NCBI RefSeq assembly: GCF_036967205.1
Contig: NZ_CP146022.1
Coordinates: forward strand, 1,116,001 to 1,180,000
From: Streptomyces sp. Q6
GTDB taxonomy: Bacteria; Actinomycetota; Actinomycetes; Streptomycetales; Streptomycetaceae
DNA length: 64,000 bases
Direction: 5' to 3'
Below are positions 1-64,000 of this stretch, piece by piece. The notes under the pieces were generated by a model. It worked only from the letters and a program-made list of their open reading frames with translations. It was not told the origin of the DNA and did no database searches. Positions within the stretch are counted from its first letter, which is position 1; every line of letters starts with the position of its first letter. The translations under genes were made by a program, and so were the position numbers.

Positions 1-11
1 GTGACGACCCG

Positions 12-1367
12 ATGACCGAAGTACTCCTGCTCGCCGTCGCAGTCCTGCTGTCGCTGGCCTGCGGCGCCTTCGTGGCGGCGGAGTTCTCGCTCACCACCGT
101 CGAGCGCGGCGATCTGGAAGACGCCGTCGAGCGCGGTGAGCGCGGCGCCGCCAGCGCCCTCAAAGCCGTACGGAATCTGACGTTCCAGCTGTCCGGCGCC
201 CAGCTCGGCATCACCGTCACCAACCTCGTCGTCGGCATGCTCGCCGAGCCGTCCATCGGCAAGCTCATCGCCGGGCCGCTGAAGTCGTTGGGCGTGCCCG
301 CCTCGGCGTCCTCGTCGGTCGCGCTGGTGATCGGCACCGCCCTGTCGACCGTGTTCCTGATGGTCGTCGGGGAGCTCGTCCCGAAGAACTGGGCGATCTC
401 GTCACCGCTGGCGGTCTCCAAGCGGGTGGCGACGCCGCAGCGCTGGTTCAGCGCCGCGTTCCGCCCGTTCATCACGCATCTGAACAACACCGCGAACCGG
501 CTCGTCCGCCGTTTCGGCATCGAGCCCACCGAGGAGCTGGCCTCCGCGCGCAGCCCGCAGGAGCTCATGGCGCTCGCCCGGCACTCCGCGAAGGCGGGCG
601 CGCTGGAGGCGGACACCGCCGAGCTGTTCGTGCGGACGCTGAACCTGGCCGACCTGACCGCGGAGAACGTGATGACGCCGCGCGTCCAGGTCGTCGCCCT
701 CGACCTCCAGGCCACCTGCGAGGACGTGGCGAACGCGACGCGCGCCACCGGCCTGTCCCGGTTCCCCGTCTACCGCGGCAACCTCGACTCGGTCGTCGGC
801 GTCGTCCACATCAAGGACGTCCTCGCCGTGCCCGACGAGGAGCGGGGCCGCAAGCGCGTGTCCGACCTGCTGCGCGAGCCGCTGCTCGTCCCCGAGACAC
901 TGACGGTGGAGCGGTTGCTCGACCGGCTCTCCGGCAAGCGCACGATGGCCGTGGTGATCGACGAGTACGGCGGCACGGCCGGCGTCGCCACCCTGGAGGA
1001 CATCGTCGAGGAGGTCGTCGGCGAGGTCCGGGACGAGCACGACCCGCACGAGACGCCCGACATCGCGCCCGCCGGCACCGACGAGGAGGGCCGCACCCTG
1101 TACTCGGCCGACGGCGCCGCCCGCACCGACCAGCTCGCGCGGGTCGGGATGCGGGTGCCCGACGGCCCGTACGAGACGCTGGCCGGGCTCGTCGCGAACG
1201 AGCTGGGCCGCATCCCGGACGTCGGTGACAGCGCCGAGGTCGTGGGCTGGCGGCTCGACGTCGTGGACGCGCACGGGCACCGCGCGGCGCGCGTCCTGCT
1301 GCACGCCCCACCGAGCACGGACACGGACACCGATACGGACCACGGGACGAAGGGGGCGGCCCGATGA
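12..1367 (+). CDS. Hemolysin C/CorC-family membrane protein (CNNM, DUF21-CBS-CorC_HlyC)
   Basis: This 451-aa integral membrane protein probably acts in cation (Mg2+/Co2+) homeostasis. The DUF21 transmembrane region covers residues ~1-200 and starts with a hydrophobic helix right at the N-terminus. Paired CBS domains cover ~220-335 (ENVMTPRVQVVALD begins the first) and an acidic CorC_HlyC domain covers ~355-440. It is full length for the family. A TGA at 13-15 overlaps the ATG, so an upstream gene outside the window may end here by a 4-nt overlap. It overlaps the next, paralogous gene by 4 nt, so the two are co-transcribed and may form a heteromer. The transported ion cannot be told from sequence. 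Confidence 0.9.
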   Translation: MTEVLLLAVAVLLSLACGAFVAAEFSLTTVERGDLEDAVERGERGAASALKAVRNLTFQLSGAQLGITVTNLVVGMLAEPSIGKLIAGPLKSLGVPASASSSVALVIGTALSTVFLMVVGELVPKNWAISSPLAVSKRVATPQRWFSAAFRPFITHLNNTANRLVRRFGIEPTEELASARSPQELMALARHSAKAGALEADTAELFVRTLNLADLTAENVMTPRVQVVALDLQATCEDVANATRATGLSRFPVYRGNLDSVVGVVHIKDVLAVPDEERGRKRVSDLLREPLLVPETLTVERLLDRLSGKRTMAVVIDEYGGTAGVATLEDIVEEVVGEVRDEHDPHETPDIAPAGTDEEGRTLYSADGAARTDQLARVGMRVPDGPYETLAGLVANELGRIPDVGDSAEVVGWRLDVVDAHGHRAARVLLHAPPSTDTDTDTDHGTKGAAR

Positions 1368-2377
1368 CCGCGATCCAATTGCTGATCGGCCTGCTCACGC
1401 TGGTCGTCAACGCCTTCTTCGTGGGCGCCGAGTTCGCCCTGATCTCCGTGCGCCGCAGCCAGATCGAGCCCCACGCGGAGAACGGGAACCGCCGGGCGCG
1501 CAGCGTCCTGTGGGGTCTGGAGCACGTGTCGGCGATGCTCGCCGCGGCCCAGCTCGGCATCACGCTGTGCACGCTGGTGCTCGGCATCGTCGCCGAGCCG
1601 GCCATCGCGCACCTGCTGGAGCCCGCGTTCGACGCGGCCGGGGTGCCGCACGGTCTGGTCCACCCGATCTCGTTCGTGATCGCGCTGACCGTGGCCACGT
1701 ATCTGCACATGCTCCTCGGCGAGATGGTCCCGAAGAACATCGCGCTCGCCGAGCCGGAGCGCTCGGCGCTGCTGCTCGGACCGCCGCTCGTCGCCCTGGC
1801 CCGCGCGCTGCGCCCGGTGATCTTCACGGTCAACGCCTTCGCGAACGCGCTGCTCAAGCTGTTGCGGGTCGAGGTGAAGGACGAGGTCTCGGCGACGTTC
1901 TCGGACGACGAGCTCGCCCGGATCGTCAAGGACTCCTCGGCGGCCGGCCTGATCGACGACCGTGCGCAGGAGCGGCTGCACGACGCGCTGGAGCTGGGCC
2001 GGCGCCCGGTCAAGGACGTCGTCCTGCCGCTGGAGAAGGTCGTCTACGCGCGCGTGGGCGTCACGCCCGAGCAGTTGGAGCGGCTGTCGGCCGAGTCCGG
2101 CTTCTCGCGCTTCCCCGTCGTCGACGAGGGCCGGCGCATCGTCGGCTATCTGCACGTCAAGGACGCCCTGGACGCGGCGCCGCGCGATCTGCCGTTCCGG
2201 ATCCCTGACATGCGGTCCATCGCGCGGGTGCGGGAGACGACGCCGCTCGACGACGTCCTCACCGCGATGCGCGGCAGCCGGACGCATGTGGCGGCGGTGC
2301 TCGGCGCGGACGGCCGGCTCGCCGGTCTGGTGACGATGGAGGACGTGCTGCGGGAGCTGTTCGGGCAGCCGGTCTGA
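1364..2377 (+). CDS. Second hemolysin/CNNM-family membrane protein (DUF21-CBS), short form
   Basis: This 337-aa paralogue of the preceding gene starts inside its stop codon (ATGA overlap), which indicates translational coupling. The DUF21 membrane region covers residues ~1-190 (NAFFVGAEFALISVRRSQ matches the family's N-terminal helix) and a CBS pair covers ~205-335. The protein stops right after the second CBS motif (TMEDVLRELFG), so the C-terminal CorC_HlyC domain of its partner is absent. Tandem long and short CNNM genes are common in actinobacteria. A role in cation transport or its regulation is inferred from the family. Confidence 0.9.
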   Translation: MTAIQLLIGLLTLVVNAFFVGAEFALISVRRSQIEPHAENGNRRARSVLWGLEHVSAMLAAAQLGITLCTLVLGIVAEPAIAHLLEPAFDAAGVPHGLVHPISFVIALTVATYLHMLLGEMVPKNIALAEPERSALLLGPPLVALARALRPVIFTVNAFANALLKLLRVEVKDEVSATFSDDELARIVKDSSAAGLIDDRAQERLHDALELGRRPVKDVVLPLEKVVYARVGVTPEQLERLSAESGFSRFPVVDEGRRIVGYLHVKDALDAAPRDLPFRIPDMRSIARVRETTPLDDVLTAMRGSRTHVAAVLGADGRLAGLVTMEDVLRELFGQPV

Positions 2378-2408
2378 CGCCTCGGCGGCGCGGCCGGCCG
2401 CCCTGTGC

Positions 2409-2690
2409 TCAGACGGCCGGCTGCCCGCTGGGCGCCGCCGGTTCCGGGGCCGCCTGCGGCGTGGGGGTCTCCATGATCCCCGGGCCGTGGGGGCCGATGC
2501 CGGCGGTGCCGACCGCGGTGAGCACCGCGAGCAGCGTGGCGAGGCCCGCGGTGCCGAGCGCCGCGGACCAGGCCACGTCGAGCAGGTTCGTCGTGCCCGC
2601 CACGAGGACGGCGGCGAGCGCCTGCGCGAAGGTCCTGATCGCGCGCTCGGCGGTGGCTTTCCAGAAGCTGACGGTCCAGATGGTGCCCAT
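2409..2690 (-). CDS. Small holin-like membrane protein
   Basis: This 93-aa protein begins MGTIWTVSFWKATAERAIRT and has two hydrophobic segments (about residues 18-37 and 43-65), followed by a Pro/Ala-rich tail (TPTPQAAPEPAAPSG). The layout matches the small r1t-type holin proteins that Streptomyces genomes carry outside prophages. I chose the ATG at 2690 because a GGGGGAG Shine-Dalgarno lies just upstream; a longer reading would run into a tandem-repeat region. No lysin or phage gene is nearby, so a lysis role is unlikely and the real function is unknown. Confidence 0.75.
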   Translation of the reverse strand: MGTIWTVSFWKATAERAIRTFAQALAAVLVAGTTNLLDVAWSAALGTAGLATLLAVLTAVGTAGIGPHGPGIMETPTPQAAPEPAAPSGQPAV

Positions 2691-2731
2691 GTCGTACTCC
2701 CCCGTTCCCTGCGCTTCCTCGCTTCTGTGCG

Positions 2732-2806
2732 GTACGTCGGTGCCGTGCTTCCTTATGTACGTCGGTGCCGTGCTTCCGTATGTACGTCGGTGCCGTGCTT
2801 CGGTGC
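2732..2806. repeat. Three tandem 25-bp repeats between divergent genes
   Basis: Units start at 2732, 2757 and 2782. All share GTACGTCGGTGCCGTGCTTC and differ only in the last five bases. The array lies between the divergent starts of the holin-like gene (2690) and the SGNH hydrolase gene (2893), so it sits in or beside their promoters. A regulatory role is possible but not shown. Confidence 0.85.
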
Positions 2807-2892
2807 TTGCTTTTGGCATACCGCCGCCGTGGGGCACTGCCCAGACCTGCGGCGTACGTAGCTGGGGCGGTCGGGTTACGATCGCAGGCGCC

Positions 2893-3690
2893 ATGCAGAT
2901 GAATGCCAACTACACCAGCCTCGTCGCGGTCGGCGACTCCTTCACCGAGGGCATGTCGGACCTGCTGCCCGACGGCACCTATCGCGGCTGGGCCGACCTT
3001 CTGGCCGGCCGGATGGCCGCACGCAGCCCCGGCTTCCGCTACGCGAACCTCGCCGTGCGCGGAAAGCTCATCCAGCAGATCGTCGACGAGCAGGTCGACG
3101 TGGCCGCCTCGATGAAGGCCGACGTGGTGACGCTGGTGGGCGGCCTGAACGACACCCTGCGCCCCAAGTGCGACATGGTCCGCGTACGCGACCTGCTCAC
3201 CGAGGCCGTCGAGCGGCTCGCCCCGTCCTGCGAGCGGCTGGTCCTGATGCGCAGCCCGGGGCGGAACGGTCCGGTCATGGAGCGGTTCCGGCCGCGCATG
3301 GAGGAACTCTTCACCTGCATCGACGACCTCGCGGCGCGGCACGACGCCGTGGTCGTCGACCTGTACGGGGCTCCGGTCCTCGGCGATCAGCGGCTGTGGG
3401 ACGTGGACCGGCTGCACCTGACGCCGGAGGGGCACCGCCGGGTCGCCGAGGCGGTGTGGCAGTCCCTCGGGTACGAGCAGGAGGACGACTGGCGCTCCGT
3501 GCTGCCGCCGGCCGTACCGCCGAGCTGGGTGACGCGGCGCGTGGCCGACGTCCGGTTCGCCAAGCAGCATCTGGTGCCGTGGATCGGCCGACGCCTCACA
3601 GGGCGCTCGTCGGGCGACGGCCGTCCCCCGAAGCGGGCCGAGCTGGCGCCGTACTTCGGCGAGACGCAGGACCGGGCGTCGTCCTCGTAG
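2893..3690 (+). CDS. SGNH/GDSL-family hydrolase (esterase/lipase-like)
   Basis: This 265-aa protein has the SGNH blocks in order: VAVGDSFTEG with nucleophile Ser16 (block I), an oxyanion Gly in the middle, VGGLNDT (block III, Asn), and DVDRLHLTPEGH carrying the catalytic Asp and His. It has no signal peptide and is therefore probably cytoplasmic. The longer open frame upstream is rejected because it crosses the 25-bp repeats. A TACGAT -10-like hexamer at 2877-2882 lies 10 nt before the ATG and there is no clear ribosome binding site, which suggests a nearly leaderless message. An ATG two codons later is an equally possible start. The substrate is unknown. Confidence 0.88.
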   Translation: MQMNANYTSLVAVGDSFTEGMSDLLPDGTYRGWADLLAGRMAARSPGFRYANLAVRGKLIQQIVDEQVDVAASMKADVVTLVGGLNDTLRPKCDMVRVRDLLTEAVERLAPSCERLVLMRSPGRNGPVMERFRPRMEELFTCIDDLAARHDAVVVDLYGAPVLGDQRLWDVDRLHLTPEGHRRVAEAVWQSLGYEQEDDWRSVLPPAVPPSWVTRRVADVRFAKQHLVPWIGRRLTGRSSGDGRPPKRAELAPYFGETQDRASSS

Positions 3691-3754
3691 GACGCTGATC
3701 GCGGACCGCGCGGCCGATCCGCGTGATGCCGCCCCCGTCAGGTATCACGTGCCA

Positions 3755-3781
3755 CGTACCAGCTGTCCCGTACCAGCTGTC
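3755..3781. repeat. 13-bp direct repeat at the 3' end of mrpG
   Basis: CGTACCAGCTGTC occurs at 3755-3767 and again at 3769-3781, where it overlaps the mrpG stop codon. It lies between the convergent SGNH and mrpG genes. Function unknown. Confidence 0.6.
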
Positions 3782-4151
3782 AGCGAGGGGTGTCGCGTCG
3801 GCTGCCGATGGTCGGCGAGTCGGCGAGTTCGTCGAAGAGCAGGGCGCAGTCGCCGGTCTGGCCGGTGCGGTAGGCGACGCGGGCCACCAGGTGCGCGGCG
3901 ACGGGGCTGGTCAGGAGCTGGAAGAAGACGACCAGGGCGAGCGTGCCGAAGTCGCCCCACGAGCGCAGCCGCAGCTCGACCCCCGTGGCGATCAGGAGGA
4001 TGCCCAGCGTCTGCGGATTGGTCGCGGCGCTGGAGCGGGTGAGGACGTCCGGCAGCCGCAGCATTCCGATGACGCCCGTGAGGCAGAGCAGGGCACCGGC
4101 CAGGAGCAGCAGGGATCCGGCGAGATCGGCCACCTGGTTCCAGGTGTTCAC
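3780..4151 (-). CDS. mrpG: Na+/H+ antiporter subunit G
   Basis: This 123-aa protein has three transmembrane helices. GVIGMLRLPDVLTRSSAATNPQTLG matches the MnhG/PhaG core. It is the last cistron of the Mrp operon; its ATG overlaps the mrpF stop by 4 nt. Mrp complexes exchange Na+ for H+ across the membrane using the proton gradient, and subunit G is a small structural subunit. The C-terminal ~30 residues are hydrophilic and probably cytoplasmic. Confidence 0.93.
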   Translation of the reverse strand: MNTWNQVADLAGSLLLLAGALLCLTGVIGMLRLPDVLTRSSAATNPQTLGILLIATGVELRLRSWGDFGTLALVVFFQLLTSPVAAHLVARVAYRTGQTGDCALLFDELADSPTIGSRRDTPR

Positions 4152-4441
4152 GGGCCCTCCTCGGGGTCGGGGCGGTCGCGTACGGCGATGAAGCGGGCGA
4201 TGCCGACCGAGCTGGTGAAGCCGAGGAAGGCGATCACGAGCATGATCGACAGGTAGTAGCGGGTCCGGGTGGAGGCCGCCTGCACCCCGATGCCCGCGAT
4301 GATCAGAGCCGCCGCGACATCGATGGCGACGGCGCGGTCGAGCATCGAGGGGCCGCGCCGGATGCGGATCAGCAGCAGGGCGCCGGCCAGGAGGATCACC
4401 GCCAGAGCGGCGTTGAGGAGGATGTCGCCGGCCTCGGTCAC
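4148..4441 (-). CDS. mrpF: Na+/H+ antiporter subunit F
   Basis: This 97-aa protein has three transmembrane segments. RIRRGPSMLDRAVAIDV is the conserved MrpF (MnhF/PhaF) loop. The start is GTG at 4441, which overlaps the mrpE stop as GTGA; a much longer open frame upstream is only a shadow of mrpE. It sits between mrpE and mrpG as in the canonical Mrp order and is a required membrane subunit of the antiporter. Confidence 0.93.
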   Translation of the reverse strand: MTEAGDILLNAALAVILLAGALLLIRIRRGPSMLDRAVAIDVAAALIIAGIGVQAASTRTRYYLSIMLVIAFLGFTSSVGIARFIAVRDRPDPEEGP

Positions 4442-5022
4442 GTGCCCGGGTCCTTTCGTGGGGGGTGCGGAGGGCGGGAGGGAGCGGACGCGACCCGCTC
4501 GATCTCGGCGCCGGTGCCGAAGGCGCGGACGACGAGTCCCTCCAGGCGCCACACGTCGTCGCGGGTCCGGTCGAGGACGGCGGGGTCGTCGGCGTCGACC
4601 GTGTGCAGGTACAGGGTCGCGGTGGCGCCGTTGACCTCGACGAGCGCGCCGCCCGGCACGCAGGAGACGGCGACGGCGGTCGCCGCGATCATCAGGTCGG
4701 TACGGCAGCGCAGCGGGACGGCGATCACCGCCGCGGGGGGCCGGCGCCCGGCGAGGGCGTGGCGGCTCACCGCGAGGCTGGCGGCGACCATGTCGTACAG
4801 CAGGTAGCCGGCGAGTCGCAGGATGCCGAACGGGCGCAGGCGCAGGGCGAGTTCGACCCGGGGCAGCGGGAAGACGAGGCACAGGACGACGGCGATGAGG
4901 ACGCCGCCGATCAGGTTGCCCCAGTTCGGCACCGACCACAGCAGCATCCAGATCACGGTGAGCCAGACGATCAGCGGCAGGTCGATCCTGCGCCGACGGG
5001 GCTCCTGGTCAGGGGAGTTCAT
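4438..5022 (-). CDS. mrpE: Na+/H+ antiporter subunit E
   Basis: This 194-aa protein has an N-terminal charged stretch (EPRRRRIDLP), two membrane helices (residues ~15-55 and ~85-105), then a cytoplasmic domain with CVPGGALVEVNGATATLYLHTVD, the MnhE/PhaE core. It overlaps mrpD upstream and mrpF downstream by 4 nt each. The last ~30 residues are variable. It belongs to the multi-subunit Mrp antiporter. Confidence 0.93.
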   Translation of the reverse strand: MNSPDQEPRRRRIDLPLIVWLTVIWMLLWSVPNWGNLIGGVLIAVVLCLVFPLPRVELALRLRPFGILRLAGYLLYDMVAASLAVSRHALAGRRPPAAVIAVPLRCRTDLMIAATAVAVSCVPGGALVEVNGATATLYLHTVDADDPAVLDRTRDDVWRLEGLVVRAFGTGAEIERVASAPSRPPHPPRKDPGT

Positions 5023-6656
5023 CTGCCGAGCACCGCCACGACGTAAGGGGTCCTGGCCAGGAGTTCGGCGGCCGCCCGGTCGGCCAGACCGGTCAGCGGG
5101 GTGGCGAGCACGGTGTAGGAGAGCCCGAGGAGCACGGCGGCGATCGTCGCACCGGTCATCACGCGCGGGACCCGGTTGGTGGTGCGCACGCAGGAGCCGA
5201 GGGCCACGGATCCGGAGACGGCGGGCATCCCCGCGTGACCGGCCCGAGCGGCTGCCGCCCCCCGCGCGTAGCCGTCCTCGTCATCCTCGTCGTCGTCGGC
5301 ATCGTCCAACACGCTTCCCTCCAGGAGGAGTTGTGGTGGCGCCGCCCGCCAGAACGCGAGGTTCCACACCTTCGCCATCACGTACAGCGTGAGCAGGCTG
5401 GTGACGGCGCAGGCGCCGAGCAGGATGTACGCGTCGCTCCCGCCGTCGGCGGCGCCCGCCCGCATCAGGCCGAGCTTGCCGAGGAAGCCGGACAGCGGCG
5501 GGATCCCGGCGAGGTTCATCGCGGGCACGAACCACAGCGCGGCCAGCAGCGGCGCCGCGCGGGCCACTCCGCCCAACCGGGTCAACTCCGTGGTCCCATA
5601 CCGCTTTTCGAGCAGTCCCGCGGCCAGGAAGAGGGTCGTCTGTACGGTGATGTGGTGCGCCGTGTAGACGATGGCGCCGCCGATGCCGCCCCGGCCGCCG
5701 AGCGCGATGCCGTACAGCATGAAGCCGATGTGGCTGACGAGGGTGAAGGACAGCAGTCGTTTGAGGTCGGTCTGGGCGACAGCGCCGAGGATGCCGATCA
5801 GCAGCGAGGCGAACGCGATCACCATCAGCAGGGCGGAGAGCCGGTTGCCGGGGAACAGGAGGGTGTCGGTGCGCAGTATCGAGTACACGCCGACCTTGGT
5901 GAGCAGTCCCGCGAAGACCGCCGTCACCGGGGCGGGAGCGGTCGGATAGGAGTCGGGCAGCCAGGCGGCGACGGGGAACGCGGCGGCCTTGACGCCGAAC
6001 ACGGTGAGCAGCAGCACCTCGATCAACGTCCGCACGCCGAGCGGTACTTCGGGCAGACGGACGGCGAGCTGGGCGAAGTTGACGGTGCCCGCGGCGGCAT
6101 AGGCGGCGGCGATGCCCGCGAGGAAGACGAGGGACGAGACGAGGGAGACGACCACGTACGTCGAACCGGCGCGCAGGCGCGGTTCGGTGCCGCCCACCGT
6201 GAGCAGCACGAAGCTGGCCATCAGCATGATCTCGAAGCCGACGTACAGGTTCACGAGGTCACCGGCGAGGAACGTGAGCGAGACGCCCGAGACCAGCACC
6301 AGATACGCCGGGTGGAAGACGGCGATCGGGGCGCGCTCCTCGCGGTCGGCCATGTCCTGGCCGAGTGCGTAGATCAGCACGATGAGGGTGACGGCGCCGG
6401 ACACGGTCAGCATGAGCGCGGCGAGCCGGTCGGCGACGAGCGTGACGCCGACCGGCGGCGCGAAGTCGCCGAGGTTCGCGACGAGCGGGCCGGTGCGGTC
6501 GGCCTCGACGAGGAGGACGACGTCGACGGCGAGGACGGCGGCGAGCACGCCGACGCCGATCATCCGGTGCAGCAGGCGGAGCCGGGGCCCGACGAACAGG
6601 CTCAGGCCGCACGCGGCCAGGGGCAGCACGACGGGCAGCGGGACGAGGGCGTTCAC
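5019..6656 (-). CDS. mrpD: Na+/H+ antiporter subunit D
   Basis: This 545-aa polytopic protein is related to the NuoM/NuoN proton-pumping subunits of complex I. Its proton_antipo_M region includes VYVGFEIMLMASFVLL and GVKAAAFPVAAWLPDSYPTAPAP, with the conserved Lys and Pro of the ion path, and ~14 helices are expected. The start is GTG at 6656, overlapping the mrpC stop (GTGA); the upstream 23 codons of open frame are not conserved-looking. A long acidic loop (DDADDDEDDEDGYARG) sits between the last helices, an unusual insertion that probably faces the cytoplasm. Confidence 0.93.
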   Translation of the reverse strand: MNALVPLPVVLPLAACGLSLFVGPRLRLLHRMIGVGVLAAVLAVDVVLLVEADRTGPLVANLGDFAPPVGVTLVADRLAALMLTVSGAVTLIVLIYALGQDMADREERAPIAVFHPAYLVLVSGVSLTFLAGDLVNLYVGFEIMLMASFVLLTVGGTEPRLRAGSTYVVVSLVSSLVFLAGIAAAYAAAGTVNFAQLAVRLPEVPLGVRTLIEVLLLTVFGVKAAAFPVAAWLPDSYPTAPAPVTAVFAGLLTKVGVYSILRTDTLLFPGNRLSALLMVIAFASLLIGILGAVAQTDLKRLLSFTLVSHIGFMLYGIALGGRGGIGGAIVYTAHHITVQTTLFLAAGLLEKRYGTTELTRLGGVARAAPLLAALWFVPAMNLAGIPPLSGFLGKLGLMRAGAADGGSDAYILLGACAVTSLLTLYVMAKVWNLAFWRAAPPQLLLEGSVLDDADDDEDDEDGYARGAAAARAGHAGMPAVSGSVALGSCVRTTNRVPRVMTGATIAAVLLGLSYTVLATPLTGLADRAAAELLARTPYVVAVLGR

Positions 6657-7228
6657 CGGGGGTCGTTCTCCTGCCGTGCCGGGATGGGGGGTCGTGGCGG
6701 GTCCGCGCCGAGGATGTCGTCCCACAGGTCACCGGTGGCGTCGCGGGCGCGGGCCTGGAAGGCGCGCTGCTCGCGCAGCCGCCTGCGCTGGTCGCGGCGT
6801 TCGTCGCGCCAGGCGCGCGGGCCCTCGCCGCGGTGCCGTTCGCGCAGTTCGGCGCGCTCTGCGGCGATCTCCGCGCGCAGCACGACGCGCCGGTCCTCGA
6901 CGTCGTCCTGCACGAAGTCCGAGCCGGTCAGCTGGCTGCTGCGATACGCCATCGCGAGCACGAAGGCCGTGGTGGCGAGGGTGATGACGACGGCGGTGAG
7001 GGCGATGGCCTGCGGGAGCGGATCGGTGACGCGGGCGTGGGCGACACCGGGGTACAGCAGCGGCGGGAGCCCGGCCCGGCCGGTGGTGGTCAGGACGAAC
7101 AGGTTGACGCCGTTGCCGCAGATGATGATCCCGATGAGGACCTGGGTCAGGTTGCGGGTGTGGATGAGGAATCCGCCGACGGCGGTCAGGACGACGGCGC
7201 AGACCAGCAGGGTCAGGCTGAGGGTCAC
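6653..7228 (-). CDS. mrpC: Na+/H+ antiporter subunit C with long C-terminal extension
   Basis: Residues 1-115 are the three-helix MnhC/NuoK-like core (LTQVLIGIIICGNGVNLFVL). The start is GTG at 7228, overlapping the mrpA stop. At 191 aa it is well over the ~110-120 aa usual for MrpC. The extra ~75 residues are highly charged and predicted helical, rich in Arg and Glu (RRVVLRAEIAAERAELRERH), and look like a cytoplasmic coiled-coil tail. The extension stays in frame and overlaps mrpD by 4 nt, so it is real coding sequence and not a missed stop. Confidence 0.92.
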   Translation of the reverse strand: MTLSLTLLVCAVVLTAVGGFLIHTRNLTQVLIGIIICGNGVNLFVLTTTGRAGLPPLLYPGVAHARVTDPLPQAIALTAVVITLATTAFVLAMAYRSSQLTGSDFVQDDVEDRRVVLRAEIAAERAELRERHRGEGPRAWRDERRDQRRRLREQRAFQARARDATGDLWDDILGADPPRPPIPARQENDPR

Positions 7229-10116
7229 CGGCGTGCCTCTCCGGCGAGCGCGAGCCCGGCCTTGGCTTCCGTCTGTACGTCGATCTTCGAGCCGAGGGCG
7301 CGGACGACGTCCAGGACGACGCCGAGCACCAGCAGGTAGACGCCGAGGTCGAAGAGGACCGCGGTGCTCGCGTGCCAGTCCCCGATCAGCGGCAGATGCC
7401 CGTGCCAGGTCCAGGCGTGCAGCACCGTGCCGTCCACGAGTCCGGCGATCGCGACGCCCGTCGACAGGGCGAGGCCGAGGCCGGTGAAGAAGCCGTGGTG
7501 CACCGGGGCCGCGGCCGCCAACTCGTGCCGCCCACCGGCGAGGTAGCGGATCATCAGGGCGACACCCGCGACGAGACCGCCGACGAATCCGCCGCCCGGC
7601 AGGCTCTCCGCGCACAGCAGCAGGTACACCGACAGCATCAGGATCGGGTGGAACACGAGCCGCGCGACGACCTCGAAGACGACCGAGCGGTGCTCGGGCG
7701 CGAGCGTGTCCCCGGCCGTCAGCCAGCTGCGCTCCGGCGCCGCCTGGCGGAACTCGACCGGCACCTGCACGGCGGGCGCCTCCAGTGTCCAGGCCGTCAC
7801 CCCACCGGGCAGCGCGGGCGGCGCGCCCGGTGCGGGCCCCTGTCTGCGGTGGACGTACAGCAGGCTCGTCACCCCGAGGACGGCGACCGCGAGGACGGCC
7901 GACTCACCGAGCGTGTCCCAGGCGCGGAAGTCCACGAGGATCGTCGCGACGACGTCCTTCAGACCGTGGTGCGCGGTCTCCTCCGTCATGGCGAATCCGG
8001 CGGGATCGGCCGTCCGCGCGCCCGCCGCGAGCCACACCGCGCAGGCGACCACGAGGCTGCTGCCGAACGCGAGCACCAGGCTGGCCATCCGGCGCGGCGA
8101 CCACGGGTTCCGGCCGAAGTGCACGGGCAGCCGGCGCAGCACGAGGACCAGGACCACGGTCGAGACGGTCTCCACGCCGAACTGGGTGAGCGCCAGATCG
8201 GGCGCCCCTTGGACGACGTACAGGAGCGCGGTGCCGTAGCCGGTCAGACCGGCGAGGACGGCCGCCTTCATACGGCGCTGGGCGCCCAGGCACATCAGGG
8301 CACACGCGCAGGTCAGCACGGCGACCCCGGCCTGCCAGGGGGTGTCCCAGGCACGGGGCGCGGGCGCGTGCCGCCAGGGCCTGTCCGTGATCAGGACCGC
8401 GACGAGCCCGGCGCACATGACGCTGAGGATGGTGGCCACGTAGGCGGGCAGCGAGCCCTTCTGCACCGCGCCGGTCACCTGGAGCGCGGTCCGCTCCAGG
8501 CCGAGGACGGTGCGCCCGAACCCGGCGTCCGCCGTCGGCCAGGCGAGCCGCCGGCCCAGGCGGACGACGCCGGCCCTGCCGAGGAACAGCGCGGCGCCGC
8601 CCGCCCAGGCGAGTGCGGAGAGACCGAGGGCGGATCCGAATCCGTGCCACAGGGCCAGGTGGTAGGGATGCGCGGGGACGGTGTACTGCGCCGCGTACGC
8701 CTCGAAGAGCCCGGCCACCCACTCGATCCCCGGGCCGAACAGCAGGCAGCCGAGGGCGAGCAGCGCGGGCGGCGCGAGAAAGGCGGGGCCGACCCGGTGC
8801 ACCGGGGTGTCGGCCAGGCCCGGCTTGCGCGCGAAGGCACCCCACAGGAAGCGCAGCGTGTACGCGGTGGTGAGCGCGGAGCCGATCACGACGAGGGCGA
8901 GCACCCACCGCTCGGCGGCGCTCCCGTGCAGCAGCGCCTCGAACGCGGCCTCCTTCGCCACGAACCCGAGGAGCGGCGGCAGGGCGACCATCGACGCCCC
9001 CGCGACGACGGCGACGGCGCCCACCCACGGCAGCGACCGCCCGACACCGGAGAGCCGCCGCAGGTCCCGGGTCCCCGCCGCGTGGTCGACGATCCCGGTC
9101 ACCAGGAACAGCGGCGCCTTGAACAGGGCGTGCCCGAGGATCATCGCGACAGCGGCGAGCCCGGCGTCGTACGAGCCGGCCCCCGCGAGCACGACCAGGA
9201 AGCCGAGCTGGCTGACGGTGCCGTACGCGAGGACGAGCTTGAGGTCGTTCAGCCGCAGGGCGCGCCAGCCGCCGAGCAGCATGGTCGCCGTACCGAGCGT
9301 GAGCAGCAGCGGCCGCCACGGCGTGACGTCGGCGAAGGCGGGGGCGAACCGCGCCACGAGATAGACGCCCGCCTTCACCATCGCCGCCGCGTGCAGGTAG
9401 GCGCTGACCGGGGTGGGCGCGGCCATCGCGTTCGGCAGCCACATGCTCAGCGGCCAGATCGCGGACTTGGCGAGGGCGCCGACGAGGATCAGCACGAGGG
9501 CGGCCGAGAGGGTGCCGCTCGCGGCGGGCGGCGACTCCAGGATGCGGGAGATCCGGTAGGTGCCCGCCAGGTGACCCAGCATCAGGAACCCGACGAACAG
9601 GGCGAGCCCGCCCACGGACGTCACCGTCAGTGCCTGGAGAGCGGAGCGGCGGCTCGCGCGCTTCTCGCTGTCGAACCCGATCAGGAGGAAGGACAGGACG
9701 GTCGTCAGTTCCCAGAACAGGTACAGGATCATCAGATCGTCGGCGAGGACGAGCCCGAGCATCGCCCCGGCGAAGGCGAGGAGGTTCCCGCCGAAGGCCC
9801 CGAGCTGCCGTGTCCCCGGCGCGAAGTAGGAGGCGCAGTACAGGAGCACCAGCGCCCCGATGCCGGCGGCGAGCAGCACCATCAGGAGCGCGAGGGCGTC
9901 GAGCCGGAACGCCACGTCGACGTCGTACGCCGCGATCCACGTCCACGCCTCGGACGGCGCCCCGCCGCCCGTCACCGTGCCCCACTGGCACAGGGCCCAG
10001 ACGAGCGCGGCGACCGGTGGCAGCGCGAGGACGACGAAGCCGCGCGGGCCCGCACGGCGGATGAGCGGGGCGGCGCAGAGGGCGACGACGACATGGGCGA
10101 GGACCAACACGGTCAT
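7225..10116 (-). CDS. mrpA: Na+/H+ antiporter subunit A fused to subunit B
   Basis: This 963-aa fusion has an N-terminal NuoL-like antiporter domain (residues ~1-500; SAIWPLSMWLPNAMAAPTPVSAYLHAAAMV carries the conserved proton-path residues), a middle MrpA C-terminal/MbhD-E-like region (~620-760), and an MnhB domain (~820-950; CAESLPGGGFVGGLVAG). It opens the six-gene operon, so no separate mrpB is needed. The ATG at 10116 was chosen because the N-terminal helix starts there. A TATGCA hexamer (10123-10128, minus strand) lies 6 nt upstream with no Shine-Dalgarno, suggesting a leaderless message. It likely confers Na+ and alkaline tolerance. Confidence 0.93.
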   Translation of the reverse strand: MTVLVLAHVVVALCAAPLIRRAGPRGFVVLALPPVAALVWALCQWGTVTGGGAPSEAWTWIAAYDVDVAFRLDALALLMVLLAAGIGALVLLYCASYFAPGTRQLGAFGGNLLAFAGAMLGLVLADDLMILYLFWELTTVLSFLLIGFDSEKRASRRSALQALTVTSVGGLALFVGFLMLGHLAGTYRISRILESPPAASGTLSAALVLILVGALAKSAIWPLSMWLPNAMAAPTPVSAYLHAAAMVKAGVYLVARFAPAFADVTPWRPLLLTLGTATMLLGGWRALRLNDLKLVLAYGTVSQLGFLVVLAGAGSYDAGLAAVAMILGHALFKAPLFLVTGIVDHAAGTRDLRRLSGVGRSLPWVGAVAVVAGASMVALPPLLGFVAKEAAFEALLHGSAAERWVLALVVIGSALTTAYTLRFLWGAFARKPGLADTPVHRVGPAFLAPPALLALGCLLFGPGIEWVAGLFEAYAAQYTVPAHPYHLALWHGFGSALGLSALAWAGGAALFLGRAGVVRLGRRLAWPTADAGFGRTVLGLERTALQVTGAVQKGSLPAYVATILSVMCAGLVAVLITDRPWRHAPAPRAWDTPWQAGVAVLTCACALMCLGAQRRMKAAVLAGLTGYGTALLYVVQGAPDLALTQFGVETVSTVVLVLVLRRLPVHFGRNPWSPRRMASLVLAFGSSLVVACAVWLAAGARTADPAGFAMTEETAHHGLKDVVATILVDFRAWDTLGESAVLAVAVLGVTSLLYVHRRQGPAPGAPPALPGGVTAWTLEAPAVQVPVEFRQAAPERSWLTAGDTLAPEHRSVVFEVVARLVFHPILMLSVYLLLCAESLPGGGFVGGLVAGVALMIRYLAGGRHELAAAAPVHHGFFTGLGLALSTGVAIAGLVDGTVLHAWTWHGHLPLIGDWHASTAVLFDLGVYLLVLGVVLDVVRALGSKIDVQTEAKAGLALAGEARR

Positions 10117-10394
10117 GGACCATGCATAACGGGAGAAAGGGAACTTATCGTCCGGGCGCGCCGAAGAACGGCGAGCTTGAGAGGAGCCGGCGGCCGGCGG
10201 ATCGGCACGATGGCCATGGGGCCGGTCCGCCCCTGCCCGGCGCGCCTCCACCGACCGCGGCCGTCGCACACGTGTCTCACGGACCGCCCACCGGGCCGCC
10301 TCCGCGAGCCCGCGGAGGACGCCTCTGACCTGTAGGTTCCTCCATCACCTGGATGGTTCGGAGCCTGTAGGGACGCCCGGTAAACTCCGTACAC
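10117..10394. promoter_or_regulatory. Divergent promoter region mrpA / purB
   Basis: This 278-bp gap separates mrpA (minus) and purB (plus). On the purB side a TAAACT hexamer at 10381-10386 lies 8 nt before the GTG start and no Shine-Dalgarno is present, consistent with a leaderless or near-leaderless purB transcript. A small hairpin, CCATC-ACCT-GGATGG, lies around 10342-10356. No convincing open reading frame is seen in the gap. Confidence 0.5.
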
Positions 10395-11834
10395 GTGACT
10401 GCGCCTGCAAAGCCCCGTATCCCGAACGTTCTCGCCGGACGCTATGCCTCCGCCGAGCTCGCCACCCTCTGGTCGCCCGAGGAGAAGGTGAAGCTGGAGC
10501 GTCGCCTCTGGCTCGCCGTGCTGCGTGCGCAGAAGGACCTCGGGATCGAGGTTCCGGACGCCGCGATCGCCGACTACGAGCGCGTCCTCGACCAGGTCGA
10601 CCTGGCCTCCATCGCCGAGCGCGAGAAGGTCACCCGGCACGACGTCAAGGCCCGCATCGAGGAGTTCAACGCGCTCGCCGGGCACGAGCAGGTCCACAAG
10701 GGCATGACGTCCCGCGACCTGACGGAGAACGTCGAGCAGCTCCAGATCCGGCTCTCCCTCGAACTGGTCCGCGACCGTTCCGTCGCCGTCCTCGCGCGTC
10801 TGGGCAAGCTGGCCGCCGAGTACGGCGAGCTCGTCGTCGCCGGACGCTCGCACAACGTCGCGGCGCAGGCCACCACCCTCGGCAAGCGCTTCGCGACCGC
10901 CGCCGACGAGCTGCTCGTCGCGTACGGCCGGGTCGAGGAGCTCCTGAACCGCTACCCGCTGCGCGGCATCAAGGGTCCGGTCGGCACCGCTCAGGACATG
11001 CTCGACCTGCTGGGCGGCGACGCCGCGAAGCTCGCGGAGCTCGAGGACCGGATCGCCGCGCACCTCGGCTTCGGCCAGGCGTTCACGTCGGTCGGCCAGG
11101 TCTACCCGCGCTCGCTGGACTACGAGGTCGTCACCGCGCTGGTGCAGCTCGCCGCGGCCCCGTCGTCGACGGCCAAGACGATCCGTCTGATGGCCGGGCA
11201 CGAGCTGGTCACCGAGGGCTTCAAGCCGGGCCAGGTCGGCTCGTCGGCCATGCCGCACAAGATGAACACCCGCTCCTGCGAGCGCGTCAACGGCCTGATG
11301 GTGATCCTGCGCGGCTACGCGTCGATGACCGGGGAGCTGGCGGGCGACCAGTGGAACGAGGGAGACGTGTCCTGCTCCGTGGTGCGCCGCGTGGCCCTGC
11401 CGGACGCCTTCTTCGCGCTCGACGGTCTGCTGGAGACCTTCTTGACGGTGCTCGACGAGTTCGGCGCGTTCCCGGCCGTCGTCGCCCGTGAGCTGGACCG
11501 CTACCTGCCGTTCCTCGCCACGACCAAGGTGCTCATGGCCTCGGTGCGCGCGGGCGTCGGCCGCGAGGAGGCGCACGAGGCGATCAAGGAGAACGCGGTG
11601 GCCTCGGCTCTCGCCATGCGCGAGCAGGGCGCCGAGCGCAACGAACTCCTCGACAAGCTGGCCGCCGACTCCCGTATCCCGCTGGACCGTGCGCGGCTCG
11701 ACGAGCTGATGGCGGACAAGCTGTCGTTCACGGGCGCCGCCGCCGACCAGGTGGCCACCGTGGTCGCCCGGATCGAGGAGATCGTGAAGCAGCGCCCGGA
11801 GGCGGCCGGTTACACGCCCGGGGCGATCCTCTGA
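10395..11834 (+). CDS. purB: Adenylosuccinate lyase
   Basis: This 479-aa enzyme of the fumarase/aspartase superfamily splits adenylosuccinate to AMP plus fumarate and SAICAR to AICAR plus fumarate in purine synthesis. The superfamily signature is clear at residue ~282: GSSAMPHKMNTRSCER, with the mobile-loop catalytic Ser. An upstream conserved block reads GHEQVHKGMTSRDLTENVEQ and another AGRSHNVAAQATTLGKR (catalytic His). The start is GTG at 10395. The stop overlaps the beginning of the glycosylase frame that follows, so the two are probably co-transcribed. Confidence 0.96.
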   Translation: MTAPAKPRIPNVLAGRYASAELATLWSPEEKVKLERRLWLAVLRAQKDLGIEVPDAAIADYERVLDQVDLASIAEREKVTRHDVKARIEEFNALAGHEQVHKGMTSRDLTENVEQLQIRLSLELVRDRSVAVLARLGKLAAEYGELVVAGRSHNVAAQATTLGKRFATAADELLVAYGRVEELLNRYPLRGIKGPVGTAQDMLDLLGGDAAKLAELEDRIAAHLGFGQAFTSVGQVYPRSLDYEVVTALVQLAAAPSSTAKTIRLMAGHELVTEGFKPGQVGSSAMPHKMNTRSCERVNGLMVILRGYASMTGELAGDQWNEGDVSCSVVRRVALPDAFFALDGLLETFLTVLDEFGAFPAVVARELDRYLPFLATTKVLMASVRAGVGREEAHEAIKENAVASALAMREQGAERNELLDKLAADSRIPLDRARLDELMADKLSFTGAAADQVATVVARIEEIVKQRPEAAGYTPGAIL

Positions 11835-11839
11835 CCCGG

Positions 11840-12394
11840 CTGACCCCCGCGGACCTGGAGGCCGCTCGTGACCGTCTGGTTCCGGACGTCGTCGCGAGCG
11901 GCCTTTCCGTGCTGTTCTGCGGGATCAACCCGGGCCTGATGACGGCGGCGACGGGGCACCACTTCGCGCGTCCCGGCAACCGCTTCTGGCCGGTCCTGCA
12001 CCGGTCCGGCTTCACGCCGCGGCAGCTGCGGCCCGCCGAGCAGGAGGAACTCCTGTCGTACGGGCTCGGCATCACGAACGTCGTCGCGCGGGCCACGGCG
12101 CGGGCGGACGAGCTGAGCGCCGAGGAGTTCCGGGAGGGCGGCCGGCTCCTGGAGGAGAAGGTCGCCCGGCTCCGGCCGGCCTGGCTCGCGGTGGTGGGCG
12201 TGACCGCGTACCGGTCCGCCTTCGGCGAGCCGAAGGCGCGGATCGGTCCGCAGGAGCGGACGATCGGCGGCGCCCGGGTGTGGGCGCTGCCCAACCCCAG
12301 CGGCCTGAACGCGCACTGGACGGCGGCGACGATGGCGGAGGAGTTCGCCCGGCTGCGCCTCGCTGCGAGCGCCTCCGCCCCTTCGTCGCCTTAG
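11840..12394 (+). CDS. mug: Mismatch-specific DNA glycosylase (Mug/TDG family)
   Basis: This uracil/thymine-DNA glycosylase removes U or T (and etheno-C) from G mismatches. Motif I is GINPGL and motif II is LPNPSGLN, both as in E. coli Mug; HHFARPGNRFWPVL is the family's next block. The first standard start codon, GTG at 11909, would begin only four residues before GINPG and delete the first beta strand (VVASGLSVLFCG). Homologous sequence continues upstream to a CTG at 11840 (LTPADLEAARDRLVPDVV), so I place the start there. The gene directly follows purB. Its TAG stop overlaps the TAA of the convergent methyltransferase gene. Confidence 0.85.
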   Translation: MTPADLEAARDRLVPDVVASGLSVLFCGINPGLMTAATGHHFARPGNRFWPVLHRSGFTPRQLRPAEQEELLSYGLGITNVVARATARADELSAEEFREGGRLLEEKVARLRPAWLAVVGVTAYRSAFGEPKARIGPQERTIGGARVWALPNPSGLNAHWTAATMAEEFARLRLAASASAPSSP

Positions 12395-13197
12395 GGCTTG
12401 CGAGCCACGACTCCGAACTGGGCTACCAGCGGGCCCTCTTCGGTGCCTTCGGTGCGCCAGCGCGCGCAGGAGACGAGGCCCGGCTCCAGGATCTCCAGGC
12501 CGTCGAGGAACGCGGCGACCTCGGCACCGGTGCGGGCGGTGATCGGAGGCGTCGCGTTCTCGTTCCAGAACTTCATCGCCGCCTCGTTCCCCTCGCCGCC
12601 CAGTTCCAGGGTCGGGTGGGTGAGGACCACGTAGCTGCCGGAGGGAACGGCGTCGACGAGGCGGCGCACGATGGACGTGGCCTCGTCGGTGTCGAGGACG
12701 AAGTTCAGGATGCCCAGGAGCATGATCGCGACGGGCTTGTCGAAGTCGAGGGTCCCGGACGCGGCCTCGATGATGGCGGCCGGGTCGTGCGCGTCCGCGT
12801 CGACGTAGCTGGTCGAGCCCTCGGCGGAACTGGTGAGCAGCGCGCGGGCGTGGGTGAGCACGATCGGGTCGTTGTCGACGTAGACGATGCGGGCGTCGGG
12901 CGCGATGCGCTGGGCGACCTCGTGCGTGTTGTCCACGGTCGGCAGGCCGGTGCCGATGTCGAGGAACTGGCGGATGCCTGCCTCGCCTGCGAGGAAGCCG
13001 ACGGCGCGGCCCAGGAAGTCCCGGTCGGCGCGGGCGACCTCGCCGATGCTCGGGTACATGGACGTGACCATCGTGCCGACCTGCTCGTCGACCTCGTAGT
13101 GGTCCTTGCCGCCCAGCCAGTAGTTCCACACACGGGCGTTGTGCGCGATGTGGCTGGCGATCCGCTCCCCCGGCTGCTGCGCGCTGTCGTCGCTCAT
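12391..13197 (-). CDS. SAM-dependent methyltransferase, DUF574 family
   Basis: This 268-aa protein belongs to the DUF574 methyltransferase family, which is greatly expanded in Streptomyces. The family hallmark HNARVWNYWLGGKDHYEVDEQ is at residues ~19-40. The SAM-binding motif is FLDIGTGLPTVDNTHEVAQ (~78-97), followed by the acidic strand IVYVDNDPIV. The start ATG at 13197 has an AAGGAG ribosome binding site; the longer frame to 13278 lacks one. The substrate is unknown. Its TAA shares bases with the stop of the convergent mug gene, so no intergenic terminator separates them. Confidence 0.9.
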   Translation of the reverse strand: MSDDSAQQPGERIASHIAHNARVWNYWLGGKDHYEVDEQVGTMVTSMYPSIGEVARADRDFLGRAVGFLAGEAGIRQFLDIGTGLPTVDNTHEVAQRIAPDARIVYVDNDPIVLTHARALLTSSAEGSTSYVDADAHDPAAIIEAASGTLDFDKPVAIMLLGILNFVLDTDEATSIVRRLVDAVPSGSYVVLTHPTLELGGEGNEAAMKFWNENATPPITARTGAEVAAFLDGLEILEPGLVSCARWRTEGTEEGPLVAQFGVVARKP

Positions 13198-13325
13198 GTG
13201 CTCTCCTTCGTGCGGTGTGCGTGTGCGGTGGTGGTCAGGCTGAGGTCGAGGCCTGTGATGGAGCTCGTCAGGTCTCAAGATCCCATGGTGGCACGGGAGT
13301 TCCGCACATGTGTCCTACGGGCGGA

Positions 13326-13745
13326 CTAGGGAGGCGGGATGTCCGTGATCACGGCGAGGAGTTGGTACGGCTGACCGTCCCCCTGCCGGGAGACGGCGAG
13401 GGCGACCCAGCGCTCACCGACGCTCCACAGGTGGATGTCCTGGGCGCAGGCGCTGAGCCAGCCCCAGGGCTCGGGTATCTCCTCGCCGTACTCCAGCGCT
13501 CGCGCGTTCAGGCTCCACAGGCTCAGCTCGTGCGGGGCACCCCACCGGCTCGCGAGCAGCGCGGAGAGGCCGTCACGGTCCGCGTCGGCCTGGGCCTCCG
13601 CGAGGTCGCGCACCCCGCCGCGCTCCGCCAACTCGGCCATGACGAAACGCGGCCCGCCCCAGCCCACGGCCGACCTGCCGTGGTCGGCCGGGAAAGGGCT
13701 CGCCCACAGCTGGTCGATCGTCGCGAGTTGCTCCGCGGTGTTCAT
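13326..13745 (-). CDS. Hypothetical protein, 139 aa
   Basis: This is a small, soluble, Trp-rich acidic protein (for example LWASPFPADHGRSAVGWGGPRF and EPWGWLSACAQDIHLWSVGERW) with no signal peptide, membrane segment or motif that I recognise. The ATG at 13745 gives the natural N-terminus MNTAEQLATIDQLW. It lies between the DUF574 methyltransferase and the ABC permease on the same strand. Codon use is like its neighbours, which supports a real gene. Confidence 0.65.
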   Translation of the reverse strand: MNTAEQLATIDQLWASPFPADHGRSAVGWGGPRFVMAELAERGGVRDLAEAQADADRDGLSALLASRWGAPHELSLWSLNARALEYGEEIPEPWGWLSACAQDIHLWSVGERWVALAVSRQGDGQPYQLLAVITDIPPP

Positions 13746-13789
13746 GGATCCAGTAAAGCGCCCGCCACTGACAACGGACCGACGGCCCG

Positions 13790-14530
13790 TCAGGTGTCCC
13801 TGCGCCGCACCGCCCACCAGCCGGCGAGCACGGCGGCGGCCGACCACAGCGCGGTCACGGCCAGCCCGCTCCAGGGTCCGAGCGACCCCACGGCCTCCCT
13901 GCGCAGGGCCTGTTGACCGGCGCGGTCGGGCAGGAAGTCCGCGGCCGAACCCGCCACGTCACCGAGGACGAACGAGACGATCAGCAGGAACGGTACGAGG
14001 ATGCTGAGCACGGCGACCGCGCTGCGCAGCACGGCTGTCAGCCCCGCCGCGAACAGGACCATGAGGGCGAGGTACACGCCCCCGCCGACGCAGGCCCGCA
14101 CCGCACCCGGGTCCCCGAGGCCGAGCGCGTCGGATCCCATGAACGCCTGACCGGCGAGGAACGTCGTGAAGGTCGTGACCGTCCCGACGACGAGCGCGCA
14201 GCCGCCGACGACCGCCGTCTTGGCGGCGTAGAAGAGGTTGCGGTCGGGCACGGCGGCGAGGGAGACGCGCAGCGCTCCGTTGAGGAACTCGCAGGAGACG
14301 GCGGTGGCGCCGAACGCGAGGGCGGCGATCTGACCCAAGTTGAGGGCGTAGAAGGCGCCGAAGAGCAGGTCGTCGCCGTGCTCGACCTCGTCCTTGCCGA
14401 CGGTGGCGAAGACGAGCGTGGTGACGGCGACCGTGGCCACGAAGACGCTGATCAGCGAGCCCAGGCTGCCGCGCAGCGACCTGACCTTGATCCACTCTGA
14501 GTGCAGTACGGCGGTGGTGGACACGGTCAT
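13790..14530 (-). CDS. ABC-2 type transporter permease
   Basis: This 246-aa protein has six hydrophobic segments and starts with the usual exporter N-terminus VLHSEWIKVRSLRGS, an EWxKxRS motif typical of Streptomyces ABC-2 permeases. The ATG overlaps the stop of the ATPase gene by 4 nt (ATGA), so both are translated as a coupled pair. With the divergent histidine kinase and response regulator it forms a sensor-plus-exporter module often linked to drug or envelope-stress resistance. The exported substrate is unknown. Confidence 0.88.
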   Translation of the reverse strand: MTVSTTAVLHSEWIKVRSLRGSLGSLISVFVATVAVTTLVFATVGKDEVEHGDDLLFGAFYALNLGQIAALAFGATAVSCEFLNGALRVSLAAVPDRNLFYAAKTAVVGGCALVVGTVTTFTTFLAGQAFMGSDALGLGDPGAVRACVGGGVYLALMVLFAAGLTAVLRSAVAVLSILVPFLLIVSFVLGDVAGSAADFLPDRAGQQALRREAVGSLGPWSGLAVTALWSAAAVLAGWWAVRRRDT

Positions 14531-15450
14531 GCCTCCTGGAGGGACGGGGCGGCGAACTCGGCGGCGCCCGCGGTGAGGGCGAGGTAGGCGTCCTCCAACG
14601 AGGCCCGCTCGTCGACGAGTTCGAGGACGGGGAGGCCCTCGGCGGCGGCGAGGATGCCCACGTCCGCGGCGGTGACGCCGTCGACCGAGCACCGGCCGTC
14701 GTCGGCGAGGACCGGCGTGTGGCCCGCGCGCGCGAGTGCGGCGCTCAGCCGCTCGGGGTCGGTGGTGCGCACGCGGACCCGACGCACGCTGTGGGCGGCG
14801 ATGAACTGCGGCATCGGGGTGTCGGCGAGGAGCCGGCCGCGGCCGAGCACCACGAGATGGTCGGCGAAGGTCGCCGTCTCGTTCATGAGGTGGCTGGAGA
14901 CCAGCACGGTGCGGCCCGCGCGCGCGAGGTCGCGCATCAACTCCCGGATCCAGATGATGCCTTCGGGGTCGAGTCCGTTGGACGGCTCGTCGAGCAGGAC
15001 CACTTCGGGGTCGCCGAGCAGTGCCGCCGCGATCCCGAGCCGCTGCCGCATGCCGAGCGAGAACGTCTTGATGCGGCGCTTCGCCACGGAGGCGATACCG
15101 GCCTGTTCGAGCACGTCGTCGACGCGGCGTACCGGGATGCGGTTGCTGACGGCGAGCGCCAGGAGGTGGTCGCGGGCCGTGCGGGCGCCATGGGCGGCCT
15201 GCGCGTCGAGCAGCGCGCCCACCAGGCGCAGCGGTTCGTCGTGGTCCGCATACATGCGTCCGCCGATGAGGACGCTCCCCGAAGTGGGGCGGTCGAGGCC
15301 GAGAGCGAGGCGCAGGGTGGTGGACTTGCCGGCGCCGTTCGGGCCGAGGAATCCGGTGACGCGACCCGGTTCGACCCGGAAGGTCAGCCGGTCCACGGCG
15401 CGTGTCGTGCCGTACTCCTTGGTGAGGTCCAGGACGTCGATGCTGGTCAT
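14527..15450 (-). CDS. ABC transporter ATP-binding protein
   Basis: This 307-aa ATPase has Walker A GPNGAGKST (residues ~36-44), signature FSLGMRQRLGIA (~134-145), Walker B VVLLDEP (~154-160) and the switch His in VLVSSHLMNE. The C-terminal ~90 residues are the DUF4162-like extension typical of bacitracin/daunorubicin-type exporter ATPases. It pairs with the permease encoded downstream. A 108-bp gap upstream separates it from the divergent kinase gene. Confidence 0.92.
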   Translation of the reverse strand: MTSIDVLDLTKEYGTTRAVDRLTFRVEPGRVTGFLGPNGAGKSTTLRLALGLDRPTSGSVLIGGRMYADHDEPLRLVGALLDAQAAHGARTARDHLLALAVSNRIPVRRVDDVLEQAGIASVAKRRIKTFSLGMRQRLGIAAALLGDPEVVLLDEPSNGLDPEGIIWIRELMRDLARAGRTVLVSSHLMNETATFADHLVVLGRGRLLADTPMPQFIAAHSVRRVRVRTTDPERLSAALARAGHTPVLADDGRCSVDGVTAADVGILAAAEGLPVLELVDERASLEDAYLALTAGAAEFAAPSLQEA

Positions 15451-15558
15451 GGCCTCAGCCTCGCGGGAGGCGGGGCGCCCCCGCCTCCCCCGCGGGTGGA
15501 GACCTTCTCCCCCGCACGGGGGAACCGCCGGGGCCGGGCCGTTTGGCACGATGACGGC

Positions 15559-16779
15559 ATGCCTCGCTCCCTGAGACCGCTGACGCGTGCGGTCACCTAC
15601 ACCCGCTGGCTGCACCTGTTGTGCGCGGCCGTGGTCGCTTTCGTGTGCGCGGCGGTGTACCCGGGTCTGTCGCGGCCGACGCTCGGGGACTGGCTGCTGG
15701 TGTACGCGGTGCCGGTGCCGCTGCTCGTCGCGGCGGGCCTGGTGCCCGCGATGCGTCGGGCCGAGGGGCTTCAGGCACGTCTGATGCTGTTTCCGGGCGG
15801 GCACGCGCGTGTGGCGGGCAGCGACGAGGCGCGCACCGTCTCGGTCGCGCCGTCCGCGTCCTGGCGCGACCGTGTCCGCACGTCGCTGTGGCTCGTCCTG
15901 CGCCTCTTCCTCGGGCTGTCGGTGGCCCTGCTCTCGGGCCAGGCGATGGCGCTCGTACTGGAGTTGGCCGGGGCGGCGGCCGGCACCCGGCCCGGTTCCT
16001 CGGTCTCCCCCGTCCCGATCTCGGGCACGGGCTGGTGGTACGGACTCGCGGCACCCGTCGTCCTGCTGACTCTGCTGTACGGGGTGGTGGGCGCGGGGTG
16101 GCTGATGGCGCGGGCCGCTCCCCTGCTCCTCGGCCCGTCCGCGGCGGAGCGGCTGGCCGCCCTGGAGGAGCGCACCGAGCAGCTTCTGGAGCGCAACCGC
16201 ATCGCGCGGGAACTGCACGACTCCATAGGCCACGCGTTGACGGTCGCCGTGGTGCAGGCGGGCGCGGCGCGGGCCGCGGCCGATCCGGCGTTCACCGAGC
16301 GGGCGTTGGGCGCCATCGAGGAGACCGGGCGGGCCGCCCTGGAGGATCTGGAGCGTGTCCTCGTGGTGCTGCGGGAGGCGGAGCGGCCGGCGAGCAGCCG
16401 TCCCACGCTCCAGGAGGCGGACCGGCTGCTCGATTCGGCGCGGGCGTCCGGCGCGAAGGTGGACGTCACGGTGTCGGGCCCCCTGGAGACGATTCCCGGC
16501 CCCGTCTCCCGGGAGGGCTACCGCATCCTTCAGGAGGCGCTCACGAACGTGCTCCGGCACTGCGGCGCCGGCCCGGTCCGCGCGGACCTCGTCGTCGCGG
16601 ACGGCCTGCTGACCCTGGAGGTGCGCAACGCGCTGCCTACTGGTGCGGCGTCCGGCGGTGGCGGTACGGGCAGCGGTCTGCGCGGGGTGCGGGAACGGGC
16701 GGCGCTGCTCGGTGGACGCGCGCGGACGGGGCGCCTCGGCGACGAATGGCAGGTGCACGTCGAGCTTCCGGTGGGGTGA
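15559..16779 (+). CDS. Two-component sensor histidine kinase (DesK/NarX type)
   Basis: This 406-aa protein has an N-terminal membrane region with about four helices (residues ~10-180). The phosphoacceptor motif ARELHDSIGHALTVAVVQAG follows (HisKA_3; His in ELHDSIGH), and a HATPase_c domain has QEALTNVLRH (N box) and GSGLRGVRERAALLGG (G box). It phosphorylates the NarL-type regulator encoded immediately downstream. The start ATG at 15559 follows a CACGAT -10-like hexamer by only ~7 nt, so translation may be leaderless. The divergent ABC exporter genes are the likely targets. Confidence 0.92.
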   Translation: MPRSLRPLTRAVTYTRWLHLLCAAVVAFVCAAVYPGLSRPTLGDWLLVYAVPVPLLVAAGLVPAMRRAEGLQARLMLFPGGHARVAGSDEARTVSVAPSASWRDRVRTSLWLVLRLFLGLSVALLSGQAMALVLELAGAAAGTRPGSSVSPVPISGTGWWYGLAAPVVLLTLLYGVVGAGWLMARAAPLLLGPSAAERLAALEERTEQLLERNRIARELHDSIGHALTVAVVQAGAARAAADPAFTERALGAIEETGRAALEDLERVLVVLREAERPASSRPTLQEADRLLDSARASGAKVDVTVSGPLETIPGPVSREGYRILQEALTNVLRHCGAGPVRADLVVADGLLTLEVRNALPTGAASGGGGTGSGLRGVRERAALLGGRARTGRLGDEWQVHVELPVG

Positions 16780-16793
16780 TCTACGCTGGCCGC

Positions 16794-17444
16794 GTGCCGA
16801 TCACCGTGCTCCTCGTCGACGACGAACCCCTCGTCCGCGCGGGGCTGCGCGCCGTACTGGAAGCGCAGTCCGACATCGAAGTGGTGGGCGAGGCCACCGA
16901 CGGCGCGGCCGTCGTTCCGCTGGTGCGCGAACTGCGCCCCGACGTGGTCGCCATGGACGTACGGATGCCGCTGCTCGACGGGATCGAGGCCACGCGCGCG
17001 GTCCTGCGCACCGTGGAGGGGCCGCCGAAGATCCTCGTGATCACGACGTTCGAGAACGACGAGTACGTGTACGGGGCGCTGCGGGCGGGCGCCGACGGGT
17101 TCCTCCTGAAGCGGGCCAGGCCCGCCGAGATCGTGCACGCCGTCCGCCTCGTCGCGGCGGGCGAGTCCCTCCTCTTCCCGGCGGCGGTGCGGAAACTGGC
17201 GGCCGAGTACGGCAACGCCTCCGCCCGGGACGCCCTGGAGCGGGCCGCGCTGACCGAGCGCGAGGCGTCGGTGCTGCGGCTGATGGCGCGGGGCCTGTCG
17301 AACGCGGAGATCGCCGCGGATCTCGTCGTCGGCACCGAGACGGTCAAGTCCCATGTGAGCGCGGTGCTGGCCAAGCTCGGGGCCCGCGATCGAACCCAGG
17401 CGGTCATCGCCGCGTACGAATCCGGTTTCGTCGCGCCGAGCTGA
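16794..17444 (+). CDS. NarL/LuxR-family response regulator
   Basis: This 216-aa protein has a receiver domain at residues 1-120 (VLLVDDEPLVRAG with the acidic pair, MDVRMPLLDG with the phosphorylated Asp, and Lys in LLKRARP) and a LuxR HTH at ~148-205 (LTEREASVLRLMARGLSNAEIA). I chose GTG at 16794, which places the first strand at the usual distance. A GTG at 16776 would overlap the kinase stop as GTGA and adds six residues; it is also possible. The regulator is the cognate partner of the upstream kinase. Confidence 0.92.
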   Translation: MPITVLLVDDEPLVRAGLRAVLEAQSDIEVVGEATDGAAVVPLVRELRPDVVAMDVRMPLLDGIEATRAVLRTVEGPPKILVITTFENDEYVYGALRAGADGFLLKRARPAEIVHAVRLVAAGESLLFPAAVRKLAAEYGNASARDALERAALTEREASVLRLMARGLSNAEIAADLVVGTETVKSHVSAVLAKLGARDRTQAVIAAYESGFVAPS

Positions 17445-17575
17445 CGTCCGTTGCGTCCGTTTCGTGGTCTGCCCGGGTGAGCGGGACGCGCCGCAGAAGT
17501 GCACCCGGCCCTCGCCGCCACCGGTTCCGGCGAGTACCATCCGGCGGACACGCGCAACTGCTGGGAGGACTGACG

Positions 17576-18733
17576 TTGGGGCGGCTGACCGGCGGGGACC
17601 CCTCTCTGCTCAGGCGGATCAATTCCGCGGTGGTGCTGCACGCGCTGCGGTCCACGGATTTCGCGACACTCACCGAGATCACACGCGTCACGGGTCTGTC
17701 CCGGCCGACCGTGGAAGGCGTCGTCGAAGGGCTCATCGAGGCCGGGCTCGTCGTGGAGACCATGGTCGAGGAGCCCGGTGCACGGCGCCAGGGACGGCCC
17801 GCGCGGAAGTTCCGCTTCCGGGCCGAGGCCGGGCATCTGCTGGGCCTGGAGATCGGCCCGCACCGGGTCGCCGCCGTGCTCTCCGCGCTCGACGGGCGGA
17901 TCCTCGGCTCGGCGTCCAAGGACGTCGAGGAAGCGGCCCCCGCGGAGGAGCGCATCGAGCGGCTGCGCGGAACCGTCGCCGATCTGCTGCGCCGGGCGGG
18001 CGTGGCCCGCAGCTCCCTGCGTGCTGTCGGCGTGGGCAGCCCCGGGATCGTGGAGGCCGACGGGACGGTACGGCTCGGCACCGCGCTGCCGGGATGGACC
18101 GGACTGCCGCTCGGGGAACGGCTGCGCCGCTCCTTCAAGTGCCCCGTGATCGTGGAGAACGACGCGAACACGGCGGCCGTCGCCGAACACTGGAAGGGCG
18201 CCGCCGTCGATTCGGACGACATGGTGTTCGTCCTGGCCGGGCTGAGCCCGGGTGCGGGCGCGCTGATCGGCGGGCGGCTGCACCGCGGCTACGGAGGCGC
18301 GGCCGGGGAGATCGGGGCGCTGCATCTGCTGGGCCGCGAGGTGCGGCCGGAGACACTGCTCTCCACCACGGACGAACCGCTGCACCCGCTGGACGAGCAG
18401 GCGGTGGCGAAGGTCTTCGCGCTGGCCCGCGACGGTGACGAGCGCGCCGGGGCCGCGATGGAGCGGTTCATTCAACGCCTGGTGCACGATGTGGCGGCGC
18501 TGGTGCTCGCGCTCGACCCGGAGCTGGTCGTCGTCGGCGGATGGGCTGCCGGGCTCGACGGGGTGCTGGATCCGCTGCGGCGGGAGCTGGAGCGGTACTG
18601 CCTGCGGCCGCCGCGAGTGGCGCTGTCGCTGCTCGGGGAGGCCGCTGTGGCCACGGGGGCGTTGCGGCTGGCGCTGGACCATGTGGAGGAGCAGTTGTTC
18701 GCCACGGAGGGCACGGTGACGGCCCGCCGGTAA
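17576..18733 (+). CDS. ROK-family transcriptional regulator
   Basis: This 385-aa protein has an N-terminal winged HTH at residues ~1-75 (TLTEITRVTGLSRPTVEGVVEGLIEAG), then a ROK sugar-kinase-like domain with VGVGSPGIV, VENDANTAAVAEHWKGA and GYGGAAGEIGALHL. The start is TTG at 17576, supported by GGGAGGA 8 nt upstream. The usual ROK zinc motif CxCGxxGC is missing after GEIGALHL, so the metal-binding loop has been lost. It probably represses a sugar-use operon elsewhere, since no sugar genes adjoin it. A GC hairpin overlaps its TAA stop. Confidence 0.9.
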   Translation: MGRLTGGDPSLLRRINSAVVLHALRSTDFATLTEITRVTGLSRPTVEGVVEGLIEAGLVVETMVEEPGARRQGRPARKFRFRAEAGHLLGLEIGPHRVAAVLSALDGRILGSASKDVEEAAPAEERIERLRGTVADLLRRAGVARSSLRAVGVGSPGIVEADGTVRLGTALPGWTGLPLGERLRRSFKCPVIVENDANTAAVAEHWKGAAVDSDDMVFVLAGLSPGAGALIGGRLHRGYGGAAGEIGALHLLGREVRPETLLSTTDEPLHPLDEQAVAKVFALARDGDERAGAAMERFIQRLVHDVAALVLALDPELVVVGGWAAGLDGVLDPLRRELERYCLRPPRVALSLLGEAAVATGALRLALDHVEEQLFATEGTVTARR

Positions 18734-18748
18734 CCGGTGGCGGGCCGT
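18719..18748 (+). terminator. Stem-loop over the ROK gene stop codon
   Basis: ACGGCCCGCC (18719-18728) pairs with GGCGGGCCGT (18739-18748), enclosing the TAA stop. There is no T tract, as is usual in Streptomyces terminators. Confidence 0.55.
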
Positions 18749-18936
18749 GCGGGGTGCCTGCTGGCGTGGGGGCGCCTTGTGGGGTGGGGCGTTCGGCCCG
18801 GTGGCGGCTGGTCGTCGTACGGGCCTGGGCGGGCAGTTCGTCGCGCCCGTGGGCGGCGATGGTCGCCAGCGGCGGTGTGGGGGCGCCCAGAGTGACGGTC
18901 ACGCAGGGGCGGCTTCGCGTGGGCACGTCCGTGGTG

Positions 18937-18966
18937 GCTGGGCGCGCGGTTCTCCGCGCCCCCAGC
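18937..18966. terminator. GC-rich stem-loop between convergent ROK and GntR genes
   Basis: GCTGGGCGCGCGG pairs with CCGCGCCCCCAGC around a TTCT loop, with one mismatch. It lies in the 250-bp convergent gap and resembles the short GC repeat commonly found after Streptomyces genes. It is a candidate bidirectional terminator. Nothing else recognisable was seen in 18749-18984. Confidence 0.55.
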
Positions 18967-18984
18967 CGGGTGTCCTGAGGCCGG

Positions 18985-19746
18985 TCAGGAGGCCTGGGTG
19001 TGGGGGGCGTGGTGGATCTCCACGCCCGCGCTGTCGCCGAAGGTGAGGCGGCAGGTGTCCGCCCGGTACGTCGCCATGGAGACGGCCGCGGTCACGCCGC
19101 CGCTGAGGTAGCGGGTCGTCACGACGAGGACCGGAGCCCCGGGAAGGCGGTCCAGTTCCTTCGCGTCGTCGGCCCGGGCCGAGCCGAGCTCCACCGCGCG
19201 GTCCTGGCCGTCGAGGCCGAAGCGCTGCAACTCCCGCAGGACGGCACGCGCGCGTGCGGCGCCGGAGGGGGCGTCTATGGCGGTGAGGTCGGGCACCGAG
19301 GTCGACGGGACGTAGAGCAGCTCGGCGGCGACGGGCTGGCCGTGCGAGACGCGCGTACGGCGCAGCACGTGGACGGTCTCCCCCGGAGCGGTCTCCAGCA
19401 TGTCGGCGACCGCGGCCGGCGGCACGTCCGGCACGCAGTCGACGGCCTGCCAGGCGTCTCCGCTGGCGCCGGGCCAGTCCTGGTCCGTGGAGGCGACGGC
19501 GACACCCACTCGCGGCGGCGCCACGGTGGTGCCCACCCCGCGACGGCGCTGGAGCCGGCCTTCCAGCTCGAGCTGCTCAAGGGCCTGGCGGAGCGTGGCG
19601 CGGGCCACGCCGAAGCGGGCCGCGAGATCTCGCTCGTTCGGAAGGATCTCCCCGACGGCGAACTCGGAGTCGAGTGCCTCGCTGAGCACGGTCTTGAGGT
19701 GCCAGTACTTCGGCTCCGGTGCCGCTTCCAACTGCGTGGTCCCCAC
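18985..19746 (-). CDS. GntR-family (HutC/UTRA) transcriptional regulator
   Basis: This 253-aa protein has a winged HTH at residues ~15-80 (LPNERDLAARFGVARATLRQALEQLELEGRL) and a UTRA ligand-binding domain at ~100-245 (ETVHVLRRTRVSHGQPVAAELLYVP). I place the start at GTG 19746, with CGGAGG 7 nt upstream; TTG at 19761 would place the HTH 5 residues further in. HutC/DasR-type regulators sense sugar phosphates or amino acid derivatives. A dre-like inverted repeat overlaps its own promoter, so it probably represses itself. Confidence 0.9.
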   Translation of the reverse strand: MGTTQLEAAPEPKYWHLKTVLSEALDSEFAVGEILPNERDLAARFGVARATLRQALEQLELEGRLQRRRGVGTTVAPPRVGVAVASTDQDWPGASGDAWQAVDCVPDVPPAAVADMLETAPGETVHVLRRTRVSHGQPVAAELLYVPSTSVPDLTAIDAPSGAARARAVLRELQRFGLDGQDRAVELGSARADDAKELDRLPGAPVLVVTTRYLSGGVTAAVSMATYRADTCRLTFGDSAGVEIHHAPHTQAS

Positions 19747-19824
19747 CCTGATCCTCCGCAACAGCCGTGCCCCGGCGGCTTTTTAGCGCCCTTGTTTATT
19801 AAAGGTTCCTGCACTATCCCTGCG

Positions 19825-19859
19825 AGGGTAGGGCCGCCTCCTGACTTGGTCAAGACCAA
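19825..19859 (-). promoter_or_regulatory. Promoter with overlapping GntR operator for the HutC-type regulator
   Basis: On the minus strand a -35 TTGACC (19853-19848) and a -10 TACCCT (19830-19825) are 17 bp apart, ~80 bp before the start codon. The inverted repeat TTGGTC-AA-GACCAA (plus strand 19846-19859) covers the -35 box. It resembles the known DasR dre-site core TGGTCTAGACCA. The layout suggests simple self-repression. Confidence 0.65.
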
Positions 19860-19997
19860 TCCTCGATCGGTTACCGCCCGCACAGGAGCCTTGCCGCAGA
19901 GCGTTCACGCGGGGCCGCAATCCGTTCATGCGGCGTTCGTGCCGCGCCACAGCGACAGCACAGCAGGGCCACAGCGAGACCGCCGCGACACAAGAAG

Positions 19998-20033
19998 GAG
20001 GCCCGTTCCCGTGACGCGACGGGAACGGGCCTC
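19998..20033 (-). terminator. Terminator after the ECF41 sigma gene
   Basis: A perfect 15-bp stem, GAGGCCCGTTCCCGT (19998-20012) with its complement (20019-20033), has a 6-nt loop. Read on the minus strand it follows the sigma gene stop (20048) and is trailed by CTTCTTGTG. Between it and the GntR promoter (19860-19997) I see no gene. Confidence 0.8.
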
Positions 20034-20047
20034 AACTGGCGTTCATC

Positions 20048-20950
20048 TCAGGGCGTCTGATCCATCGCCTCGTGGAGCGACTGAAGCTTGTCCGGGTTGC
20101 GCACGATATAGACGCACTGGATCTTGCCGTCGAGGACATCGAGTTGGAAGGCGCTGTCGGGCTTGCCCTGGTGGGAGACGAGCAGCCCGGGGCCTCCGTT
20201 GAACTCCACGAAGTGGAACCGCATGCCCTCGGCCATGCCCTCCCGTGCGACGCCGCCCAGGAAGCGGCCCACCTTGTCGGCGCTCTCGATGACGCGCAGC
20301 GGAGCCTTCGCCCTGCCGCCGCTGTCGCCGACGAGGCGGACGTCGGGAGCGAGCAGCTCCATGAGGCCGTCGAGATCGCCCTCGCTCGCGGCCGCGAGGA
20401 ACCGCTCGGTGAGATCGCGCTGTTGGACAGGGTCGACGTCGAACCGCGGCCGCCGTTCCTCGACGTGCTTGCGCGCGCGGGCGCCGAGCTGCCGCACCGC
20501 GGCCTCGCCCCGGTCCAGCGTCGCGGCGATCTCCGAGAAGGGCAGCCCGAAGGCCTCGCGCAGCACGAACACCGCGCGCTCCAGCGGGGAGAGCGACTCC
20601 AGGACGACGAGGACGGCGAGCGACACGGATTCGGCGAGCACCGCCTGTTCGGCGGTGTCGGGCACGGTGGGCCCGAAGTCGGTGACGAGCGGTTCGGGCA
20701 GCCAGGGCCCCACATAGGACTCGCGTCGGGTCCGGGCCTGACGCAGTCGGTCCAGTGCGAGGTGCGTGGTGATGCGCACCAGATAGGCGCGCGGATCGCG
20801 TACGTGGCCGCGGTCGGTCTGCGACCAGCGCAGCCAGGCGTCCTGCACCACGTCCTCCGCGTCGGCGACACGGCCGGACATGCGGTAGGCGACGCCCATC
20901 AGGACGGGCCGGTGCTCTTCGAAGACATCGATCACGGAATCGGCGGCCAC
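20048..20950 (-). CDS. ECF sigma factor, ECF41 (SigJ-like) group with SnoaL-like C-terminus
   Basis: This 300-aa protein has a sigma2 region at residues ~8-75 (AYRMSGRVADAEDVVQDAWLRW), sigma4 at ~108-160 (LSPLERAVFVLREAFGLPFSEIAATLDRGEAAVRQ), and a SnoaL/NTF2-like domain at ~175-295. The ECF41 marks are present: WLPEPL in the linker and DSGGR (for the usual DGGGR) in the C-terminal domain, which is known to tune activity in place of an anti-sigma factor. The start is GTG at 20950. ECF41 genes usually neighbour a carboxymuconolactone-decarboxylase-like or oxidoreductase gene; none is beside this one. The divergent neighbour is an alpha/beta hydrolase. Confidence 0.92.
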   Translation of the reverse strand: MAADSVIDVFEEHRPVLMGVAYRMSGRVADAEDVVQDAWLRWSQTDRGHVRDPRAYLVRITTHLALDRLRQARTRRESYVGPWLPEPLVTDFGPTVPDTAEQAVLAESVSLAVLVVLESLSPLERAVFVLREAFGLPFSEIAATLDRGEAAVRQLGARARKHVEERRPRFDVDPVQQRDLTERFLAAASEGDLDGLMELLAPDVRLVGDSGGRAKAPLRVIESADKVGRFLGGVAREGMAEGMRFHFVEFNGGPGLLVSHQGKPDSAFQLDVLDGKIQCVYIVRNPDKLQSLHEAMDQTP

Positions 20951-21127
20951 GCCCCCATCCCAACCGACGAATCATCCGCTGTCCACACGGAATTGAGAGG
21001 TCCGCCGGGAGCGGCGGCGCGGTCGGGGCGCTCCCGCCTCTTGAACTGGACGCTACTGAGCGGTAATTGTTGCTGACAAGGTTTCTAAGGAACCGTCGGG
21101 GTGTGGCGGGGACAGGGAGCGAGCGAC

Positions 21128-21958
21128 ATGGCGGAACAGGCGTCCTTCACCATCGAGGGCCCCGGCGGAACCCACGCCGTGTCCTTGTCCTACGAGCGAG
21201 CGGGCGCCGGGGAGCCGCTGCTCCTGCTGCACGGCATAGGCCACCACTGGCAGGCCTGGGAGCCGGTACTGCCGATCCTCGCGCTGGAACGCGACGTGAT
21301 CGCGGTGGACCTCCCGGGCTTCGGCCGGTCCCCCGCGCTGCCGGACGGCATGGCCTACGACCTGACGAGCGTGGTGCCCGTCCTGGACGCGTTCTGCCGC
21401 CATCTCGGCGTCGAGCGGCCGCACGTGGCGGGGAACTCGCTGGGCGGGCTGCTCGCCCTGGATCTGGGCCGGGACAAGCGCGTACGGTCCGTCACGGCGC
21501 TGTCCCCCGCGGGGTTCTGGAACGAGGCGGAGCGGCGGTACGCCTTCGGCACGCTGTTGGCCATGCGCCAGGGAGCGAAGGCGCTGCCGCTCCCCATGAT
21601 CGAGCGGCTGTCCCGGTCGGCCGCCGGGCGCGCGGCGCTGACGAGCACCATCTACGCGCGGCCCGGCCGTCGTTCACCGGAGTCGGTGGTCGCCGAGACC
21701 CTGGCGCTGCGGGACGCGACCGGATTCCGGCAGACGCTCGAGGCGGGGCGCACGGTGCGCTTCCGTGACGACATCCCCGATGTGCCCGTCACCATCGCCT
21801 GGGGTACCCGCGACCGGCTTCTCGTGCGCCGTCAGGGGATCCGGGCCAAGCACACCCTGCCGGACGCGCGGCTGGTCCGGCTGCCCGGGTGCGGCCACGT
21901 GCCGATGAACGACGATCCGGCGCTCGTGGCGCGCGTCATCCTGGACACCAGCCGCTGA
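21128..21958 (+). CDS. Alpha/beta-fold hydrolase
   Basis: This 276-aa protein has an oxyanion-hole motif LLLLHGIGHHWQAW, nucleophile elbow GNSLGG (Ser), acid AWGTRDRL (Asp) and catalytic His in GCGHVPMND. The ATG at 21128 has GGGAG upstream. It is divergent from the ECF41 gene and may be a target of it. The last 285 bp are overlapped on the opposite strand by the extended DMT transporter frame. The substrate is unknown. Confidence 0.9.
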   Translation: MAEQASFTIEGPGGTHAVSLSYERAGAGEPLLLLHGIGHHWQAWEPVLPILALERDVIAVDLPGFGRSPALPDGMAYDLTSVVPVLDAFCRHLGVERPHVAGNSLGGLLALDLGRDKRVRSVTALSPAGFWNEAERRYAFGTLLAMRQGAKALPLPMIERLSRSAAGRAALTSTIYARPGRRSPESVVAETLALRDATGFRQTLEAGRTVRFRDDIPDVPVTIAWGTRDRLLVRRQGIRAKHTLPDARLVRLPGCGHVPMNDDPALVARVILDTSR

Positions 21959-22831
21959 CCGGCCGCCGAACACGCCCGAGCCCAGGGCCACTCCGGTGGC
22001 GACGAGCGCGCTGCCCGCGCCCTGGGCGAGGCCGTAGCTCCCCGCGCCGACCAGCGGGGCCGTGCAGGCGGCGGCCACCGGGATGAGCCCGGAGAACAGC
22101 GTGGCCCGCTCCGCGCCGATCCGCTGCATGCCCATGTACCAGCAGACGAACCCCACGACGGTGACGACCACGGCCTGCCACACCAGTGCGGCGGTCTCCG
22201 CTCCGTCCGGGACACGCAACCAGGAAGCGCCGTCGACGGCGACGCCCACGGCCATCGACTCCAGGGCGGCGACCCCGCAGACCACGCACGACAGGAGCCG
22301 GGGTCCGAGCGGGCGCAGCACCGGTACGGCGAGGACGGCGAAGCCCACCTCTCCGGCGAGGGCGCATACGGAGAAGGCGATCCCGAGGGCGTCGGTGCGG
22401 CCCCACCCTTGGACCGTGAACGCCCCGGCGGCGACGAGCGACGCCCCGTAGAGGACGATCCGTTGCGGCCGTCGTCCGCCGAGCAGGGGCACGAGGACGG
22501 CGACGATCACGGGCGCGCAGCCTACGAAGACACCGGGTACGGCGGGTTCCGCGGTCCGTTCGGCGGCGAGCACCGCGAGATTGAAGCCGACCATGCCGAC
22601 AGCGGCGAGGAGCGCGAGGCGCCCCCATTGGCGGGGTGTCAGCCGTCGCAGCGGGGCCGTGCCGCCCCGCCCCACCAGCGGCACGAGCAGCAGGCAGGCG
22701 AGGCCGTAGCGAAGGAACTGCCCGCCCGCGTACGGGTAGTCGCCCAGGACGCTGTTGGCGGTGAAGGAGCCGCCCACCAGGATGCAGGCGAGCGAGGCGA
22801 GGAGGGAACCGCGGACCGAGGTGGCGTTCAT
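21674..22831 (-). CDS. EamA/DMT-superfamily exporter with anomalous C-terminal extension
   Basis: Residues 1-~290 are a normal ten-helix drug/metabolite transporter with two EamA repeats (SLLASLACILVGGSFTANSVLG; GLIPVAAACTAPLVGAGSYG), ending at ~GSGVFGGRS. The frame then continues ~95 residues through hydrophilic, His/Arg-rich sequence that is simply antisense to the alpha/beta hydrolase 3' end. That tail is unlike any transporter. Either the stop codon was lost or a frameshift hides it near 21960. It is divergent from the MocR regulator, which probably controls it. Confidence 0.8.
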   Translation of the reverse strand: MNATSVRGSLLASLACILVGGSFTANSVLGDYPYAGGQFLRYGLACLLLVPLVGRGGTAPLRRLTPRQWGRLALLAAVGMVGFNLAVLAAERTAEPAVPGVFVGCAPVIVAVLVPLLGGRRPQRIVLYGASLVAAGAFTVQGWGRTDALGIAFSVCALAGEVGFAVLAVPVLRPLGPRLLSCVVCGVAALESMAVGVAVDGASWLRVPDGAETAALVWQAVVVTVVGFVCWYMGMQRIGAERATLFSGLIPVAAACTAPLVGAGSYGLAQGAGSALVATGVALGSGVFGGRSAAGVQDDARHERRIVVHRHVAAPGQPDQPRVRQGVLGPDPLTAHEKPVAGTPGDGDGHIGDVVTEAHRAPRLERLPESGRVPQRQGLGDHRLR

Positions 22832-22947
22832 GCCGTCGACGCTAGGAGGCGCGGTGGTCCGGTTCGAGGTCCACTTGTGGGCCGCTGTCGGGGACCAATC
22901 GGGTCGCGGAGTGAGCGCGGCGGCGGGGCGCATTAGGGTCCACCGGT
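22832..22947. promoter_or_regulatory. Divergent DMT / MocR control region
   Basis: This 116-bp gap holds three related boxes: GTGGTCC (22854-22860), GGTCCAC (22868-22874, the reverse of GTGGACC) and GGGACCA (22891-22897). Actinobacterial MocR regulators bind repeated GTGGWC-like elements, so these are candidate operators for the adjacent regulator. Confidence 0.45.
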
Positions 22948-24426
22948 ATGACACCGTCGCCCCACCCTCCCGAGGCCACCGAGGTGAGCGGCGCCGAACC
23001 GCCCTCCGCAGCCTGGGAGTTGCTGCTGCCTGCGGCCGGCGCCCCGGCACGCGCGCGTGGCCGGTCGTTGCAGGCGGCGCTGCGGGACGCGGTGCGTTCG
23101 GGGCGGCTCGTCCCGGGGACGCGGCTGCCGTCGAGCCGGGATCTGGCGGGCGACCTCGGAGTGTCGCGCGGCCTGATCACCGAGGCGTACGAGCAACTGG
23201 CCGCCGAGGGGTATCTGCGCACGACGCGGGGTGCCGGCACCTGGGTGGGCGAGGCGGTGCGGGCCGCGCCGCCCGGCGCACGGGATCTGGCGCCCGGCAG
23301 GCCCGCCGGCGCCCGGGTCGACTTCGTGGCGGGCAGCCCGGACCTGTCGCTGTTCCCGCGCACGGCGTGGGCGGCGGCGCAGCGCGACGCCCTGTCCGGG
23401 CTGCCGCACGCCACGCTCGGATATCCCGACCCGCGCGGTCTGCCGGAGCTGCGCACGGTGCTGGCCGCGCTGCTCGCGCGGCGGCGTGGTGTGGTGGTGG
23501 AACCGGAGCGCGTCATCGTCTGCTCCGGGGTGACGCAGGCGGTGACGCTGCTGGGCATCGTGCTCCACGCGCGCGGGCAGCACGCCGTCGGTGTCGAGGA
23601 CCCCGGGAGCCCGCAGTACGAGGACCTGTTCGCGACGGCGGGGCCGCGGGCGGTGCGGCTGCCCGTGGACGACCAGGGCCTCGTCCCGGGGCCGCTGCGG
23701 GAGTCCGGGGTGCGCGCCGTGGTCACGACGCCGTCGCACCACTTCCCGTCCGGCATCGCGTACACGCCGTCGCGCAGGGCCGAGCTCCTCGACTGGGCAC
23801 GCGCGCGGGACGGCATCATCGTGGAGGACGACTACGACGGGGACTTCCGGTACGACCGGGCCCCTGTAGGCGCGTTGCAGGGGCTCGATCCGGAACACGT
23901 CGCCTATACGGGCTCGGTGAGCAAGTCGCTGGCGCCGGGGCTCAGGCTGGGCTGGCTGGTCGTGCCCGACGGCCTCACCGACGAACTCGTCGCCCGTAAG
24001 CGCTATATGGACCTCGGCAATCCGGCGCTCGACCAGGCCACGCTCGCTCGCTTCATCGCGCGCGGTGACTACGACCGGCAGCTGCGCCGCTGCCAACGCG
24101 CCTACAAGGAGCGGCGGGACGCCTTGCTGGCCGCTCTTGAGGAGCATCTTCCGGGCACGGAGGTGTCGGGCATCGCGGCGGGCCTGCACGCCATCGCCAC
24201 GCTTCCCGAAGGCTGCGGTCCGCACGGCACGCTCCTTGAGCGGTTCGCCGCTTCCGGGGTCGCGGTCCGCCCACTGAGCCATTACGGGACCAGCACCGAA
24301 GAACGCTTGTCCCTCGTGCTCGGCTACGCGCATCTGACGCCCGCGCGCATCTCCGAAGGCGTGCGTCTGATGGCGCACGCGGCTCAGCGGGCGGACCACG
24401 CGCGTGCGCGGAGCACGAAGCGGTAG
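22948..24426 (+). CDS. MocR-family regulator (GntR HTH fused to PLP aminotransferase-like domain)
   Basis: This 492-aa protein has a GntR winged HTH at residues ~30-95 (LPSSRDLAGDLGVSRGLITEAYEQLAAEGYL) and a fold-type I aminotransferase-like domain at ~125-480. PLP contacts include the Asp in IIVEDDYDGDFRYD and the Schiff-base Lys in SVSKSLAPGLRLGW. MocR proteins use PLP or a PLP-amino acid adduct as effector and commonly regulate a divergent transporter or enzyme. Here the partner is the DMT exporter on the other strand. Full length for the family. Confidence 0.92.
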   Translation: MTPSPHPPEATEVSGAEPPSAAWELLLPAAGAPARARGRSLQAALRDAVRSGRLVPGTRLPSSRDLAGDLGVSRGLITEAYEQLAAEGYLRTTRGAGTWVGEAVRAAPPGARDLAPGRPAGARVDFVAGSPDLSLFPRTAWAAAQRDALSGLPHATLGYPDPRGLPELRTVLAALLARRRGVVVEPERVIVCSGVTQAVTLLGIVLHARGQHAVGVEDPGSPQYEDLFATAGPRAVRLPVDDQGLVPGPLRESGVRAVVTTPSHHFPSGIAYTPSRRAELLDWARARDGIIVEDDYDGDFRYDRAPVGALQGLDPEHVAYTGSVSKSLAPGLRLGWLVVPDGLTDELVARKRYMDLGNPALDQATLARFIARGDYDRQLRRCQRAYKERRDALLAALEEHLPGTEVSGIAAGLHAIATLPEGCGPHGTLLERFAASGVAVRPLSHYGTSTEERLSLVLGYAHLTPARISEGVRLMAHAAQRADHARARSTKR

Positions 24427-24545
24427 CCGTGGCGGGGAGGCCGGAAGAACACGCGCGCTACTGAGGTGTCCGCGCCGCGTCCCTGAACCCGGGGCTCTTG
24501 GATGCGGCTTCCGCGCGCCCGGTTCCCTTGATGGTGGGGGCAGTT

Positions 24546-24567
24546 GTTCACTTGGGGTTCGTGTGCG
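24546..24567 (+). promoter_or_regulatory. Candidate PHO box upstream of phoD
   Basis: Two 11-nt direct repeats, GTTCACTTGGG (24546-24556) and GTTCGTGTGCG (24557-24567), match the layout of Streptomyces PhoP sites (GTTCACC-type 11-nt units). They lie ~90 bp before the phosphatase start, which suggests induction by phosphate starvation. Confidence 0.6.
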
Positions 24568-24655
24568 CGCCGTGGCGAAACAGTAGGTGTGGCGCTGCGG
24601 CGCCGCGCACGGTCCAGGCTCCGCACCGTCGTCGTAACCGTCACTGGAGGCGCCC

Positions 24656-26239
24656 ATGTCACACCGTCCGCCGAGTCCCCTGCCCGGCCGCCGCGGAGTG
24701 CTGCGCGGTTCGCTCGCCGCGACGGCGGCGCTCGCGCTGCCCGCGATCGGCGGTGCCGCGGCTCCCGCGTTCGCCCTGTCGGGGCGCCCGAAGGCGGGCT
24801 GGGGCGTGCAGGCCGGTGACGTCACCGCGCACTCGGGCCTGGTGTGGGTGCGATCGGACCGGCCCGCCCGGATGATCGTGGAGACGTCCGCGACCGAATC
24901 GTTCCGCAACCCCGTCAGATGGCGCGGCCCCCTCGTGGGCGCCGGCACCGACTTCACGGGCACGACCCGACTGCGCGGCCTGCCGCCGGGCGAGCAGATC
25001 CACTACCGCGTCCTGCTCGCCGACCCGGACGATCCGCGCCGTACGAGCGAGCCGGTCACAGGAACGTTCCGCACCTCGCCCGTGCGGCGCCGTGACGACG
25101 TGCGGTTCCTGTGGTCCGGTGACATCGCCGGGCAGGGCTGGGGCATCAACCCCGACCGGGGCGGCTACCACGTCTACGAGGACATGCGCGCCCTCGACCC
25201 GGACTTCTTCCTGTGCAGCGGCGACAACATCTACGCCGACGGCCCCATCCTGCCCAGCGTGACGCTGCCCGACGGGCGGGTCTGGCGCAATGTGACGACC
25301 GAGGAGAAGGCGAAGGTCGCCGAGACGCTGGCGGAGTTCCGCGGCGCGTTCCGCTACAACCTGCTCGACGAGAACCTGCGCCGTTTCAACGCGCAGGTCC
25401 CCACGATCACGCAGTGGGACGACCACGAGGTGCACAACAATTGGTACCCGGGCCAGATCCTCAGCGACAACCGCTACACCGAGAAGAACGTCGATGTGCT
25501 GTCCGCGCGGTCGCTGCGCGCGTTCAGCGAGTACTTCCCCGTCTCGACGCTGCCGCCGGGCGACGCGGACGGCCGGGTGTACCGGGTGCTGCGGCAGGGT
25601 CCGCTGCTCGACGTGTTCGTCCTCGACATGCGGACGTACCGCGACGCGAACTCGCCGAACCGGCAGGCCGACGACGTGACCGGCATTCTCGGCGCGGAGC
25701 AACTCGCCTGGCTCAAGAGGGAGTTGTCGACGTCGCGAGCGGTGTGGAAGGTGATCGCCTCCGACATGCCGCTCGGGCTCGTGGTGACGGACGGCGCCGT
25801 GAACTTCGAGGCCATGGCGCAGGGCGACCCGGGCGCGCCGCTCGGCCGGGAGTTGCAGATCGCGGAGCTGTTGCGGCACATCAAGCACGAGCGGATCACG
25901 GGCACGCTGTGGCTGACGGCGGACGTGCACTACACGTCGGCGCAGCACTACGAGCCGTCGCACGCCGCGTTCCAGGACTTCGAGCCGTTCTGGGAGTTCG
26001 TGTCGGGGCCGCTGGCCGCGGGCGGCTTCCCGGCGGCGAAGCTGGACGGGACGTTCGGACCTCAGCAGGTGTTCCTCAAGGCCCCGGCGCGGGCGAACAC
26101 GTCGCCGGCGGAGACACCGCCGTACTTCGGCGAGGTCGAGATCGACGGCGGCAGCGGCGAGCTGACCGTGCGGCTGCGGCAGGAGGGCGGCGACGTCCTG
26201 TTCACGAAGACGTTGCAGCCGGGGCGCGTCGGTCAGTGA
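24656..26239 (+). CDS. phoD: Secreted alkaline phosphatase D
   Basis: This 527-aa protein has a Tat signal (GRRGVLRGS then a hydrophobic stretch ending GAAAPAFA, cut near residue 42), a PhoD N-terminal Ig-like domain (~45-140) and a metallophosphatase domain (~145-510). Metal ligands are visible in CSGDNIYADGP, TQWDDHEVHNNW and LTADVHYTS. PhoD hydrolyses phosphomonoesters and diesters outside the cell; family members bind Fe3+/Ca2+. The ATG at 24656 has a GGAGG site. A PHO box-like repeat upstream supports PhoP control. Confidence 0.95.
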   Translation: MSHRPPSPLPGRRGVLRGSLAATAALALPAIGGAAAPAFALSGRPKAGWGVQAGDVTAHSGLVWVRSDRPARMIVETSATESFRNPVRWRGPLVGAGTDFTGTTRLRGLPPGEQIHYRVLLADPDDPRRTSEPVTGTFRTSPVRRRDDVRFLWSGDIAGQGWGINPDRGGYHVYEDMRALDPDFFLCSGDNIYADGPILPSVTLPDGRVWRNVTTEEKAKVAETLAEFRGAFRYNLLDENLRRFNAQVPTITQWDDHEVHNNWYPGQILSDNRYTEKNVDVLSARSLRAFSEYFPVSTLPPGDADGRVYRVLRQGPLLDVFVLDMRTYRDANSPNRQADDVTGILGAEQLAWLKRELSTSRAVWKVIASDMPLGLVVTDGAVNFEAMAQGDPGAPLGRELQIAELLRHIKHERITGTLWLTADVHYTSAQHYEPSHAAFQDFEPFWEFVSGPLAAGGFPAAKLDGTFGPQQVFLKAPARANTSPAETPPYFGEVEIDGGSGELTVRLRQEGGDVLFTKTLQPGRVGQ

Positions 26240-26431
26240 CGGGGGCGGGCGCGGAGCGCGGGCGCATCCCGGGCACGGAACGCGGACGAACGATGGGCGC
26301 GGGACGCCGACGCATCCCGAGCGCGGAGAGTAGTTGTCCGTGGCCCGCCGCCGATACCCGCCAACTCCCCGAGAAGTAGGCGTAGTCGCAGGTCAGAGCC
26401 GATTGTCAGTGGTGGCCTCTACGGTTTTCCC

Positions 26432-27835
26432 ATGACGCGATCAACACAGGCCGTGACCTATCGTCGACCCTCCGCGCTGGAGTCCGCCGCGGGTGCCCGC
26501 CGCTTGGGACTGGAGACCTCGCGGGGTGCCACCCCCGCGGGCCCCCAGGACCATCCGCAGTTCTTCGCCGGGTTTCTGACGGCGCCCCAGGTGGCGTCGG
26601 CCGGGCTGCTCGCGGTGGCGGACGTGGCGGCGGCGCGGTACTACCAGCAGCAGCTGCGGGCCTCGATCGATCCGGTCGTGACGGGCAGCGGGGACCGGCT
26701 GCGGTTCGAGTCGTTCTCGGGCTGCGGGGGTGTGTACGCGCGCCTGGACGTCCTGTCGGAAGGGCTCGACGGTGACGACATCCGGCACGGCACGACCAAT
26801 GTGGACGTCAACATCCCGCTGCGACAGGCCCTTTCACGGATCGGCTCGGACGATCCGCTGCATCTGCGGGTGGGGCCTGACGCGCTGGCCGTGACCACGC
26901 TCGACGGGCCGGTGGTGGAGAAGAAGGTGCCGCTGCCTGACCGCTGGCTGCGCGGCTTCGCCGAGGCGCAGGTGACAGCGGCCGGCTTCGAGCTGCGGGC
27001 CGAGCTGACGGCGTCGGAAGCGGTGCGGTTCCTGCGCTCGCTGCCGCGCTCGGCGGGGCGCGGGCCACGCTGGGTGGTGCCCGCGGGCCGGACGCTGCGG
27101 CCGACGACGCGTGCGGTGCCGGGCGCCGTGTGCCTGCCGGGGCCGGAGCGGCTCGTTGCTCTCCAGCGGGTGTTGCGGCACGCGACGGCGCTGCGGGTGT
27201 ACGGCCCGGTCGTCTCCTCGGACGCGGCGGTGGCCGGCGCGTGGGAAGCGGTGCTGCCCGGGATGCGGCTGACCCTCACCCTCTCGCCGGACGCCGCGCG
27301 CGGGTTCTCCGGGGAAGGCGGTGTGCTGGAGGCGTTGGCCACGGATCAGGCCGCCGAGGACGCCGAGTTGATATCCGTGCTGCTCGCCTGGGAGCCGCGC
27401 GTCGATCTCGCCGATCTGGCCGCGTCGTCGGGGCTGCCGGTGGACCGGGTGCGGGCGGCCCTGGTGCGGCTCGGGACGTCGGGGCGGGTCGGGTACGACA
27501 CGGCGGAGGCGGCGTACTTCCACCGTGAACTGCCCTACGAGGCGGGCCGCGTGGAGCGGCACAATCCGCGGCTGCGGGACGCGCGGGCGCTGCTGGGGGC
27601 GGGAGCGGTGGCGTGGGACGGGAAGCTCGGCACGGTCACGGCGGAGGACGGTCATGTGCACCGGGTCCGCGAGGACGGGGGGACGTTGAGTTGTACGTGC
27701 GTATGGTGGGCCACGTATCGAGGTGGGCGCGGGCCCTGCAAGCACGCGCTCGCGGTGCGGATGGTGCGGCGGGGCGCGGCGGCCCCCGGCACGAGCGGCA
27801 CCTCGGCCGCGGTGGTCGTGGAGGGCGTGCGATGA
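26432..27835 (+). CDS. SWIM zinc-finger protein
   Basis: This 467-aa protein ends with a SWIM zinc finger, CTC then PCKH (pattern CxC-x12-CxH, residues ~432-450). The rest is not a domain I recognise; residues ~330-365 (WEPRVDLADLAASSGLPVDRVRAALVRLGTSG) look like a winged helix. SWIM fingers bind nucleic acid or protein. Its stop overlaps the start of the following large gene (ATGA), so the two products are probably made in step and act together. It is likely cytoplasmic; function unknown. Confidence 0.82.
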   Translation: MTRSTQAVTYRRPSALESAAGARRLGLETSRGATPAGPQDHPQFFAGFLTAPQVASAGLLAVADVAAARYYQQQLRASIDPVVTGSGDRLRFESFSGCGGVYARLDVLSEGLDGDDIRHGTTNVDVNIPLRQALSRIGSDDPLHLRVGPDALAVTTLDGPVVEKKVPLPDRWLRGFAEAQVTAAGFELRAELTASEAVRFLRSLPRSAGRGPRWVVPAGRTLRPTTRAVPGAVCLPGPERLVALQRVLRHATALRVYGPVVSSDAAVAGAWEAVLPGMRLTLTLSPDAARGFSGEGGVLEALATDQAAEDAELISVLLAWEPRVDLADLAASSGLPVDRVRAALVRLGTSGRVGYDTAEAAYFHRELPYEAGRVERHNPRLRDARALLGAGAVAWDGKLGTVTAEDGHVHRVREDGGTLSCTCVWWATYRGGRGPCKHALAVRMVRRGAAAPGTSGTSAAVVVEGVR

Positions 27836-30465
27836 GCCACGAGACGCTGCTGCGGTGGGTGCGCAAGGGTGACCTTGACGAGGTCGCGGATCTCCTCGAC
27901 GGGATGACCGACGTGGAGCGCCGGGCCTGCCTGCCCGCGTTGAAGGAATTCCGCAAGGAGCTGCGTGCGGAGCCGTGGAGCTCCGACGCCCGGGTCGCCT
28001 ATCCGGCGCTTCAGGCGGCCGGGGCGGCGTGCCACACCGGTGCGGCGGCGGCAGCGACGTGGCTCGGGGCGGCCGACTGGCGGTGGTCGCGGCAGGCCGC
28101 CCCGCAGGTGCTGCTGCACCTGCTCGGCGACCGTGAGACGGCGTGGCTGGCCGATGTGGCCCACCGGCTCGCGGCACTGCCGACGTCGCGCGGTGTGCCG
28201 TACGGGGTGCTGTCGGGTCTGGTCGCGTTGTCCGGCTGTCCGGTTCCGACGACGGAGGCGTACGTCGTCGGCTGGGTCGACCATGTCAACACGGGTCGCG
28301 GGCACCGCCAGTCGCTGGCCGACCGGTTGCGCGCCGAGCCTCATCTGGCGGAGCTGACGGCGGCGCTGTTCGAGACGGACGACATCGGCGGCCGCCTCGA
28401 CTGGTACGAACCCAACGACCGGTGGAGCTGGTCGCGCGGTCTGGCGGAGCTGGCGGCGGAGGGGGTGCTGGAGCGCAAGGCCCTGGTCGACGGCTGTGTC
28501 GCGCGGCTGGTGCGCGGCGGACGTCCGTCGGACGTCCGGCTGTTCCTCAAGGTCCTGGACCGGTTGGCGCTGAGCCGCGACGAGCAGCGGGAGCGGCTCG
28601 CCGACTGGGTGGCGCTGTGCGCGGACGGGGCGGCGCCGGTCGCCACGTACGCGCAGAAGGTGCTCGGCGCGCTGGCGCTGGACGGTGAGGTGTCGGCCCG
28701 CTCGCTCGCCGAGGTGTCGGTGGCGGTGCTGTTCCGGCCCGAGAAGAAGCTGGTGCGGGCGCAGCTCGTCCTGCTCGACAGGGTCCTCAGGAGCATAGGC
28801 CGGCAAGGGGGTCCGGCGGCCGACGAGCTCCTGCCCGCTGCGGGCGAGGCCTTCGGTCATGCCGACACGGAGGTGCAGGAGCGGGCCCTGAAGCTGGTGG
28901 CGCGGCACATCGCCGACGCCGGGGCGGCGGCCAGGAGTCAACTGGCTCTCGCGGCGGACCAGTTGAGCGCGGGACTGCGATCGCGTGCCGAGGAGGTGCT
29001 GGGGGTGCGTCTCAGCGCCGACGGGCCGTACGAGGAGGTGCTGCCGACCGCCGCGGAGCCGTTCCGTCTCGCCTCCGCGCCCGACTCGGCCGCGGAGGTG
29101 GCCGAGGAGGTGGGCGCGCTGCTCGCGTCCGGAGGGGACATGGCGGCGTTCGAGCGGACCCTCGACGGTCTGATGCGCCATGCGTACCGCGACCGTGCGG
29201 CGTTGAAGGAGGCGCTGCTGCCGGCGGTGTCACGCCGCTGGTGGTACGACTCGGACCGGCAGGGTTTTGCGCAGACGCATTTCCGGGGCGCCACCTACGG
29301 CCTGGAGGTCGTCGCGGCGGCGGTGGCCGACACCGTACGGACGGGGGTCCTGCACGAGGCGGTCACCCATGGGCCGCAGGGGCGCGCGAGCCACGCGGAC
29401 AGCGCGCTGCGCCGGTGCTACGACGCCCGGTTGTGGGAGGCGGCGTACCAGATCCGCACCGCGCCGGTGCCCTTCCTGCTGGCGACGCCGACGTGGAGCA
29501 CGGGGTTCATCGAGCCGGCCGCGCTGGTGCAGCGTCTCGCGGCCTACCGGGATGCGGGCGCCCGCGTGGGCAGTGCCGACTTCGCGCAGGCCCTGCTGCG
29601 GGTCGATCGCGGCAGCGCACAGGCGGAGGACGCCGCGCGGGATGCGGCAGCGCTCGGTACGCGCGAGGGTGGGCGGCTCGCCGACTGGCTGCGCTCACCG
29701 ACGCCCGTGGAGGCGGCAATGACCCTCGGCGCAGACAGTGGCCATCTGCTCGTGGGGCTCGGGGAACAGGCCGATCTGCACGACGGGCTGCCCGACCCGT
29801 TCCGGCGTCTCGGGAAGTCGTTGCCGTTGCCCGAGGAGTCGGTGTCGTACTGGCAGGTCGAGTCGGGCACCCCGCAGGAGCAGGCCCATTGGCTCGCGGT
29901 ACTTCCCGGGCGGCGCGAGACCGTGGCGGCGCGCCTGCTGCAGGAGGTGTCGTTCTGCACGGTGTACGAGATACGGGGCGCTGCCGCGTATCTGCCGCTG
30001 CTCGCCGAGGCAGAAGGTACGGCGGGGACGGCCGTTCACCTGTCGGTGGCGTACGGGTTGGCGGCCCGTCATCCGGAGGACCGGCTGGCGGCGGTGGACG
30101 CGCTGCTGATCCTGGCGGGCCGCCGACAGCTCGACGGGCGGCTGCTGGGCTCGCTGCTGGCGCAGGCCTGGGATCTCGCCGACGTCAAGGCCACGCGCCT
30201 GGCCGAGTCGCTCGGGACGGCTGCGGCGACCGGGGCGTTCGGCACGGTGTCGCAGGTGCTGCGGGGGTTGGTGCCGACGCTGCTCGCGAGGAAGGAGAGC
30301 CCGGTCGCGTTGCGGGGACTCGGCGATCTGCTCGGGGTGGCGGCTGACTGTGCGGAGCGGACGGGTGAGCGCGAGGCGATACCCGGCCTCGCCGATGTCG
30401 CCGCGCGGAAGGGCTCGTCCCGACTGGTGGCGCAGGCGCGACGGCTGCACGCGGCGACCGGCTGA
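27832..30465 (+). CDS. Large helical protein, DUF6493-like, coupled to the SWIM gene
   Basis: This 877-aa protein starts at an ATG inside the SWIM stop codon. It is predominantly helical, rich in Leu, Ala and Arg with repeated ~35-residue amphipathic units (for example ERALKLVARHIADAGAAARSQLALAADQL), suggesting a HEAT/ARM-like solenoid. There is no signal peptide, membrane segment or catalytic motif. The name DUF6493 is from recall of the usual partner of SWIM proteins in Streptomyces and is tentative. It probably works as a scaffold with the SWIM protein. Confidence 0.75.
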   Translation: MSHETLLRWVRKGDLDEVADLLDGMTDVERRACLPALKEFRKELRAEPWSSDARVAYPALQAAGAACHTGAAAAATWLGAADWRWSRQAAPQVLLHLLGDRETAWLADVAHRLAALPTSRGVPYGVLSGLVALSGCPVPTTEAYVVGWVDHVNTGRGHRQSLADRLRAEPHLAELTAALFETDDIGGRLDWYEPNDRWSWSRGLAELAAEGVLERKALVDGCVARLVRGGRPSDVRLFLKVLDRLALSRDEQRERLADWVALCADGAAPVATYAQKVLGALALDGEVSARSLAEVSVAVLFRPEKKLVRAQLVLLDRVLRSIGRQGGPAADELLPAAGEAFGHADTEVQERALKLVARHIADAGAAARSQLALAADQLSAGLRSRAEEVLGVRLSADGPYEEVLPTAAEPFRLASAPDSAAEVAEEVGALLASGGDMAAFERTLDGLMRHAYRDRAALKEALLPAVSRRWWYDSDRQGFAQTHFRGATYGLEVVAAAVADTVRTGVLHEAVTHGPQGRASHADSALRRCYDARLWEAAYQIRTAPVPFLLATPTWSTGFIEPAALVQRLAAYRDAGARVGSADFAQALLRVDRGSAQAEDAARDAAALGTREGGRLADWLRSPTPVEAAMTLGADSGHLLVGLGEQADLHDGLPDPFRRLGKSLPLPEESVSYWQVESGTPQEQAHWLAVLPGRRETVAARLLQEVSFCTVYEIRGAAAYLPLLAEAEGTAGTAVHLSVAYGLAARHPEDRLAAVDALLILAGRRQLDGRLLGSLLAQAWDLADVKATRLAESLGTAAATGAFGTVSQVLRGLVPTLLARKESPVALRGLGDLLGVAADCAERTGEREAIPGLADVAARKGSSRLVAQARRLHAATG

Positions 30466-30771
30466 GGCGGCAGCCGGGTGTGATCGCCGAGTAGTACCGC
30501 TCGGCGAGACCGCCGCTGAGCTGGTGTCACCACCAGGTCAGGCCGCCCGGCGAGACCGCCGCTGAGATCGCCGGGCGAGGCCCGCCGACTGGGACCGCTG
30601 GGTGGGAAATGCCGGGCGAGGCCCGCTGGGCGGGATCGCTGGGCGGGGGCTCTCGCAAGGCCACTCGGCACATCCAGAAGTAAAAACCGGCCAAAACAGC
30701 CATAAGCACTCTTTACCCATCGGTCACAAACCGTTCGTGATCACGCAACACCGTTCCTTCACAGTGGATGC
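30466..30771. repeat. Intergenic region with degenerate direct repeats
   Basis: This 306-bp gap has no believable gene. It contains a 19-bp direct repeat (30502-30520 and 30548-30566, CGGCGAGACCGCCGCTGAG) and a 16-bp repeat (30570-30585 and 30611-30626, GCCGGGCGAGGCCCGC). A hairpin CTGGTG-TCAC-CACCAG lies at 30521-30536. Close to the next gene is a 10-bp palindrome, CGTGATCACG (30736-30745), a possible operator. The A/T content of 30680-30770 is higher than around it, as expected for a promoter. Confidence 0.65.
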
Positions 30772-32190
30772 ATGAGTCCAGACATGTCTGATGTGACGCG
30801 AGTGAAGCACGGCCGGCCCGCCCACCACTGGCGCCGGGATCTGGTCGAACTGGCCGCCCTGTTCACGGCCGTGGCGGTCGCGGACGCCGTGGCCAACATG
30901 ATCGGGCACGGCCCGGACGGGCCCGTGCTGCTCACGGTGTCGGCCGTGGTGCTGCTGGCCACGGCCGGGTTCCACGTGTGGTGGTCACGGCGCCACGATC
31001 ACGCGCCGCCATCGCCGGATACCGGCGCCCGGTCGTCCGCCTCCTCCGGGGCGACGGCCGGGCGGCCGGTCACGGCGGCCGCGCCGCTCGATCCGGCGCA
31101 GAGCGTGCTGTGGCGGATGCGGACGACGGTGCGGGACGAGCCGGGCTCGCTCGCGGCGCTGTGCACGGCGTTCGCCCGGCACCGGGTGGACATCCTCAAC
31201 CTTCAGACGCACCCGCTGGCGGACGGCACCGTGGACGAGTTCCTGCTGCGCGCGCCGCAGGAGCTGACCGCGGCCGAGCTGACCCGGGCGGTCGCGCAGG
31301 CCGGCGGGGCCGGTACCTGGATCGAGCGGGCGGACGCCCACGACCTGGTGGACGCGCCCACCCGGATCCTGGGTCTGGCGACGCGTACGGCGCTGGACGC
31401 GGCGGAACTGCCGTTGGCGCTGCGCCAGTTGCTGGGCCGGTGCACGATCAAGTCGCTGCCTGCCACGGCGCCGGGGGCGGCGGGGCGTGACGGCGCCCCG
31501 GTCGAGGGCGGCTTCGAGGAGACCGGGATGCGGCTGCGGACGCCCGAGGGCGGGGTCATCACGGTGGAGCGACCGTATCTGCCGTTCACCCCCACCGAGT
31601 TCGCGCGGGCCCGCGCCCTCGTCGAGCTCGACACGCGGCTCGGGCCGCGGGTGCCGCGCAGCCAGGACGTGCTGACGCTGCCCGAGGGCAACGAGATCAC
31701 GGTGCGCCGCGCCGACGTCGCCGATGTGGCGGCGTCGAAGGAGATGCACGAGCGGTGCTCGCAGCGGACGTTGAGCATGCGGTACCACGGGCCGGTCAGC
31801 GATGCGGACCGGTATCTGAACCACCTGCTGAGCCCCCGTTTCGGCCGCACTCTGGCCGCGCAGACCGCGTCCGGCAAGGTCGTCGCCCTGGGGCATCTGC
31901 TCTGGGACGGCGACGAGACCGAGATCGCACTGCTCGTGGAGGACGACTGGCAGCGCCGCGGGGTCGGCTCCGAACTGCTCGGCCGACTGGTCGCGATGGC
32001 GGTCGAGGCCGGATGCGAGAGCGTGTACGCGGTGACGCAGGCGTCCAACACGGGCATGGTCGCGGCGATGCGCGCGCTCGGTCTGCCGCTCGACTACCAG
32101 ATCGAGGAGGGCACGCTGGTGATCACCGCCCGGCTCGATACGACACCGGTGGCGTCGCGGCCGCCGTACGAGCAGATCGAGCGCCGCTGA
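30772..32190 (+). CDS. Membrane-anchored ACT domain-GNAT acetyltransferase
   Basis: This 472-aa protein has two N-terminal membrane helices (residues ~25-65), a linker rich in Ala/Ser/Pro, an ACT-like domain (~115-185; RDEPGSLAALCTAFARHRVDILNLQTH) and a C-terminal GNAT domain (~315-445; VEDDWQRRGVGSELLGRLVAMA is the acetyl-CoA loop). ACT domains usually bind amino acids, so acetyltransferase activity may respond to amino acid level. The 3' end overlaps the convergent trans-sulfuration gene by 68 bp. Acetyl acceptor unknown. Confidence 0.85.
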   Translation: MSPDMSDVTRVKHGRPAHHWRRDLVELAALFTAVAVADAVANMIGHGPDGPVLLTVSAVVLLATAGFHVWWSRRHDHAPPSPDTGARSSASSGATAGRPVTAAAPLDPAQSVLWRMRTTVRDEPGSLAALCTAFARHRVDILNLQTHPLADGTVDEFLLRAPQELTAAELTRAVAQAGGAGTWIERADAHDLVDAPTRILGLATRTALDAAELPLALRQLLGRCTIKSLPATAPGAAGRDGAPVEGGFEETGMRLRTPEGGVITVERPYLPFTPTEFARARALVELDTRLGPRVPRSQDVLTLPEGNEITVRRADVADVAASKEMHERCSQRTLSMRYHGPVSDADRYLNHLLSPRFGRTLAAQTASGKVVALGHLLWDGDETEIALLVEDDWQRRGVGSELLGRLVAMAVEAGCESVYAVTQASNTGMVAAMRALGLPLDYQIEEGTLVITARLDTTPVASRPPYEQIERR

Positions 32191-33382
32191 CGGCCGACGG
32201 CCGGCCCGAAGCGCTCGCGTCCAGTGCCCGGTCGAGGTCGGCCCACAGGTCCTCGACGTCCTCCAGGCCGACCGACAGACGCAGCAGCCGGTCGCTGACG
32301 CCCGCCGCCCTGCGGTCGTCGGCGGCCACGATGCGGTGACTGATCGAGGCCGGGTGCTGGATGAGGGAGTCGACACTGCCGAGACTGACCGCCGGGGTGA
32401 CGAGTTCCACCGCGGCGGTCACCGCGTGCGGATCCCCGGCGACCTCGAAGGCGACCATCGCGCCACCGATGCGCGGGTAGTGGACGCGGGTGACGCGCGG
32501 GTCCCCGGCGAGGCGCCGCGCGAGTTCCGCCGCGCTCGCGGAGGCGGCGCGCACCCGCACCGGCAACGTGGAGAGCCCGCGCAGCAGCAGGTAGCCGGCG
32601 AGCGGATGCAGCACGCCGCCCGTCGCGAACCGCACCTTGCGCAGTTCCCTGGCGAACATCTCGTCGCACGCCACGACACCGCCCAGGACGTCGCCGTGAC
32701 CGCCCAGGTACTTGGTCGCGCTGTGCAGCACGAGCCGGGCGCCGCTCTCGACCGGCCGTTGCAGCACGGGCGTCGCGAAGGTGTTGTCGACGAGCAGCGG
32801 CACGGAACCGCAGGCGTGCGCGACGGCTCGCAGGTCGACCTCGGCCAGGGTCGGGTTGGCGGGCGACTCCACCATCACCAGACCGGTGTCGGCCCGGACG
32901 GCGTCGGCGATCCCGGCCGGGTCGACCCAGGTGACCTCCGAACCGAGCGCGCCCGCGGTGAGGAGATGGTCGCTGCACCCGTACAGCGGGCGGACCGCGA
33001 CGACATGGCGCAGGCCCGCCGACAGACGGACGAGAAGGACCGCCGTCAGGGCGGCCATGCCGCTGGCGAACGCGACCGCGCTGTCCGTCCCTTCGAGGCG
33101 GGCGAGGGCCGTCTCGAAGCGGGCGACGGTCGGGTTGCCGAGCCGGCCGTAGACGGGCGGCCCGTCGTCGAGGACGCCGTCGGCGGCGAACGCGTCGATG
33201 CGGGCGGCCTCGGCGCGACTGTCCGCGGACGGGTACGTCGTGGACAGGTCGATGGGCGGGGCGTGCAGGCCGAGGGCGGCGAGATCGTCGCGGCCCGCGT
33301 GCACGGCTTCGGTGGCGAGCGCCCGGGGACGGGGTGCGGTGGGTGCCGTCCGGGAGTACGTCACATCCTCGTTGATGTCCAT
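32123..33382 (-). CDS. Trans-sulfuration PLP enzyme (Cys/Met metabolism family)
   Basis: This 419-aa protein belongs to the cystathionine gamma-synthase/gamma-lyase/methionine gamma-lyase family. The PLP Lys is in LHSATKYLGGHGDVLGG, and the cofactor site blocks YGRLGNPTVARFE and FASGMAALTA are present. Which reaction it performs cannot be told from these motifs. The last ~30 residues form an extra low-complexity tail that overlaps the 3' end of the GNAT gene. It is divergent from an Lrp/AsnC regulator only 59 bp away, which probably controls it in response to an amino acid. Confidence 0.9.
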   Translation of the reverse strand: MDINEDVTYSRTAPTAPRPRALATEAVHAGRDDLAALGLHAPPIDLSTTYPSADSRAEAARIDAFAADGVLDDGPPVYGRLGNPTVARFETALARLEGTDSAVAFASGMAALTAVLLVRLSAGLRHVVAVRPLYGCSDHLLTAGALGSEVTWVDPAGIADAVRADTGLVMVESPANPTLAEVDLRAVAHACGSVPLLVDNTFATPVLQRPVESGARLVLHSATKYLGGHGDVLGGVVACDEMFARELRKVRFATGGVLHPLAGYLLLRGLSTLPVRVRAASASAAELARRLAGDPRVTRVHYPRIGGAMVAFEVAGDPHAVTAAVELVTPAVSLGSVDSLIQHPASISHRIVAADDRRAAGVSDRLLRLSVGLEDVEDLWADLDRALDASASGRPSAVSGARSARTAAATPPVSYRAGR

Positions 33383-33441
33383 GGCGCCAGGATGAACAGG
33401 GACCGGATCGAGTGGGTCAACTCCCGTGCTACGTTCGCCGG

Positions 33442-33957
33442 ATGGGCGATTCCCTCGTACTGGATCCGGTTGATCTTGAGATCCTGCGACTCCTTCAGAA
33501 CGATGCCCGCACCACGTACCGGGATCTCGCGGCGCAGGTCGGCGTCGCGCCGTCGACGTGTCTGGACCGGGTGACCCGGCTGCGCAGGGCGGGGGTGATC
33601 CTCGGGCATGTGCTGCGGCTCGATCCGGCGCGCCTCGGCCGCGGGCTCCAGGCGCTGTTGTCGGTGCAGGTGCGGCCGCACCGCCGGGAGCTGGTGGGGC
33701 CGTTCGTGGAGCGGATCCGGGCGCTGCCCGAAGCGCGGACCGTCTTCCATCTGACCGGCCCGGACGACTACTTGGTGCAGGTCGCCGTGCGGGACATGGC
33801 GGATCTTCAGCGCCTGGTGCTCGACGAGTTCACGGCGCATCGCGAAGTCGCCCGGGTCGAGACCAGGCTGATCTTCCAGCAGTGGGAGTGCGGCCCGCTG
33901 CTGCCGCCGGGCGCGCCCGCGACGCCGGATGCGCATCATGGTGACGCGGCCCCCTGA
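33442..33957 (+). CDS. Lrp/AsnC-family regulator
   Basis: This 171-aa protein has an N-terminal HTH (residues ~8-55; LDLEILRLLQNDARTTYRDLAAQVGVAPSTCLDRV after the start) and a RAM effector domain (~65-150; HLTGPDDYLVQVAVRDMADLQRLV). The ATG at 33442 gives the normal spacing to the HTH; the frame to 33412 adds unneeded residues. It is divergent from the trans-sulfuration gene, the typical setting for an amino acid-responsive local regulator. Confidence 0.9.
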   Translation: MGDSLVLDPVDLEILRLLQNDARTTYRDLAAQVGVAPSTCLDRVTRLRRAGVILGHVLRLDPARLGRGLQALLSVQVRPHRRELVGPFVERIRALPEARTVFHLTGPDDYLVQVAVRDMADLQRLVLDEFTAHREVARVETRLIFQQWECGPLLPPGAPATPDAHHGDAAP

Positions 33958-33976
33958 CTCGTACGAGGATGTCCGC

Positions 33977-35683
33977 ATGTCAGACACCGCGAGCACCTCT
34001 CAGCCCCAGGCCCCACTGCCGCGACAGATCGCCGACCGCTACGTCGACGAACTCGTCGCCCTCGACCCCGTGAACGGCACGTACCTCGGCGTCCGCGCGT
34101 CGTCGAGCAAGCTCCCCGATCTGTCCCCCGCCGGTCTCGCGGCCCTCGCCGATCTCGCCCGTGACACGCTCGCGCGGCTCGACGAGGCGGAGCGCGCGCC
34201 GGGCGCCGACGACGACGTCGAGCGGCGCTGCGCGCGGCTGCTGCGCGAGCGGCTCACCGCCGAACTCGCCGTGCACGACGCCGAGGAGCACCTGCGCGTC
34301 GTCACCAATCTCGGCTCCCCGGTCCACCACGTACGCGAGGTCTTCACGGTCACACCGACCGAGACCGACGAGGACTGGGCGGCGATCGCCGAGCGGCTGC
34401 GGGCGGTGCCGGCGGCGTTCGAGGGCTACCGCGAGACACTGACCCTCGGCCTGGAGCGCAAGCTGTACGGAGGCCCGCGGCCGACGGAGACGTTCATCGG
34501 GCAGCTCACCGAGTGGGCGGGTACGGGCGAGAAGCCCGGCTGGTTCGAGGAGTTCAGCGCCGACGGGCCCCAGGCTCTGCGCGCCGAACTCACCGAGGCG
34601 GCGCGCGCCGCGGACGCCGCGACGGTCGCGCTGCGCGACTGGATGCGCGACGTGTACGCGCCCGCGATCGAGGGGGCGCCCGACGTGGTGGGCCGCGAGC
34701 GGTACGCCCGCTGGTCGCGCTTCTACAACGGCACGGACCTCGATCTGGACGAGGCGTACGCGTACGGCTGGAGCGAGTTCCACCGGCTGCTCGGCGAGAT
34801 GCGGACCGAGGCGGAGAAGATCCTGCCCGGGGCCGCGACGCCGTGGGTGGCGCTCGCCCACCTCGACGAGCACGGGCGGCACATCGAGGGCGTCGACGAG
34901 GTGCGGCAGTGGCTTCAGAACGTCATGGACGAGGCGATCGACGCGCTCGACGGCACCCACTTCGAACTCGCCGAGCGGGTAAGGACGGTGGAGTCCTGCA
35001 TCGCGCCGCCCGGCAGCGCGGCGGCCCCCTACTACACGCCGCCGTCGGAGGACTTCTCGCGGCCGGGCCGTACGTGGCTGCCGACGATGGGGCAGACCCG
35101 CTTCCCCGTCTACGACCTGGTGTCGACCTGGTACCACGAGGGCGTGCCCGGCCATCACCTCCAGCTCGCGCAGTGGGCGCACGTCGCCGGTGACCTCTCC
35201 CGCTACCAGGCGACGCTCGGCATCGTCTCGGCCAACGCGGAGGGCTGGGCCCTGTACGCGGAGCGGCTCATGGACGAACTCGGCTTCCTCACCGACGCGG
35301 AGACCCGGCTCGGTTACCTGGACGCGCAGATGATGCGGGCGGCGCGTGTCATTGTCGACATCGGCATGCACCTGGAGCTGGAGATCCCGGCGGACTCGCC
35401 GTTCCACCCCGGCGAGCGGTGGACGCCCGAGCTGGCGCAGGAGTTCTTCGGGGCGCACAGCAGCCGCCCGGCGGACTTCGTGGAGAGCGAGCTCACCCGG
35501 TACCTGTCGATCCCCGGCCAGGCGATCGGCTACAAGCTGGGCGAGCGGGCGTGGCTGCTCGGCCGGGCCAACGCGCAGGCGGCCCACGGCGACGCGTTCG
35601 ACGCGAAGGCGTGGCACATGGCGGCGCTGTCCCAGGGGTCCCTGGGGCTCGACGACCTGGTGGACGAGCTGTCCAAGCTCTGA
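33977..35683 (+). CDS. DUF885-family putative metallopeptidase
   Basis: This 568-aa soluble protein has the DUF885 zinc site WYHEGVPGHHLQLAQW (residues ~395-410) followed by the Glu-bearing segment NAEGWALYAERLMDELG, the expected HExxxGHH...E arrangement. No signal peptide is seen. The ATG at 33977 follows ACGAGGA by 8 nt. It lies 19 bp after the AsnC gene and may be transcribed with it. Family members include dipeptidyl and Xaa-Pro-type hydrolases, but the substrate here is unknown. Confidence 0.88.
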   Translation: MSDTASTSQPQAPLPRQIADRYVDELVALDPVNGTYLGVRASSSKLPDLSPAGLAALADLARDTLARLDEAERAPGADDDVERRCARLLRERLTAELAVHDAEEHLRVVTNLGSPVHHVREVFTVTPTETDEDWAAIAERLRAVPAAFEGYRETLTLGLERKLYGGPRPTETFIGQLTEWAGTGEKPGWFEEFSADGPQALRAELTEAARAADAATVALRDWMRDVYAPAIEGAPDVVGRERYARWSRFYNGTDLDLDEAYAYGWSEFHRLLGEMRTEAEKILPGAATPWVALAHLDEHGRHIEGVDEVRQWLQNVMDEAIDALDGTHFELAERVRTVESCIAPPGSAAAPYYTPPSEDFSRPGRTWLPTMGQTRFPVYDLVSTWYHEGVPGHHLQLAQWAHVAGDLSRYQATLGIVSANAEGWALYAERLMDELGFLTDAETRLGYLDAQMMRAARVIVDIGMHLELEIPADSPFHPGERWTPELAQEFFGAHSSRPADFVESELTRYLSIPGQAIGYKLGERAWLLGRANAQAAHGDAFDAKAWHMAALSQGSLGLDDLVDELSKL

Positions 35684-35704
35684 TCCGGAGCCGGTGGCAT
35701 CCGG

Positions 35705-35749
35705 CGTGTCACGGGGACGCGGAGTTTGCGCGCGCGTCCCCGTGACACG
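35705..35749. terminator. Strong bidirectional terminator
   Basis: A perfect 17-bp stem, CGTGTCACGGGGACGCG (35705-35721), pairs with its complement at 35733-35749 around an 11-nt loop. It lies midway between the convergent DUF885 and rhodanese genes. Confidence 0.85.
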
Positions 35750-35763
35750 GTGGTTCCCGCGGG

Positions 35764-36327
35764 TCAGCAGCCGCAGTCGTCGGAGTCGACCGGCGCGGTC
35801 AGCGGGTCGGCGTCCTTGCGGGCCGGGCCCTCCCACGTCTCGTACGCGAAGCCCTCGCGGGCCCAGTACTCGAAGCCGCCGAGCATCTCCTTGACCTGGA
35901 AGCCGAGCTCGGCGAGGGCGAGGGCGGCGCGGGTCGCGCCGTTGCAGCCGGGGCCCCAGCAGTACGTGACCACGGGGACGGACTTGTCGAGCAGCCTCTC
36001 GGCCTGCTCGGCGATGAGTGCGGTCGGCAGGTGGATCGCGCCGGGGACGTGGCCCTGGTCCCACGAGGCGGTGGAGCGCGAGTCGACGACCACGAACCCG
36101 GGGTCGCCGTCCGCGGCGAGGGCGGCGGCGACGTCGGACACATCGGCGTGGAAGGCGAGGCTGGCGCTGAAGTAGGCGGCCGCGGCGGCCGGCGAGGCGG
36201 GGGCGACCCGCAGGACCGGATTGACAGGGGCCGGCGTGGTCGGCGCGGCCGGCGTGGCCCGGGTCGTCTCGGTGGACGTGGTCGCCGTCGCGGTCGTGGC
36301 GGCGGTGGTCGTGGTGGTCGTCGTCAT
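35764..36327 (-). CDS. Rhodanese-domain protein with Thr-rich N-terminus
   Basis: This 187-aa protein has a single rhodanese domain at residues ~60-170 (VVDSRSTASWDQGHVPGAIHLP). The active-site loop is TYCWGPGCNGATR, with the catalytic Cys in YCWGPG. The first ~35 residues are nearly all Thr, Ala and Pro (MTTTTTTTAATTATATTST) and probably disordered. It ends DDCGC, an extra Cys pair. It is probably a sulfurtransferase. It is divergent from an AsnC regulator, a recurrent pairing in Streptomyces, so it is likely under that regulator's control. Confidence 0.88.
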   Translation of the reverse strand: MTTTTTTTAATTATATTSTETTRATPAAPTTPAPVNPVLRVAPASPAAAAAYFSASLAFHADVSDVAAALAADGDPGFVVVDSRSTASWDQGHVPGAIHLPTALIAEQAERLLDKSVPVVTYCWGPGCNGATRAALALAELGFQVKEMLGGFEYWAREGFAYETWEGPARKDADPLTAPVDSDDCGC

Positions 36328-36344
36328 GGCGCTGCCCCCTGTGG

Positions 36345-36390
36345 GTCGTGCGGTTCGTACCGTTTCGTGCGGTTCGTACGGTTCGTGCGA
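36345..36390. repeat. Short direct repeats upstream of the rhodanese gene
   Basis: The 9-bp core CGGTTCGT(A/G) occurs at 36351, 36370 and 36379, with a variant CCGTTTCGTG between. It lies 20-60 bp before the rhodanese start, so the copies may affect its 5' leader. Confidence 0.55.
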
Positions 36391-36480
36391 TCGGGACGGC
36401 GGCTGTGGCGCGTTGCCCGGCGCGTTCTTCCTGACCAGAAATCTACGGCCGGTGGCCGTGCGGCTGAAGGCCCGATCGCC

Positions 36481-36520
36481 GGGATAGCGCTTGATCTGCC
36501 GAGGATTCCCCTGCTATCCC
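36481..36520 (+). promoter_or_regulatory. Leaderless AsnC promoter with perfect 8-bp inverted repeat
   Basis: GGGATAGC (36481-36488) and GCTATCCC (36513-36520) are exact inverted copies with centres 32 bp apart, about three helical turns. The right arm contains a -10 box TATCCC (36515-36520), and a -35 TTGATC lies at 36491-36496 with an 18-bp spacer. The ATG is 7 nt after the -10, so the transcript should start at the ATG. This is a strong candidate autoregulatory site shared with the divergent rhodanese gene. Confidence 0.7.
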
Positions 36521-36526
36521 TGCTTC

Positions 36527-36994
36527 ATGACCGCCGATTCCACACCCGCATCCGTCTACGTCCCCGATGCCACCGACTGGCGCATTCTGGAGGTCCTCCA
36601 GCAGGAGGGCCGGGCGAGCTACGCCGAACTGGCGCGGGCGGTGTCCATGTCCGCGAGCGCCGTGACCGAGCGGGTGCGCCGCCTGGAGGAGGCCGGGGTG
36701 ATCCAGGGGTACACGGCGGTGGTCGTGCCGGAGCGGCTCGGGCTGCCGATCCTGGCGTTCGTGCGGCTGCGCTATCCGAACGGGAACTACAAGCCGTTCC
36801 ACGACCTCGTCGCCGTGACGCCGGAGATCCTGGAGGCGCACCACGTCACGGGCGACGACTGCTTCGTGATCAAGGTGGCGGCGCGGTCGATGGGGCATCT
36901 GGAGGAGGTCTCCGGGAAGATCGGCGCGCTGGGCTCCGTGACGACGAGCGTCGTGTACTCGTCACCGCTGCCACGGCGAGCGATCGGCCACTGA
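36527..36994 (+). CDS. Lrp/AsnC-family regulator
   Basis: This 155-aa protein has an HTH at residues ~13-60 (DWRILEVLQQEGRASYAELARAVSMSASAVTERVRRLEEAG) and a RAM domain at ~70-145 (HHVTGDDCFVIKVAARSMGHLEEV). The ATG at 36527 lacks a ribosome binding site but lies 7 nt after a -10 box, fitting a leaderless message. It is divergent from the rhodanese gene, so cysteine or a related sulfur amino acid is a possible effector; this is inference. Confidence 0.9.
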   Translation: MTADSTPASVYVPDATDWRILEVLQQEGRASYAELARAVSMSASAVTERVRRLEEAGVIQGYTAVVVPERLGLPILAFVRLRYPNGNYKPFHDLVAVTPEILEAHHVTGDDCFVIKVAARSMGHLEEVSGKIGALGSVTTSVVYSSPLPRRAIGH

Positions 36995-37012
36995 GGCCCT
37001 GCCGGGCGGGCC

Positions 37013-37168
37013 GCCGGGTCAGGTACGCGGTCGGCCGGACACGGCTCGAGTGCGCGGTCGGCGGACACGGCCCGGGTGCACGACCGACCGACACGGCCCG
37101 GGTGCACGACCGACCGACACGGCCCGGGTGCACGACCGACGGACCCGGCCCGGGTGCGCGGCCAGGGC
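37013..37168. repeat. Six 26-bp tandem repeats between AsnC and sbcC
   Basis: Units start at 37013, 37039, 37065, 37091, 37117 and 37143. Copies 2-4 (from 37065) are nearly identical and share ACACGGCCCGGGTGCACGAC; the outer copies are more degraded. The array is in the 220-bp gap between two convergent genes. Each unit contains the CCCGGG palindrome. No coding function is apparent, although the array is open on the minus strand. From 37169 to 37215 nothing else is seen. Confidence 0.9.
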
Positions 37169-37215
37169 TCGGCACCGCACACCCGCACACCCGCACCGAA
37201 TCCTGTCCCGCCCCG

Positions 37216-40200
37216 CTACCCGTCCCCCACCCCACGCTGCCGCACCATCGACCCCTCCCGCCCCTTCACGACCTCCAGCTGCGCGTGCACGCGGCGGCGC
37301 AGGTCGCCGACGTGGCTGACGATGCCGACGCTGCGGTCGCGCTCGCGCAGGGCGTCGAGGACGTCGAGGACCTCGTCGAGGGTCTGGTCGTCGAGGCTGC
37401 CGAAGCCCTCGTCGATGAAGAGGGTGTCGAGACGGACGCCGCCCGCCTCGTCCGTGACGACGTCGGCGAGGCCGAGCGCGAGGGCGAGGGACACGAAGAA
37501 CGTCTCGCCACCTGAGAGGGTCGCGGTGTCGCGCTCGCGGCCCGTCCACGCGTCGACGACGTGCAGGCCGAGGCCCGAACGCCCGCGCCCCGCGAGGGAG
37601 TCGGAGTGCACGAGGGTGTACCGCCCGGACGACATGCGGCGCAGGCGTGCCGTCGCCGCCGCCGCGACCTGTTCGAGGCGGGCGGCCAGGACGTACGACT
37701 CCAGGCGCATCTTGCGTTCGTTGTCGGCGGAGGTGCCGGCCGCGAGGGAGGCCAGCCGGGCGACGCGGTTGTACGTGGCGCGCAGCGGCCCGAGTCGGCG
37801 GGCCTCGGTGGCGGCGCGGCGGGAGAGCCGGTCGAGTTCGTCGCAGCGGCGGGCGGCGGCGTCCCGGGCGGAGCCCGCTGCGCGGACGCGCGCGTCGGCG
37901 GCCTCGGCGGTGGCGAGCGCGGCGGCCACGTCGGCCTGTGGCGACCGGGCCGCCGCGGCGGTCTCCTCCTCGGCGAGCACCGCGCGGATCGTGGCCTCCT
38001 CCGACTGCCAGGCGTCCAGGCGGTGCTGGAGGTCGCGGTGTCCTGCGTCGTCGAGGAGGGCGGCGGCCGCGTCCTGCGGCGTGTCGAACCCGGCGCGGAA
38101 CGCGGCGTCGGCGAGTCGCGCGTCCGCGTCCTTGAGGCGCTGCGCGGTGTCCTCCACGGCGCGGGCCGCGTCCGCGGCGGCGGTGAGCAGGGCGGCCCGC
38201 CGCTCCAGCTGTGCGGCGCGCACCTCGACGCTCTCGGCGGCTCCGCGCGCCTGCGCCAACTCCCTTCGAGGGTTCCCTGTTCACGCTCGATGGCGTCGCG
38301 CGCGGCGGCGCGGGCCGCGGTGCGCGTGGTGGCGTCCTGGCGGGCGGTGAGCCGGCGCTCGTGCTCGCTCTCGGCGCGGGCGAGGGCCTCGCGGGCCGCG
38401 TGCAGCCCCGAGGCGAGGGCGCGGGTGTCGGCGTGTCGCGCCTCCATCTCCCGTACGGCGTCGGCGAGTTGCCCGGCCGGTGTGTCGCCGGCGGCGGCCT
38501 TCGCCGCGGCCAGTTCCTCGCGTACGGCACCGAGCCGGCGCTCGGCGTCGGTGCGCCGCTCGTCCGCGGTGCGGTAGGCGGCGAGGGCGCTCTCCTCAGT
38601 GGCGCGGTCGACATGACCCGCGGACTTCCGCATGGGCGCGGGGTGTTCGGTGGCGCCGCAGACCGTGCAGGGCGCGCCGTCCACGAGCCCCTCGGCGAGT
38701 TCGGCGGCGACGTCACGCAGTCGCTGTTCCTTCAGGGCGAGCCAGTGCTCATGGGCGGCGGACGCGTCCTCGCGGGCGCGCAGGGCCGCGGCCTGAGCGG
38801 TGTCCGTCTGTGCGCCGAGCCGGTCGCGCTCGACGGCGGCGCGCGCCTGCTGCCGTGCCGGGTCGAGCTGTCCGGCGAGGTGCTCGGTGCGCGTCGTCGC
38901 TTCCTGGGCGTCGTCGACACGGGTCTGGAGCTCGGTGCGGCGGCCGTCCCATGCGTCGAGCCACTGGGCGGCCTCGGCGAGCAGGTCGGTGTCGGCACGC
39001 TCCTCGCGGTCGAGTCCGGCCCGTTCCCGCGCGAGGTCGCCGAGGCGCCGCTCGGCCCGGCGCGCCGCTTCGAGCCCGCCGAGCTCCTGTGCGACACGCC
39101 GTGCGGCCTCGGCGAGCGCCTCCGGAGGGCCGTCGGCGTCGACGGTGTCAGCCGTGTCGGCGGTGTGCTGCCCGGCGCCGCCGAGGAGCGTGCTGTCGGT
39201 CGCTGCCCGCAGCTCCCGCCGGGCCTCCTGGGCCTCCCGCTGCGCCGCCGTGTGCTCCGCGTCCGCCGCGTCCCGCAGCGCGAGCGCGGGTGCCACCGTC
39301 TCCGCCTTGCGGCCCCGCTCCATCCGCTCGCGCAGCGCCCGGTGCTCGTCGGCCCGCTCCTCCAGGGACGCGGCCCGGCTCTGCGCCTCGGCGAACCGGC
39401 GCTGCAACCGGTGTCTCTCCCGTACGTCGGTGAGCTCGCGCTGCGCCGCGACCCGGGCCGACTCGGCGGCGGCCAGGGCGAGATGGCTGTGCGTGTAGTG
39501 CTCGCGGGCGCTGGAGCGGGCGGTCGCCGCCCAGGTCAGGACGGCGTCGGCGAGGCCGGGGTCGCCGGGTGCGGCGTCGACCGGCGGCAGGTCCACGAGG
39601 TCGCCCGCGGCCTGCTGCATCCGGTGCGCGTCCGCGAGCAATTCCGTGTCGCCCGCGGTGACCTGCTTCTCGGCGGCGCGCCGGTCCTCGGCGAGCCGCT
39701 GCTCCACGGCGGCGAAGCGGTGCGTGTCGAAGAGCCGCCCGAGGAGTCGCCCCCGGGCCTCGGCGTCGGCCCGCAGGAACCGTGCGAAGTCGCCCTGCGG
39801 CAACAGGACCACCTGGCAGAACTGGTCCTTGCTCATGCCGAGGAGCTGGGTGATCTCCTCTCCGATCTCCTGGTGGGAGCGGCTGAGGTCCTTCCACTCC
39901 CCCGCGGCGGCGTCGTACTCGCGCAGCCAGCTCTGCGCCTTCTCCGTCGTGAAACCGGTGCCGCGCTTCTTGGGGCGCGCGAACGGCGGCTGCCGGGTGA
40001 GTTCCAGACGGCGGCCCGCGACGGTCAGGTCGAGGGCGACCTCGGTGCGCACGCCCGGCTCGGCGTGGTCGCTGCGCAGGTGCTGCCCCTGGCCGCTGCC
40101 GTGCTGGCGGGCGCCGGGCACGGTCCCGTACAGGGCGTAGCAGACCGCGTCGAGGACGGAGGTCTTCCCGGCGCCGGTCGGCCCGTGCAGCAGGAAGAGC

Positions 40201-40286
40201 CCTGCGGACGACAGCGCGTCGAAGTCGATCTTCTGCGTCGTGCCGAAGGGCCCGAACGCCGTGATCGTCAGTGTGTGCAACCTCAC
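37216..40286 (-). pseudogene. sbcC: Exonuclease SbcC (Rad50-like), interrupted by a frameshift
   Basis: The N-terminal part (40286 down to ~38265) carries Walker A GPTGAGKTSVLDAVCYALYG, a long coiled coil and the zinc-hook Cys pair in GAPCTVCGATEHP. The C-terminal part (~38264-37216) lies in another frame and carries the ABC signature TLSGGETFFVSLALALG and Walker B LDTLFIDEGFGSLDD. Adding one base in CCCTTCG at ~38262-38268 joins the frames smoothly (EREQGTLE-R-ELAQARG). The GTG start overlaps the sbcD stop by 4 nt. SbcC with SbcD cleaves hairpins and processes double-strand ends. All key motifs survive, so a sequence error is plausible. Confidence 0.88.
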
Positions 40287-41455
40287 CGGGCGACCTCGCG
40301 CGTGCCGTTCCGGAAGAAGTCGGTCCGCACGGCGTCGAACGCGGCGCGCAGCACCACCCGCTCGTCGTCGTCGGGCCCCGCGCCCCTGACGTGGGTCACG
40401 AAGTCCTCCGCGATCTCGTGATCGTCGCGCCCCTTGAGGCGCTCCGCGTAGCTGGCGTCCGGCCGGGTCTCGGTGCGGCGCGGTTCGAAGAGGAGGCTGA
40501 GCGTGTGCGGGAATCGGTCGGTGAGGCGGGCCATGGGGTCGTCGGGCCTGACCGCGTCGGTGAGGGTGGCCTCCACCCACGACTCCTCGTGGCCTGCGAG
40601 GTCCGGGTCGGCCAGCAGATCGTCGAGGTCACCGCGGACGCGGGCGAGCGGGCGCGGCACCGGGCAGTCGATCCGCTCGGCGCTCACGGCGCCGTCGGCG
40701 TCGAGGTCGATCAGCCACATGCTCTTGCGGTGGTCGGCCTCGGAGAAGGAGTAGGGCAGCGGTGATCCGCTGTAGCGCACGCGCTCGGAGATGACCTGGC
40801 TGCCGTGCAGATGCCCGAGCGCCACGTAGTCGACACCGTCGAAGACGCCGGACGGGACGGCGGCGACGCCGCCGACCGTGATGTCGCGCTCGCTGTCGCT
40901 GGGGGCGCCGCCGGTCACGAAGGCGTGTGCGAGGACGACGGACCGAGTCCCCGCGGGGCGCTCGGCGAGGTCGGCGCGCACCCGCTCCATGGCGGCGGCG
41001 AGCACATGCTCGTGCCCCGCCTTCGCCACGCCGAACATGTCCTTGACCAGGGCGGGCTCCAGGTACGGCAGCCCGTAGAAGGCGACTTCGCCGTGGTCGT
41101 CGGCCAGCACGACGGGGTCGCCGCAGCGGTTCGGCTCCGTACGGAGATGGATGCCGGCGCGGTCGATGAGTCCGGCGCCGACGCCGAGGCGGCGGGCCGA
41201 GTCGTGGTTGCCGGAGATCATCACGGTGGGCACGCCGAGGTCCGCGAGGCGGTGCAGCGCGTCGTCGTACAGCTCGACGGCGGCGAGCGGCGGGACCGCC
41301 CTGTCGTACACGTCACCCGACACGACCACCGCGTCCACGCCGCGCTCGCGCACGGTGTCGACGAGGTGGCCGATGAACGCGGCCTGGGCGTCGAGCATCG
41401 ACACACGGTGGAACGCGCGCCCCAGGTGCCAGTCGGATGTATGCAGCAGCCTCAT
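40283..41455 (-). CDS. sbcD: Exonuclease subunit SbcD (Mre11-like nuclease)
   Basis: This 390-aa metallophosphoesterase nuclease has the full motif set: TSDWHLGR, VVSGDVYDRAVPP, ISGNHDSARR and GHLHGSQ. The C-terminal capping domain covers ~270-390. It starts at ATG 41455 and overlaps sbcC by 4 nt, making one operon. SbcCD is an ATP-dependent exonuclease and hairpin endonuclease that acts on stalled forks and palindromes. The subunit itself looks intact, but its SbcC partner reads as broken here. Confidence 0.94.
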   Translation of the reverse strand: MRLLHTSDWHLGRAFHRVSMLDAQAAFIGHLVDTVRERGVDAVVVSGDVYDRAVPPLAAVELYDDALHRLADLGVPTVMISGNHDSARRLGVGAGLIDRAGIHLRTEPNRCGDPVVLADDHGEVAFYGLPYLEPALVKDMFGVAKAGHEHVLAAAMERVRADLAERPAGTRSVVLAHAFVTGGAPSDSERDITVGGVAAVPSGVFDGVDYVALGHLHGSQVISERVRYSGSPLPYSFSEADHRKSMWLIDLDADGAVSAERIDCPVPRPLARVRGDLDDLLADPDLAGHEESWVEATLTDAVRPDDPMARLTDRFPHTLSLLFEPRRTETRPDASYAERLKGRDDHEIAEDFVTHVRGAGPDDDERVVLRAAFDAVRTDFFRNGTREVAR

Positions 41456-41622
41456 GGCACACGAGGCTAACGGGTGGGTCCGACATCACGGCCGGAACGG
41501 CCGAAACGGCTGAAGCGACCGCATCACCCGAACCGTCCGGCACCGCCCGGACCGCCCGGACCGCCCCCCCCGTCGCCCCGCGGGCCAAGCGTGGCAGAAG
41601 GGAGCGTGGCAAAGCAGCCGTG

Positions 41623-42735
41623 TCAGGGGCGGCGCGCCTCCGGGTGTCGCCACAGCCCGCGCGCGGCGAGGACCGGAAGGACGCCCTCGCCGAACCAGTA
41701 CGCCTCCTCGACGTGCGGATATCCGGAGAGCACGAACTCGTCGATGCCGAGGGCGTGGTACTCGGCGATCAGGTCGGCGACCTCGGTGTGCGAGCCGACC
41801 AGCGCGGTGCCCGCGCCGCCGCGGAGGAGGCCGATGCCCGCCCACAGGTTGGGGTGGATCTCCAGGCGGTCGGCGCTGCCGCCGTGCAGGGCGAGCATCC
41901 GCTTCTGTCCCTCGGAGCCGGACCGGGCGAGCCCGGCCTGGACCTCGGCGACGGTCTTCGGGTCGATCCCGGACAGCAGTCGGTCCGCCTGGGCCCACGC
42001 CTCCTCGGCGCTGTCGCGGGCGATGACGTGCAGCCGTATCCCGAACCGCACCTCGCGCCCCTCGGCCTTGGCGAGCGTACGGATCCAGTCGATCTTCTCG
42101 GCGACCTGCGCGGGCGGCTCGCCCCAGGTCAGGTAGACGTCGCTGTGCCGGGCGGCGACCGGGCCCGCGACCTGGGACGAGCCGCCGAAGTAGACGGGCG
42201 GGACCGGGTCGGGCAGCCGGTTCAGGCGGGCCCCGGCGACGCGCTCGTGCACCCCGTCGAAGTCGACGGTCTCGCCGCGCCACAGGGCGCGCGTGATGTG
42301 CAGGAACTCGTCGGTGCGGGCGTAGCGCGCCTCCTTGTCGAGGAAGTCCCCGTAGGCGCGCTGTTCGGGGTCCTCGCCGCCGGTGACGATGTTCAGGAGC
42401 AGCCGTCCCCCGGAGTGGCGCTGGTAGGTGGCGGCCATCTGGGCGGCGAGGGCGGGTGCGACGAGGCCGGGCCGGAACGCGACCAGGAACTTCAGCCGCT
42501 CGGTCTGCTCGACGAGCATCGCGGTGGTCAGCCAGGCGTCCTCGCACCAGGCCCCGGTGGGGGTGAGCGCGCCCTCGAAGCCCAACTGCTCGGCGGTGCG
42601 CGCGACTTGGCCGAGGTAGGCGAGGGAGGCGGGCCGGTCGCCGCCGGCCGCGCCGGTGGGGACGCCGTGGCCGCCGCCGACGATGTGCCGGCTGTCGCCG
42701 TTGGTGGGCAGGAACCAGTGGAAGGTCAGGGACAT
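41623..42735 (-). CDS. ssuD: FMNH2-dependent alkanesulfonate monooxygenase-like LLM enzyme
   Basis: This 370-aa luciferase-like flavin monooxygenase begins MSLTFHWFLPTNGDSRHIVGGGHG, typical of SsuD-type enzymes. Other family blocks are LLLNIVTGGEDPEQRAYGDFLDKEARYARTDEF (split as NIVTGGEDPEQ and YARTDEFL) and PPVYFGGSSQVAGPVAARHSDVYLTWGEP. The ATG at 42735 follows GAGGA. It frees sulfite from organosulfonates using reduced flavin from the SsuE-type reductase encoded just upstream in the same operon. The exact substrate range is not predictable. Confidence 0.85.
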   Translation of the reverse strand: MSLTFHWFLPTNGDSRHIVGGGHGVPTGAAGGDRPASLAYLGQVARTAEQLGFEGALTPTGAWCEDAWLTTAMLVEQTERLKFLVAFRPGLVAPALAAQMAATYQRHSGGRLLLNIVTGGEDPEQRAYGDFLDKEARYARTDEFLHITRALWRGETVDFDGVHERVAGARLNRLPDPVPPVYFGGSSQVAGPVAARHSDVYLTWGEPPAQVAEKIDWIRTLAKAEGREVRFGIRLHVIARDSAEEAWAQADRLLSGIDPKTVAEVQAGLARSGSEGQKRMLALHGGSADRLEIHPNLWAGIGLLRGGAGTALVGSHTEVADLIAEYHALGIDEFVLSGYPHVEEAYWFGEGVLPVLAARGLWRHPEARRP

Positions 42736-42829
42736 ACGAGTCCTCACAGGGGCCGGGAGACGGAGGCCGGAGACAGAAGCCGCGGAGACGGAACCCGGCG
42801 GCACGGGAACCGGCGAGGCAGAGGCCGGG

Positions 42830-42890
42830 CTACGGAACCGACGGACGGGCCGGGCGGGCTACGGAACCGACGGGCGGGCCGGGCGGGCTA
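42830..42890. repeat. 29-bp direct repeat between ssuE and ssuD genes
   Basis: CTACGGAACCGACGG recurs at 42830 and 42859, and the first bases of a third copy (42888) form the end of the ssuE frame. The 150-bp gap 42736-42887 holds related CGGAACC-rich motifs and no gene. Confidence 0.65.
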
Positions 42891-43442
42891 CGCGGCGGCG
42901 AGGCGTGCGCCGGTGGGCAGGCCCTCGCCGAAGCGGTCGAGGACCGGGGCGAGCGCCTCCCGCGTCTCGGGCGCGAGGGTGACGGACCCGTCGGCGGCGA
43001 CGGTGATGTGCCGGTCGAGAACGAACCAGCCCTGCGCGACATCGGCTCCGAGGGACGTGAGGACGGGGCGCAGCGCGTAGTCGACGGCGAGGACGTGCGC
43101 GGGCGAGCCGCCGGTGGCCAGGGGCAGCACGGACTTGCCGCGCAGCGCGTACTGCGGGAGAAGGTCGAGGAAGGTCTTCAGGACACCGGAGTACGCGGCC
43201 TTGTAGACGGGGCTCGCGACGATCAGGGCGTCCGCGCGGGCCACGAGGCCGACGGCGTGGGCGACTTCGGGATCGGCGACGTCGGCGGAGAGCAGCGCCT
43301 CGGCGGGCAGGTCGCGGACGTCGAGGTGGCGGACCTCGTGGCCGTGCGCGGCGTACCGGCGCCCGATGTCCTGGACGAGGCGGGCGGTGCGGGAGGTGCC
43401 GGGGGCGGAGGCGCTGCCGGTGAGGGCGAGGAGGACGGCCAC
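42888..43442 (-). CDS. ssuE: NADPH-dependent FMN reductase (SsuE-like)
   Basis: This 184-aa flavodoxin-fold reductase has the FMN-binding loop LTGSASAPGTSRTARL and the ASPVYKAAYSGVLKTFLDLLP block that marks SsuE-type reductases. The start is GTG at 43442, with AAAGGA upstream. It supplies FMNH2 to the monooxygenase encoded 150 bp downstream. The operon is preceded by a short leader peptide gene and is therefore probably controlled by sulfur supply. Confidence 0.88.
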   Translation of the reverse strand: MAVLLALTGSASAPGTSRTARLVQDIGRRYAAHGHEVRHLDVRDLPAEALLSADVADPEVAHAVGLVARADALIVASPVYKAAYSGVLKTFLDLLPQYALRGKSVLPLATGGSPAHVLAVDYALRPVLTSLGADVAQGWFVLDRHITVAADGSVTLAPETREALAPVLDRFGEGLPTGARLAAA

Positions 43443-43898
43443 GGGAGGTCCTTTACACGAGGGCGTACGGGTGCGCGAAGGCGTGCGGGCGGAAGCGGAC
43501 GCACACGTCACGCGGACGTGCGCGGTGCCGGGACAGGCGGGAGTGACCTCGACCGCCGTGTCGGCGGGAGGAGTTGCGCGGGAGGAGCGGTGCGGGTGAG
43601 CGGGGCAGCCCGGTGGGAGCGCGGCTCAGCGGGAGCGGCGACAGGTGGCGCTGGAGACCCGCGCGAGGTCGACGTGCCGTCGCCGCGTGAGTTCGTTTCG
43701 CCCTGCATCCATACCGCGATTCAAACAGTCGCCCCGCCGCCGCGTCGAGAGGGCCGACCACCTGTTCACACGCAGGTCACACGAGGACGCAGCCCCTACG
43801 CCCCCGATGAGCCCTGGAAGGCCGAGAAGCCCCGTGAGCCCTGGCGGCCTGCCGAGCCCTGCGAGGACGGAGCCGTACGCGCGAAACCGCCCGCCCCC
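43443..43898. other. Leader region of the sulfonate operon
   Basis: This 456-bp region contains the 28-aa leader peptide gene (43626-43712) and ~180 bp of GC-rich sequence between it and ssuE, room for attenuator hairpins. Upstream of the leader start (43713-43898) there is no gene; a promoter must lie here but no convincing -35/-10 pair is seen. Long open frames across it are shadows. Confidence 0.5.
43626..43712 (-). CDS. Short Cys-containing leader peptide of the sulfonate operon
   Basis: A 28-aa open frame begins MDAGRNE and continues LTRRRHVDLARVSSATC, then RRSR and a stop. RRRHVDLxRVSSxxC is the hallmark of the short Streptomyces leader peptides found before sulfur assimilation genes. 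Its single Cys codon is near the 3' end, which fits ribosome stalling when cysteinyl-tRNA is scarce. It lies 183 bp before the ssuE start on the same strand. It is too short for standard gene finding. The mechanism is inferred from position and similarity. Confidence 0.8.
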   Translation of the reverse strand: MDAGRNELTRRRHVDLARVSSATCRRSR

Positions 43899-44519
43899 TC
43901 ACCCGTACGCCTCTCCCCCCAGTTCAAGCCCGGCCGACCCCGCGCTCACATCGGCCAGCCACGCGGTGAACCGCTCCACGTCCGACTCCGGCAGCCCGAT
44001 CTCGATGGCGACGTCCTCGCCGTAGCGGACGTCGCGGACCTCGCGCCCCGTGGACCGCAGGTCGTTCTCCATCTTTCCGGCGCGCGCGTGGTCCACGGTC
44101 ACCGTGGCGAGCCGGAAGCGCCGCCGGGTCACGGTGCCGAGCGCGTCGAGGGCCTCCCCGACCGCACCTCCGTAGGCCCGGATGAGGCCGCCCGCCCCGA
44201 GCTTCACACCGCCGTAGTAGCGGGTGACGACGGCGACGACGTACCGCATCTCGCGCCGGGTGAGCATCTGGAGCATCGGGACGCCCGCGGTGCCGCCCGG
44301 TTCGCCGTCGTCGCCGGCCTTCTGGATCGAGGCGTCGGCGCCGATGACGTACGCGTAGCAGTTGTGGGACGCCGTCGGGTGCTCCTTGCGGACGCGCGCG
44401 ACGAAGGCCTGGGCCTCCTCCTCGGTGGCGGCGGGCGCGAGCGCGCACAGGAACCGCGAACGGTTGATCTCTGTCTCGTGCACGCCCTCGTGGGCCACGG
44501 TGCGGTACTCGTCCGGCAT
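43899..44519 (-). CDS. YigZ/IMPACT-family protein
   Basis: This 206-aa protein matches the UPF0029 family: NRSRFLCALAPAATEEEAQAFV, SHNCYAYVIG, DDGEPGGTAGVPML and VTRYYGGVKLGAGGLIRAYG are conserved blocks. The C-terminal domain (~135-200) is the DUF1949-type ferredoxin-like fold. The IMPACT family is linked to translation control in eukaryotes, but the bacterial role is unclear. It is divergent from the APC permease gene. Confidence 0.9.
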   Translation of the reverse strand: MPDEYRTVAHEGVHETEINRSRFLCALAPAATEEEAQAFVARVRKEHPTASHNCYAYVIGADASIQKAGDDGEPGGTAGVPMLQMLTRREMRYVVAVVTRYYGGVKLGAGGLIRAYGGAVGEALDALGTVTRRRFRLATVTVDHARAGKMENDLRSTGREVRDVRYGEDVAIEIGLPESDVERFTAWLADVSAGSAGLELGGEAYG

Positions 44520-44650
44520 CGCACCAGCGTATGCGCAGGTGACGCCGGGCTCGCCCCCGCCCGACGCACGGGCGACGATGTGATGGATACTCGCTCGTCG
44601 TCGTCGTGAGGCGACACCGTCCGAGCCGTCCGAACAGGAAGCGTCGACCC

Positions 44651-46633
44651 ATGACCGGCACCCAGGCCGAGAGCCCTGCCGCCCAGCCTGTAGCCACGCC
44701 TGCCGCCACGCACCGCTGGCGGTCCTGGCTCCTGGAGGGACTGAGCGAGCAGACGGCCCGTCACCAGGGGCCGCACGGTCACGCCCCGCAGGAGCACAAG
44801 GGCCACAAGTGGTGGCGCGTGATGTGCCTGACGGGCGTCGACTACTTCTCGACGCTGGGCTATCAGCCGGGCATCGCGGCGCTCGCCGCCGGTCTGCTGT
44901 CGCCGCTCGCCACGCTCGTCCTGATCGCGCTCACTCTCCTGGGCGCGCTTCCGGTGTACCGCCGGGTCGCCAAGGAGTCGCCGCACGGCGAGGGTTCGAT
45001 CGCGATGCTGGAGCGGCTGCTGCCGTGGTGGGCGGGGAAGCTGTTCGTCCTGGTGCTGCTCGGCTTCGCCGCCACCGACTTCATGATCACGATGACGCTG
45101 TCGGCGGCGGACGCGGCGGCGCACGTCGTCGAGAACCCCTTCGCCCCCACGTCGCTGCACGGCGCAAACACCTGGATCACGCTGCTGCTCCTCGCCGCGC
45201 TCGGCGCGGTCTTCCTCAAGGGGTTCGGTGAGGCGATCCGGGTCGCCGTGGTGCTGGTGGCCGCGTACCTGGCGCTGAACGTGGTCGTGCTCGTCACGGC
45301 CGCCACCCATGTCCTCACCGAGCCGGTCAAGATCACCAACTGGTGGGACGCGATGACGGCGGAGCACTCCTCGCCCTTCGTGATGGTCGGCGTCGCGCTG
45401 CTCGTCTTCCCGAAGCTGGCGCTCGGCATGTCCGGCTTCGAGACCGGCGTGGCCGTGATGCCGCAGGTGAAGGGCGACCCGACGGACACGTTCGCGAAGC
45501 CCGAGGGCCGTATCCGCGACACCCGCAAGCTGCTCACCACCGCCGCCCTGATCATGAGCGGTTTCCTGCTCCTGTCCAGCCTGGCGACGACGATCCTGAT
45601 CCCGCAGGACGAGTTCGAGGCCGGCGGCTCGGCGAACGGGCGCGCGCTCGCCTATCTCGCCCACACCTACCTGGGCGAGGCCTTCGGCACGGTGTACGAC
45701 ATCTCGACGATCGCCATCCTGTGGTTCGCCGGAGCCTCCGCGATGGCGGGTCTGCTGAACCTGGTCCCGCGCTATCTGCCGCGCTACGGCATGGCCCCGG
45801 AGTGGACCCGGGCCGTGCGCCCGCTGGTGCTGACCTTCATGGCGGCGGCGGTCGCGATCACCCTCTGGTTCAACGCGAACGTCGACGAGCAGTCCGGCGC
45901 GTACGCGACCGGTGTCCTGGTCCTGATGCTCTCCGCCTCCTTCGCCTCGACGGTCGCGGTGCACCGGCGCGGGCACCGCGCGGCGGCGATCGGCTTCGGC
46001 ACGATCACCGCCGTCTTCGCGTACACGCTCGTCACGAACGTGGTGGAGCGCCCCGACGGCATCAAGATCGCCCTCATCTTCATCGTGGCGATCCTGGTCA
46101 CCTCCTTCGCGTCGCGCGTGCATCGCGCCTTCGAACTGCGGGCGGGCGCGGTGACGTACGACGAGACGGCCGCGCGCATCATCGACGAGGCGGCCGCGCA
46201 GGGCCCGCTGCGGATCATCGCGAACGAACCGCAGGAGCACAGCACGGCCGAGTACCGGAACAAGGAGTACTGCCAGCGCGAGGACACGCACATCCCGGAG
46301 GGCGGCCCGGTGCTGTTCCTGGAGGTGTTCATCCAGGACTCGTCGGACTTCACCGAGGACCTGGTCGTGCACGGCGACGAGAAGCACGGCGTGCGCCGGC
46401 TGCGGGTGCACGGGCCCGGCGTCCCCAACACGGTCGCCGCGGTCCTGATGAACCTGCGGGAGCGCACGGGCGAGGTCCCGCACGCGTACTTCAACTGGAC
46501 CGAGGGCCACCCCGTCAGCCATCTGCTGCGCTTCCTCGTCTTCGGGGACGGCGAGGTGGCGCCGGTGACGCGGGAGGTCCTGCGGCGCGCGGAGTCCGAC
46601 CCGGAGCTGCGGCCGCGCGTCCACGTGGGCTGA
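44651..46633 (+). CDS. APC-superfamily permease with large cytoplasmic C-terminus
   Basis: This 660-aa protein has ~12 transmembrane helices over residues ~60-500, starting with [20 protein letters not shown], followed by a hydrophilic C-terminal domain of ~150 residues (from ~510). The first helix motif resembles both APC amino acid permeases and KUP-type K+ carriers. The ATG at 44651 gives a 57-residue His-rich N-terminal tail ([16 protein letters not shown]). The substrate is uncertain: amino acid is most likely by family, and potassium is an alternative. Confidence 0.85.
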
Positions 46634-46682
46634 CCGGCCGACGGGGGCTGACACGGCCCGCGGGCCGGCCCGCGCCGGTCAG
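46630..46682. terminator. Inverted repeat between APC permease and RraA genes
   Basis: CTGACCGGC (46630-46638) and GCCGGTCAG (46674-46682) are inverted copies that include both convergent stop codons. Between them is another palindromic stretch, GGCCCGCGGGCC. It is a candidate shared terminator. Confidence 0.5.
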
Positions 46683-47518
46683 GTGGCGGCGCGGCTCGCC
46701 AGGTACTCCGTCAGACCTTCGCCGGTCAGCGGGTAGTAGTCGGAGAGACGCGCGCCCTCGTCGAGCCGGCGGCGGGCGAACGCCTCCCGGTCCTGGTGCA
46801 GCAGCGAGTCCTCGGCGAGGGGGACCGCCTTGTCCTGCGGGACGACGACGGCGCCGTCCTCGTCGGCGACGATCAGGTCGCCGGGCGTGACGAGGGAGCC
46901 GCCCACGCCCACCGGCACGTTGAACGCCGACGGGAACAGCTCGGTCTGCGACGCGTAGTGCGGAGTGACGCCGGTGCACCAGACGGGCACGCCGAGCGCC
47001 CGGATCCGGGCCGCGTCCCTGACCCGTCCGTCGACCACGATCCCGGCGCCGCCGCGCAGCTTGAAGTAGCGCACCAGCATGTCGCCGAGGCAGCCGGTGA
47101 AGTGGCTGCCGTGGGCGGAGACGACGAGCACGTCGCCGGGCCTGATGGACTCCAGGACGCCCCACAGCGGGGTCTTGCGCTCGATGTCCTCCTGCTCGGC
47201 GCCGTTGAACACGTCCTCGCGCTGCGGCAGGAACTGCAACGTCACCGCGCCGCCGGTGATCTTCACGTCCGGCTCGCGGTGCAGCGGCACCGGCCCGTCG
47301 ATGAACGTCCGGGTGATGCCCATCTGGTGGAGCTTCGCGCAGGCCGTCGCCGCGCTGACGTCCTTCAGCGCCTCCACCATCCGCGCGGTGGGCCGTACGT
47401 AGGTCGAGGTGTGGACCGGCGCGCGCATCGAGTCGTAGGGACGAGGCTCGGGCACCTCCGTCCCGTTCGTACGGGTCTTCCCCGTGGACGGCGCCTTCTG
47501 ATCCCCAGTCGGGTGCAT
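46679..47518 (-). CDS. RraA-like protein, probable class II pyruvate aldolase
   Basis: This 279-aa protein has the RraA/HMG-aldolase core GDMLVRYFKLRGGAGIVVDGRVRDA at residues ~165-190, with the Arg and Asp that bind pyruvate and metal. It is longer than plain RraA (~160-230 aa), having an N-terminal extension. I chose ATG 47518 because GGAGAGG precedes it; an ATG 16 codons upstream would place the operator inside the gene. It is divergent from the fucosidase and shares its operator region. A likely role is retro-aldol cleavage of a 2-keto acid from sugar oxidation. RNase E regulation is unlikely here. Confidence 0.82.
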   Translation of the reverse strand: MHPTGDQKAPSTGKTRTNGTEVPEPRPYDSMRAPVHTSTYVRPTARMVEALKDVSAATACAKLHQMGITRTFIDGPVPLHREPDVKITGGAVTLQFLPQREDVFNGAEQEDIERKTPLWGVLESIRPGDVLVVSAHGSHFTGCLGDMLVRYFKLRGGAGIVVDGRVRDAARIRALGVPVWCTGVTPHYASQTELFPSAFNVPVGVGGSLVTPGDLIVADEDGAVVVPQDKAVPLAEDSLLHQDREAFARRRLDEGARLSDYYPLTGEGLTEYLASRAAT

Positions 47519-47562
47519 GCACGTGCCTCTCCGCGCGCTCGTCGCACGCAACGCCAGTGACA

Positions 47563-47579
47563 TCATCGCCTATCGATGG
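47563..47579. promoter_or_regulatory. FadR-type operator, site 1 (RraA/fucosidase divergent region)
   Basis: TCATCG-CCTAT-CGATGG matches the 17-bp motif found four times in this cluster, with one arm mismatch. A second partial copy, AATCGATT, lies at 47592-47599. The site sits between the two divergent genes. Confidence 0.75.
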
Positions 47580-47678
47580 TAGATAACAGCCAATCGATTA
47601 GTGATGTCAATGCGTCCCACCGCTTCCGTTCGCCGCTTCACTGATCGCTTCCGTTCGTTGCCTCGTCAGGAGATCCCG

Positions 47679-48974
47679 GTGGCCGGTGCTTCCCCCGAAA
47701 ACACTCAACTCGCCTCGTCAGCAGGGTGGTTCGAGGAGGCCAGGTTCGGCCTCTTCGTGCACTTCGGGCTGTACAGCATGGCCGCGCGGCACGAGTGGGT
47801 ACGCAGCCGGGAGTCCATGTCCCAGCAGGAGTACGACCGTTACCTGCACCGCTTCGACCCCGACCTGTTCGACGCGCGCGAACTGGCGCGCACCGCAAGG
47901 GAGTCGGGGATGCGCTACGCGGTCCTGACCGCCAAGCACCACGACGGTTTCTGCCTGTTCGACTCGGCGCTGACCGACTACACGTCGGTGCGGGCGACGG
48001 GGCGTGACCTGGTGCGGGAGTTCGTCGAGGCGATGCGCGCCGAAGGGCTGCGGGTGGGGCTGTACTACTCGCTCCTCGACTGGCACCACCCGGACTTCAC
48101 GGTCGACGAACACCACCCGCTGCGCGGCACCCCGGCGGAGCGGGAGCCCCGCGACATGGCGCGCTACCGCGCGTACATGGAGGGGCAGGTGCGGGAACTC
48201 CTCACCGGGTACGGCGAGATCGACCTGCTGTTCTTCGACTTCAGCTATCCGGAGAAGGGACCCGAGGAGTGGGGCGCCGACCATCTGATGCGCGTCGTAC
48301 GGGAGGTGCGGCCGGGCATCCTCGTCAACGACCGGATGGGCATACCCGGCGACTACGTCACACCCGAGCAGTACCAGCCGGACCGGCCGCTCGAACGTGA
48401 CGGGGAGCCGGTGCGCTGGGAGGCGTGCCACACGCTCAACGGCTCGTGGGGGTACGACCGCGACAACCACGACCACAAGGATCCGGCGCTGCTCGTCCGG
48501 ATGCTGGTGCAGTCCGTGGCCTGCGGCGGCAACCTCATCCTGAACGTCGGACCGACCGGCCGCGGCGCCCTCGATCCGCGGGCCCGCGAGATCCTGCGGG
48601 CCATCGCCGAGTGGACCGCGCCGCACGCCCGGTCCGTGCACGGCGCCGGAGCGAGCGCGTTCGAGGCGCCCGCGAACGCGCTCTACACGCAGCGCGGGCG
48701 GCACCTCTATCTGCACCTCCTCGCCTGGCCCCTCAAGCACCTCCACCTGCCGGGCCTCGCGGGGCGGGTGCGCTACGCCCAACTCCTGCACGACGGCTCG
48801 GAGATCCGCTTCCACGAGACGGACGGCGCCCGGCACGAGCACAACAACCTGGCGCCGCCCGGCCAGCCGGCGGGCACCCTCACCCTGGACCTGCCGATCG
48901 CCCGGCCCGACGTGCTGCTCCCCGTGATCGAGCTCGAACTCGGTCCTGAGCGCGAACACGACGGCGGGGAGTGA
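47679..48974 (+). CDS. Alpha-L-fucosidase (GH29)
   Basis: This 431-aa protein has the GH29 hallmarks: WFEEARFGLFVHFGLYS at the start of the TIM barrel, AVLTAKHHDGFCLFDS, and IDLLFFDFSYPEKGPEEW, where the Asp in FFDF is the expected nucleophile. There is no signal peptide, so it works inside the cell on imported oligosaccharides. I chose GTG 47679, which has AGGAG 6 nt upstream; the frame opens earlier at 47601 but that would place an operator-like repeat over the start. It is followed 4 nt later by the heparinase-like gene, forming an operon. Confidence 0.88.
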   Translation: MAGASPENTQLASSAGWFEEARFGLFVHFGLYSMAARHEWVRSRESMSQQEYDRYLHRFDPDLFDARELARTARESGMRYAVLTAKHHDGFCLFDSALTDYTSVRATGRDLVREFVEAMRAEGLRVGLYYSLLDWHHPDFTVDEHHPLRGTPAEREPRDMARYRAYMEGQVRELLTGYGEIDLLFFDFSYPEKGPEEWGADHLMRVVREVRPGILVNDRMGIPGDYVTPEQYQPDRPLERDGEPVRWEACHTLNGSWGYDRDNHDHKDPALLVRMLVQSVACGGNLILNVGPTGRGALDPRAREILRAIAEWTAPHARSVHGAGASAFEAPANALYTQRGRHLYLHLLAWPLKHLHLPGLAGRVRYAQLLHDGSEIRFHETDGARHEHNNLAPPGQPAGTLTLDLPIARPDVLLPVIELELGPEREHDGGE

Positions 48975-48978
48975 AACC

Positions 48979-50987
48979 GTGCCGGGGCCGCTGAGCGAAC
49001 TCCTCGGGAACCGGCCGCTCACGCCGGCGGGGCGGGTGAAGGTCCCCGATGTCACCTGCCGTGCCGTGTGGGACGCGGTGCCGCCGGACATCCGCGCGTC
49101 CGTACTGGCCGACGCCGCACGGGAGTTGGACCGCCCCGAACCCCGGCTGTCCGCCGGGGCGTGGGCGCGTGCCTTCCGCGACGGGAATCGCGGCGCGTAC
49201 GAGAACGCGGCCTGGGACCTCCAGGAACGGGTCTCGCTGCTCGCGCTCGCCGCCGTCCTGACCGGCGAGGCGGCGGACGCGACCTCGGCGACCGGGACCA
49301 CCGCGGCCACCGGGGAGACCGAGGCGTGTCCGCACCTGGACGCGGCGATCGACGGACTCATGGCGTTCGCCGAGGCGAGTTCCTGGTGCTGGGCGCCGCA
49401 CGACCGGTTCACGGCGGAGCGCGGCGAGTGGGTGCCCGACCCGGACGACCCGTACCTGGACCTGGGCGCGGCGGAGGTCGCCGCGCTGTTCGCCTGGGCG
49501 GACCACGCGCTCGGCCCCCACCTCGACCGCAGGATGCCGGGGTTGCGCCGGCGGCTGCGGCGCGAGGTGGAGCGGCGGGTGCTGCTGCCGTTCGAGCGGC
49601 GCCGGGACTGGCGCTGGATCGGCGCCGACGGGAGCGCCAACAACTGGAACCCGTGGATCCATGGCGCGGTGCTCGCCTGCGCCCTGCTGCTGTGCGACGA
49701 CGACGCCCGGCGCGCGCGGCTCGTCGGGCTCGTCGTGGAGGGCCTCGACCCTTACGTGGCCACGCTGCCCGACGACGGCGGGATCGACGAGGGCATCGCG
49801 TACTGGTGGGTGGGCGCGTGCCGCCTGCTGGAGATCCTCGACCTCCTCGCCGAGGCCGGTCCCGTGGACCGGGACGGTCAGGGCAGGACCGCCGCCCCGG
49901 CCCTCGACGCCCGCCGCCTCCCCCTGCTCGCCGAGCTGCTGCGCTATCCGCAGCGCATGCACCTCGGCGGCGCCTGGTACGTGAACGTGGGCGACGCGCC
50001 CGCCCGGCTCGACGCGCGGCAGCCCTGGCAGGTGCCGTTCCGCTGGGGTGTGCGGCTCGGGCAGCCGGAGACCGTGGCACACGCGGTGGCCGGGGCGCGG
50101 GGCGGGCCGCGCCGCCGAGGGCCGGGCTCGGGCGGGCGCTCACGGCGCTGGCCGACGCCGAATGGTGCCGGGCGGTCACGGCCCCGGTCGTGTCGGGGGC
50201 CGCGCCGTGGTCGGCCCGTGAGACCTGGCTGCCCCGCCTTCAGGTCCTGGTGGCCCGCGAGACGGCGGCGAGCGCCGAGGGCCTGACCGTCGCCGTGAAG
50301 GCGGGCCACAACGGCGAGCACCACAACCACCTCGACGTCGGCTCGTACTGGGTCGCGGTGCACGGCAGGCCACTGGTGGTGGACGTCGGCAGACCCACGT
50401 ACACGGCGGCCACGTTCGGCCCGGACCGTTACGCGGCCTGGCCGTTGCGCGGCGACTGGCACAACGTGCCCGAGCCCGGCGCCCCGCAGCGGCCGGGTCC
50501 GGAGCACCGCGCCCGGGACGTACGGGTCGAACTCGGCTCGGACATCACCGAGTTGACCGCGGAGATCGGTGCCGCGTACCCCTCGGGCGCCGTCGACCGC
50601 TGGGAACGTACGGTGCGACTGACCCGGGCGCGGACGGCCGACGCCGCGTACGTGACCGTCGAGGACCGGTGGCGGGGCGGCCCGGAACGCGTGGCGGTGC
50701 ACCATGTCCTGGCCGGTGAGGTCGCGTTCGGGGACGGCTGGGCCACGGTCCGCGCACCGGACGGAAGCGGTCTGCGCATGCGCTGGGACGCGCGTCTCGC
50801 GACCGCGACGGTCGTGCGCCGGGACCTGGACGACCCCCTGCTGAGCAGGAGTTGGGGCGACCACCTCACCCGGCTCACGCTCACGGTGCGCGCCCCTGGG
50901 GCCGAAGGTCGCCTGTCCGTACGGTGGTTGGTCGCTGCACGACTCTTGAAGAAGCGAACTGCCGCCCATAGCATCGGCAATCGATAG
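48979..50987 (+). pseudogene. Heparinase II/III-like protein, interrupted by a frameshift
   Basis: The frame from GTG 48979 encodes an alpha/alpha-toroid region up to ~50100 (NNWNPWIHGAVLACALLL; DDGGIDEGIAYWWVGACRLLEIL). The rest lies in another frame to 50987 and has the heparinase II/III C-terminal signature KAGHNGEHHNHLDVGSYWVAVHGRPLVVDVG followed by a beta sandwich. The join is in the very GC-rich 50090-50140; one extra base there restores a continuous ~668-aa protein. The motif is intact and the two halves are complete, so a sequence error is possible. Family enzymes cleave acidic polysaccharides by elimination. Confidence 0.85.
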
Positions 50988-50994
50988 ACGATAG
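50978..50994. promoter_or_regulatory. FadR-type operator, site 2 (upstream of the ABC importer)
   Basis: CAATCG-ATAGA-CGATAG is the 17-bp motif with two arm mismatches, read in reverse. It overlaps the heparinase-like stop codon, ~210 bp before the importer genes. A half site CTATCGATTA follows at 51085-51094. Confidence 0.7.
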
Positions 50995-51107
50995 TCGCTG
51001 AGGCGCGGGCCGTTCGCCGCCGCGCCACCGCCACCTCCCCTCCCCCCTCGCTGCTCCACAGGGAGCCCGGCGGCCGAACACCAGCTATCGATTATTCACG
51101 ACTGAGT

Positions 51108-51172
51108 AAGAGATCTGAGCAAGAGATCTGAGCCAGACGCCTGAACAAGGCAACCGAGCAAGACGTCTGAGC
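51108..51172. repeat. Five tandem 13-bp repeats before the sugar-binding protein gene
   Basis: Units AAGAGATCTGAGC (51108, 51121), CAGACGCCTGAAC (51134), AAGGCAACCGAGC (51147) and AAGACGTCTGAGC (51160) follow each other with no spacers. The array is in the likely 5' untranslated region, 28 bp before the ATG. Function unknown; the gap 50995-51107 holds no gene. Confidence 0.85.
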
Positions 51173-51200
51173 ACCACGACTACGCAACGGAGCGTGTCCG

Positions 51201-52445
51201 ATGAGAACAATGTGGCGCCGTGCCTGCGGGCTCACCGTGGCCCCCCTGGTGATGGCCTCGGCCGTCGCCTGTGGCGGCGGGTCCGACCAGGCCGCGGAGG
51301 GCACGACCCTCCGGGTCATCGTGAACATCACGCCGAACCTGACGGAGAAGTACTGGAACGACCTCTTCGCGACGTACGAGAAGGCCCACCCGGGCGTGAC
51401 GGTGAAGCTGGAGCTGACCGGCACGATCTCGGCGGACGCCAAGCTGCGTCAGGACCTCGCCGCCGGCGACCCGCCGGACGTCGCCCAGCAGATCACGCCG
51501 ACCGCCGACACGGCGTCCCTCTTCGCCGACCTGTCCGACCAGGCCTGGACCGCGAAGACACCGCTCGCCGACCAGTACGCCGTCGACGGCAAGCACTACG
51601 TGGTCGGCGTGGGCGAGCAGATCCAGTCGCTCGTCTTCTACGACAAGGCCGCCTTCAAGAAGGCGGGTCTGGACGCGACCGGCATCAAGACCATGGACCA
51701 GTTCACGGCCGCCATGGGCGAGTTGAAGGACGCGGGCTACAAGCCGCTCCAGACCGCGGGGCAGTGGGTCACCGGCTCGCAGTTCTCCATGATGGCCGAC
51801 GCGGGCGTCCTGACCGAGGACCCGAAGTGGACGGCCAAGCGCAACCGGGGCAAGGCGTCCTTCGCCGACAGCGGCTACCTGTCCTACCTGCGGACGTACA
51901 AGAAATGGATCGACCAGGGCTACCTCGACAAGAGCGCGCTCGGTCTCACCTACGCGGACGGCCAGACGGCGTTCCTGAACGGCAAGTCGGCGATGTACAT
52001 CATGGGCTCGTTCTTCGTGCCCGCCGCCGACGCCGCGAAGAAGAGCGACGACATCGGTGTGTTCACCATGCCGACCGACGGGACGTACCCCTCGGGCCAG
52101 TTCGGCAACATCTCGAACCCGTACACCGTGGTGAACAAGTCGCGGCACAAGGCCGAGGCCATCGAGTTCGTGAAGTGGGCGACCACCGACCCGCAGGCCA
52201 TCAAGAGCCAGCTCGCCTCCGACGGCAATCTGCGCGAGGGCTTCACGTACCCGATGTCGAGCCTGGGCACGTCGGTCCAGAAGATCCTCGACAAGGCGCC
52301 CTCGGTGCTCGTGAAGTCCGGGGACAGCCAGCCGATCGCCGGGTTCAGCGACGAGCTCAACAAGCAGGTCCAGTCCCTGTACACGGGCGCGTCCCCGCAG
52401 GCCGTCGCCGACGGATTGGACAAGTGGTGGAACTCGCAGGGCTGA
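51201..52445 (+). CDS. ABC sugar importer, solute-binding lipoprotein
   Basis: This 414-aa family 1 extracellular sugar-binding protein has a lipoprotein signal with lipobox ASAVAC and lipidated Cys24. The mature part has the usual cluster-B blocks (LEQ-like DLAAGDPPDVAQQ; YADGQTAFLNGKSAMYIMG). The ATG at 51201 follows CGGAG. It binds an oligosaccharide outside the membrane and passes it to the two permeases encoded next. No ATPase gene is nearby, so a shared MsiK-type ATPase is likely, as is usual in Streptomyces. Confidence 0.93.
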   Translation: MRTMWRRACGLTVAPLVMASAVACGGGSDQAAEGTTLRVIVNITPNLTEKYWNDLFATYEKAHPGVTVKLELTGTISADAKLRQDLAAGDPPDVAQQITPTADTASLFADLSDQAWTAKTPLADQYAVDGKHYVVGVGEQIQSLVFYDKAAFKKAGLDATGIKTMDQFTAAMGELKDAGYKPLQTAGQWVTGSQFSMMADAGVLTEDPKWTAKRNRGKASFADSGYLSYLRTYKKWIDQGYLDKSALGLTYADGQTAFLNGKSAMYIMGSFFVPAADAAKKSDDIGVFTMPTDGTYPSGQFGNISNPYTVVNKSRHKAEAIEFVKWATTDPQAIKSQLASDGNLREGFTYPMSSLGTSVQKILDKAPSVLVKSGDSQPIAGFSDELNKQVQSLYTGASPQAVADGLDKWWNSQG

Positions 52446-53362
52446 GCGACCGGCTGACCGCGGAGCAGCTGCGGGGCCGGCGGCGGGCGCGGCTGCGCGA
52501 CGCGGCGGTCTCGTTCGGGATGATGGGCCCGGCCGTCCTGCTGTACACGGTGATGACCGTCGTCCCGGTGGGCGTCGCCGTGTACCTCAGCCTCACCGAC
52601 TGGGACGGCTTCTCCACGGCCTCGTTCATCGGGCTCGACAACTACAAGCACCTCTTCGACGACCCGAGTTCGACGGACGCCTGGTACGTGACGGCGCTGA
52701 TCGCGGGCGCGGGGACGGTGCTCATGGTGGGCCTCGGCCTCGTGTACGCGCTCGCGCTCAAGGGCCGGTCCCGTTCGAACTCGTTCTTCCGGGCCGTGGC
52801 GTACTTCCCGCACGTGATCAGCGCCCTGATCCTCGGCTATCTGTGGGCGGCGATCCTCGGGACGAACGGCGCGATCAACAACACCCTCGCGAAGTTCGGC
52901 GTCGAACCGGTCGGTTTCCTCTTCGACGAGACGTTCGCGCTGATCTCACTGATCGCCGTGATCGTGTGGGCCGGGTTCGGCTTCAACGTGGTGCTGTTCG
53001 TCGCCGCCCTCCAGACCGTCCCCGCCGAGCTCCTGGAGGCCGCGGCGATCGACGGGGCGAGCAGGAGGCAGATCAATCTGCGGGTCGTGGTCCCCATGAT
53101 CGCGCCCGTGGTGACCGTGGCGACGGTCCTGAACCTGGTGGGGCTCATCCGGGCGTACGACATCGTGGTCAGCCTCACCGGCGGCGGTCCCGCCGGGTCG
53201 ACGCAGACGTTCACGTATCTCATCCTCGCCCGGTCCTTCGAGGGCACCAAGGTCGGTTACGCGACCGCGCAGGCGGTGTTCCTGATGGTGGTGTCCGCCG
53301 CGCTCGCCCTCTTCGTGACGGCGCTGCGCAACCGCCAAGACCAAGCCGCGACAGGGAGTTGA
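52427..53362 (+). CDS. ABC sugar importer permease (first, MalF-type)
   Basis: This 311-aa permease has six transmembrane segments. It carries the EAA loop EAAAIDGASRRQINLRVVVPM that contacts the ATPase and the C-terminal GGPAGSTQTFTYLI block. Start: GTG at 52427 (52424 also possible), overlapping the binding-protein gene by ~20 bp, so translation is coupled. A weak ribosome site leaves the exact start uncertain. Confidence 0.9.
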   Translation: MELAGLSDRLTAEQLRGRRRARLRDAAVSFGMMGPAVLLYTVMTVVPVGVAVYLSLTDWDGFSTASFIGLDNYKHLFDDPSSTDAWYVTALIAGAGTVLMVGLGLVYALALKGRSRSNSFFRAVAYFPHVISALILGYLWAAILGTNGAINNTLAKFGVEPVGFLFDETFALISLIAVIVWAGFGFNVVLFVAALQTVPAELLEAAAIDGASRRQINLRVVVPMIAPVVTVATVLNLVGLIRAYDIVVSLTGGGPAGSTQTFTYLILARSFEGTKVGYATAQAVFLMVVSAALALFVTALRNRQDQAATGS

Positions 53363-53371
53363 GGAGCAGCA

Positions 53372-54292
53372 GTGGTGGTACTTGAGGCACAGGCCGACGA
53401 CCGGCCGAAGGCCGCGCGGGGCAGCCGGCCGAGGAGTGACGACACGGTGCGGGCGGACCGCGAGGAGTCGCGCTCACCGGTGCGCCGGGTACTGCTCGGT
53501 GTGCTGCTCGTGGTCATGGTCGTGCCGATCTACCTGCTCGTGGTCAACGCGTTCAAGTCGCAGCAGGAGATCCTCGACAACCCGTTCTCGATCCCGTTCG
53601 GCGGGCTCACCTTCGCGCACATGTCGGCGGCGATCAGCAGCCCGCAGTTCAACGTCATCGGCGGGTACGGCTTCACGCTGTTCCTCGTCGTGCTGGTGGA
53701 CGTGTTCTGCATCCTGCTCGCGGGTCCGGCGGCGTACGCGATCGCGCGCAGCCTCCAGCGGCGTACGCAGCTGGTGCTGCTGTACTTCCTCGCGGGCACG
53801 TTCATCCCGGGCGCCGCCGTGATCATCCCGGTGATCTACGTGCTGCGCGAGATCGGCCTCGCCAACACGGTGACCGGTCTCGTCGCGCACGACGTGGCGT
53901 CCACGCTGCCGGTGAGCATCTTCCTGTTCGTCGGCTTCATCCGCACGATCCCGGTGGACATCGACCACGCGGCGACGATCGACGGCGCGGGTCGTTACCG
54001 CACCTTCTGGACCATCATCTTCCCGCTGATGCGTCCCGCGGTCGTCACCGTCCTGATCCTCAACTCCATCGGGATCTGGAACGACTTCGTGTCGCCGCAG
54101 ATCCTGCTCAGCCCGTCCTCCGGGCACTACACGGTGACGACGGCGATCTACGCCGGGATCAGCCAGTACTCCACGGATTTGACGAAGGTGTTCCCGAACC
54201 TGCTGCTCGCCGTCGCGCCCGTCGTCATCTTCTTCATCTACATGCAGCGCCACATCATCAGCGGTCTCACGGTCGGCGCCGTCAAGGGCTGA
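53372..54292 (+). CDS. ABC sugar importer permease (second, MalG-type)
   Basis: This 306-aa permease has six transmembrane segments preceded by a ~40-residue charged N-terminal tail. It has the EAA loop DHAATIDGAGRYRTFWTIIFPLMRPAV. Start: GTG at 53372 with GAGGAG upstream, 9 nt after the first permease. The two form the heterodimeric channel of the carbohydrate importer. Confidence 0.92.
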   Translation: MVVLEAQADDRPKAARGSRPRSDDTVRADREESRSPVRRVLLGVLLVVMVVPIYLLVVNAFKSQQEILDNPFSIPFGGLTFAHMSAAISSPQFNVIGGYGFTLFLVVLVDVFCILLAGPAAYAIARSLQRRTQLVLLYFLAGTFIPGAAVIIPVIYVLREIGLANTVTGLVAHDVASTLPVSIFLFVGFIRTIPVDIDHAATIDGAGRYRTFWTIIFPLMRPAVVTVLILNSIGIWNDFVSPQILLSPSSGHYTVTTAIYAGISQYSTDLTKVFPNLLLAVAPVVIFFIYMQRHIISGLTVGAVKG

Positions 54293-54318
54293 GCCGCCCC
54301 AGGAGAAAGGATCTCGGA

Positions 54319-56292
54319 GTGCCCAGGAGAGGAAGAAGCCGTTCCGCGGCCGTACTGCTCGCCTGCCTCGCGGTGGTCGCGGCCGGTCACCCGGCCGCCG
54401 CCCATCCGGCCACGTCGCAGGCGGGGAAGGTCTATTACGTCGGTCCGTACGGTGACGACAGCGCCGCGGGGACCGACGCCACGTATCCGTTCCGGCACAT
54501 CCAGAAGTGCGCGGACGTGATGGTGCCGGGCGACACGTGCGAGATCGTGTCGGGCCGGTACGAGGAGACGGTGGTGCCCGCCCGGTCCGGCACCGCCGAG
54601 CTGCCGATCACGTACCGGGCGGCTCCCGGCGCGGACGTGACGGTCAGCGGCGCCTCGTCGCTCACCGGTTTCGCCCCGGTGACCGCCGCCGATGTCGCGC
54701 GGATCGCGACGACCGATCCGTACGCCGCCGACTCGCAGTTCAGCGACGCGGTGGCGGCCGGCCACATCTACAGCACCGATGTCGACCTCGGCTCCGACGT
54801 GTCCACGGTGCAGGTGTTGACCGACCGAAAGATGGGCGTCGAGGCCCAATGGCCCTACCCGGGACTCGACCTGCTCGACCCCTCGCTCCAGTACGCCGGT
54901 GAGGGCAGCGCGAGCGCCACGATCGCCGACGCGGACCTGACCCGCCCGGCCGGTTACTGGGACGGCGCGCGGGCCCTCACCGGCTACTGGTACGTCTCGG
55001 CCACCGGGACCGTGAAGAGCTCCGCCGTCGGCTCGGTGACCCTCGACGTGGCACCGCCGTGCGTCCACAAGGTCGTACCGAAGGAGACGCGCTACGCGCT
55101 GTCCGGCAAGATCGGCGAGCTCGCCCACCCCGGTGAGTGGTTCTACGACCCGACGGCGAAGCGGCTGTACGTGTACGGGGAGGACGACCCGGACAACCAC
55201 CGGATGGAGGCCAAGCGGCGCACCCTGGGCTTCGATCTGACGGCCACCAGCCACACGAAGGTCGCGGGGATCTCGCTGTTCGCCACGACCGTGCGGACGG
55301 GCCCCACCAGCACCGGTGTCACGCTCGACGGCATCAAGGGCCAGTACCTGTCGCACTACACGGACATCACCCAGGGCGCGACGGACTGCGGTTCGACGGT
55401 GACGCGGGGCGTCGCCGACACCGGGCTCATCATCGACGGCACGTACAACAAGGTCGTGAACAGCGATCTGTCGCTGAGCGCGGGCAACGGCATCGCGCTG
55501 CGCGGCCAGAACAACACGGCGTCCGACAACGTCATCCACGACGTCGACTACCTGGGCACGTACGCGGCCGGTATCGCCGTGCAGGGCAACAGCCAGACCG
55601 TCACGCACAACACGATCTCGCGCGTCGGCCGCAGCGGCATCAACCTCCAGTGGAACACCGTGGAGGGCCTCGCCCCGGGCAAGGACGTCATCGCGTACAA
55701 CGACATCTCCGGGTACGCGCGGCTCAGCCTGGACGTCGCCGCGATCTACACCTGTTGCAGCGCGTCGATGATGGGCTCGTCCCTCGATCACAACGTGCTG
55801 CACGACCCGGCGCCGACCACGACGTCGTCGACGTTCGGCATCTCCGGGGTGTACGCGGACAACGGCCAGAGCGATCTGCGGATCCACAACAACGTGGGCT
55901 GGGGCAACCGCGAGGGCACGGTGATGCTCAACGGGCTCGGCACCGGCTCGCACGACAACCTCGTCGCGAACAACACCGGGGGCATGACGCTGTTCTACGT
56001 GAAGGAGCCGAACGCGTCGACCGGCACCCGGATCTACAACAACGTCGGGACGATCCGGGGCCTGACCGACGCCACGAACGGCGGCCTGGTCCTGTCGAAC
56101 AACCTTCCCCCGGAGAGCGATCCGCGCTTCGTCGACGCGGCGAACCACGACTTCCGGCTGACCGCCGATTCCCCGGCGCGCAATGCGGCGATCCCGCTGC
56201 CCGGGATCAATGACGGTTCCACGGACGCGACACCGAGTCTGGGCGCGTATCAGTACGGCGCACCGAAGTGGGAGGCCGGCGCCCGCCGATAA
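54319..56292 (+). CDS. Secreted right-handed parallel beta-helix protein
   Basis: This 657-aa protein has a signal peptide (RRGRSRSAAVLLACLAVVAAGHPAAA, cut near residue 28) and then a repetitive parallel beta-helix core (~340-580; short Asn-rich turns such as GNGIALRGQNN and HDVDYLGTYAAGIAVQGNS). Such folds are used by pectinases and polysaccharide lyases or hydrolases. The GTG at 54319 has AGGAGAAAGG upstream, and it is the fourth gene of the importer operon. It is probably a secreted enzyme cleaving the polymer before import. Active-site residues are not identified. Confidence 0.85.
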   Translation: MPRRGRSRSAAVLLACLAVVAAGHPAAAHPATSQAGKVYYVGPYGDDSAAGTDATYPFRHIQKCADVMVPGDTCEIVSGRYEETVVPARSGTAELPITYRAAPGADVTVSGASSLTGFAPVTAADVARIATTDPYAADSQFSDAVAAGHIYSTDVDLGSDVSTVQVLTDRKMGVEAQWPYPGLDLLDPSLQYAGEGSASATIADADLTRPAGYWDGARALTGYWYVSATGTVKSSAVGSVTLDVAPPCVHKVVPKETRYALSGKIGELAHPGEWFYDPTAKRLYVYGEDDPDNHRMEAKRRTLGFDLTATSHTKVAGISLFATTVRTGPTSTGVTLDGIKGQYLSHYTDITQGATDCGSTVTRGVADTGLIIDGTYNKVVNSDLSLSAGNGIALRGQNNTASDNVIHDVDYLGTYAAGIAVQGNSQTVTHNTISRVGRSGINLQWNTVEGLAPGKDVIAYNDISGYARLSLDVAAIYTCCSASMMGSSLDHNVLHDPAPTTTSSTFGISGVYADNGQSDLRIHNNVGWGNREGTVMLNGLGTGSHDNLVANNTGGMTLFYVKEPNASTGTRIYNNVGTIRGLTDATNGGLVLSNNLPPESDPRFVDAANHDFRLTADSPARNAAIPLPGINDGSTDATPSLGAYQYGAPKWEAGARR

Positions 56293-56337
56293 TTCCCCGA
56301 TTTCACGCAGACTCTGCAACTCACTTGCAAAACAGTA

Positions 56338-56369
56338 GGGGCCCGGTGCGGAATTCCGCACCGGGCCCC
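56338..56369. terminator. Perfect 32-bp palindrome, bidirectional terminator
   Basis: GGGGCCCGGTGCGGAA (56338-56353) is exactly complementary to TTCCGCACCGGGCCCC (56354-56369), with no spacer. It lies between the convergent beta-helix and GntR genes, which end at 56292 and 56378. Short T-rich runs follow on both sides (TTAT on plus, TACTGTTTT on minus). Confidence 0.9.
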
Positions 56370-56377
56370 TTATCGAG

Positions 56378-57115
56378 TCAGCCTGATTTCTTTGCGGCGA
56401 CCCTCTTCCGCGGTTTCCTCACCTCGCGCGCGTCCGGTACGGGACCGCGGCCCGCCGCGTGATCGGCGAAGGCCGCCGCGGCCTTGTCGGGCTCACCGGA
56501 CCGCAACAGGCCCACGAGACGGCCGTGTTCCTCGGCCATCGCGCCCCGGTCGCCGTCGAAGAGCGGGTCGGAGATGGCCCGCAGCGTGCGCAGGCTCGGC
56601 TCGATGACCTCCCACATCCGGGCCAGGAACGGGTTGCCCGCGAACTGGCTGACCAGGGTGTGGAACTCGATGTCGGCGTCCCGGAAGCCGCTGACGTCGC
56701 CCGCGGCGACCGCCTCGTGCATCCGGTCCACCACCGCGTCCAGCTCGGCGAGCTGCTCCTCGGTGGCGTGCTCGGCCGCCAGCTGCGCGGCGAGACGCTC
56801 CAGCGGTTCGCGCACCTGCCGGGCGTACTCGGCGTCCTTCGAGGAGATCTCGACGACGAAGTGGCCGCGGCGCGGCACGTGTGTGAGCAGGCCCTCACGG
56901 GCCAGCCGCTTGACCGCTTCGCGCACCGGGGCCTGGCTGACCCCGAGCCGCCGCGCGATCTCCGACTCGACCACCCGGTCGTTCGGCTCCAGGTCGCCCT
57001 CGACGACGGCCTGCCGGAGCAGGTCGTAGACCTGGTCCGAGATCAGCGTCTTGCGGAACCGGTCCTTGTTCGTAGCCAGCGTGGAGACGAAACCAGCTGA
57101 CGCGTCAGATGCCAT
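56378..57115 (-). CDS. FadR-type GntR regulator of the fucose cluster
   Basis: This 245-aa protein has an N-terminal winged HTH at residues ~25-88 (VESEIARRLGVSQAPVREAVKRLAREGLL) and an FCD effector domain at ~95-225, with the metal/ligand residues in DADIEFHTLVSQFAGN and EEHGRLVGLLRSG. FadR members bind organic acids or sugar acids. The ATG at 57115 is downstream of a perfect operator (57176-57192). The C-terminus ends in a short basic tail (RKRVAAKKSG). It is the likely repressor of the whole cluster, released by a sugar acid such as fuconate. Confidence 0.88.
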   Translation of the reverse strand: MASDASAGFVSTLATNKDRFRKTLISDQVYDLLRQAVVEGDLEPNDRVVESEIARRLGVSQAPVREAVKRLAREGLLTHVPRRGHFVVEISSKDAEYARQVREPLERLAAQLAAEHATEEQLAELDAVVDRMHEAVAAGDVSGFRDADIEFHTLVSQFAGNPFLARMWEVIEPSLRTLRAISDPLFDGDRGAMAEEHGRLVGLLRSGEPDKAAAAFADHAAGRGPVPDAREVRKPRKRVAAKKSG

Positions 57116-57175
57116 GAATTCCCAATCCCGCGCCGGGGCACGTCAGTTGATCCCTTGTCGGGCCATGATACGCAC

Positions 57176-57192
57176 CCATCGTCTATCGATGG
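57176..57192. promoter_or_regulatory. FadR-type operator, site 3 (upstream of the regulator)
   Basis: CCATCG-TCTAT-CGATGG is a perfect inverted repeat with 6-bp arms, ~60 bp before the regulator start. It implies self-control. It is identical to site 4. Confidence 0.85.
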
Positions 57193-57194
57193 AA

Positions 57195-58181
57195 TCACAC
57201 GGATGTTTCCAGCTGCTTGGCCAGCCATTCCAATTTCACGGTCTCGTGGGTGGGCCCGCCGCCTTCATGGTCATTGAACGGATAGGCCCGGATCTGTTTG
57301 TCGGCCTGGTCCACATTCCGCAGCGCGCCGTAATGGTTGAACGCCGCGTACACGGTGGAGGGCGGGCAGATGCGGTCCATCAGGCCGACCGAGAAGAGCG
57401 TCGGCGCGTTCGCCCTGCGGGCCAGGGTCGCGGCGTCGACGTAGGACAGGGTGCGGACCACGGTGGCCGCGTGCTCGCGGTGCAGTTTCACGTACGTGGT
57501 GACCTCGGCGTACGGCGGCATGTCGGTGATCGTGGTGGCGCGCGGGAAGTGGCACAGGAACGGGACGTCCGGCATGCAGGCCACGAGGTCGGGGACGAGC
57601 CCCGCGGCGGCGAGGGCGATGCCGCCGCCCTGGCTGGTGCCGGTGACCACGGTGCGGGTGGGGTCGACGGCCTCGTGCGTGCGCGCGGCGGCGACGGCGC
57701 GCACCGCGTCGGTGTACAGGCGCCGGTAGAAGGAGCGCTCGGGGTCGAGCACGCCGCGGGTGAGGAAGCCGGGGGCGGCGACGTCGCCGGTGGCCGGGTC
57801 GGGGTCGGGCGTCTCGGCGCCCTGCCCCCGGGTGTCCATGACGAAGTGCGCGTAGCCGGCGTCGGCCCACAGCCGCTTCTCGTGCGGGGCGCCGCGTCCG
57901 CTGCCGTAGCCCAGGTACTCGACGACGACGGGCAGCGGGCCGGAGCGGGTGACCGGCAGCTGGAGCCAGCCGCGGACGGGGTGGCCGCCGTAGCCGGCGA
58001 AGGTGACGTCGAAGGTGTCGATCGTGGCGAGCCCGTTGTGCGCGGACTCGAACACGGCGGCCACGTCGTGCTGTTCCTGCGCGTCGAGGGTCTGTCGCCA
58101 GAACGCGTCGAGGTCGTCCGGTTCGGGGATGTCGGGGCGGTATCTCTCCAGCTCGTCGAGGGGCAGGTCGAACTGGGCCAT
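57195..58181 (-). CDS. Acetyl esterase, CE7 family (acetylxylan esterase / cephalosporin-C deacetylase)
   Basis: This 328-aa alpha/beta hydrolase is full length for CE7. The nucleophile is Ser in VTGTSQGGGIAL, the acid is Asp in SVGLMDRICPPSTVYAAFNHY, and the His is in YPFNDHEGG. RGQG in VMDTRGQGAETPD is the family's oxyanion-loop motif. Cytosolic (no signal), it removes acetyl groups from imported acetylated sugars. It lies between the regulator and the amidohydrolase, on the same strand, with the operator of the regulator in the gap after it. Confidence 0.9.
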   Translation of the reverse strand: MAQFDLPLDELERYRPDIPEPDDLDAFWRQTLDAQEQHDVAAVFESAHNGLATIDTFDVTFAGYGGHPVRGWLQLPVTRSGPLPVVVEYLGYGSGRGAPHEKRLWADAGYAHFVMDTRGQGAETPDPDPATGDVAAPGFLTRGVLDPERSFYRRLYTDAVRAVAAARTHEAVDPTRTVVTGTSQGGGIALAAAGLVPDLVACMPDVPFLCHFPRATTITDMPPYAEVTTYVKLHREHAATVVRTLSYVDAATLARRANAPTLFSVGLMDRICPPSTVYAAFNHYGALRNVDQADKQIRAYPFNDHEGGGPTHETVKLEWLAKQLETSV

Positions 58182-58220
58182 GGGGAACCTCCGGGTGAGG
58201 GCGGGGGGCAGGGTGAGTGG

Positions 58221-59048
58221 TCAGCCGTCGAGGCCGTAGGCGCGGACGGCGTTCGTGTGCAGGACGCGCTCGCGGTCGCCGGCGTCCAGGTGGTCGAGTC
58301 CGCTGCGGGACAGGGCCAGTGAGGCGGCGCGGGTGCCGCGCGGCAGGCAGATCGGCCAGTCGGAGCCGATCAGGCAGCGGTCGGGGCCGAGGGTGTCGAC
58401 GACGTGGCGCACCAGGTGCGCGACGCGCGCCGGCTCGACCCCGTGCTGCTGGGTGAGCAGCCCGGAGGCCTTCACCAGCACGTTCGGGGCGGCCGCGGCC
58501 CGTTCGACGTCCCGGTGCCAGTCCCCCGCGTCCCGCGCGCGCAGGTGCGGCGCGTTGCCGAGGTGGTCGACGACGACGGTCAGCGCGGGGTGCCGCTCGG
58601 CGACCTCGGCCGCCGCGGTCAACGCGCCCTGGTGAAGGTTGAGTTCGAGGACGACTCCGGTCGCGGCGAGGACGGGGACGAGGGCGCGGGCCGCCTCGGG
58701 GGTGTCCTTCCAGGCGGCGCCGCCGAGCCGCATGCCGTTGGGACGGGACGCGCCCCACGCGTCGAGCCGCTCCAGGAACCGCCCGGCGCCTTCGTCGCCG
58801 TGGACGTGCAGGTTCGCCACGTAGCCCGCGACCAGATCCGGGCGGCGCAGCCGCAGCGCCCGCAGCGCGAGGGTCTCACCGAGGTCCCCGCGCGACGCCT
58901 CGACCAGGAGGGCACCCGCCAACTCCGGTACGTCCGCACCTGATCGGCCGAGGTCGGCCTCGTCGAAGACCCGGTGGTGCACGCTCTCCGGCCGGATCCA
59001 CCCGAACCCCTCGGCCGGGTTCCACAGATGGACATGGCAGTCGATCAC
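58221..59048 (-). CDS. Amidohydrolase-family lactonase, L-fuconolactonase-like
   Basis: This 275-aa TIM-barrel protein of the amidohydrolase_2 family has the metal motif HVH in MIDCHVHLWNP, a His in VVVDHLGNAP and the Asp in IGSDWPICLP. Family members include L-fuconolactonase and related sugar lactonases, which hydrolyse the 1,5-lactone formed by sugar dehydrogenases. With the aldo/keto reductase and fucosidase in the same cluster this fits oxidation of L-fucose. Start ATG 59048, downstream of the shared operator region. Confidence 0.86.
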   Translation of the reverse strand: MIDCHVHLWNPAEGFGWIRPESVHHRVFDEADLGRSGADVPELAGALLVEASRGDLGETLALRALRLRRPDLVAGYVANLHVHGDEGAGRFLERLDAWGASRPNGMRLGGAAWKDTPEAARALVPVLAATGVVLELNLHQGALTAAAEVAERHPALTVVVDHLGNAPHLRARDAGDWHRDVERAAAAPNVLVKASGLLTQQHGVEPARVAHLVRHVVDTLGPDRCLIGSDWPICLPRGTRAASLALSRSGLDHLDAGDRERVLHTNAVRAYGLDG

Positions 59049-59065
59049 GGTCCGCTCCCTCGCCG

Positions 59066-59142
59066 CCTACGTATTGACACGTCGGCTCCCCGCCGGTGAC
59101 TCTAACCATCGTCTATCGATGGGCGATTGTTCAATACGTAGG
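59066..59142. repeat. Perfect 12-bp inverted repeat around operator site 4
   Basis: CCTACGTATTGA (59066-59077) and TCAATACGTAGG (59131-59142) are exact inverted copies whose centre, 59104, is next to the 17-bp operator. The left arm is 18 bp before the amidohydrolase start. The right arm lies 24 bp before the chosen start of the 640-aa protein gene. It looks like a second control element for both divergent genes. Confidence 0.8.
59106..59122. promoter_or_regulatory. FadR-type operator, site 4 (divergent region)
   Basis: CCATCG-TCTAT-CGATGG is identical to site 3. It lies between the amidohydrolase gene and the gene starting at 59166, so it can control both. Confidence 0.85.
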
Positions 59143-59165
59143 TGACGAGGGAGCGGGTGTTCTCG

Positions 59166-61088
59166 ATGCTCAGGCCTGAGCCGACCGACGGCACACAGAC
59201 AGGGGGAGAGACGTTCGGGCCCCGCCTGACCGCGCGCCGGACGCTCACCGAACACCCCCGATGGGCGCTGCTCGAAAGGGAGTTGTTCGCCGCGCAGGAG
59301 AAGGCGTGGCGGCTCTTCGCCGACCGCTATACCGAGGGGGACGGCCGGCTCGTCTTCCGGGACACGCTCGGTGCGGGCATGGACGGCCGGGACGGCGTGG
59401 ACGACTTCTACGAGCCGTTCTTCAACTGGCCGACGCTGTATGTCCTGGGCGGCAGCGCGGAGTTGTTGACGGCGGCGCGGCGGCACTGGCGCGGGGTCAC
59501 CGCACAGCTCACCGAGATGGGCATGCTCGTCGACGGCCTGGAGCGCGGCTACGACTGGTTCCACCAGGGCGAGGGCCTGCTGCTCTTCTACGGCCTGTGC
59601 CTCGCCGACCCCGGCGACCCGGAACTGCGCGCGCTCGCGGGCCGGTTCGCCGACCTGTACCTTCCCGGCGGTCCGAACTACGACCCGGAGCACCGGGTCC
59701 TGCGCGCCCCGCACAACGGCGCCGCCGGGCCGCGCTTCGGGTTCAGCGACGAGGAGCCGTACTTCCCGTGGAGCCTGGCGCTGCATCCGTACGGGCTTCC
59801 GCTGGACGGCTTCGAGGGCGTCACGTCCTTCGACGAGCTGGCCGCGTCACCGGAACTCGCCCGCGCGTACGGCCGGGCGATGTGGGACCGGATGGGCCGC
59901 GGCGACACCCTCGCGAACCTGGGCGCCACGGGCCTGGCCACCCACGCCTTCCTGCTCAGCGGGGAGCAGCGGTACGCGGACTGGGTCGCCGAGTACGTGG
60001 GCGTGTGGCGGGAGCGGCTCGAAGGCCGTGAGGTGGTGCCCGACAACGCCGGGGCGCACGGCGTCGTCGGCGAGTACCTCGACGGCCGCTGGTACGGCGG
60101 CCACTACGGCTGGTCCTGGCCGCACGGACTCTCCCCCGTCGCCAGCTCCACCCTCGTCGGCGCGGCCAACGCGACGCTCCTCACCGGCGACCGCGGCTTC
60201 CTCGACCTGGCGCGCAACCCGCTCGACACCGTGCTGCGCCACGCGGAACAGCGCGGCGCCGACGAGCGCGGGACGCTCGGCGAACGCTGGGACCCGCACC
60301 TGGCCGCGATGGAGGCCGAGCGCACCCTGATGGTGCCGCAGCGGCACAACGACGCGGGCTGGTTCGACTACACCGTCATGCCGGGCCAACTCCCCGTAGG
60401 ACTGTGGCACTTCAGCCGTGACGAGGCCGACCGGGAGCGCATCGAGGTGCTGCGCACGGGTTCCTCCTGGGACTGGACGGCCGTGCACACGCAGCGCATC
60501 AAGGACGAGGCCGGCCACGAGGAGCCCTGGTACGAGTTCCTGCACGGGCGCAACCCGGGGTTCCCCGAGCGGATGCTGCGCAGCGCCCTCGCGAGCTGCG
60601 CCGAGCGGGTCGCGGCCATCGAGAACGACCCGACCGACCCGGCCGTCGGCCCCGACGTCCTGGACATCCACCACTGGCAGCATCTCAACCCGGTCGTCAC
60701 GGAAGCCCTGTTGCAGCTGACCACCGGCTCCCCGCAGGTCCTCTACAACGGCGGCCTGACCCAACTCCACGTCCGCTACCACGACATGGACGCGCGCCGC
60801 CCCGGTCTGCCCACGGACGTCGCCGCGCTCGTGACCGACATCCGCCCCGAGCACACGGTGGTGGAGCTGGTGAATCTCGGCGGCTCGGCGCGCTCCCTGC
60901 TCGTGCAGACGGGCTCGTTCGCCGAGCACCACGTCGCGACGGTCCGGGTGGACGACGGCCCGGAGCAGCCGGTCGACGGACCGTACTGCCGCGTCGACCT
61001 GCCGGGGAACACCCGCATCCGACTGACCCTGACCATGACGCTGCGCGCCGGCCGCGCGGCCCTGGCCTCCCCGTGGGAGACGGCATGA
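59166..61088 (+). CDS. Uncharacterised ~640-aa protein of the fucose cluster
   Basis: I do not recognise the family. The protein is soluble (no signal or membrane segment). Residues ~60-430 are rich in aromatic and acidic residues with repeated helix-like stretches (GYDWFHQGEGLLLFYGL, YGGHYGWSWPHGLSPVAS), suggesting an (alpha/alpha)6-type glycosidase or lyase fold; the last ~120 residues look like a beta-sandwich. The start is uncertain: ATG 59166, or GTG at 59142 or 59157 in the same frame. It overlaps the aldo/keto reductase gene by 4 nt. It probably acts on the imported oligosaccharide. Confidence 0.7.
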   Translation: MLRPEPTDGTQTGGETFGPRLTARRTLTEHPRWALLERELFAAQEKAWRLFADRYTEGDGRLVFRDTLGAGMDGRDGVDDFYEPFFNWPTLYVLGGSAELLTAARRHWRGVTAQLTEMGMLVDGLERGYDWFHQGEGLLLFYGLCLADPGDPELRALAGRFADLYLPGGPNYDPEHRVLRAPHNGAAGPRFGFSDEEPYFPWSLALHPYGLPLDGFEGVTSFDELAASPELARAYGRAMWDRMGRGDTLANLGATGLATHAFLLSGEQRYADWVAEYVGVWRERLEGREVVPDNAGAHGVVGEYLDGRWYGGHYGWSWPHGLSPVASSTLVGAANATLLTGDRGFLDLARNPLDTVLRHAEQRGADERGTLGERWDPHLAAMEAERTLMVPQRHNDAGWFDYTVMPGQLPVGLWHFSRDEADRERIEVLRTGSSWDWTAVHTQRIKDEAGHEEPWYEFLHGRNPGFPERMLRSALASCAERVAAIENDPTDPAVGPDVLDIHHWQHLNPVVTEALLQLTTGSPQVLYNGGLTQLHVRYHDMDARRPGLPTDVAALVTDIRPEHTVVELVNLGGSARSLLVQTGSFAEHHVATVRVDDGPEQPVDGPYCRVDLPGNTRIRLTLTMTLRAGRAALASPWETA

Positions 61089-62020
61089 CGCACCGACTGC
61101 CCTTCGACCTGCCCCGGCTCGGCCTCGGCACCGCACCCCTGGGCGGCCTCTTCGCGGAGGTCACCGAGGAGGACGCGGCGGCGACGCTGAAGGCCGCGGC
61201 CGCCGAAGGCATCACGTACGTCGACACGGCGCCCCGCTACGGCCACGGCCAGGCCGAGGAACGCCTGGGACGGCTGCTCGGCCCGGCCGGGATCACCGAC
61301 CCGGTGATCTCCACCAAGACGGGCTGGCTGCTGCGCCCCCGCCCGGACGGCTCCCCCGGCGAGGTCGTCACGGACTGGACGGAGCGCGGCATCCGGGAGT
61401 CCCTGGAGTCGAGCCTGACCCGCCTCGGCCGCGACAGCGTCGACATCCTCTACCTCCACGACCCCGACCACTACGCCGAGGACATCCGGCGCACCGCGTA
61501 CCCGGCGGTGCGCAAGCTGCGCGAGGAGGGCCTCGTCCGGGCGCTGGGCTTCGGCATGAACCACAGCGCCCCGCTCGCCCGCTACGTCGACGAGTTCGAC
61601 GTCGACGTCGTGCTCGTCGCGGGCCGCTTCTCGCTCCTCGACCACGAGGCGCTGACCACGCTGCTGCCCCGGTGCGCGGCGCGGGGCACGGCCGTGGTCG
61701 TGGGCGGCGTGTTCAACACCGGTCTGCTCGCCGACCCGACGCCCGGCGCGATGTACAACTACCGGCCGGTCCCCGCGCGGACCCTCGACCGGGCGCGGCG
61801 GGCCCGGGAGCTGTGCGACGCGTACGGCGTACCGCTGCCCGCGGCCGCGCTCCAGTTCCCGTACCTGCATCCGGCCGTCACCTCGGTGGTCGTCGGCTGC
61901 CGCTCGGCGGACGAGGTCACGGCGAACGCGGCGGCCGCCCGCTTCCCGGTCCCGGACGAGCTGTGGCAGCGGCTCGCGGCGGAGGGATTCGTCCCCCGGG
62001 AGGTCCTTGCCGCCCGCTGA
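61085..62020 (+). CDS. Aldo/keto reductase, L-fucose (D-threo-aldose) dehydrogenase-like
   Basis: This 311-aa AKR starts LGLGTAPLGGLFAEVTEEDAAATL. The catalytic Asp and Tyr are in YVDTAPRYGHGQAEERLG, Lys in ISTKTGWLLRP and His in LYLHDPDHY. The N-terminal block is typical of D-threo-aldose 1-dehydrogenases, which oxidise L-fucose to L-fucono-1,5-lactone with NAD(P)+. The lactone would be the substrate of the amidohydrolase encoded nearby. It starts inside the stop codon of the preceding gene (ATGA). Confidence 0.86.
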   Translation: MTHRLPFDLPRLGLGTAPLGGLFAEVTEEDAAATLKAAAAEGITYVDTAPRYGHGQAEERLGRLLGPAGITDPVISTKTGWLLRPRPDGSPGEVVTDWTERGIRESLESSLTRLGRDSVDILYLHDPDHYAEDIRRTAYPAVRKLREEGLVRALGFGMNHSAPLARYVDEFDVDVVLVAGRFSLLDHEALTTLLPRCAARGTAVVVGGVFNTGLLADPTPGAMYNYRPVPARTLDRARRARELCDAYGVPLPAAALQFPYLHPAVTSVVVGCRSADEVTANAAAARFPVPDELWQRLAAEGFVPREVLAAR

Positions 62021-62087
62021 GCGGAATCCTCCCGGCGCCCGCCGGGTTACGCCTACGAGAGCGACACACCGTCCGCAGGAGGCGTCC

Positions 62088-62495
62088 ATGTACGGCGACC
62101 GGGAAACCGTCCGCACCATCCTCACCGAGAGCGGTGACACCTGGGCCGTCGTCGGCCTGTCCTCGAACCGCTCCCGTGCCGCCTACCGGGTGGCGGAGGT
62201 GCTCCAGCACTTCGGCAAGCGGGTCGTCCCCGTCCATCCCAAGGCGGAGACGGTCCACGGCGAGCAGGGCTACGCCTCGCTCGCCGACATCCCGTTCCCC
62301 GTCGACGTGGTGGACGTCTTCGTCAACAGCGACCTCGCGGGCCCGGTCGCGGACGAGGCGGTCGCCGTCGGCGCCAAGGCGGTCTGGTTCCAGCTCGGCG
62401 TCATCGACGAGGAGGCCTACGACCGCACGCGCGCCGCCGGCCTCGCCATGGTCATGGACAAGTGCCCGGCGATCGAGATCCCGCACCTGGGATGA
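62088..62495 (+). CDS. CoA-binding domain protein
   Basis: This 135-aa single-domain Rossmann-like protein has TWAVVGLSSNRSRAAYRVAEVLQHFGKRVVPVHP (nucleotide/CoA loop), VDVVDVFVNSDLAGPVADEAVAVGAKAVWFQLG and the conserved VMDKCPAIE end. It is full length for the YccU-like family. CAGGAGG precedes the ATG. It lies 67 bp after the aldo/keto reductase and probably has a general function rather than being part of the fucose system. Confidence 0.9.
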   Translation: MYGDRETVRTILTESGDTWAVVGLSSNRSRAAYRVAEVLQHFGKRVVPVHPKAETVHGEQGYASLADIPFPVDVVDVFVNSDLAGPVADEAVAVGAKAVWFQLGVIDEEAYDRTRAAGLAMVMDKCPAIEIPHLG

Positions 62496-62523
62496 CGGCG
62501 GGCGGCGGCGCGGGCCTCGCGGC

Positions 62524-63411
62524 TCAGTCCGCGTCGGGTGCGAACGAGGCGTAGTACGCGGCGGCCATGTCCTCGTCGCCGTGGCCGAGTTCGGCGGCGC
62601 GGGTCAGCCGGGCGGCGCTCGCCTCGGCGACGTCGAGGCGGACGCCGTTCGCGCGGCCCGCCTCGACGATGAGGCGGGCGTCCTTCGCGGCGGTGTCCAC
62701 GGCGAACTGGGGCGGGGTCAGCTTGTCGTCGAGGACGAGCCCGGCCTTGAGCCGCAGATACGGCATGTCGAGGCCGCCGCCCGCGATCGCGTCGAAGAAG
62801 TGCTGCGGATCGACGCCCAGCGCCTGGGACAGGGCGAGGACCTCACCGGCCGCGTTCGTGGTCGCGAGGACCCAGCTGTTCGCGACCAGCTTCAGCCGGG
62901 TCGCGCTGCCCGCGGCGCCGTCCTCACCGGTCCACACGATGCGCGCGGCGACCGCGTCGAGGACGGGCGCCACACTGTCGCGGTGCTCGCCGGGGCCCGC
63001 GGCGAGGACGAGGAGCTGCCCGGCCTCGGCGGGCTGGCGGGTGCCGAGCACCGGGGCGTCGAAGAGGACGAGGTCGTGGTCGGCGGCGAACGCGGCCAGT
63101 TCCTCCAGGCCGTCGAGGCCCGCCGTCGTCGACTGGATCCAGGCCGCTCCCGGCCGCAGCCCGTCGGCCGCCTGCCGCATCACGTCGAGGGCGGCGGGAC
63201 CGTCGTACAGCATGGTCAGGACGACATCGGCGCCGGTCACGGCCTCGGCCGGGGTGTCGGTGACGTGGACGCCGTCGGCGGTCAGCGGTTCGGCCTTGGC
63301 GCGGCTTCGGTTCCAGGCCCGTACGGAGTGCCCGGCCCGCGCGATGTTGCGGGCCATCGCCGCGCCCATGATGCCGGTGCCGAGGACGCTTACGGTCAGC
63401 TTTTCGCTCAT
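62524..63411 (-). CDS. NAD(P)-dependent beta-hydroxyacid dehydrogenase
   Basis: This 295-aa protein of the 3-hydroxyisobutyrate dehydrogenase family has the dinucleotide motif VLGTGIMGAAMARN at the N-terminus, the substrate-binding FDAPVLGTRQPAEAGQ (where DAPVSGG is typical) and the catalytic Lys in ATRLKLVANSWVL. ATG 63411 was chosen over the GTG three codons earlier. The substrate is unknown; a role in the adjacent sugar-acid pathway is possible but not required. Confidence 0.88.
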   Translation of the reverse strand: MSEKLTVSVLGTGIMGAAMARNIARAGHSVRAWNRSRAKAEPLTADGVHVTDTPAEAVTGADVVLTMLYDGPAALDVMRQAADGLRPGAAWIQSTTAGLDGLEELAAFAADHDLVLFDAPVLGTRQPAEAGQLLVLAAGPGEHRDSVAPVLDAVAARIVWTGEDGAAGSATRLKLVANSWVLATTNAAGEVLALSQALGVDPQHFFDAIAGGGLDMPYLRLKAGLVLDDKLTPPQFAVDTAAKDARLIVEAGRANGVRLDVAEASAARLTRAAELGHGDEDMAAAYYASFAPDAD

Positions 63412-63466
63412 GCCGCCCACCCTAAGCCGGACGGGGCGCCCCGACTCGGCCCGCGGGAACGGTGGT

Positions 63467-64000
63467 TCAGCCGCGCCTGCGGGCCGTGCGGAGCTCCGTC
63501 AGGTACCGCTTGGTGATCGTGCCGCCGTGGTCGCGGTCGATCAGACGGCCGAGCGCGGCGAGGAGTCCGGCGCGGGGCCCGGGGGCGAGGTCGCGGTGCC
63601 CCGAGTACGTGCACAGGAGCGCCAGGTACTGGTCCGTGGTGTACGTGGCGTCCCACTCGTAGCGATGGAAGACGGGCGGTTCGAAGCGGTCGGAGCCCGG
63701 CGCCGCCGCACTGTTCAGGTCCGTACGGACACCGCCCGATTCGGCGCTGTCGTACGGGATGTCGGCCGCGGGCCTCAGGCGCAGGCCGGGCGGTGTCGAC
63801 GGGTCGAACCGTTCGTAGGGTTCCTGCGCCGCGGCGAAGAAGTCCTCGGTGCCGCCCTTGATGTGGTGGGTCGCGATCGTGGCGAGGACCCCGCCGGGGC
63901 GCAGCGCGGCGGCGGCCCTGGCGACCCGGACCCGGGGGTCGATCCAGGTGAACGCGGTCGCCGCGAGGACGACGTCGAACGGCTCGGGCGGCAGCGGCCA
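63467..64000 (-). CDS. Class I SAM-dependent methyltransferase (5' end cut by window)
   Basis: Only the C-terminal ~177 residues are present; the gene enters from beyond 64000 and stops at TGA 63467-63469. FDVVLAATAFTWIDPRVRVARAAAALRPGG is the motif IV-VI region of Methyltransf_11-type proteins, and the C-terminal part is typical of ~250-280-aa Streptomyces methyltransferases. Substrate unknown. The SAM-binding loop itself lies outside the window. Confidence 0.85.
   Translation of the reverse strand, partial: WPLPPEPFDVVLAATAFTWIDPRVRVARAAAALRPGGVLATIATHHIKGGTEDFFAAAQEPYERFDPSTPPGLRLRPAADIPYDSAESGGVRTDLNSAAAPGSDRFEPPVFHRYEWDATYTTDQYLALLCTYSGHRDLAPGPRAGLLAALGRLIDRDHGGTITKRYLTELRTARRRG

Follow-up and report, generated by a model that had tools for sequence, protein, structure and literature searches.

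An Agl3R-type regulon of Streptomyces sp. Q6 and its possible role in the breakdown of fucose-bearing glycans

The genome of the soil actinobacterium Streptomyces sp. Q6 holds a stretch of about 15 kb that, judged by its sequence, is a single regulon related to the agl3EFGXYZ/Agl3R system of Streptomyces coelicolor. We analysed a window of 64,000 nucleotides (assembly GCF_036967205.1, contig NZ_CP146022.1, positions 1,116,001 to 1,180,000 of the forward strand), in which the region studied spans window positions 46679–62020. As the best explanation of the region as a whole, we suggest that an Agl3R-type regulon serves to take up and break down oligosaccharides that bear fucose and are probably acetylated, and that the dehydratase is supplied by a separate locus at 7.81 Mb; we put the chances of this combined reading at about even.

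The operator, CCATCGTCTATCGATGG with the core ATCGNCTATCGAT, occurs at four sites within the 15 kb: between rraA and the GH29 gene (47563–47579, forward strand, two mismatches), upstream of the importer genes (50978–50994, reverse strand, two mismatches), upstream of the regulator gene (57176–57192, forward strand, perfect match) and in a divergent intergenic region (59106–59122, forward strand, perfect match). The pattern was derived from two of these sites; it matches the window four times compared with 0.08 expected from shuffled sequences, which indicates co-regulation beyond chance. In nine whole genomes, picked for carrying the locus or a relative of it, all 34 core sites fall inside the locus or at most 100 bases away, and the reversed control gave none. 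Among 80 named loci, 23 also carry the core, at 75 sites in all, against none for the reversed pattern; it sits at the regulator and importer genes, as expected of an Agl3-type regulon. The sites in the window and the 34/34 core sites support the single regulon that a sequence-only reading of this DNA had put forward as a candidate, and favour our explanation; the Agl3R-type regulator would act by repression rather than activation. Across the whole genome, a scan allowing up to three mismatches returned five matches outside the locus and three for the reversed pattern; given these counts and the lack of an exact core, an operator-like site at 7175815 (two mismatches; by eye, upstream of an oxalyl-CoA decarboxylase-like gene) is probably a chance match.

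All of the genes named in the sequence-only reading are present, as judged by Pfam scans and, for the beta-helix protein, by predicted fold. A gene for an RraA-family protein of the PRK08245 subfamily (46679–47566, reverse strand) is followed on the forward strand by genes for a GH29 alpha-L-fucosidase (47601–48974; Pfam Alpha_L_fucos, 280.3 bits against a cut-off of 25.2; match to 6gn6, 380 bits) and a heparinase II/III-like protein (48979–50987). Pfam matches and comparison with the agl3-type locus identify a sugar ABC transporter with an Agl3E-like solute-binding protein (51201–52445) and Agl3F-like (52424–53362) and Agl3G-like (53372–54292) permeases, which, like the beta-helix protein (54319–56292), are encoded on the forward strand. 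On the reverse strand lie an Agl3R-like GntR/FCD regulator (56378–57115; 54% identical to the GntR protein of the agl3-type locus in genome G226), a CE7 acetyl esterase (57195–58181; Pfam, 345 bits) and a divergent L-fuconolactonase-like amidohydrolase-2 protein (58221–59048). Two further forward-strand genes encode an Agl3X-like protein of 648 amino acids (‘AA6’, 59142–61088), here called the signature protein, and an Agl3Z-like aldo-keto reductase (AKR; 61073–62020) that sequence comparison marks as a candidate L-fucose or L-galactose 1-dehydrogenase.

Each of the six relatives that cover the locus retains RraA, GH29 (a fragment in G259), the importer genes, the beta-helix protein, the GntR regulator, the lactonase, the signature protein and the AKR, a conservation that favours our explanation; a seventh relative, a 4.1-kb contig with three genes of this set, stands outside the count. 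The fucosidase, dehydrogenase and lactonase stay together among close relatives, and RraA is a conserved partner of the locus. Both the heparinase-like gene and the CE7 esterase occur in three of the six (one esterase match is split into two pieces). A 3-hydroxyisobutyrate-dehydrogenase-like gene downstream of the AKR was rejected as a fixed part of the locus (a cluster of two, with a counterpart in 1 of 80 named loci), and neighbouring galactan-type genes (L017) were excluded because there is no core site beyond the locus.

We take agl3EFGXYZ and the Agl3R gene to be sco7168 to sco7162, on the basis of gene order. Both systems comprise a binding protein, two permeases, the signature protein, RraA, an AKR and a GntR/FCD regulator, and share the operator core; identities are 42–61%, with 35% over part of the lactonase. 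The window locus differs in that it is arranged in divergent units, adds the GH29, CE7 and heparinase-like genes and has no short-chain dehydrogenase (SDR) gene; in place of a contiguous EFGXYZ transcription unit, rraA and the pair of signature protein and AKR genes lie in separate units. The reported inducers of the agl3 porter are trehalose and melibiose, not fucose (PMC3924187), which counts against our explanation; beyond these inducers, the passages drawn on here name no substrate for the operon.

Among the genes that may attack glycans, the heparinase II/III-like gene is present, as the sequence-only reading had it, but its reading frame is not intact: a frame change between about 50088 and 50127 points either to a pseudogene or to a fault in the assembly. 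A relative in L086 matches Hepar_II_III_C, and a single-frame relative scores barely above the Pfam cut-off (24.8 versus 24); all eight relatives in the cluster are single-frame, a biased count because broken copies would have been left out of it. The beta-helix protein, probably secreted, matches Pfam only below the cut-off (DUF1565). Its predicted fold (pLDDT 67) is GH141/GH120-like, with BT_1002 as the best match (5mqp, E 1.5e-13); GH141_M found no match in 13 members of its group at E 0.01.

The signature protein was left unnamed in the earlier gene list. It has no match in Pfam (E 0.01), NCBIfam (E 0.01) or PDB sequences (E 1). A helical toroid with a beta-sandwich is predicted; the comparison of fold and family took in GH76, GH88, GH47 and GH127, and the fold searches speak for the families listed. 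Relatives numbered 352 among the candidates from the genome collection, the best 80 of the 352 being all actinobacterial, and the protein proved a useful marker of the locus. It represents a conserved family for which Pfam and NCBIfam have no model.

Fucose is our best reading of the substrate from these sequences, with L-galactose or another sugar also a candidate. The AKR retains the usual catalytic residues. Its identity of 46–47% to the AKR of a fucose locus elsewhere in the genome favours fucose, but its five best solved relatives are L-galactose dehydrogenases. The amidohydrolase matches Amidohydro_2; it falls well under the curated cut-off for L-fucono-1,5-lactonases (NCBIfam NF052480; 78.7 bits versus 400), a threshold also missed by the lactonases of the fucose locus (221) and the agl3 locus (190). 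Its identity to those two types is only 34–35% over about 162 residues, a divergence that weighs against our explanation. It is possible, and we hold this tentatively, that the AKR and lactonase act on another sugar, such as the L-galactose of pectin-type chains, with GH29 as an accessory. GH29 is absent from some related loci (for example, L081 and L101), and some sister loci adjoin genes for pectinesterase, GH28, GH106, galactarate dehydratase and KdgD. Against this, a GH29 or GH95 gene, in the clusters made here, occurs in 32 of 80 named loci, which favours a fucose-bearing substrate, and the SDR encoded at the agl3-type locus of G226 shares 73% identity with its counterpart in the fucose locus.

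The non-phosphorylative L-fucose pathway is reported to run through a mutarotase, dehydrogenase, lactonase and dehydratase, and then an aldolase or an SDR and hydrolase (PMC11199699, PMC6336799). The window regulon has candidates for its first two steps, has no dehydratase and has RraA in place of the usual aldolase or hydrolase of other families. Pfam scans of the called genes indeed revealed no dehydratase in the stretch, as the sequence-only reading had noted. That the route is incomplete in the organism finds no support: the locus at 7.81 Mb encodes a homologue of L-fuconate dehydratase, which scores 706 bits against the solved 1yey, together with an SDR, an AKR, a mutarotase-like protein and a lactonase. 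This locus lacks the operator, which counts against our explanation, and a search for an enolase-superfamily dehydratase elsewhere under the same operator found none; no core site lay away from the locus in the nine genomes.

Among genomes that have the signature protein, 42 of 45 carry the dehydratase, and among those that lack it 131 of 252 do (Fisher p = 4e-8; lists compared by eye); all eight genomes bearing a window-type locus carry it too. These counts favour our explanation, although the test ignores kinship and genome size, which tells against it. The three exceptions (G226, an agl3-type genome, G114 and G151) oppose it and weaken fucose as the substrate. Three IlvD/EDD-type genes in G226 might dehydrate the acid; a D-altronate-type dehydratase (PF04295) was absent from G000, G226, G114 and G151. 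As possible hydrolases of the SDR route, the genome offers seven FAH-family matches; none lies at either fucose-type locus, and with four surrounding stretches inspected none was tied to the pathway; the SDR of L185 had no match among solved structures at E 1e-45.

The RraA-like protein (Pfam, 111.5 bits) shares 61% identity with the chain in PDB 5x15, which we take to be RraAS2, in agreement with gene order (sco7163). The matched gene lies in the agl3 operon ahead of those for an AKR, an SDR and a lactonase, and the operon partners are of the same kinds. The motif D-X20-R-D, which we take as that of RraA-fold class II pyruvate aldolases, is intact in the window protein, shared with 5x15 and present in 31 of 33 RraA relatives, which favours an enzyme. 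Arg-123 is reported to take part in catalysis, and Asp-124 in binding the metal (PMC5065237). RraAS2 has been investigated not as an enzyme but as an inhibitor, reported to act on RNase ES in vitro (PMC10126417). That the window protein is solely an RNase E/ES inhibitor seems very improbable to us: besides the intact motif, its gene sits at a sugar-regulon operator and, in several genera, keeps company with genes for an importer, an AKR or a lactonase. The two roles are compatible with each other.

An RraA-family enzyme of glycan catabolism is known in FlDet, a 2-keto-3-deoxyglucarate dehydratase/decarboxylase (PMC8563752). RraA could likewise supply the missing step itself, by dehydration or as a lyase whose substrate is the sugar acid, either as such or oxidised, making fuconate dehydratase unnecessary. 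RraA is found in at least 33 of 80 named loci and an enolase-type gene in at least 4 of 80 (counts limited by contig ends), and G226 lacks the dehydratase. We consider this unlikely, however: FlDet shares 26% identity with the RNase E inhibitor of S. coelicolor and, among the keto acids tested, accepted only 2-keto-3-deoxyglucarate (PMC8563752), a uronate-derived diacid; G226 has its IlvD/EDD-type genes, and most signature-protein genomes have the dehydratase.

In the explanation that we prefer, the GntR regulator would control a single local regulon, the beta-helix enzyme would trim the glycan outside the cell and the ABC importer would take up the fragments, which the esterase, GH29 and signature protein may break down. 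The AKR would oxidise the freed sugar (L-fucose or one close to it, for instance L-galactose), the amidohydrolase would open the resulting lactone and the dehydratase from 7.81 Mb would dehydrate the sugar acid. The 2-keto-3-deoxy acid could then be cleaved by RraA as a metal-dependent pyruvate aldolase, or follow the SDR/hydrolase route.

Searches of open-licence PubMed Central found no paper that links RraA to L-fuconate dehydratase or RNase regulators to sugar acids, and none on agl3Y or on fucose and ABC transporters in Streptomyces; two papers there match SCO7163 to SCO7168. The locus joins the so-far separate literatures on the agl3 sugar operon and on RraAS2. It is conceivable, if rather doubtful, that RraAS2-type proteins are misnamed and serve as the lyase dedicated to an Agl3-type oxidative pathway that breaks down a 6-deoxy sugar or one related to it and can run without fuconate dehydratase, with Agl3X founding a new glycan-active family. 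As a close relative belongs to a sugar regulon, RraAS2 may be a sugar-breakdown enzyme, and the locus predicts fucose-bearing glycans as the class of substrate, an operator, and enzymatic activity in RraAS2.

The locus at 46679-62020 lies in a genome of 8.95 Mb, in a window with a G+C content of 68-77% (2-kb steps). It starts with rraA on the minus strand (from 46679), followed in order by a GH29 gene, a heparinase II/III-like gene and genes for a binding protein, two permeases and a beta-helix protein; a GntR regulator, a CE7 esterase and an amidohydrolase (lactonase) follow on the minus strand, and a 648-aa protein and an aldo-keto reductase (AKR) complete it on the plus strand, to 62020. 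The reading frame of the heparinase II/III-like gene (48979-50987) shifts in the interval from about 50088 to 50127; the 8 clustered relatives of this gene, a biased set, are single frames, and no copy was found at E 1e-10 in three of six covered relatives of the locus. No transporter ATPase gene was seen within 46679-62020; according to PMC3924187, the shared MsiK ATPase may serve Agl3.

The sequence-only reading had proposed a single regulon, and the operator bears this out. Two perfect copies of the palindrome CCATCGTCTATCGATGG lie at 57176 and 59106, and two copies with two mismatches each at 47563 and 50978, against 0.08 sites expected by chance in the window (dinucleotide shuffles). A whole-genome scan at up to three mismatches yielded nine matches; besides these four there was one with two mismatches, and the remaining four had three. 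The reversed pattern yielded three. An exact search for the core ATCGNCTATCGAT in nine genomes, selected for carrying this locus or a relative, found 34 sites, all within the locus or ≤100 bases from bounds that we set, and none for the reversed pattern. Among the best 80 named relatives of the 648-aa protein (of 352), mostly from Streptomyces, 23 loci hold 75 core sites (reversed control, 0), in Streptomyces, Nonomuraea, [Actinomadura] parvosata, Thermocatellispora, Catenulispora, Amycolatopsis and Actinacidiphila; the other 57 lack the core, and many of these have another regulator type. At ≤3 mismatches, sites recur in the rraA-GH29 gap, in the region ahead of the binding-protein gene, in the stretch separating GntR from CE7 or lactonase, and in that separating lactonase from the 648-aa gene. 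Four of the loci have a site that falls inside a gene as called by a simple gene finder. The locus is a real, tightly bounded regulon of the Agl3 type.

Several other features were also observed. An operator-like site with two mismatches (L005 1501-1517) precedes a gene resembling, by eye, oxalyl-CoA decarboxylase. A long, membrane-protein-like open reading frame (44606-46633) has no Pfam match at E 0.01. Just past the right end of the window, a galactan-type locus (L017 4407-11911) with GH30-type and GH42 genes and, by eye, its own ABC importer contains no operator core. In genome G259, GH29 gives only a fragment match (residues 23-80; L070 7711-7875), with the remaining regulon kept.

In the literature, Agl3E, F and G are sco7167 to sco7165 (PMC3924187), RraAS2 is sco7163 (PMC10126417), and the operon is named agl3EFGXYZ, with Agl3R and GlnR as repressors (PMC10704036). 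The best solved relative of the window RraA is the PDB chain 5x15 (331 bits). At E 1e-70 this chain had a match in 16 of 392 genomes from the genus; genome G226 encodes its aligned part exactly (100% over 250 residues). The G226 order is beta-helix, GntR, binding protein, two permeases, 648-aa protein, RraA, AKR, SDR and lactonase, with two operator cores. At L185 9236-10054, the gene for the 5x15 chain lies between those for the toroid (648-aa) protein and an aldo-keto reductase. We take 5x15 to be RraAS2 and, because the sco numbering matches the G226 order gene by gene, infer that the 648-aa protein is Agl3X, RraAS2 is Agl3Y and the AKR is Agl3Z. Identities between the G226 and window proteins are 61% (RraA), 54% (GntR), 52 and 54% (permeases), 49% (AKR), 48% (648-aa protein), 42% (binding protein), 42% (beta-helix) and 35% over 162 residues (lactonase). 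RraAS2, presumably 5x15, is described as an RNase ES inhibitor. Its relative here belongs to a sugar-type regulon; the literature searched yielded no link of RraAS2 to agl3 or sugar oxidation.

The absence of an L-fuconate dehydratase, noted from sequence alone, holds for the locus and not for the genome: one of five enolase-superfamily matches (7808337-7809689) reaches 706 bits when compared with L-fuconate dehydratase 1yey. Its neighbours, assigned partly by eye, are GntR, binding protein, ATPase, permease, SDR, AKR, mutarotase-like and lactonase genes. A dehydratase gene sharing the operator had been suggested as something to look for; this locus has no operator site, even at four mismatches. 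The pathway is probably completed in trans. Across 297 genomes of the family (648-aa protein in 45, dehydratase in 173), the dehydratase is present in 42 of 45 genomes with the 648-aa protein versus 131 of 252 without it (Fisher p = 3.9e-8, ignoring kinship and genome size), and in all eight with a window-type locus (G000, G257, G296, G259, G144, G047, G121 and G138). Its absence from G226, G114 and G151 counts against the link: the last two gave no match at E 1e-5, and G226 only partial ones (24-35% identity). G226 has three IlvD/EDD-type genes; no D-altronate-type dehydratase was found in the four genomes searched.

Gene counts across the 80 named loci, by our own gene calls and clustering, are lower bounds (64 stretches are ≥16 kb): at least 66 loci have a beta-helix gene, 53 lactonase, 38 AKR, 33 RraA, 22 SDR, 18 CE7, 15 GH95, 14 GH29 (plus 3 cut), 12 mutarotase-like and 4 enolase-type genes. 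Pfam/NCBIfam scans of single cluster members confirmed GH95, GH106, pectinesterase, GH28, GntR/FCD, a GH141-related beta-helix protein, galactarate dehydratase and KdgD. Three sister loci (L188 2569-5787, L142 2-2274 and L190 2806-4188) lie beside glucarate-/galactarate-type dehydratase, KdgD-type, epimerase-family and GH28 genes, an indication that their substrates contain uronates. Mainly because sister loci adjoin pectin and galacturonate genes, we keep open a pectin-type substrate; the regulon is probably adapted to fucose-bearing glycans. It is ordinary in most parts, and its unusual point is a recurrent member related to a protein classified as an RNase inhibitor.
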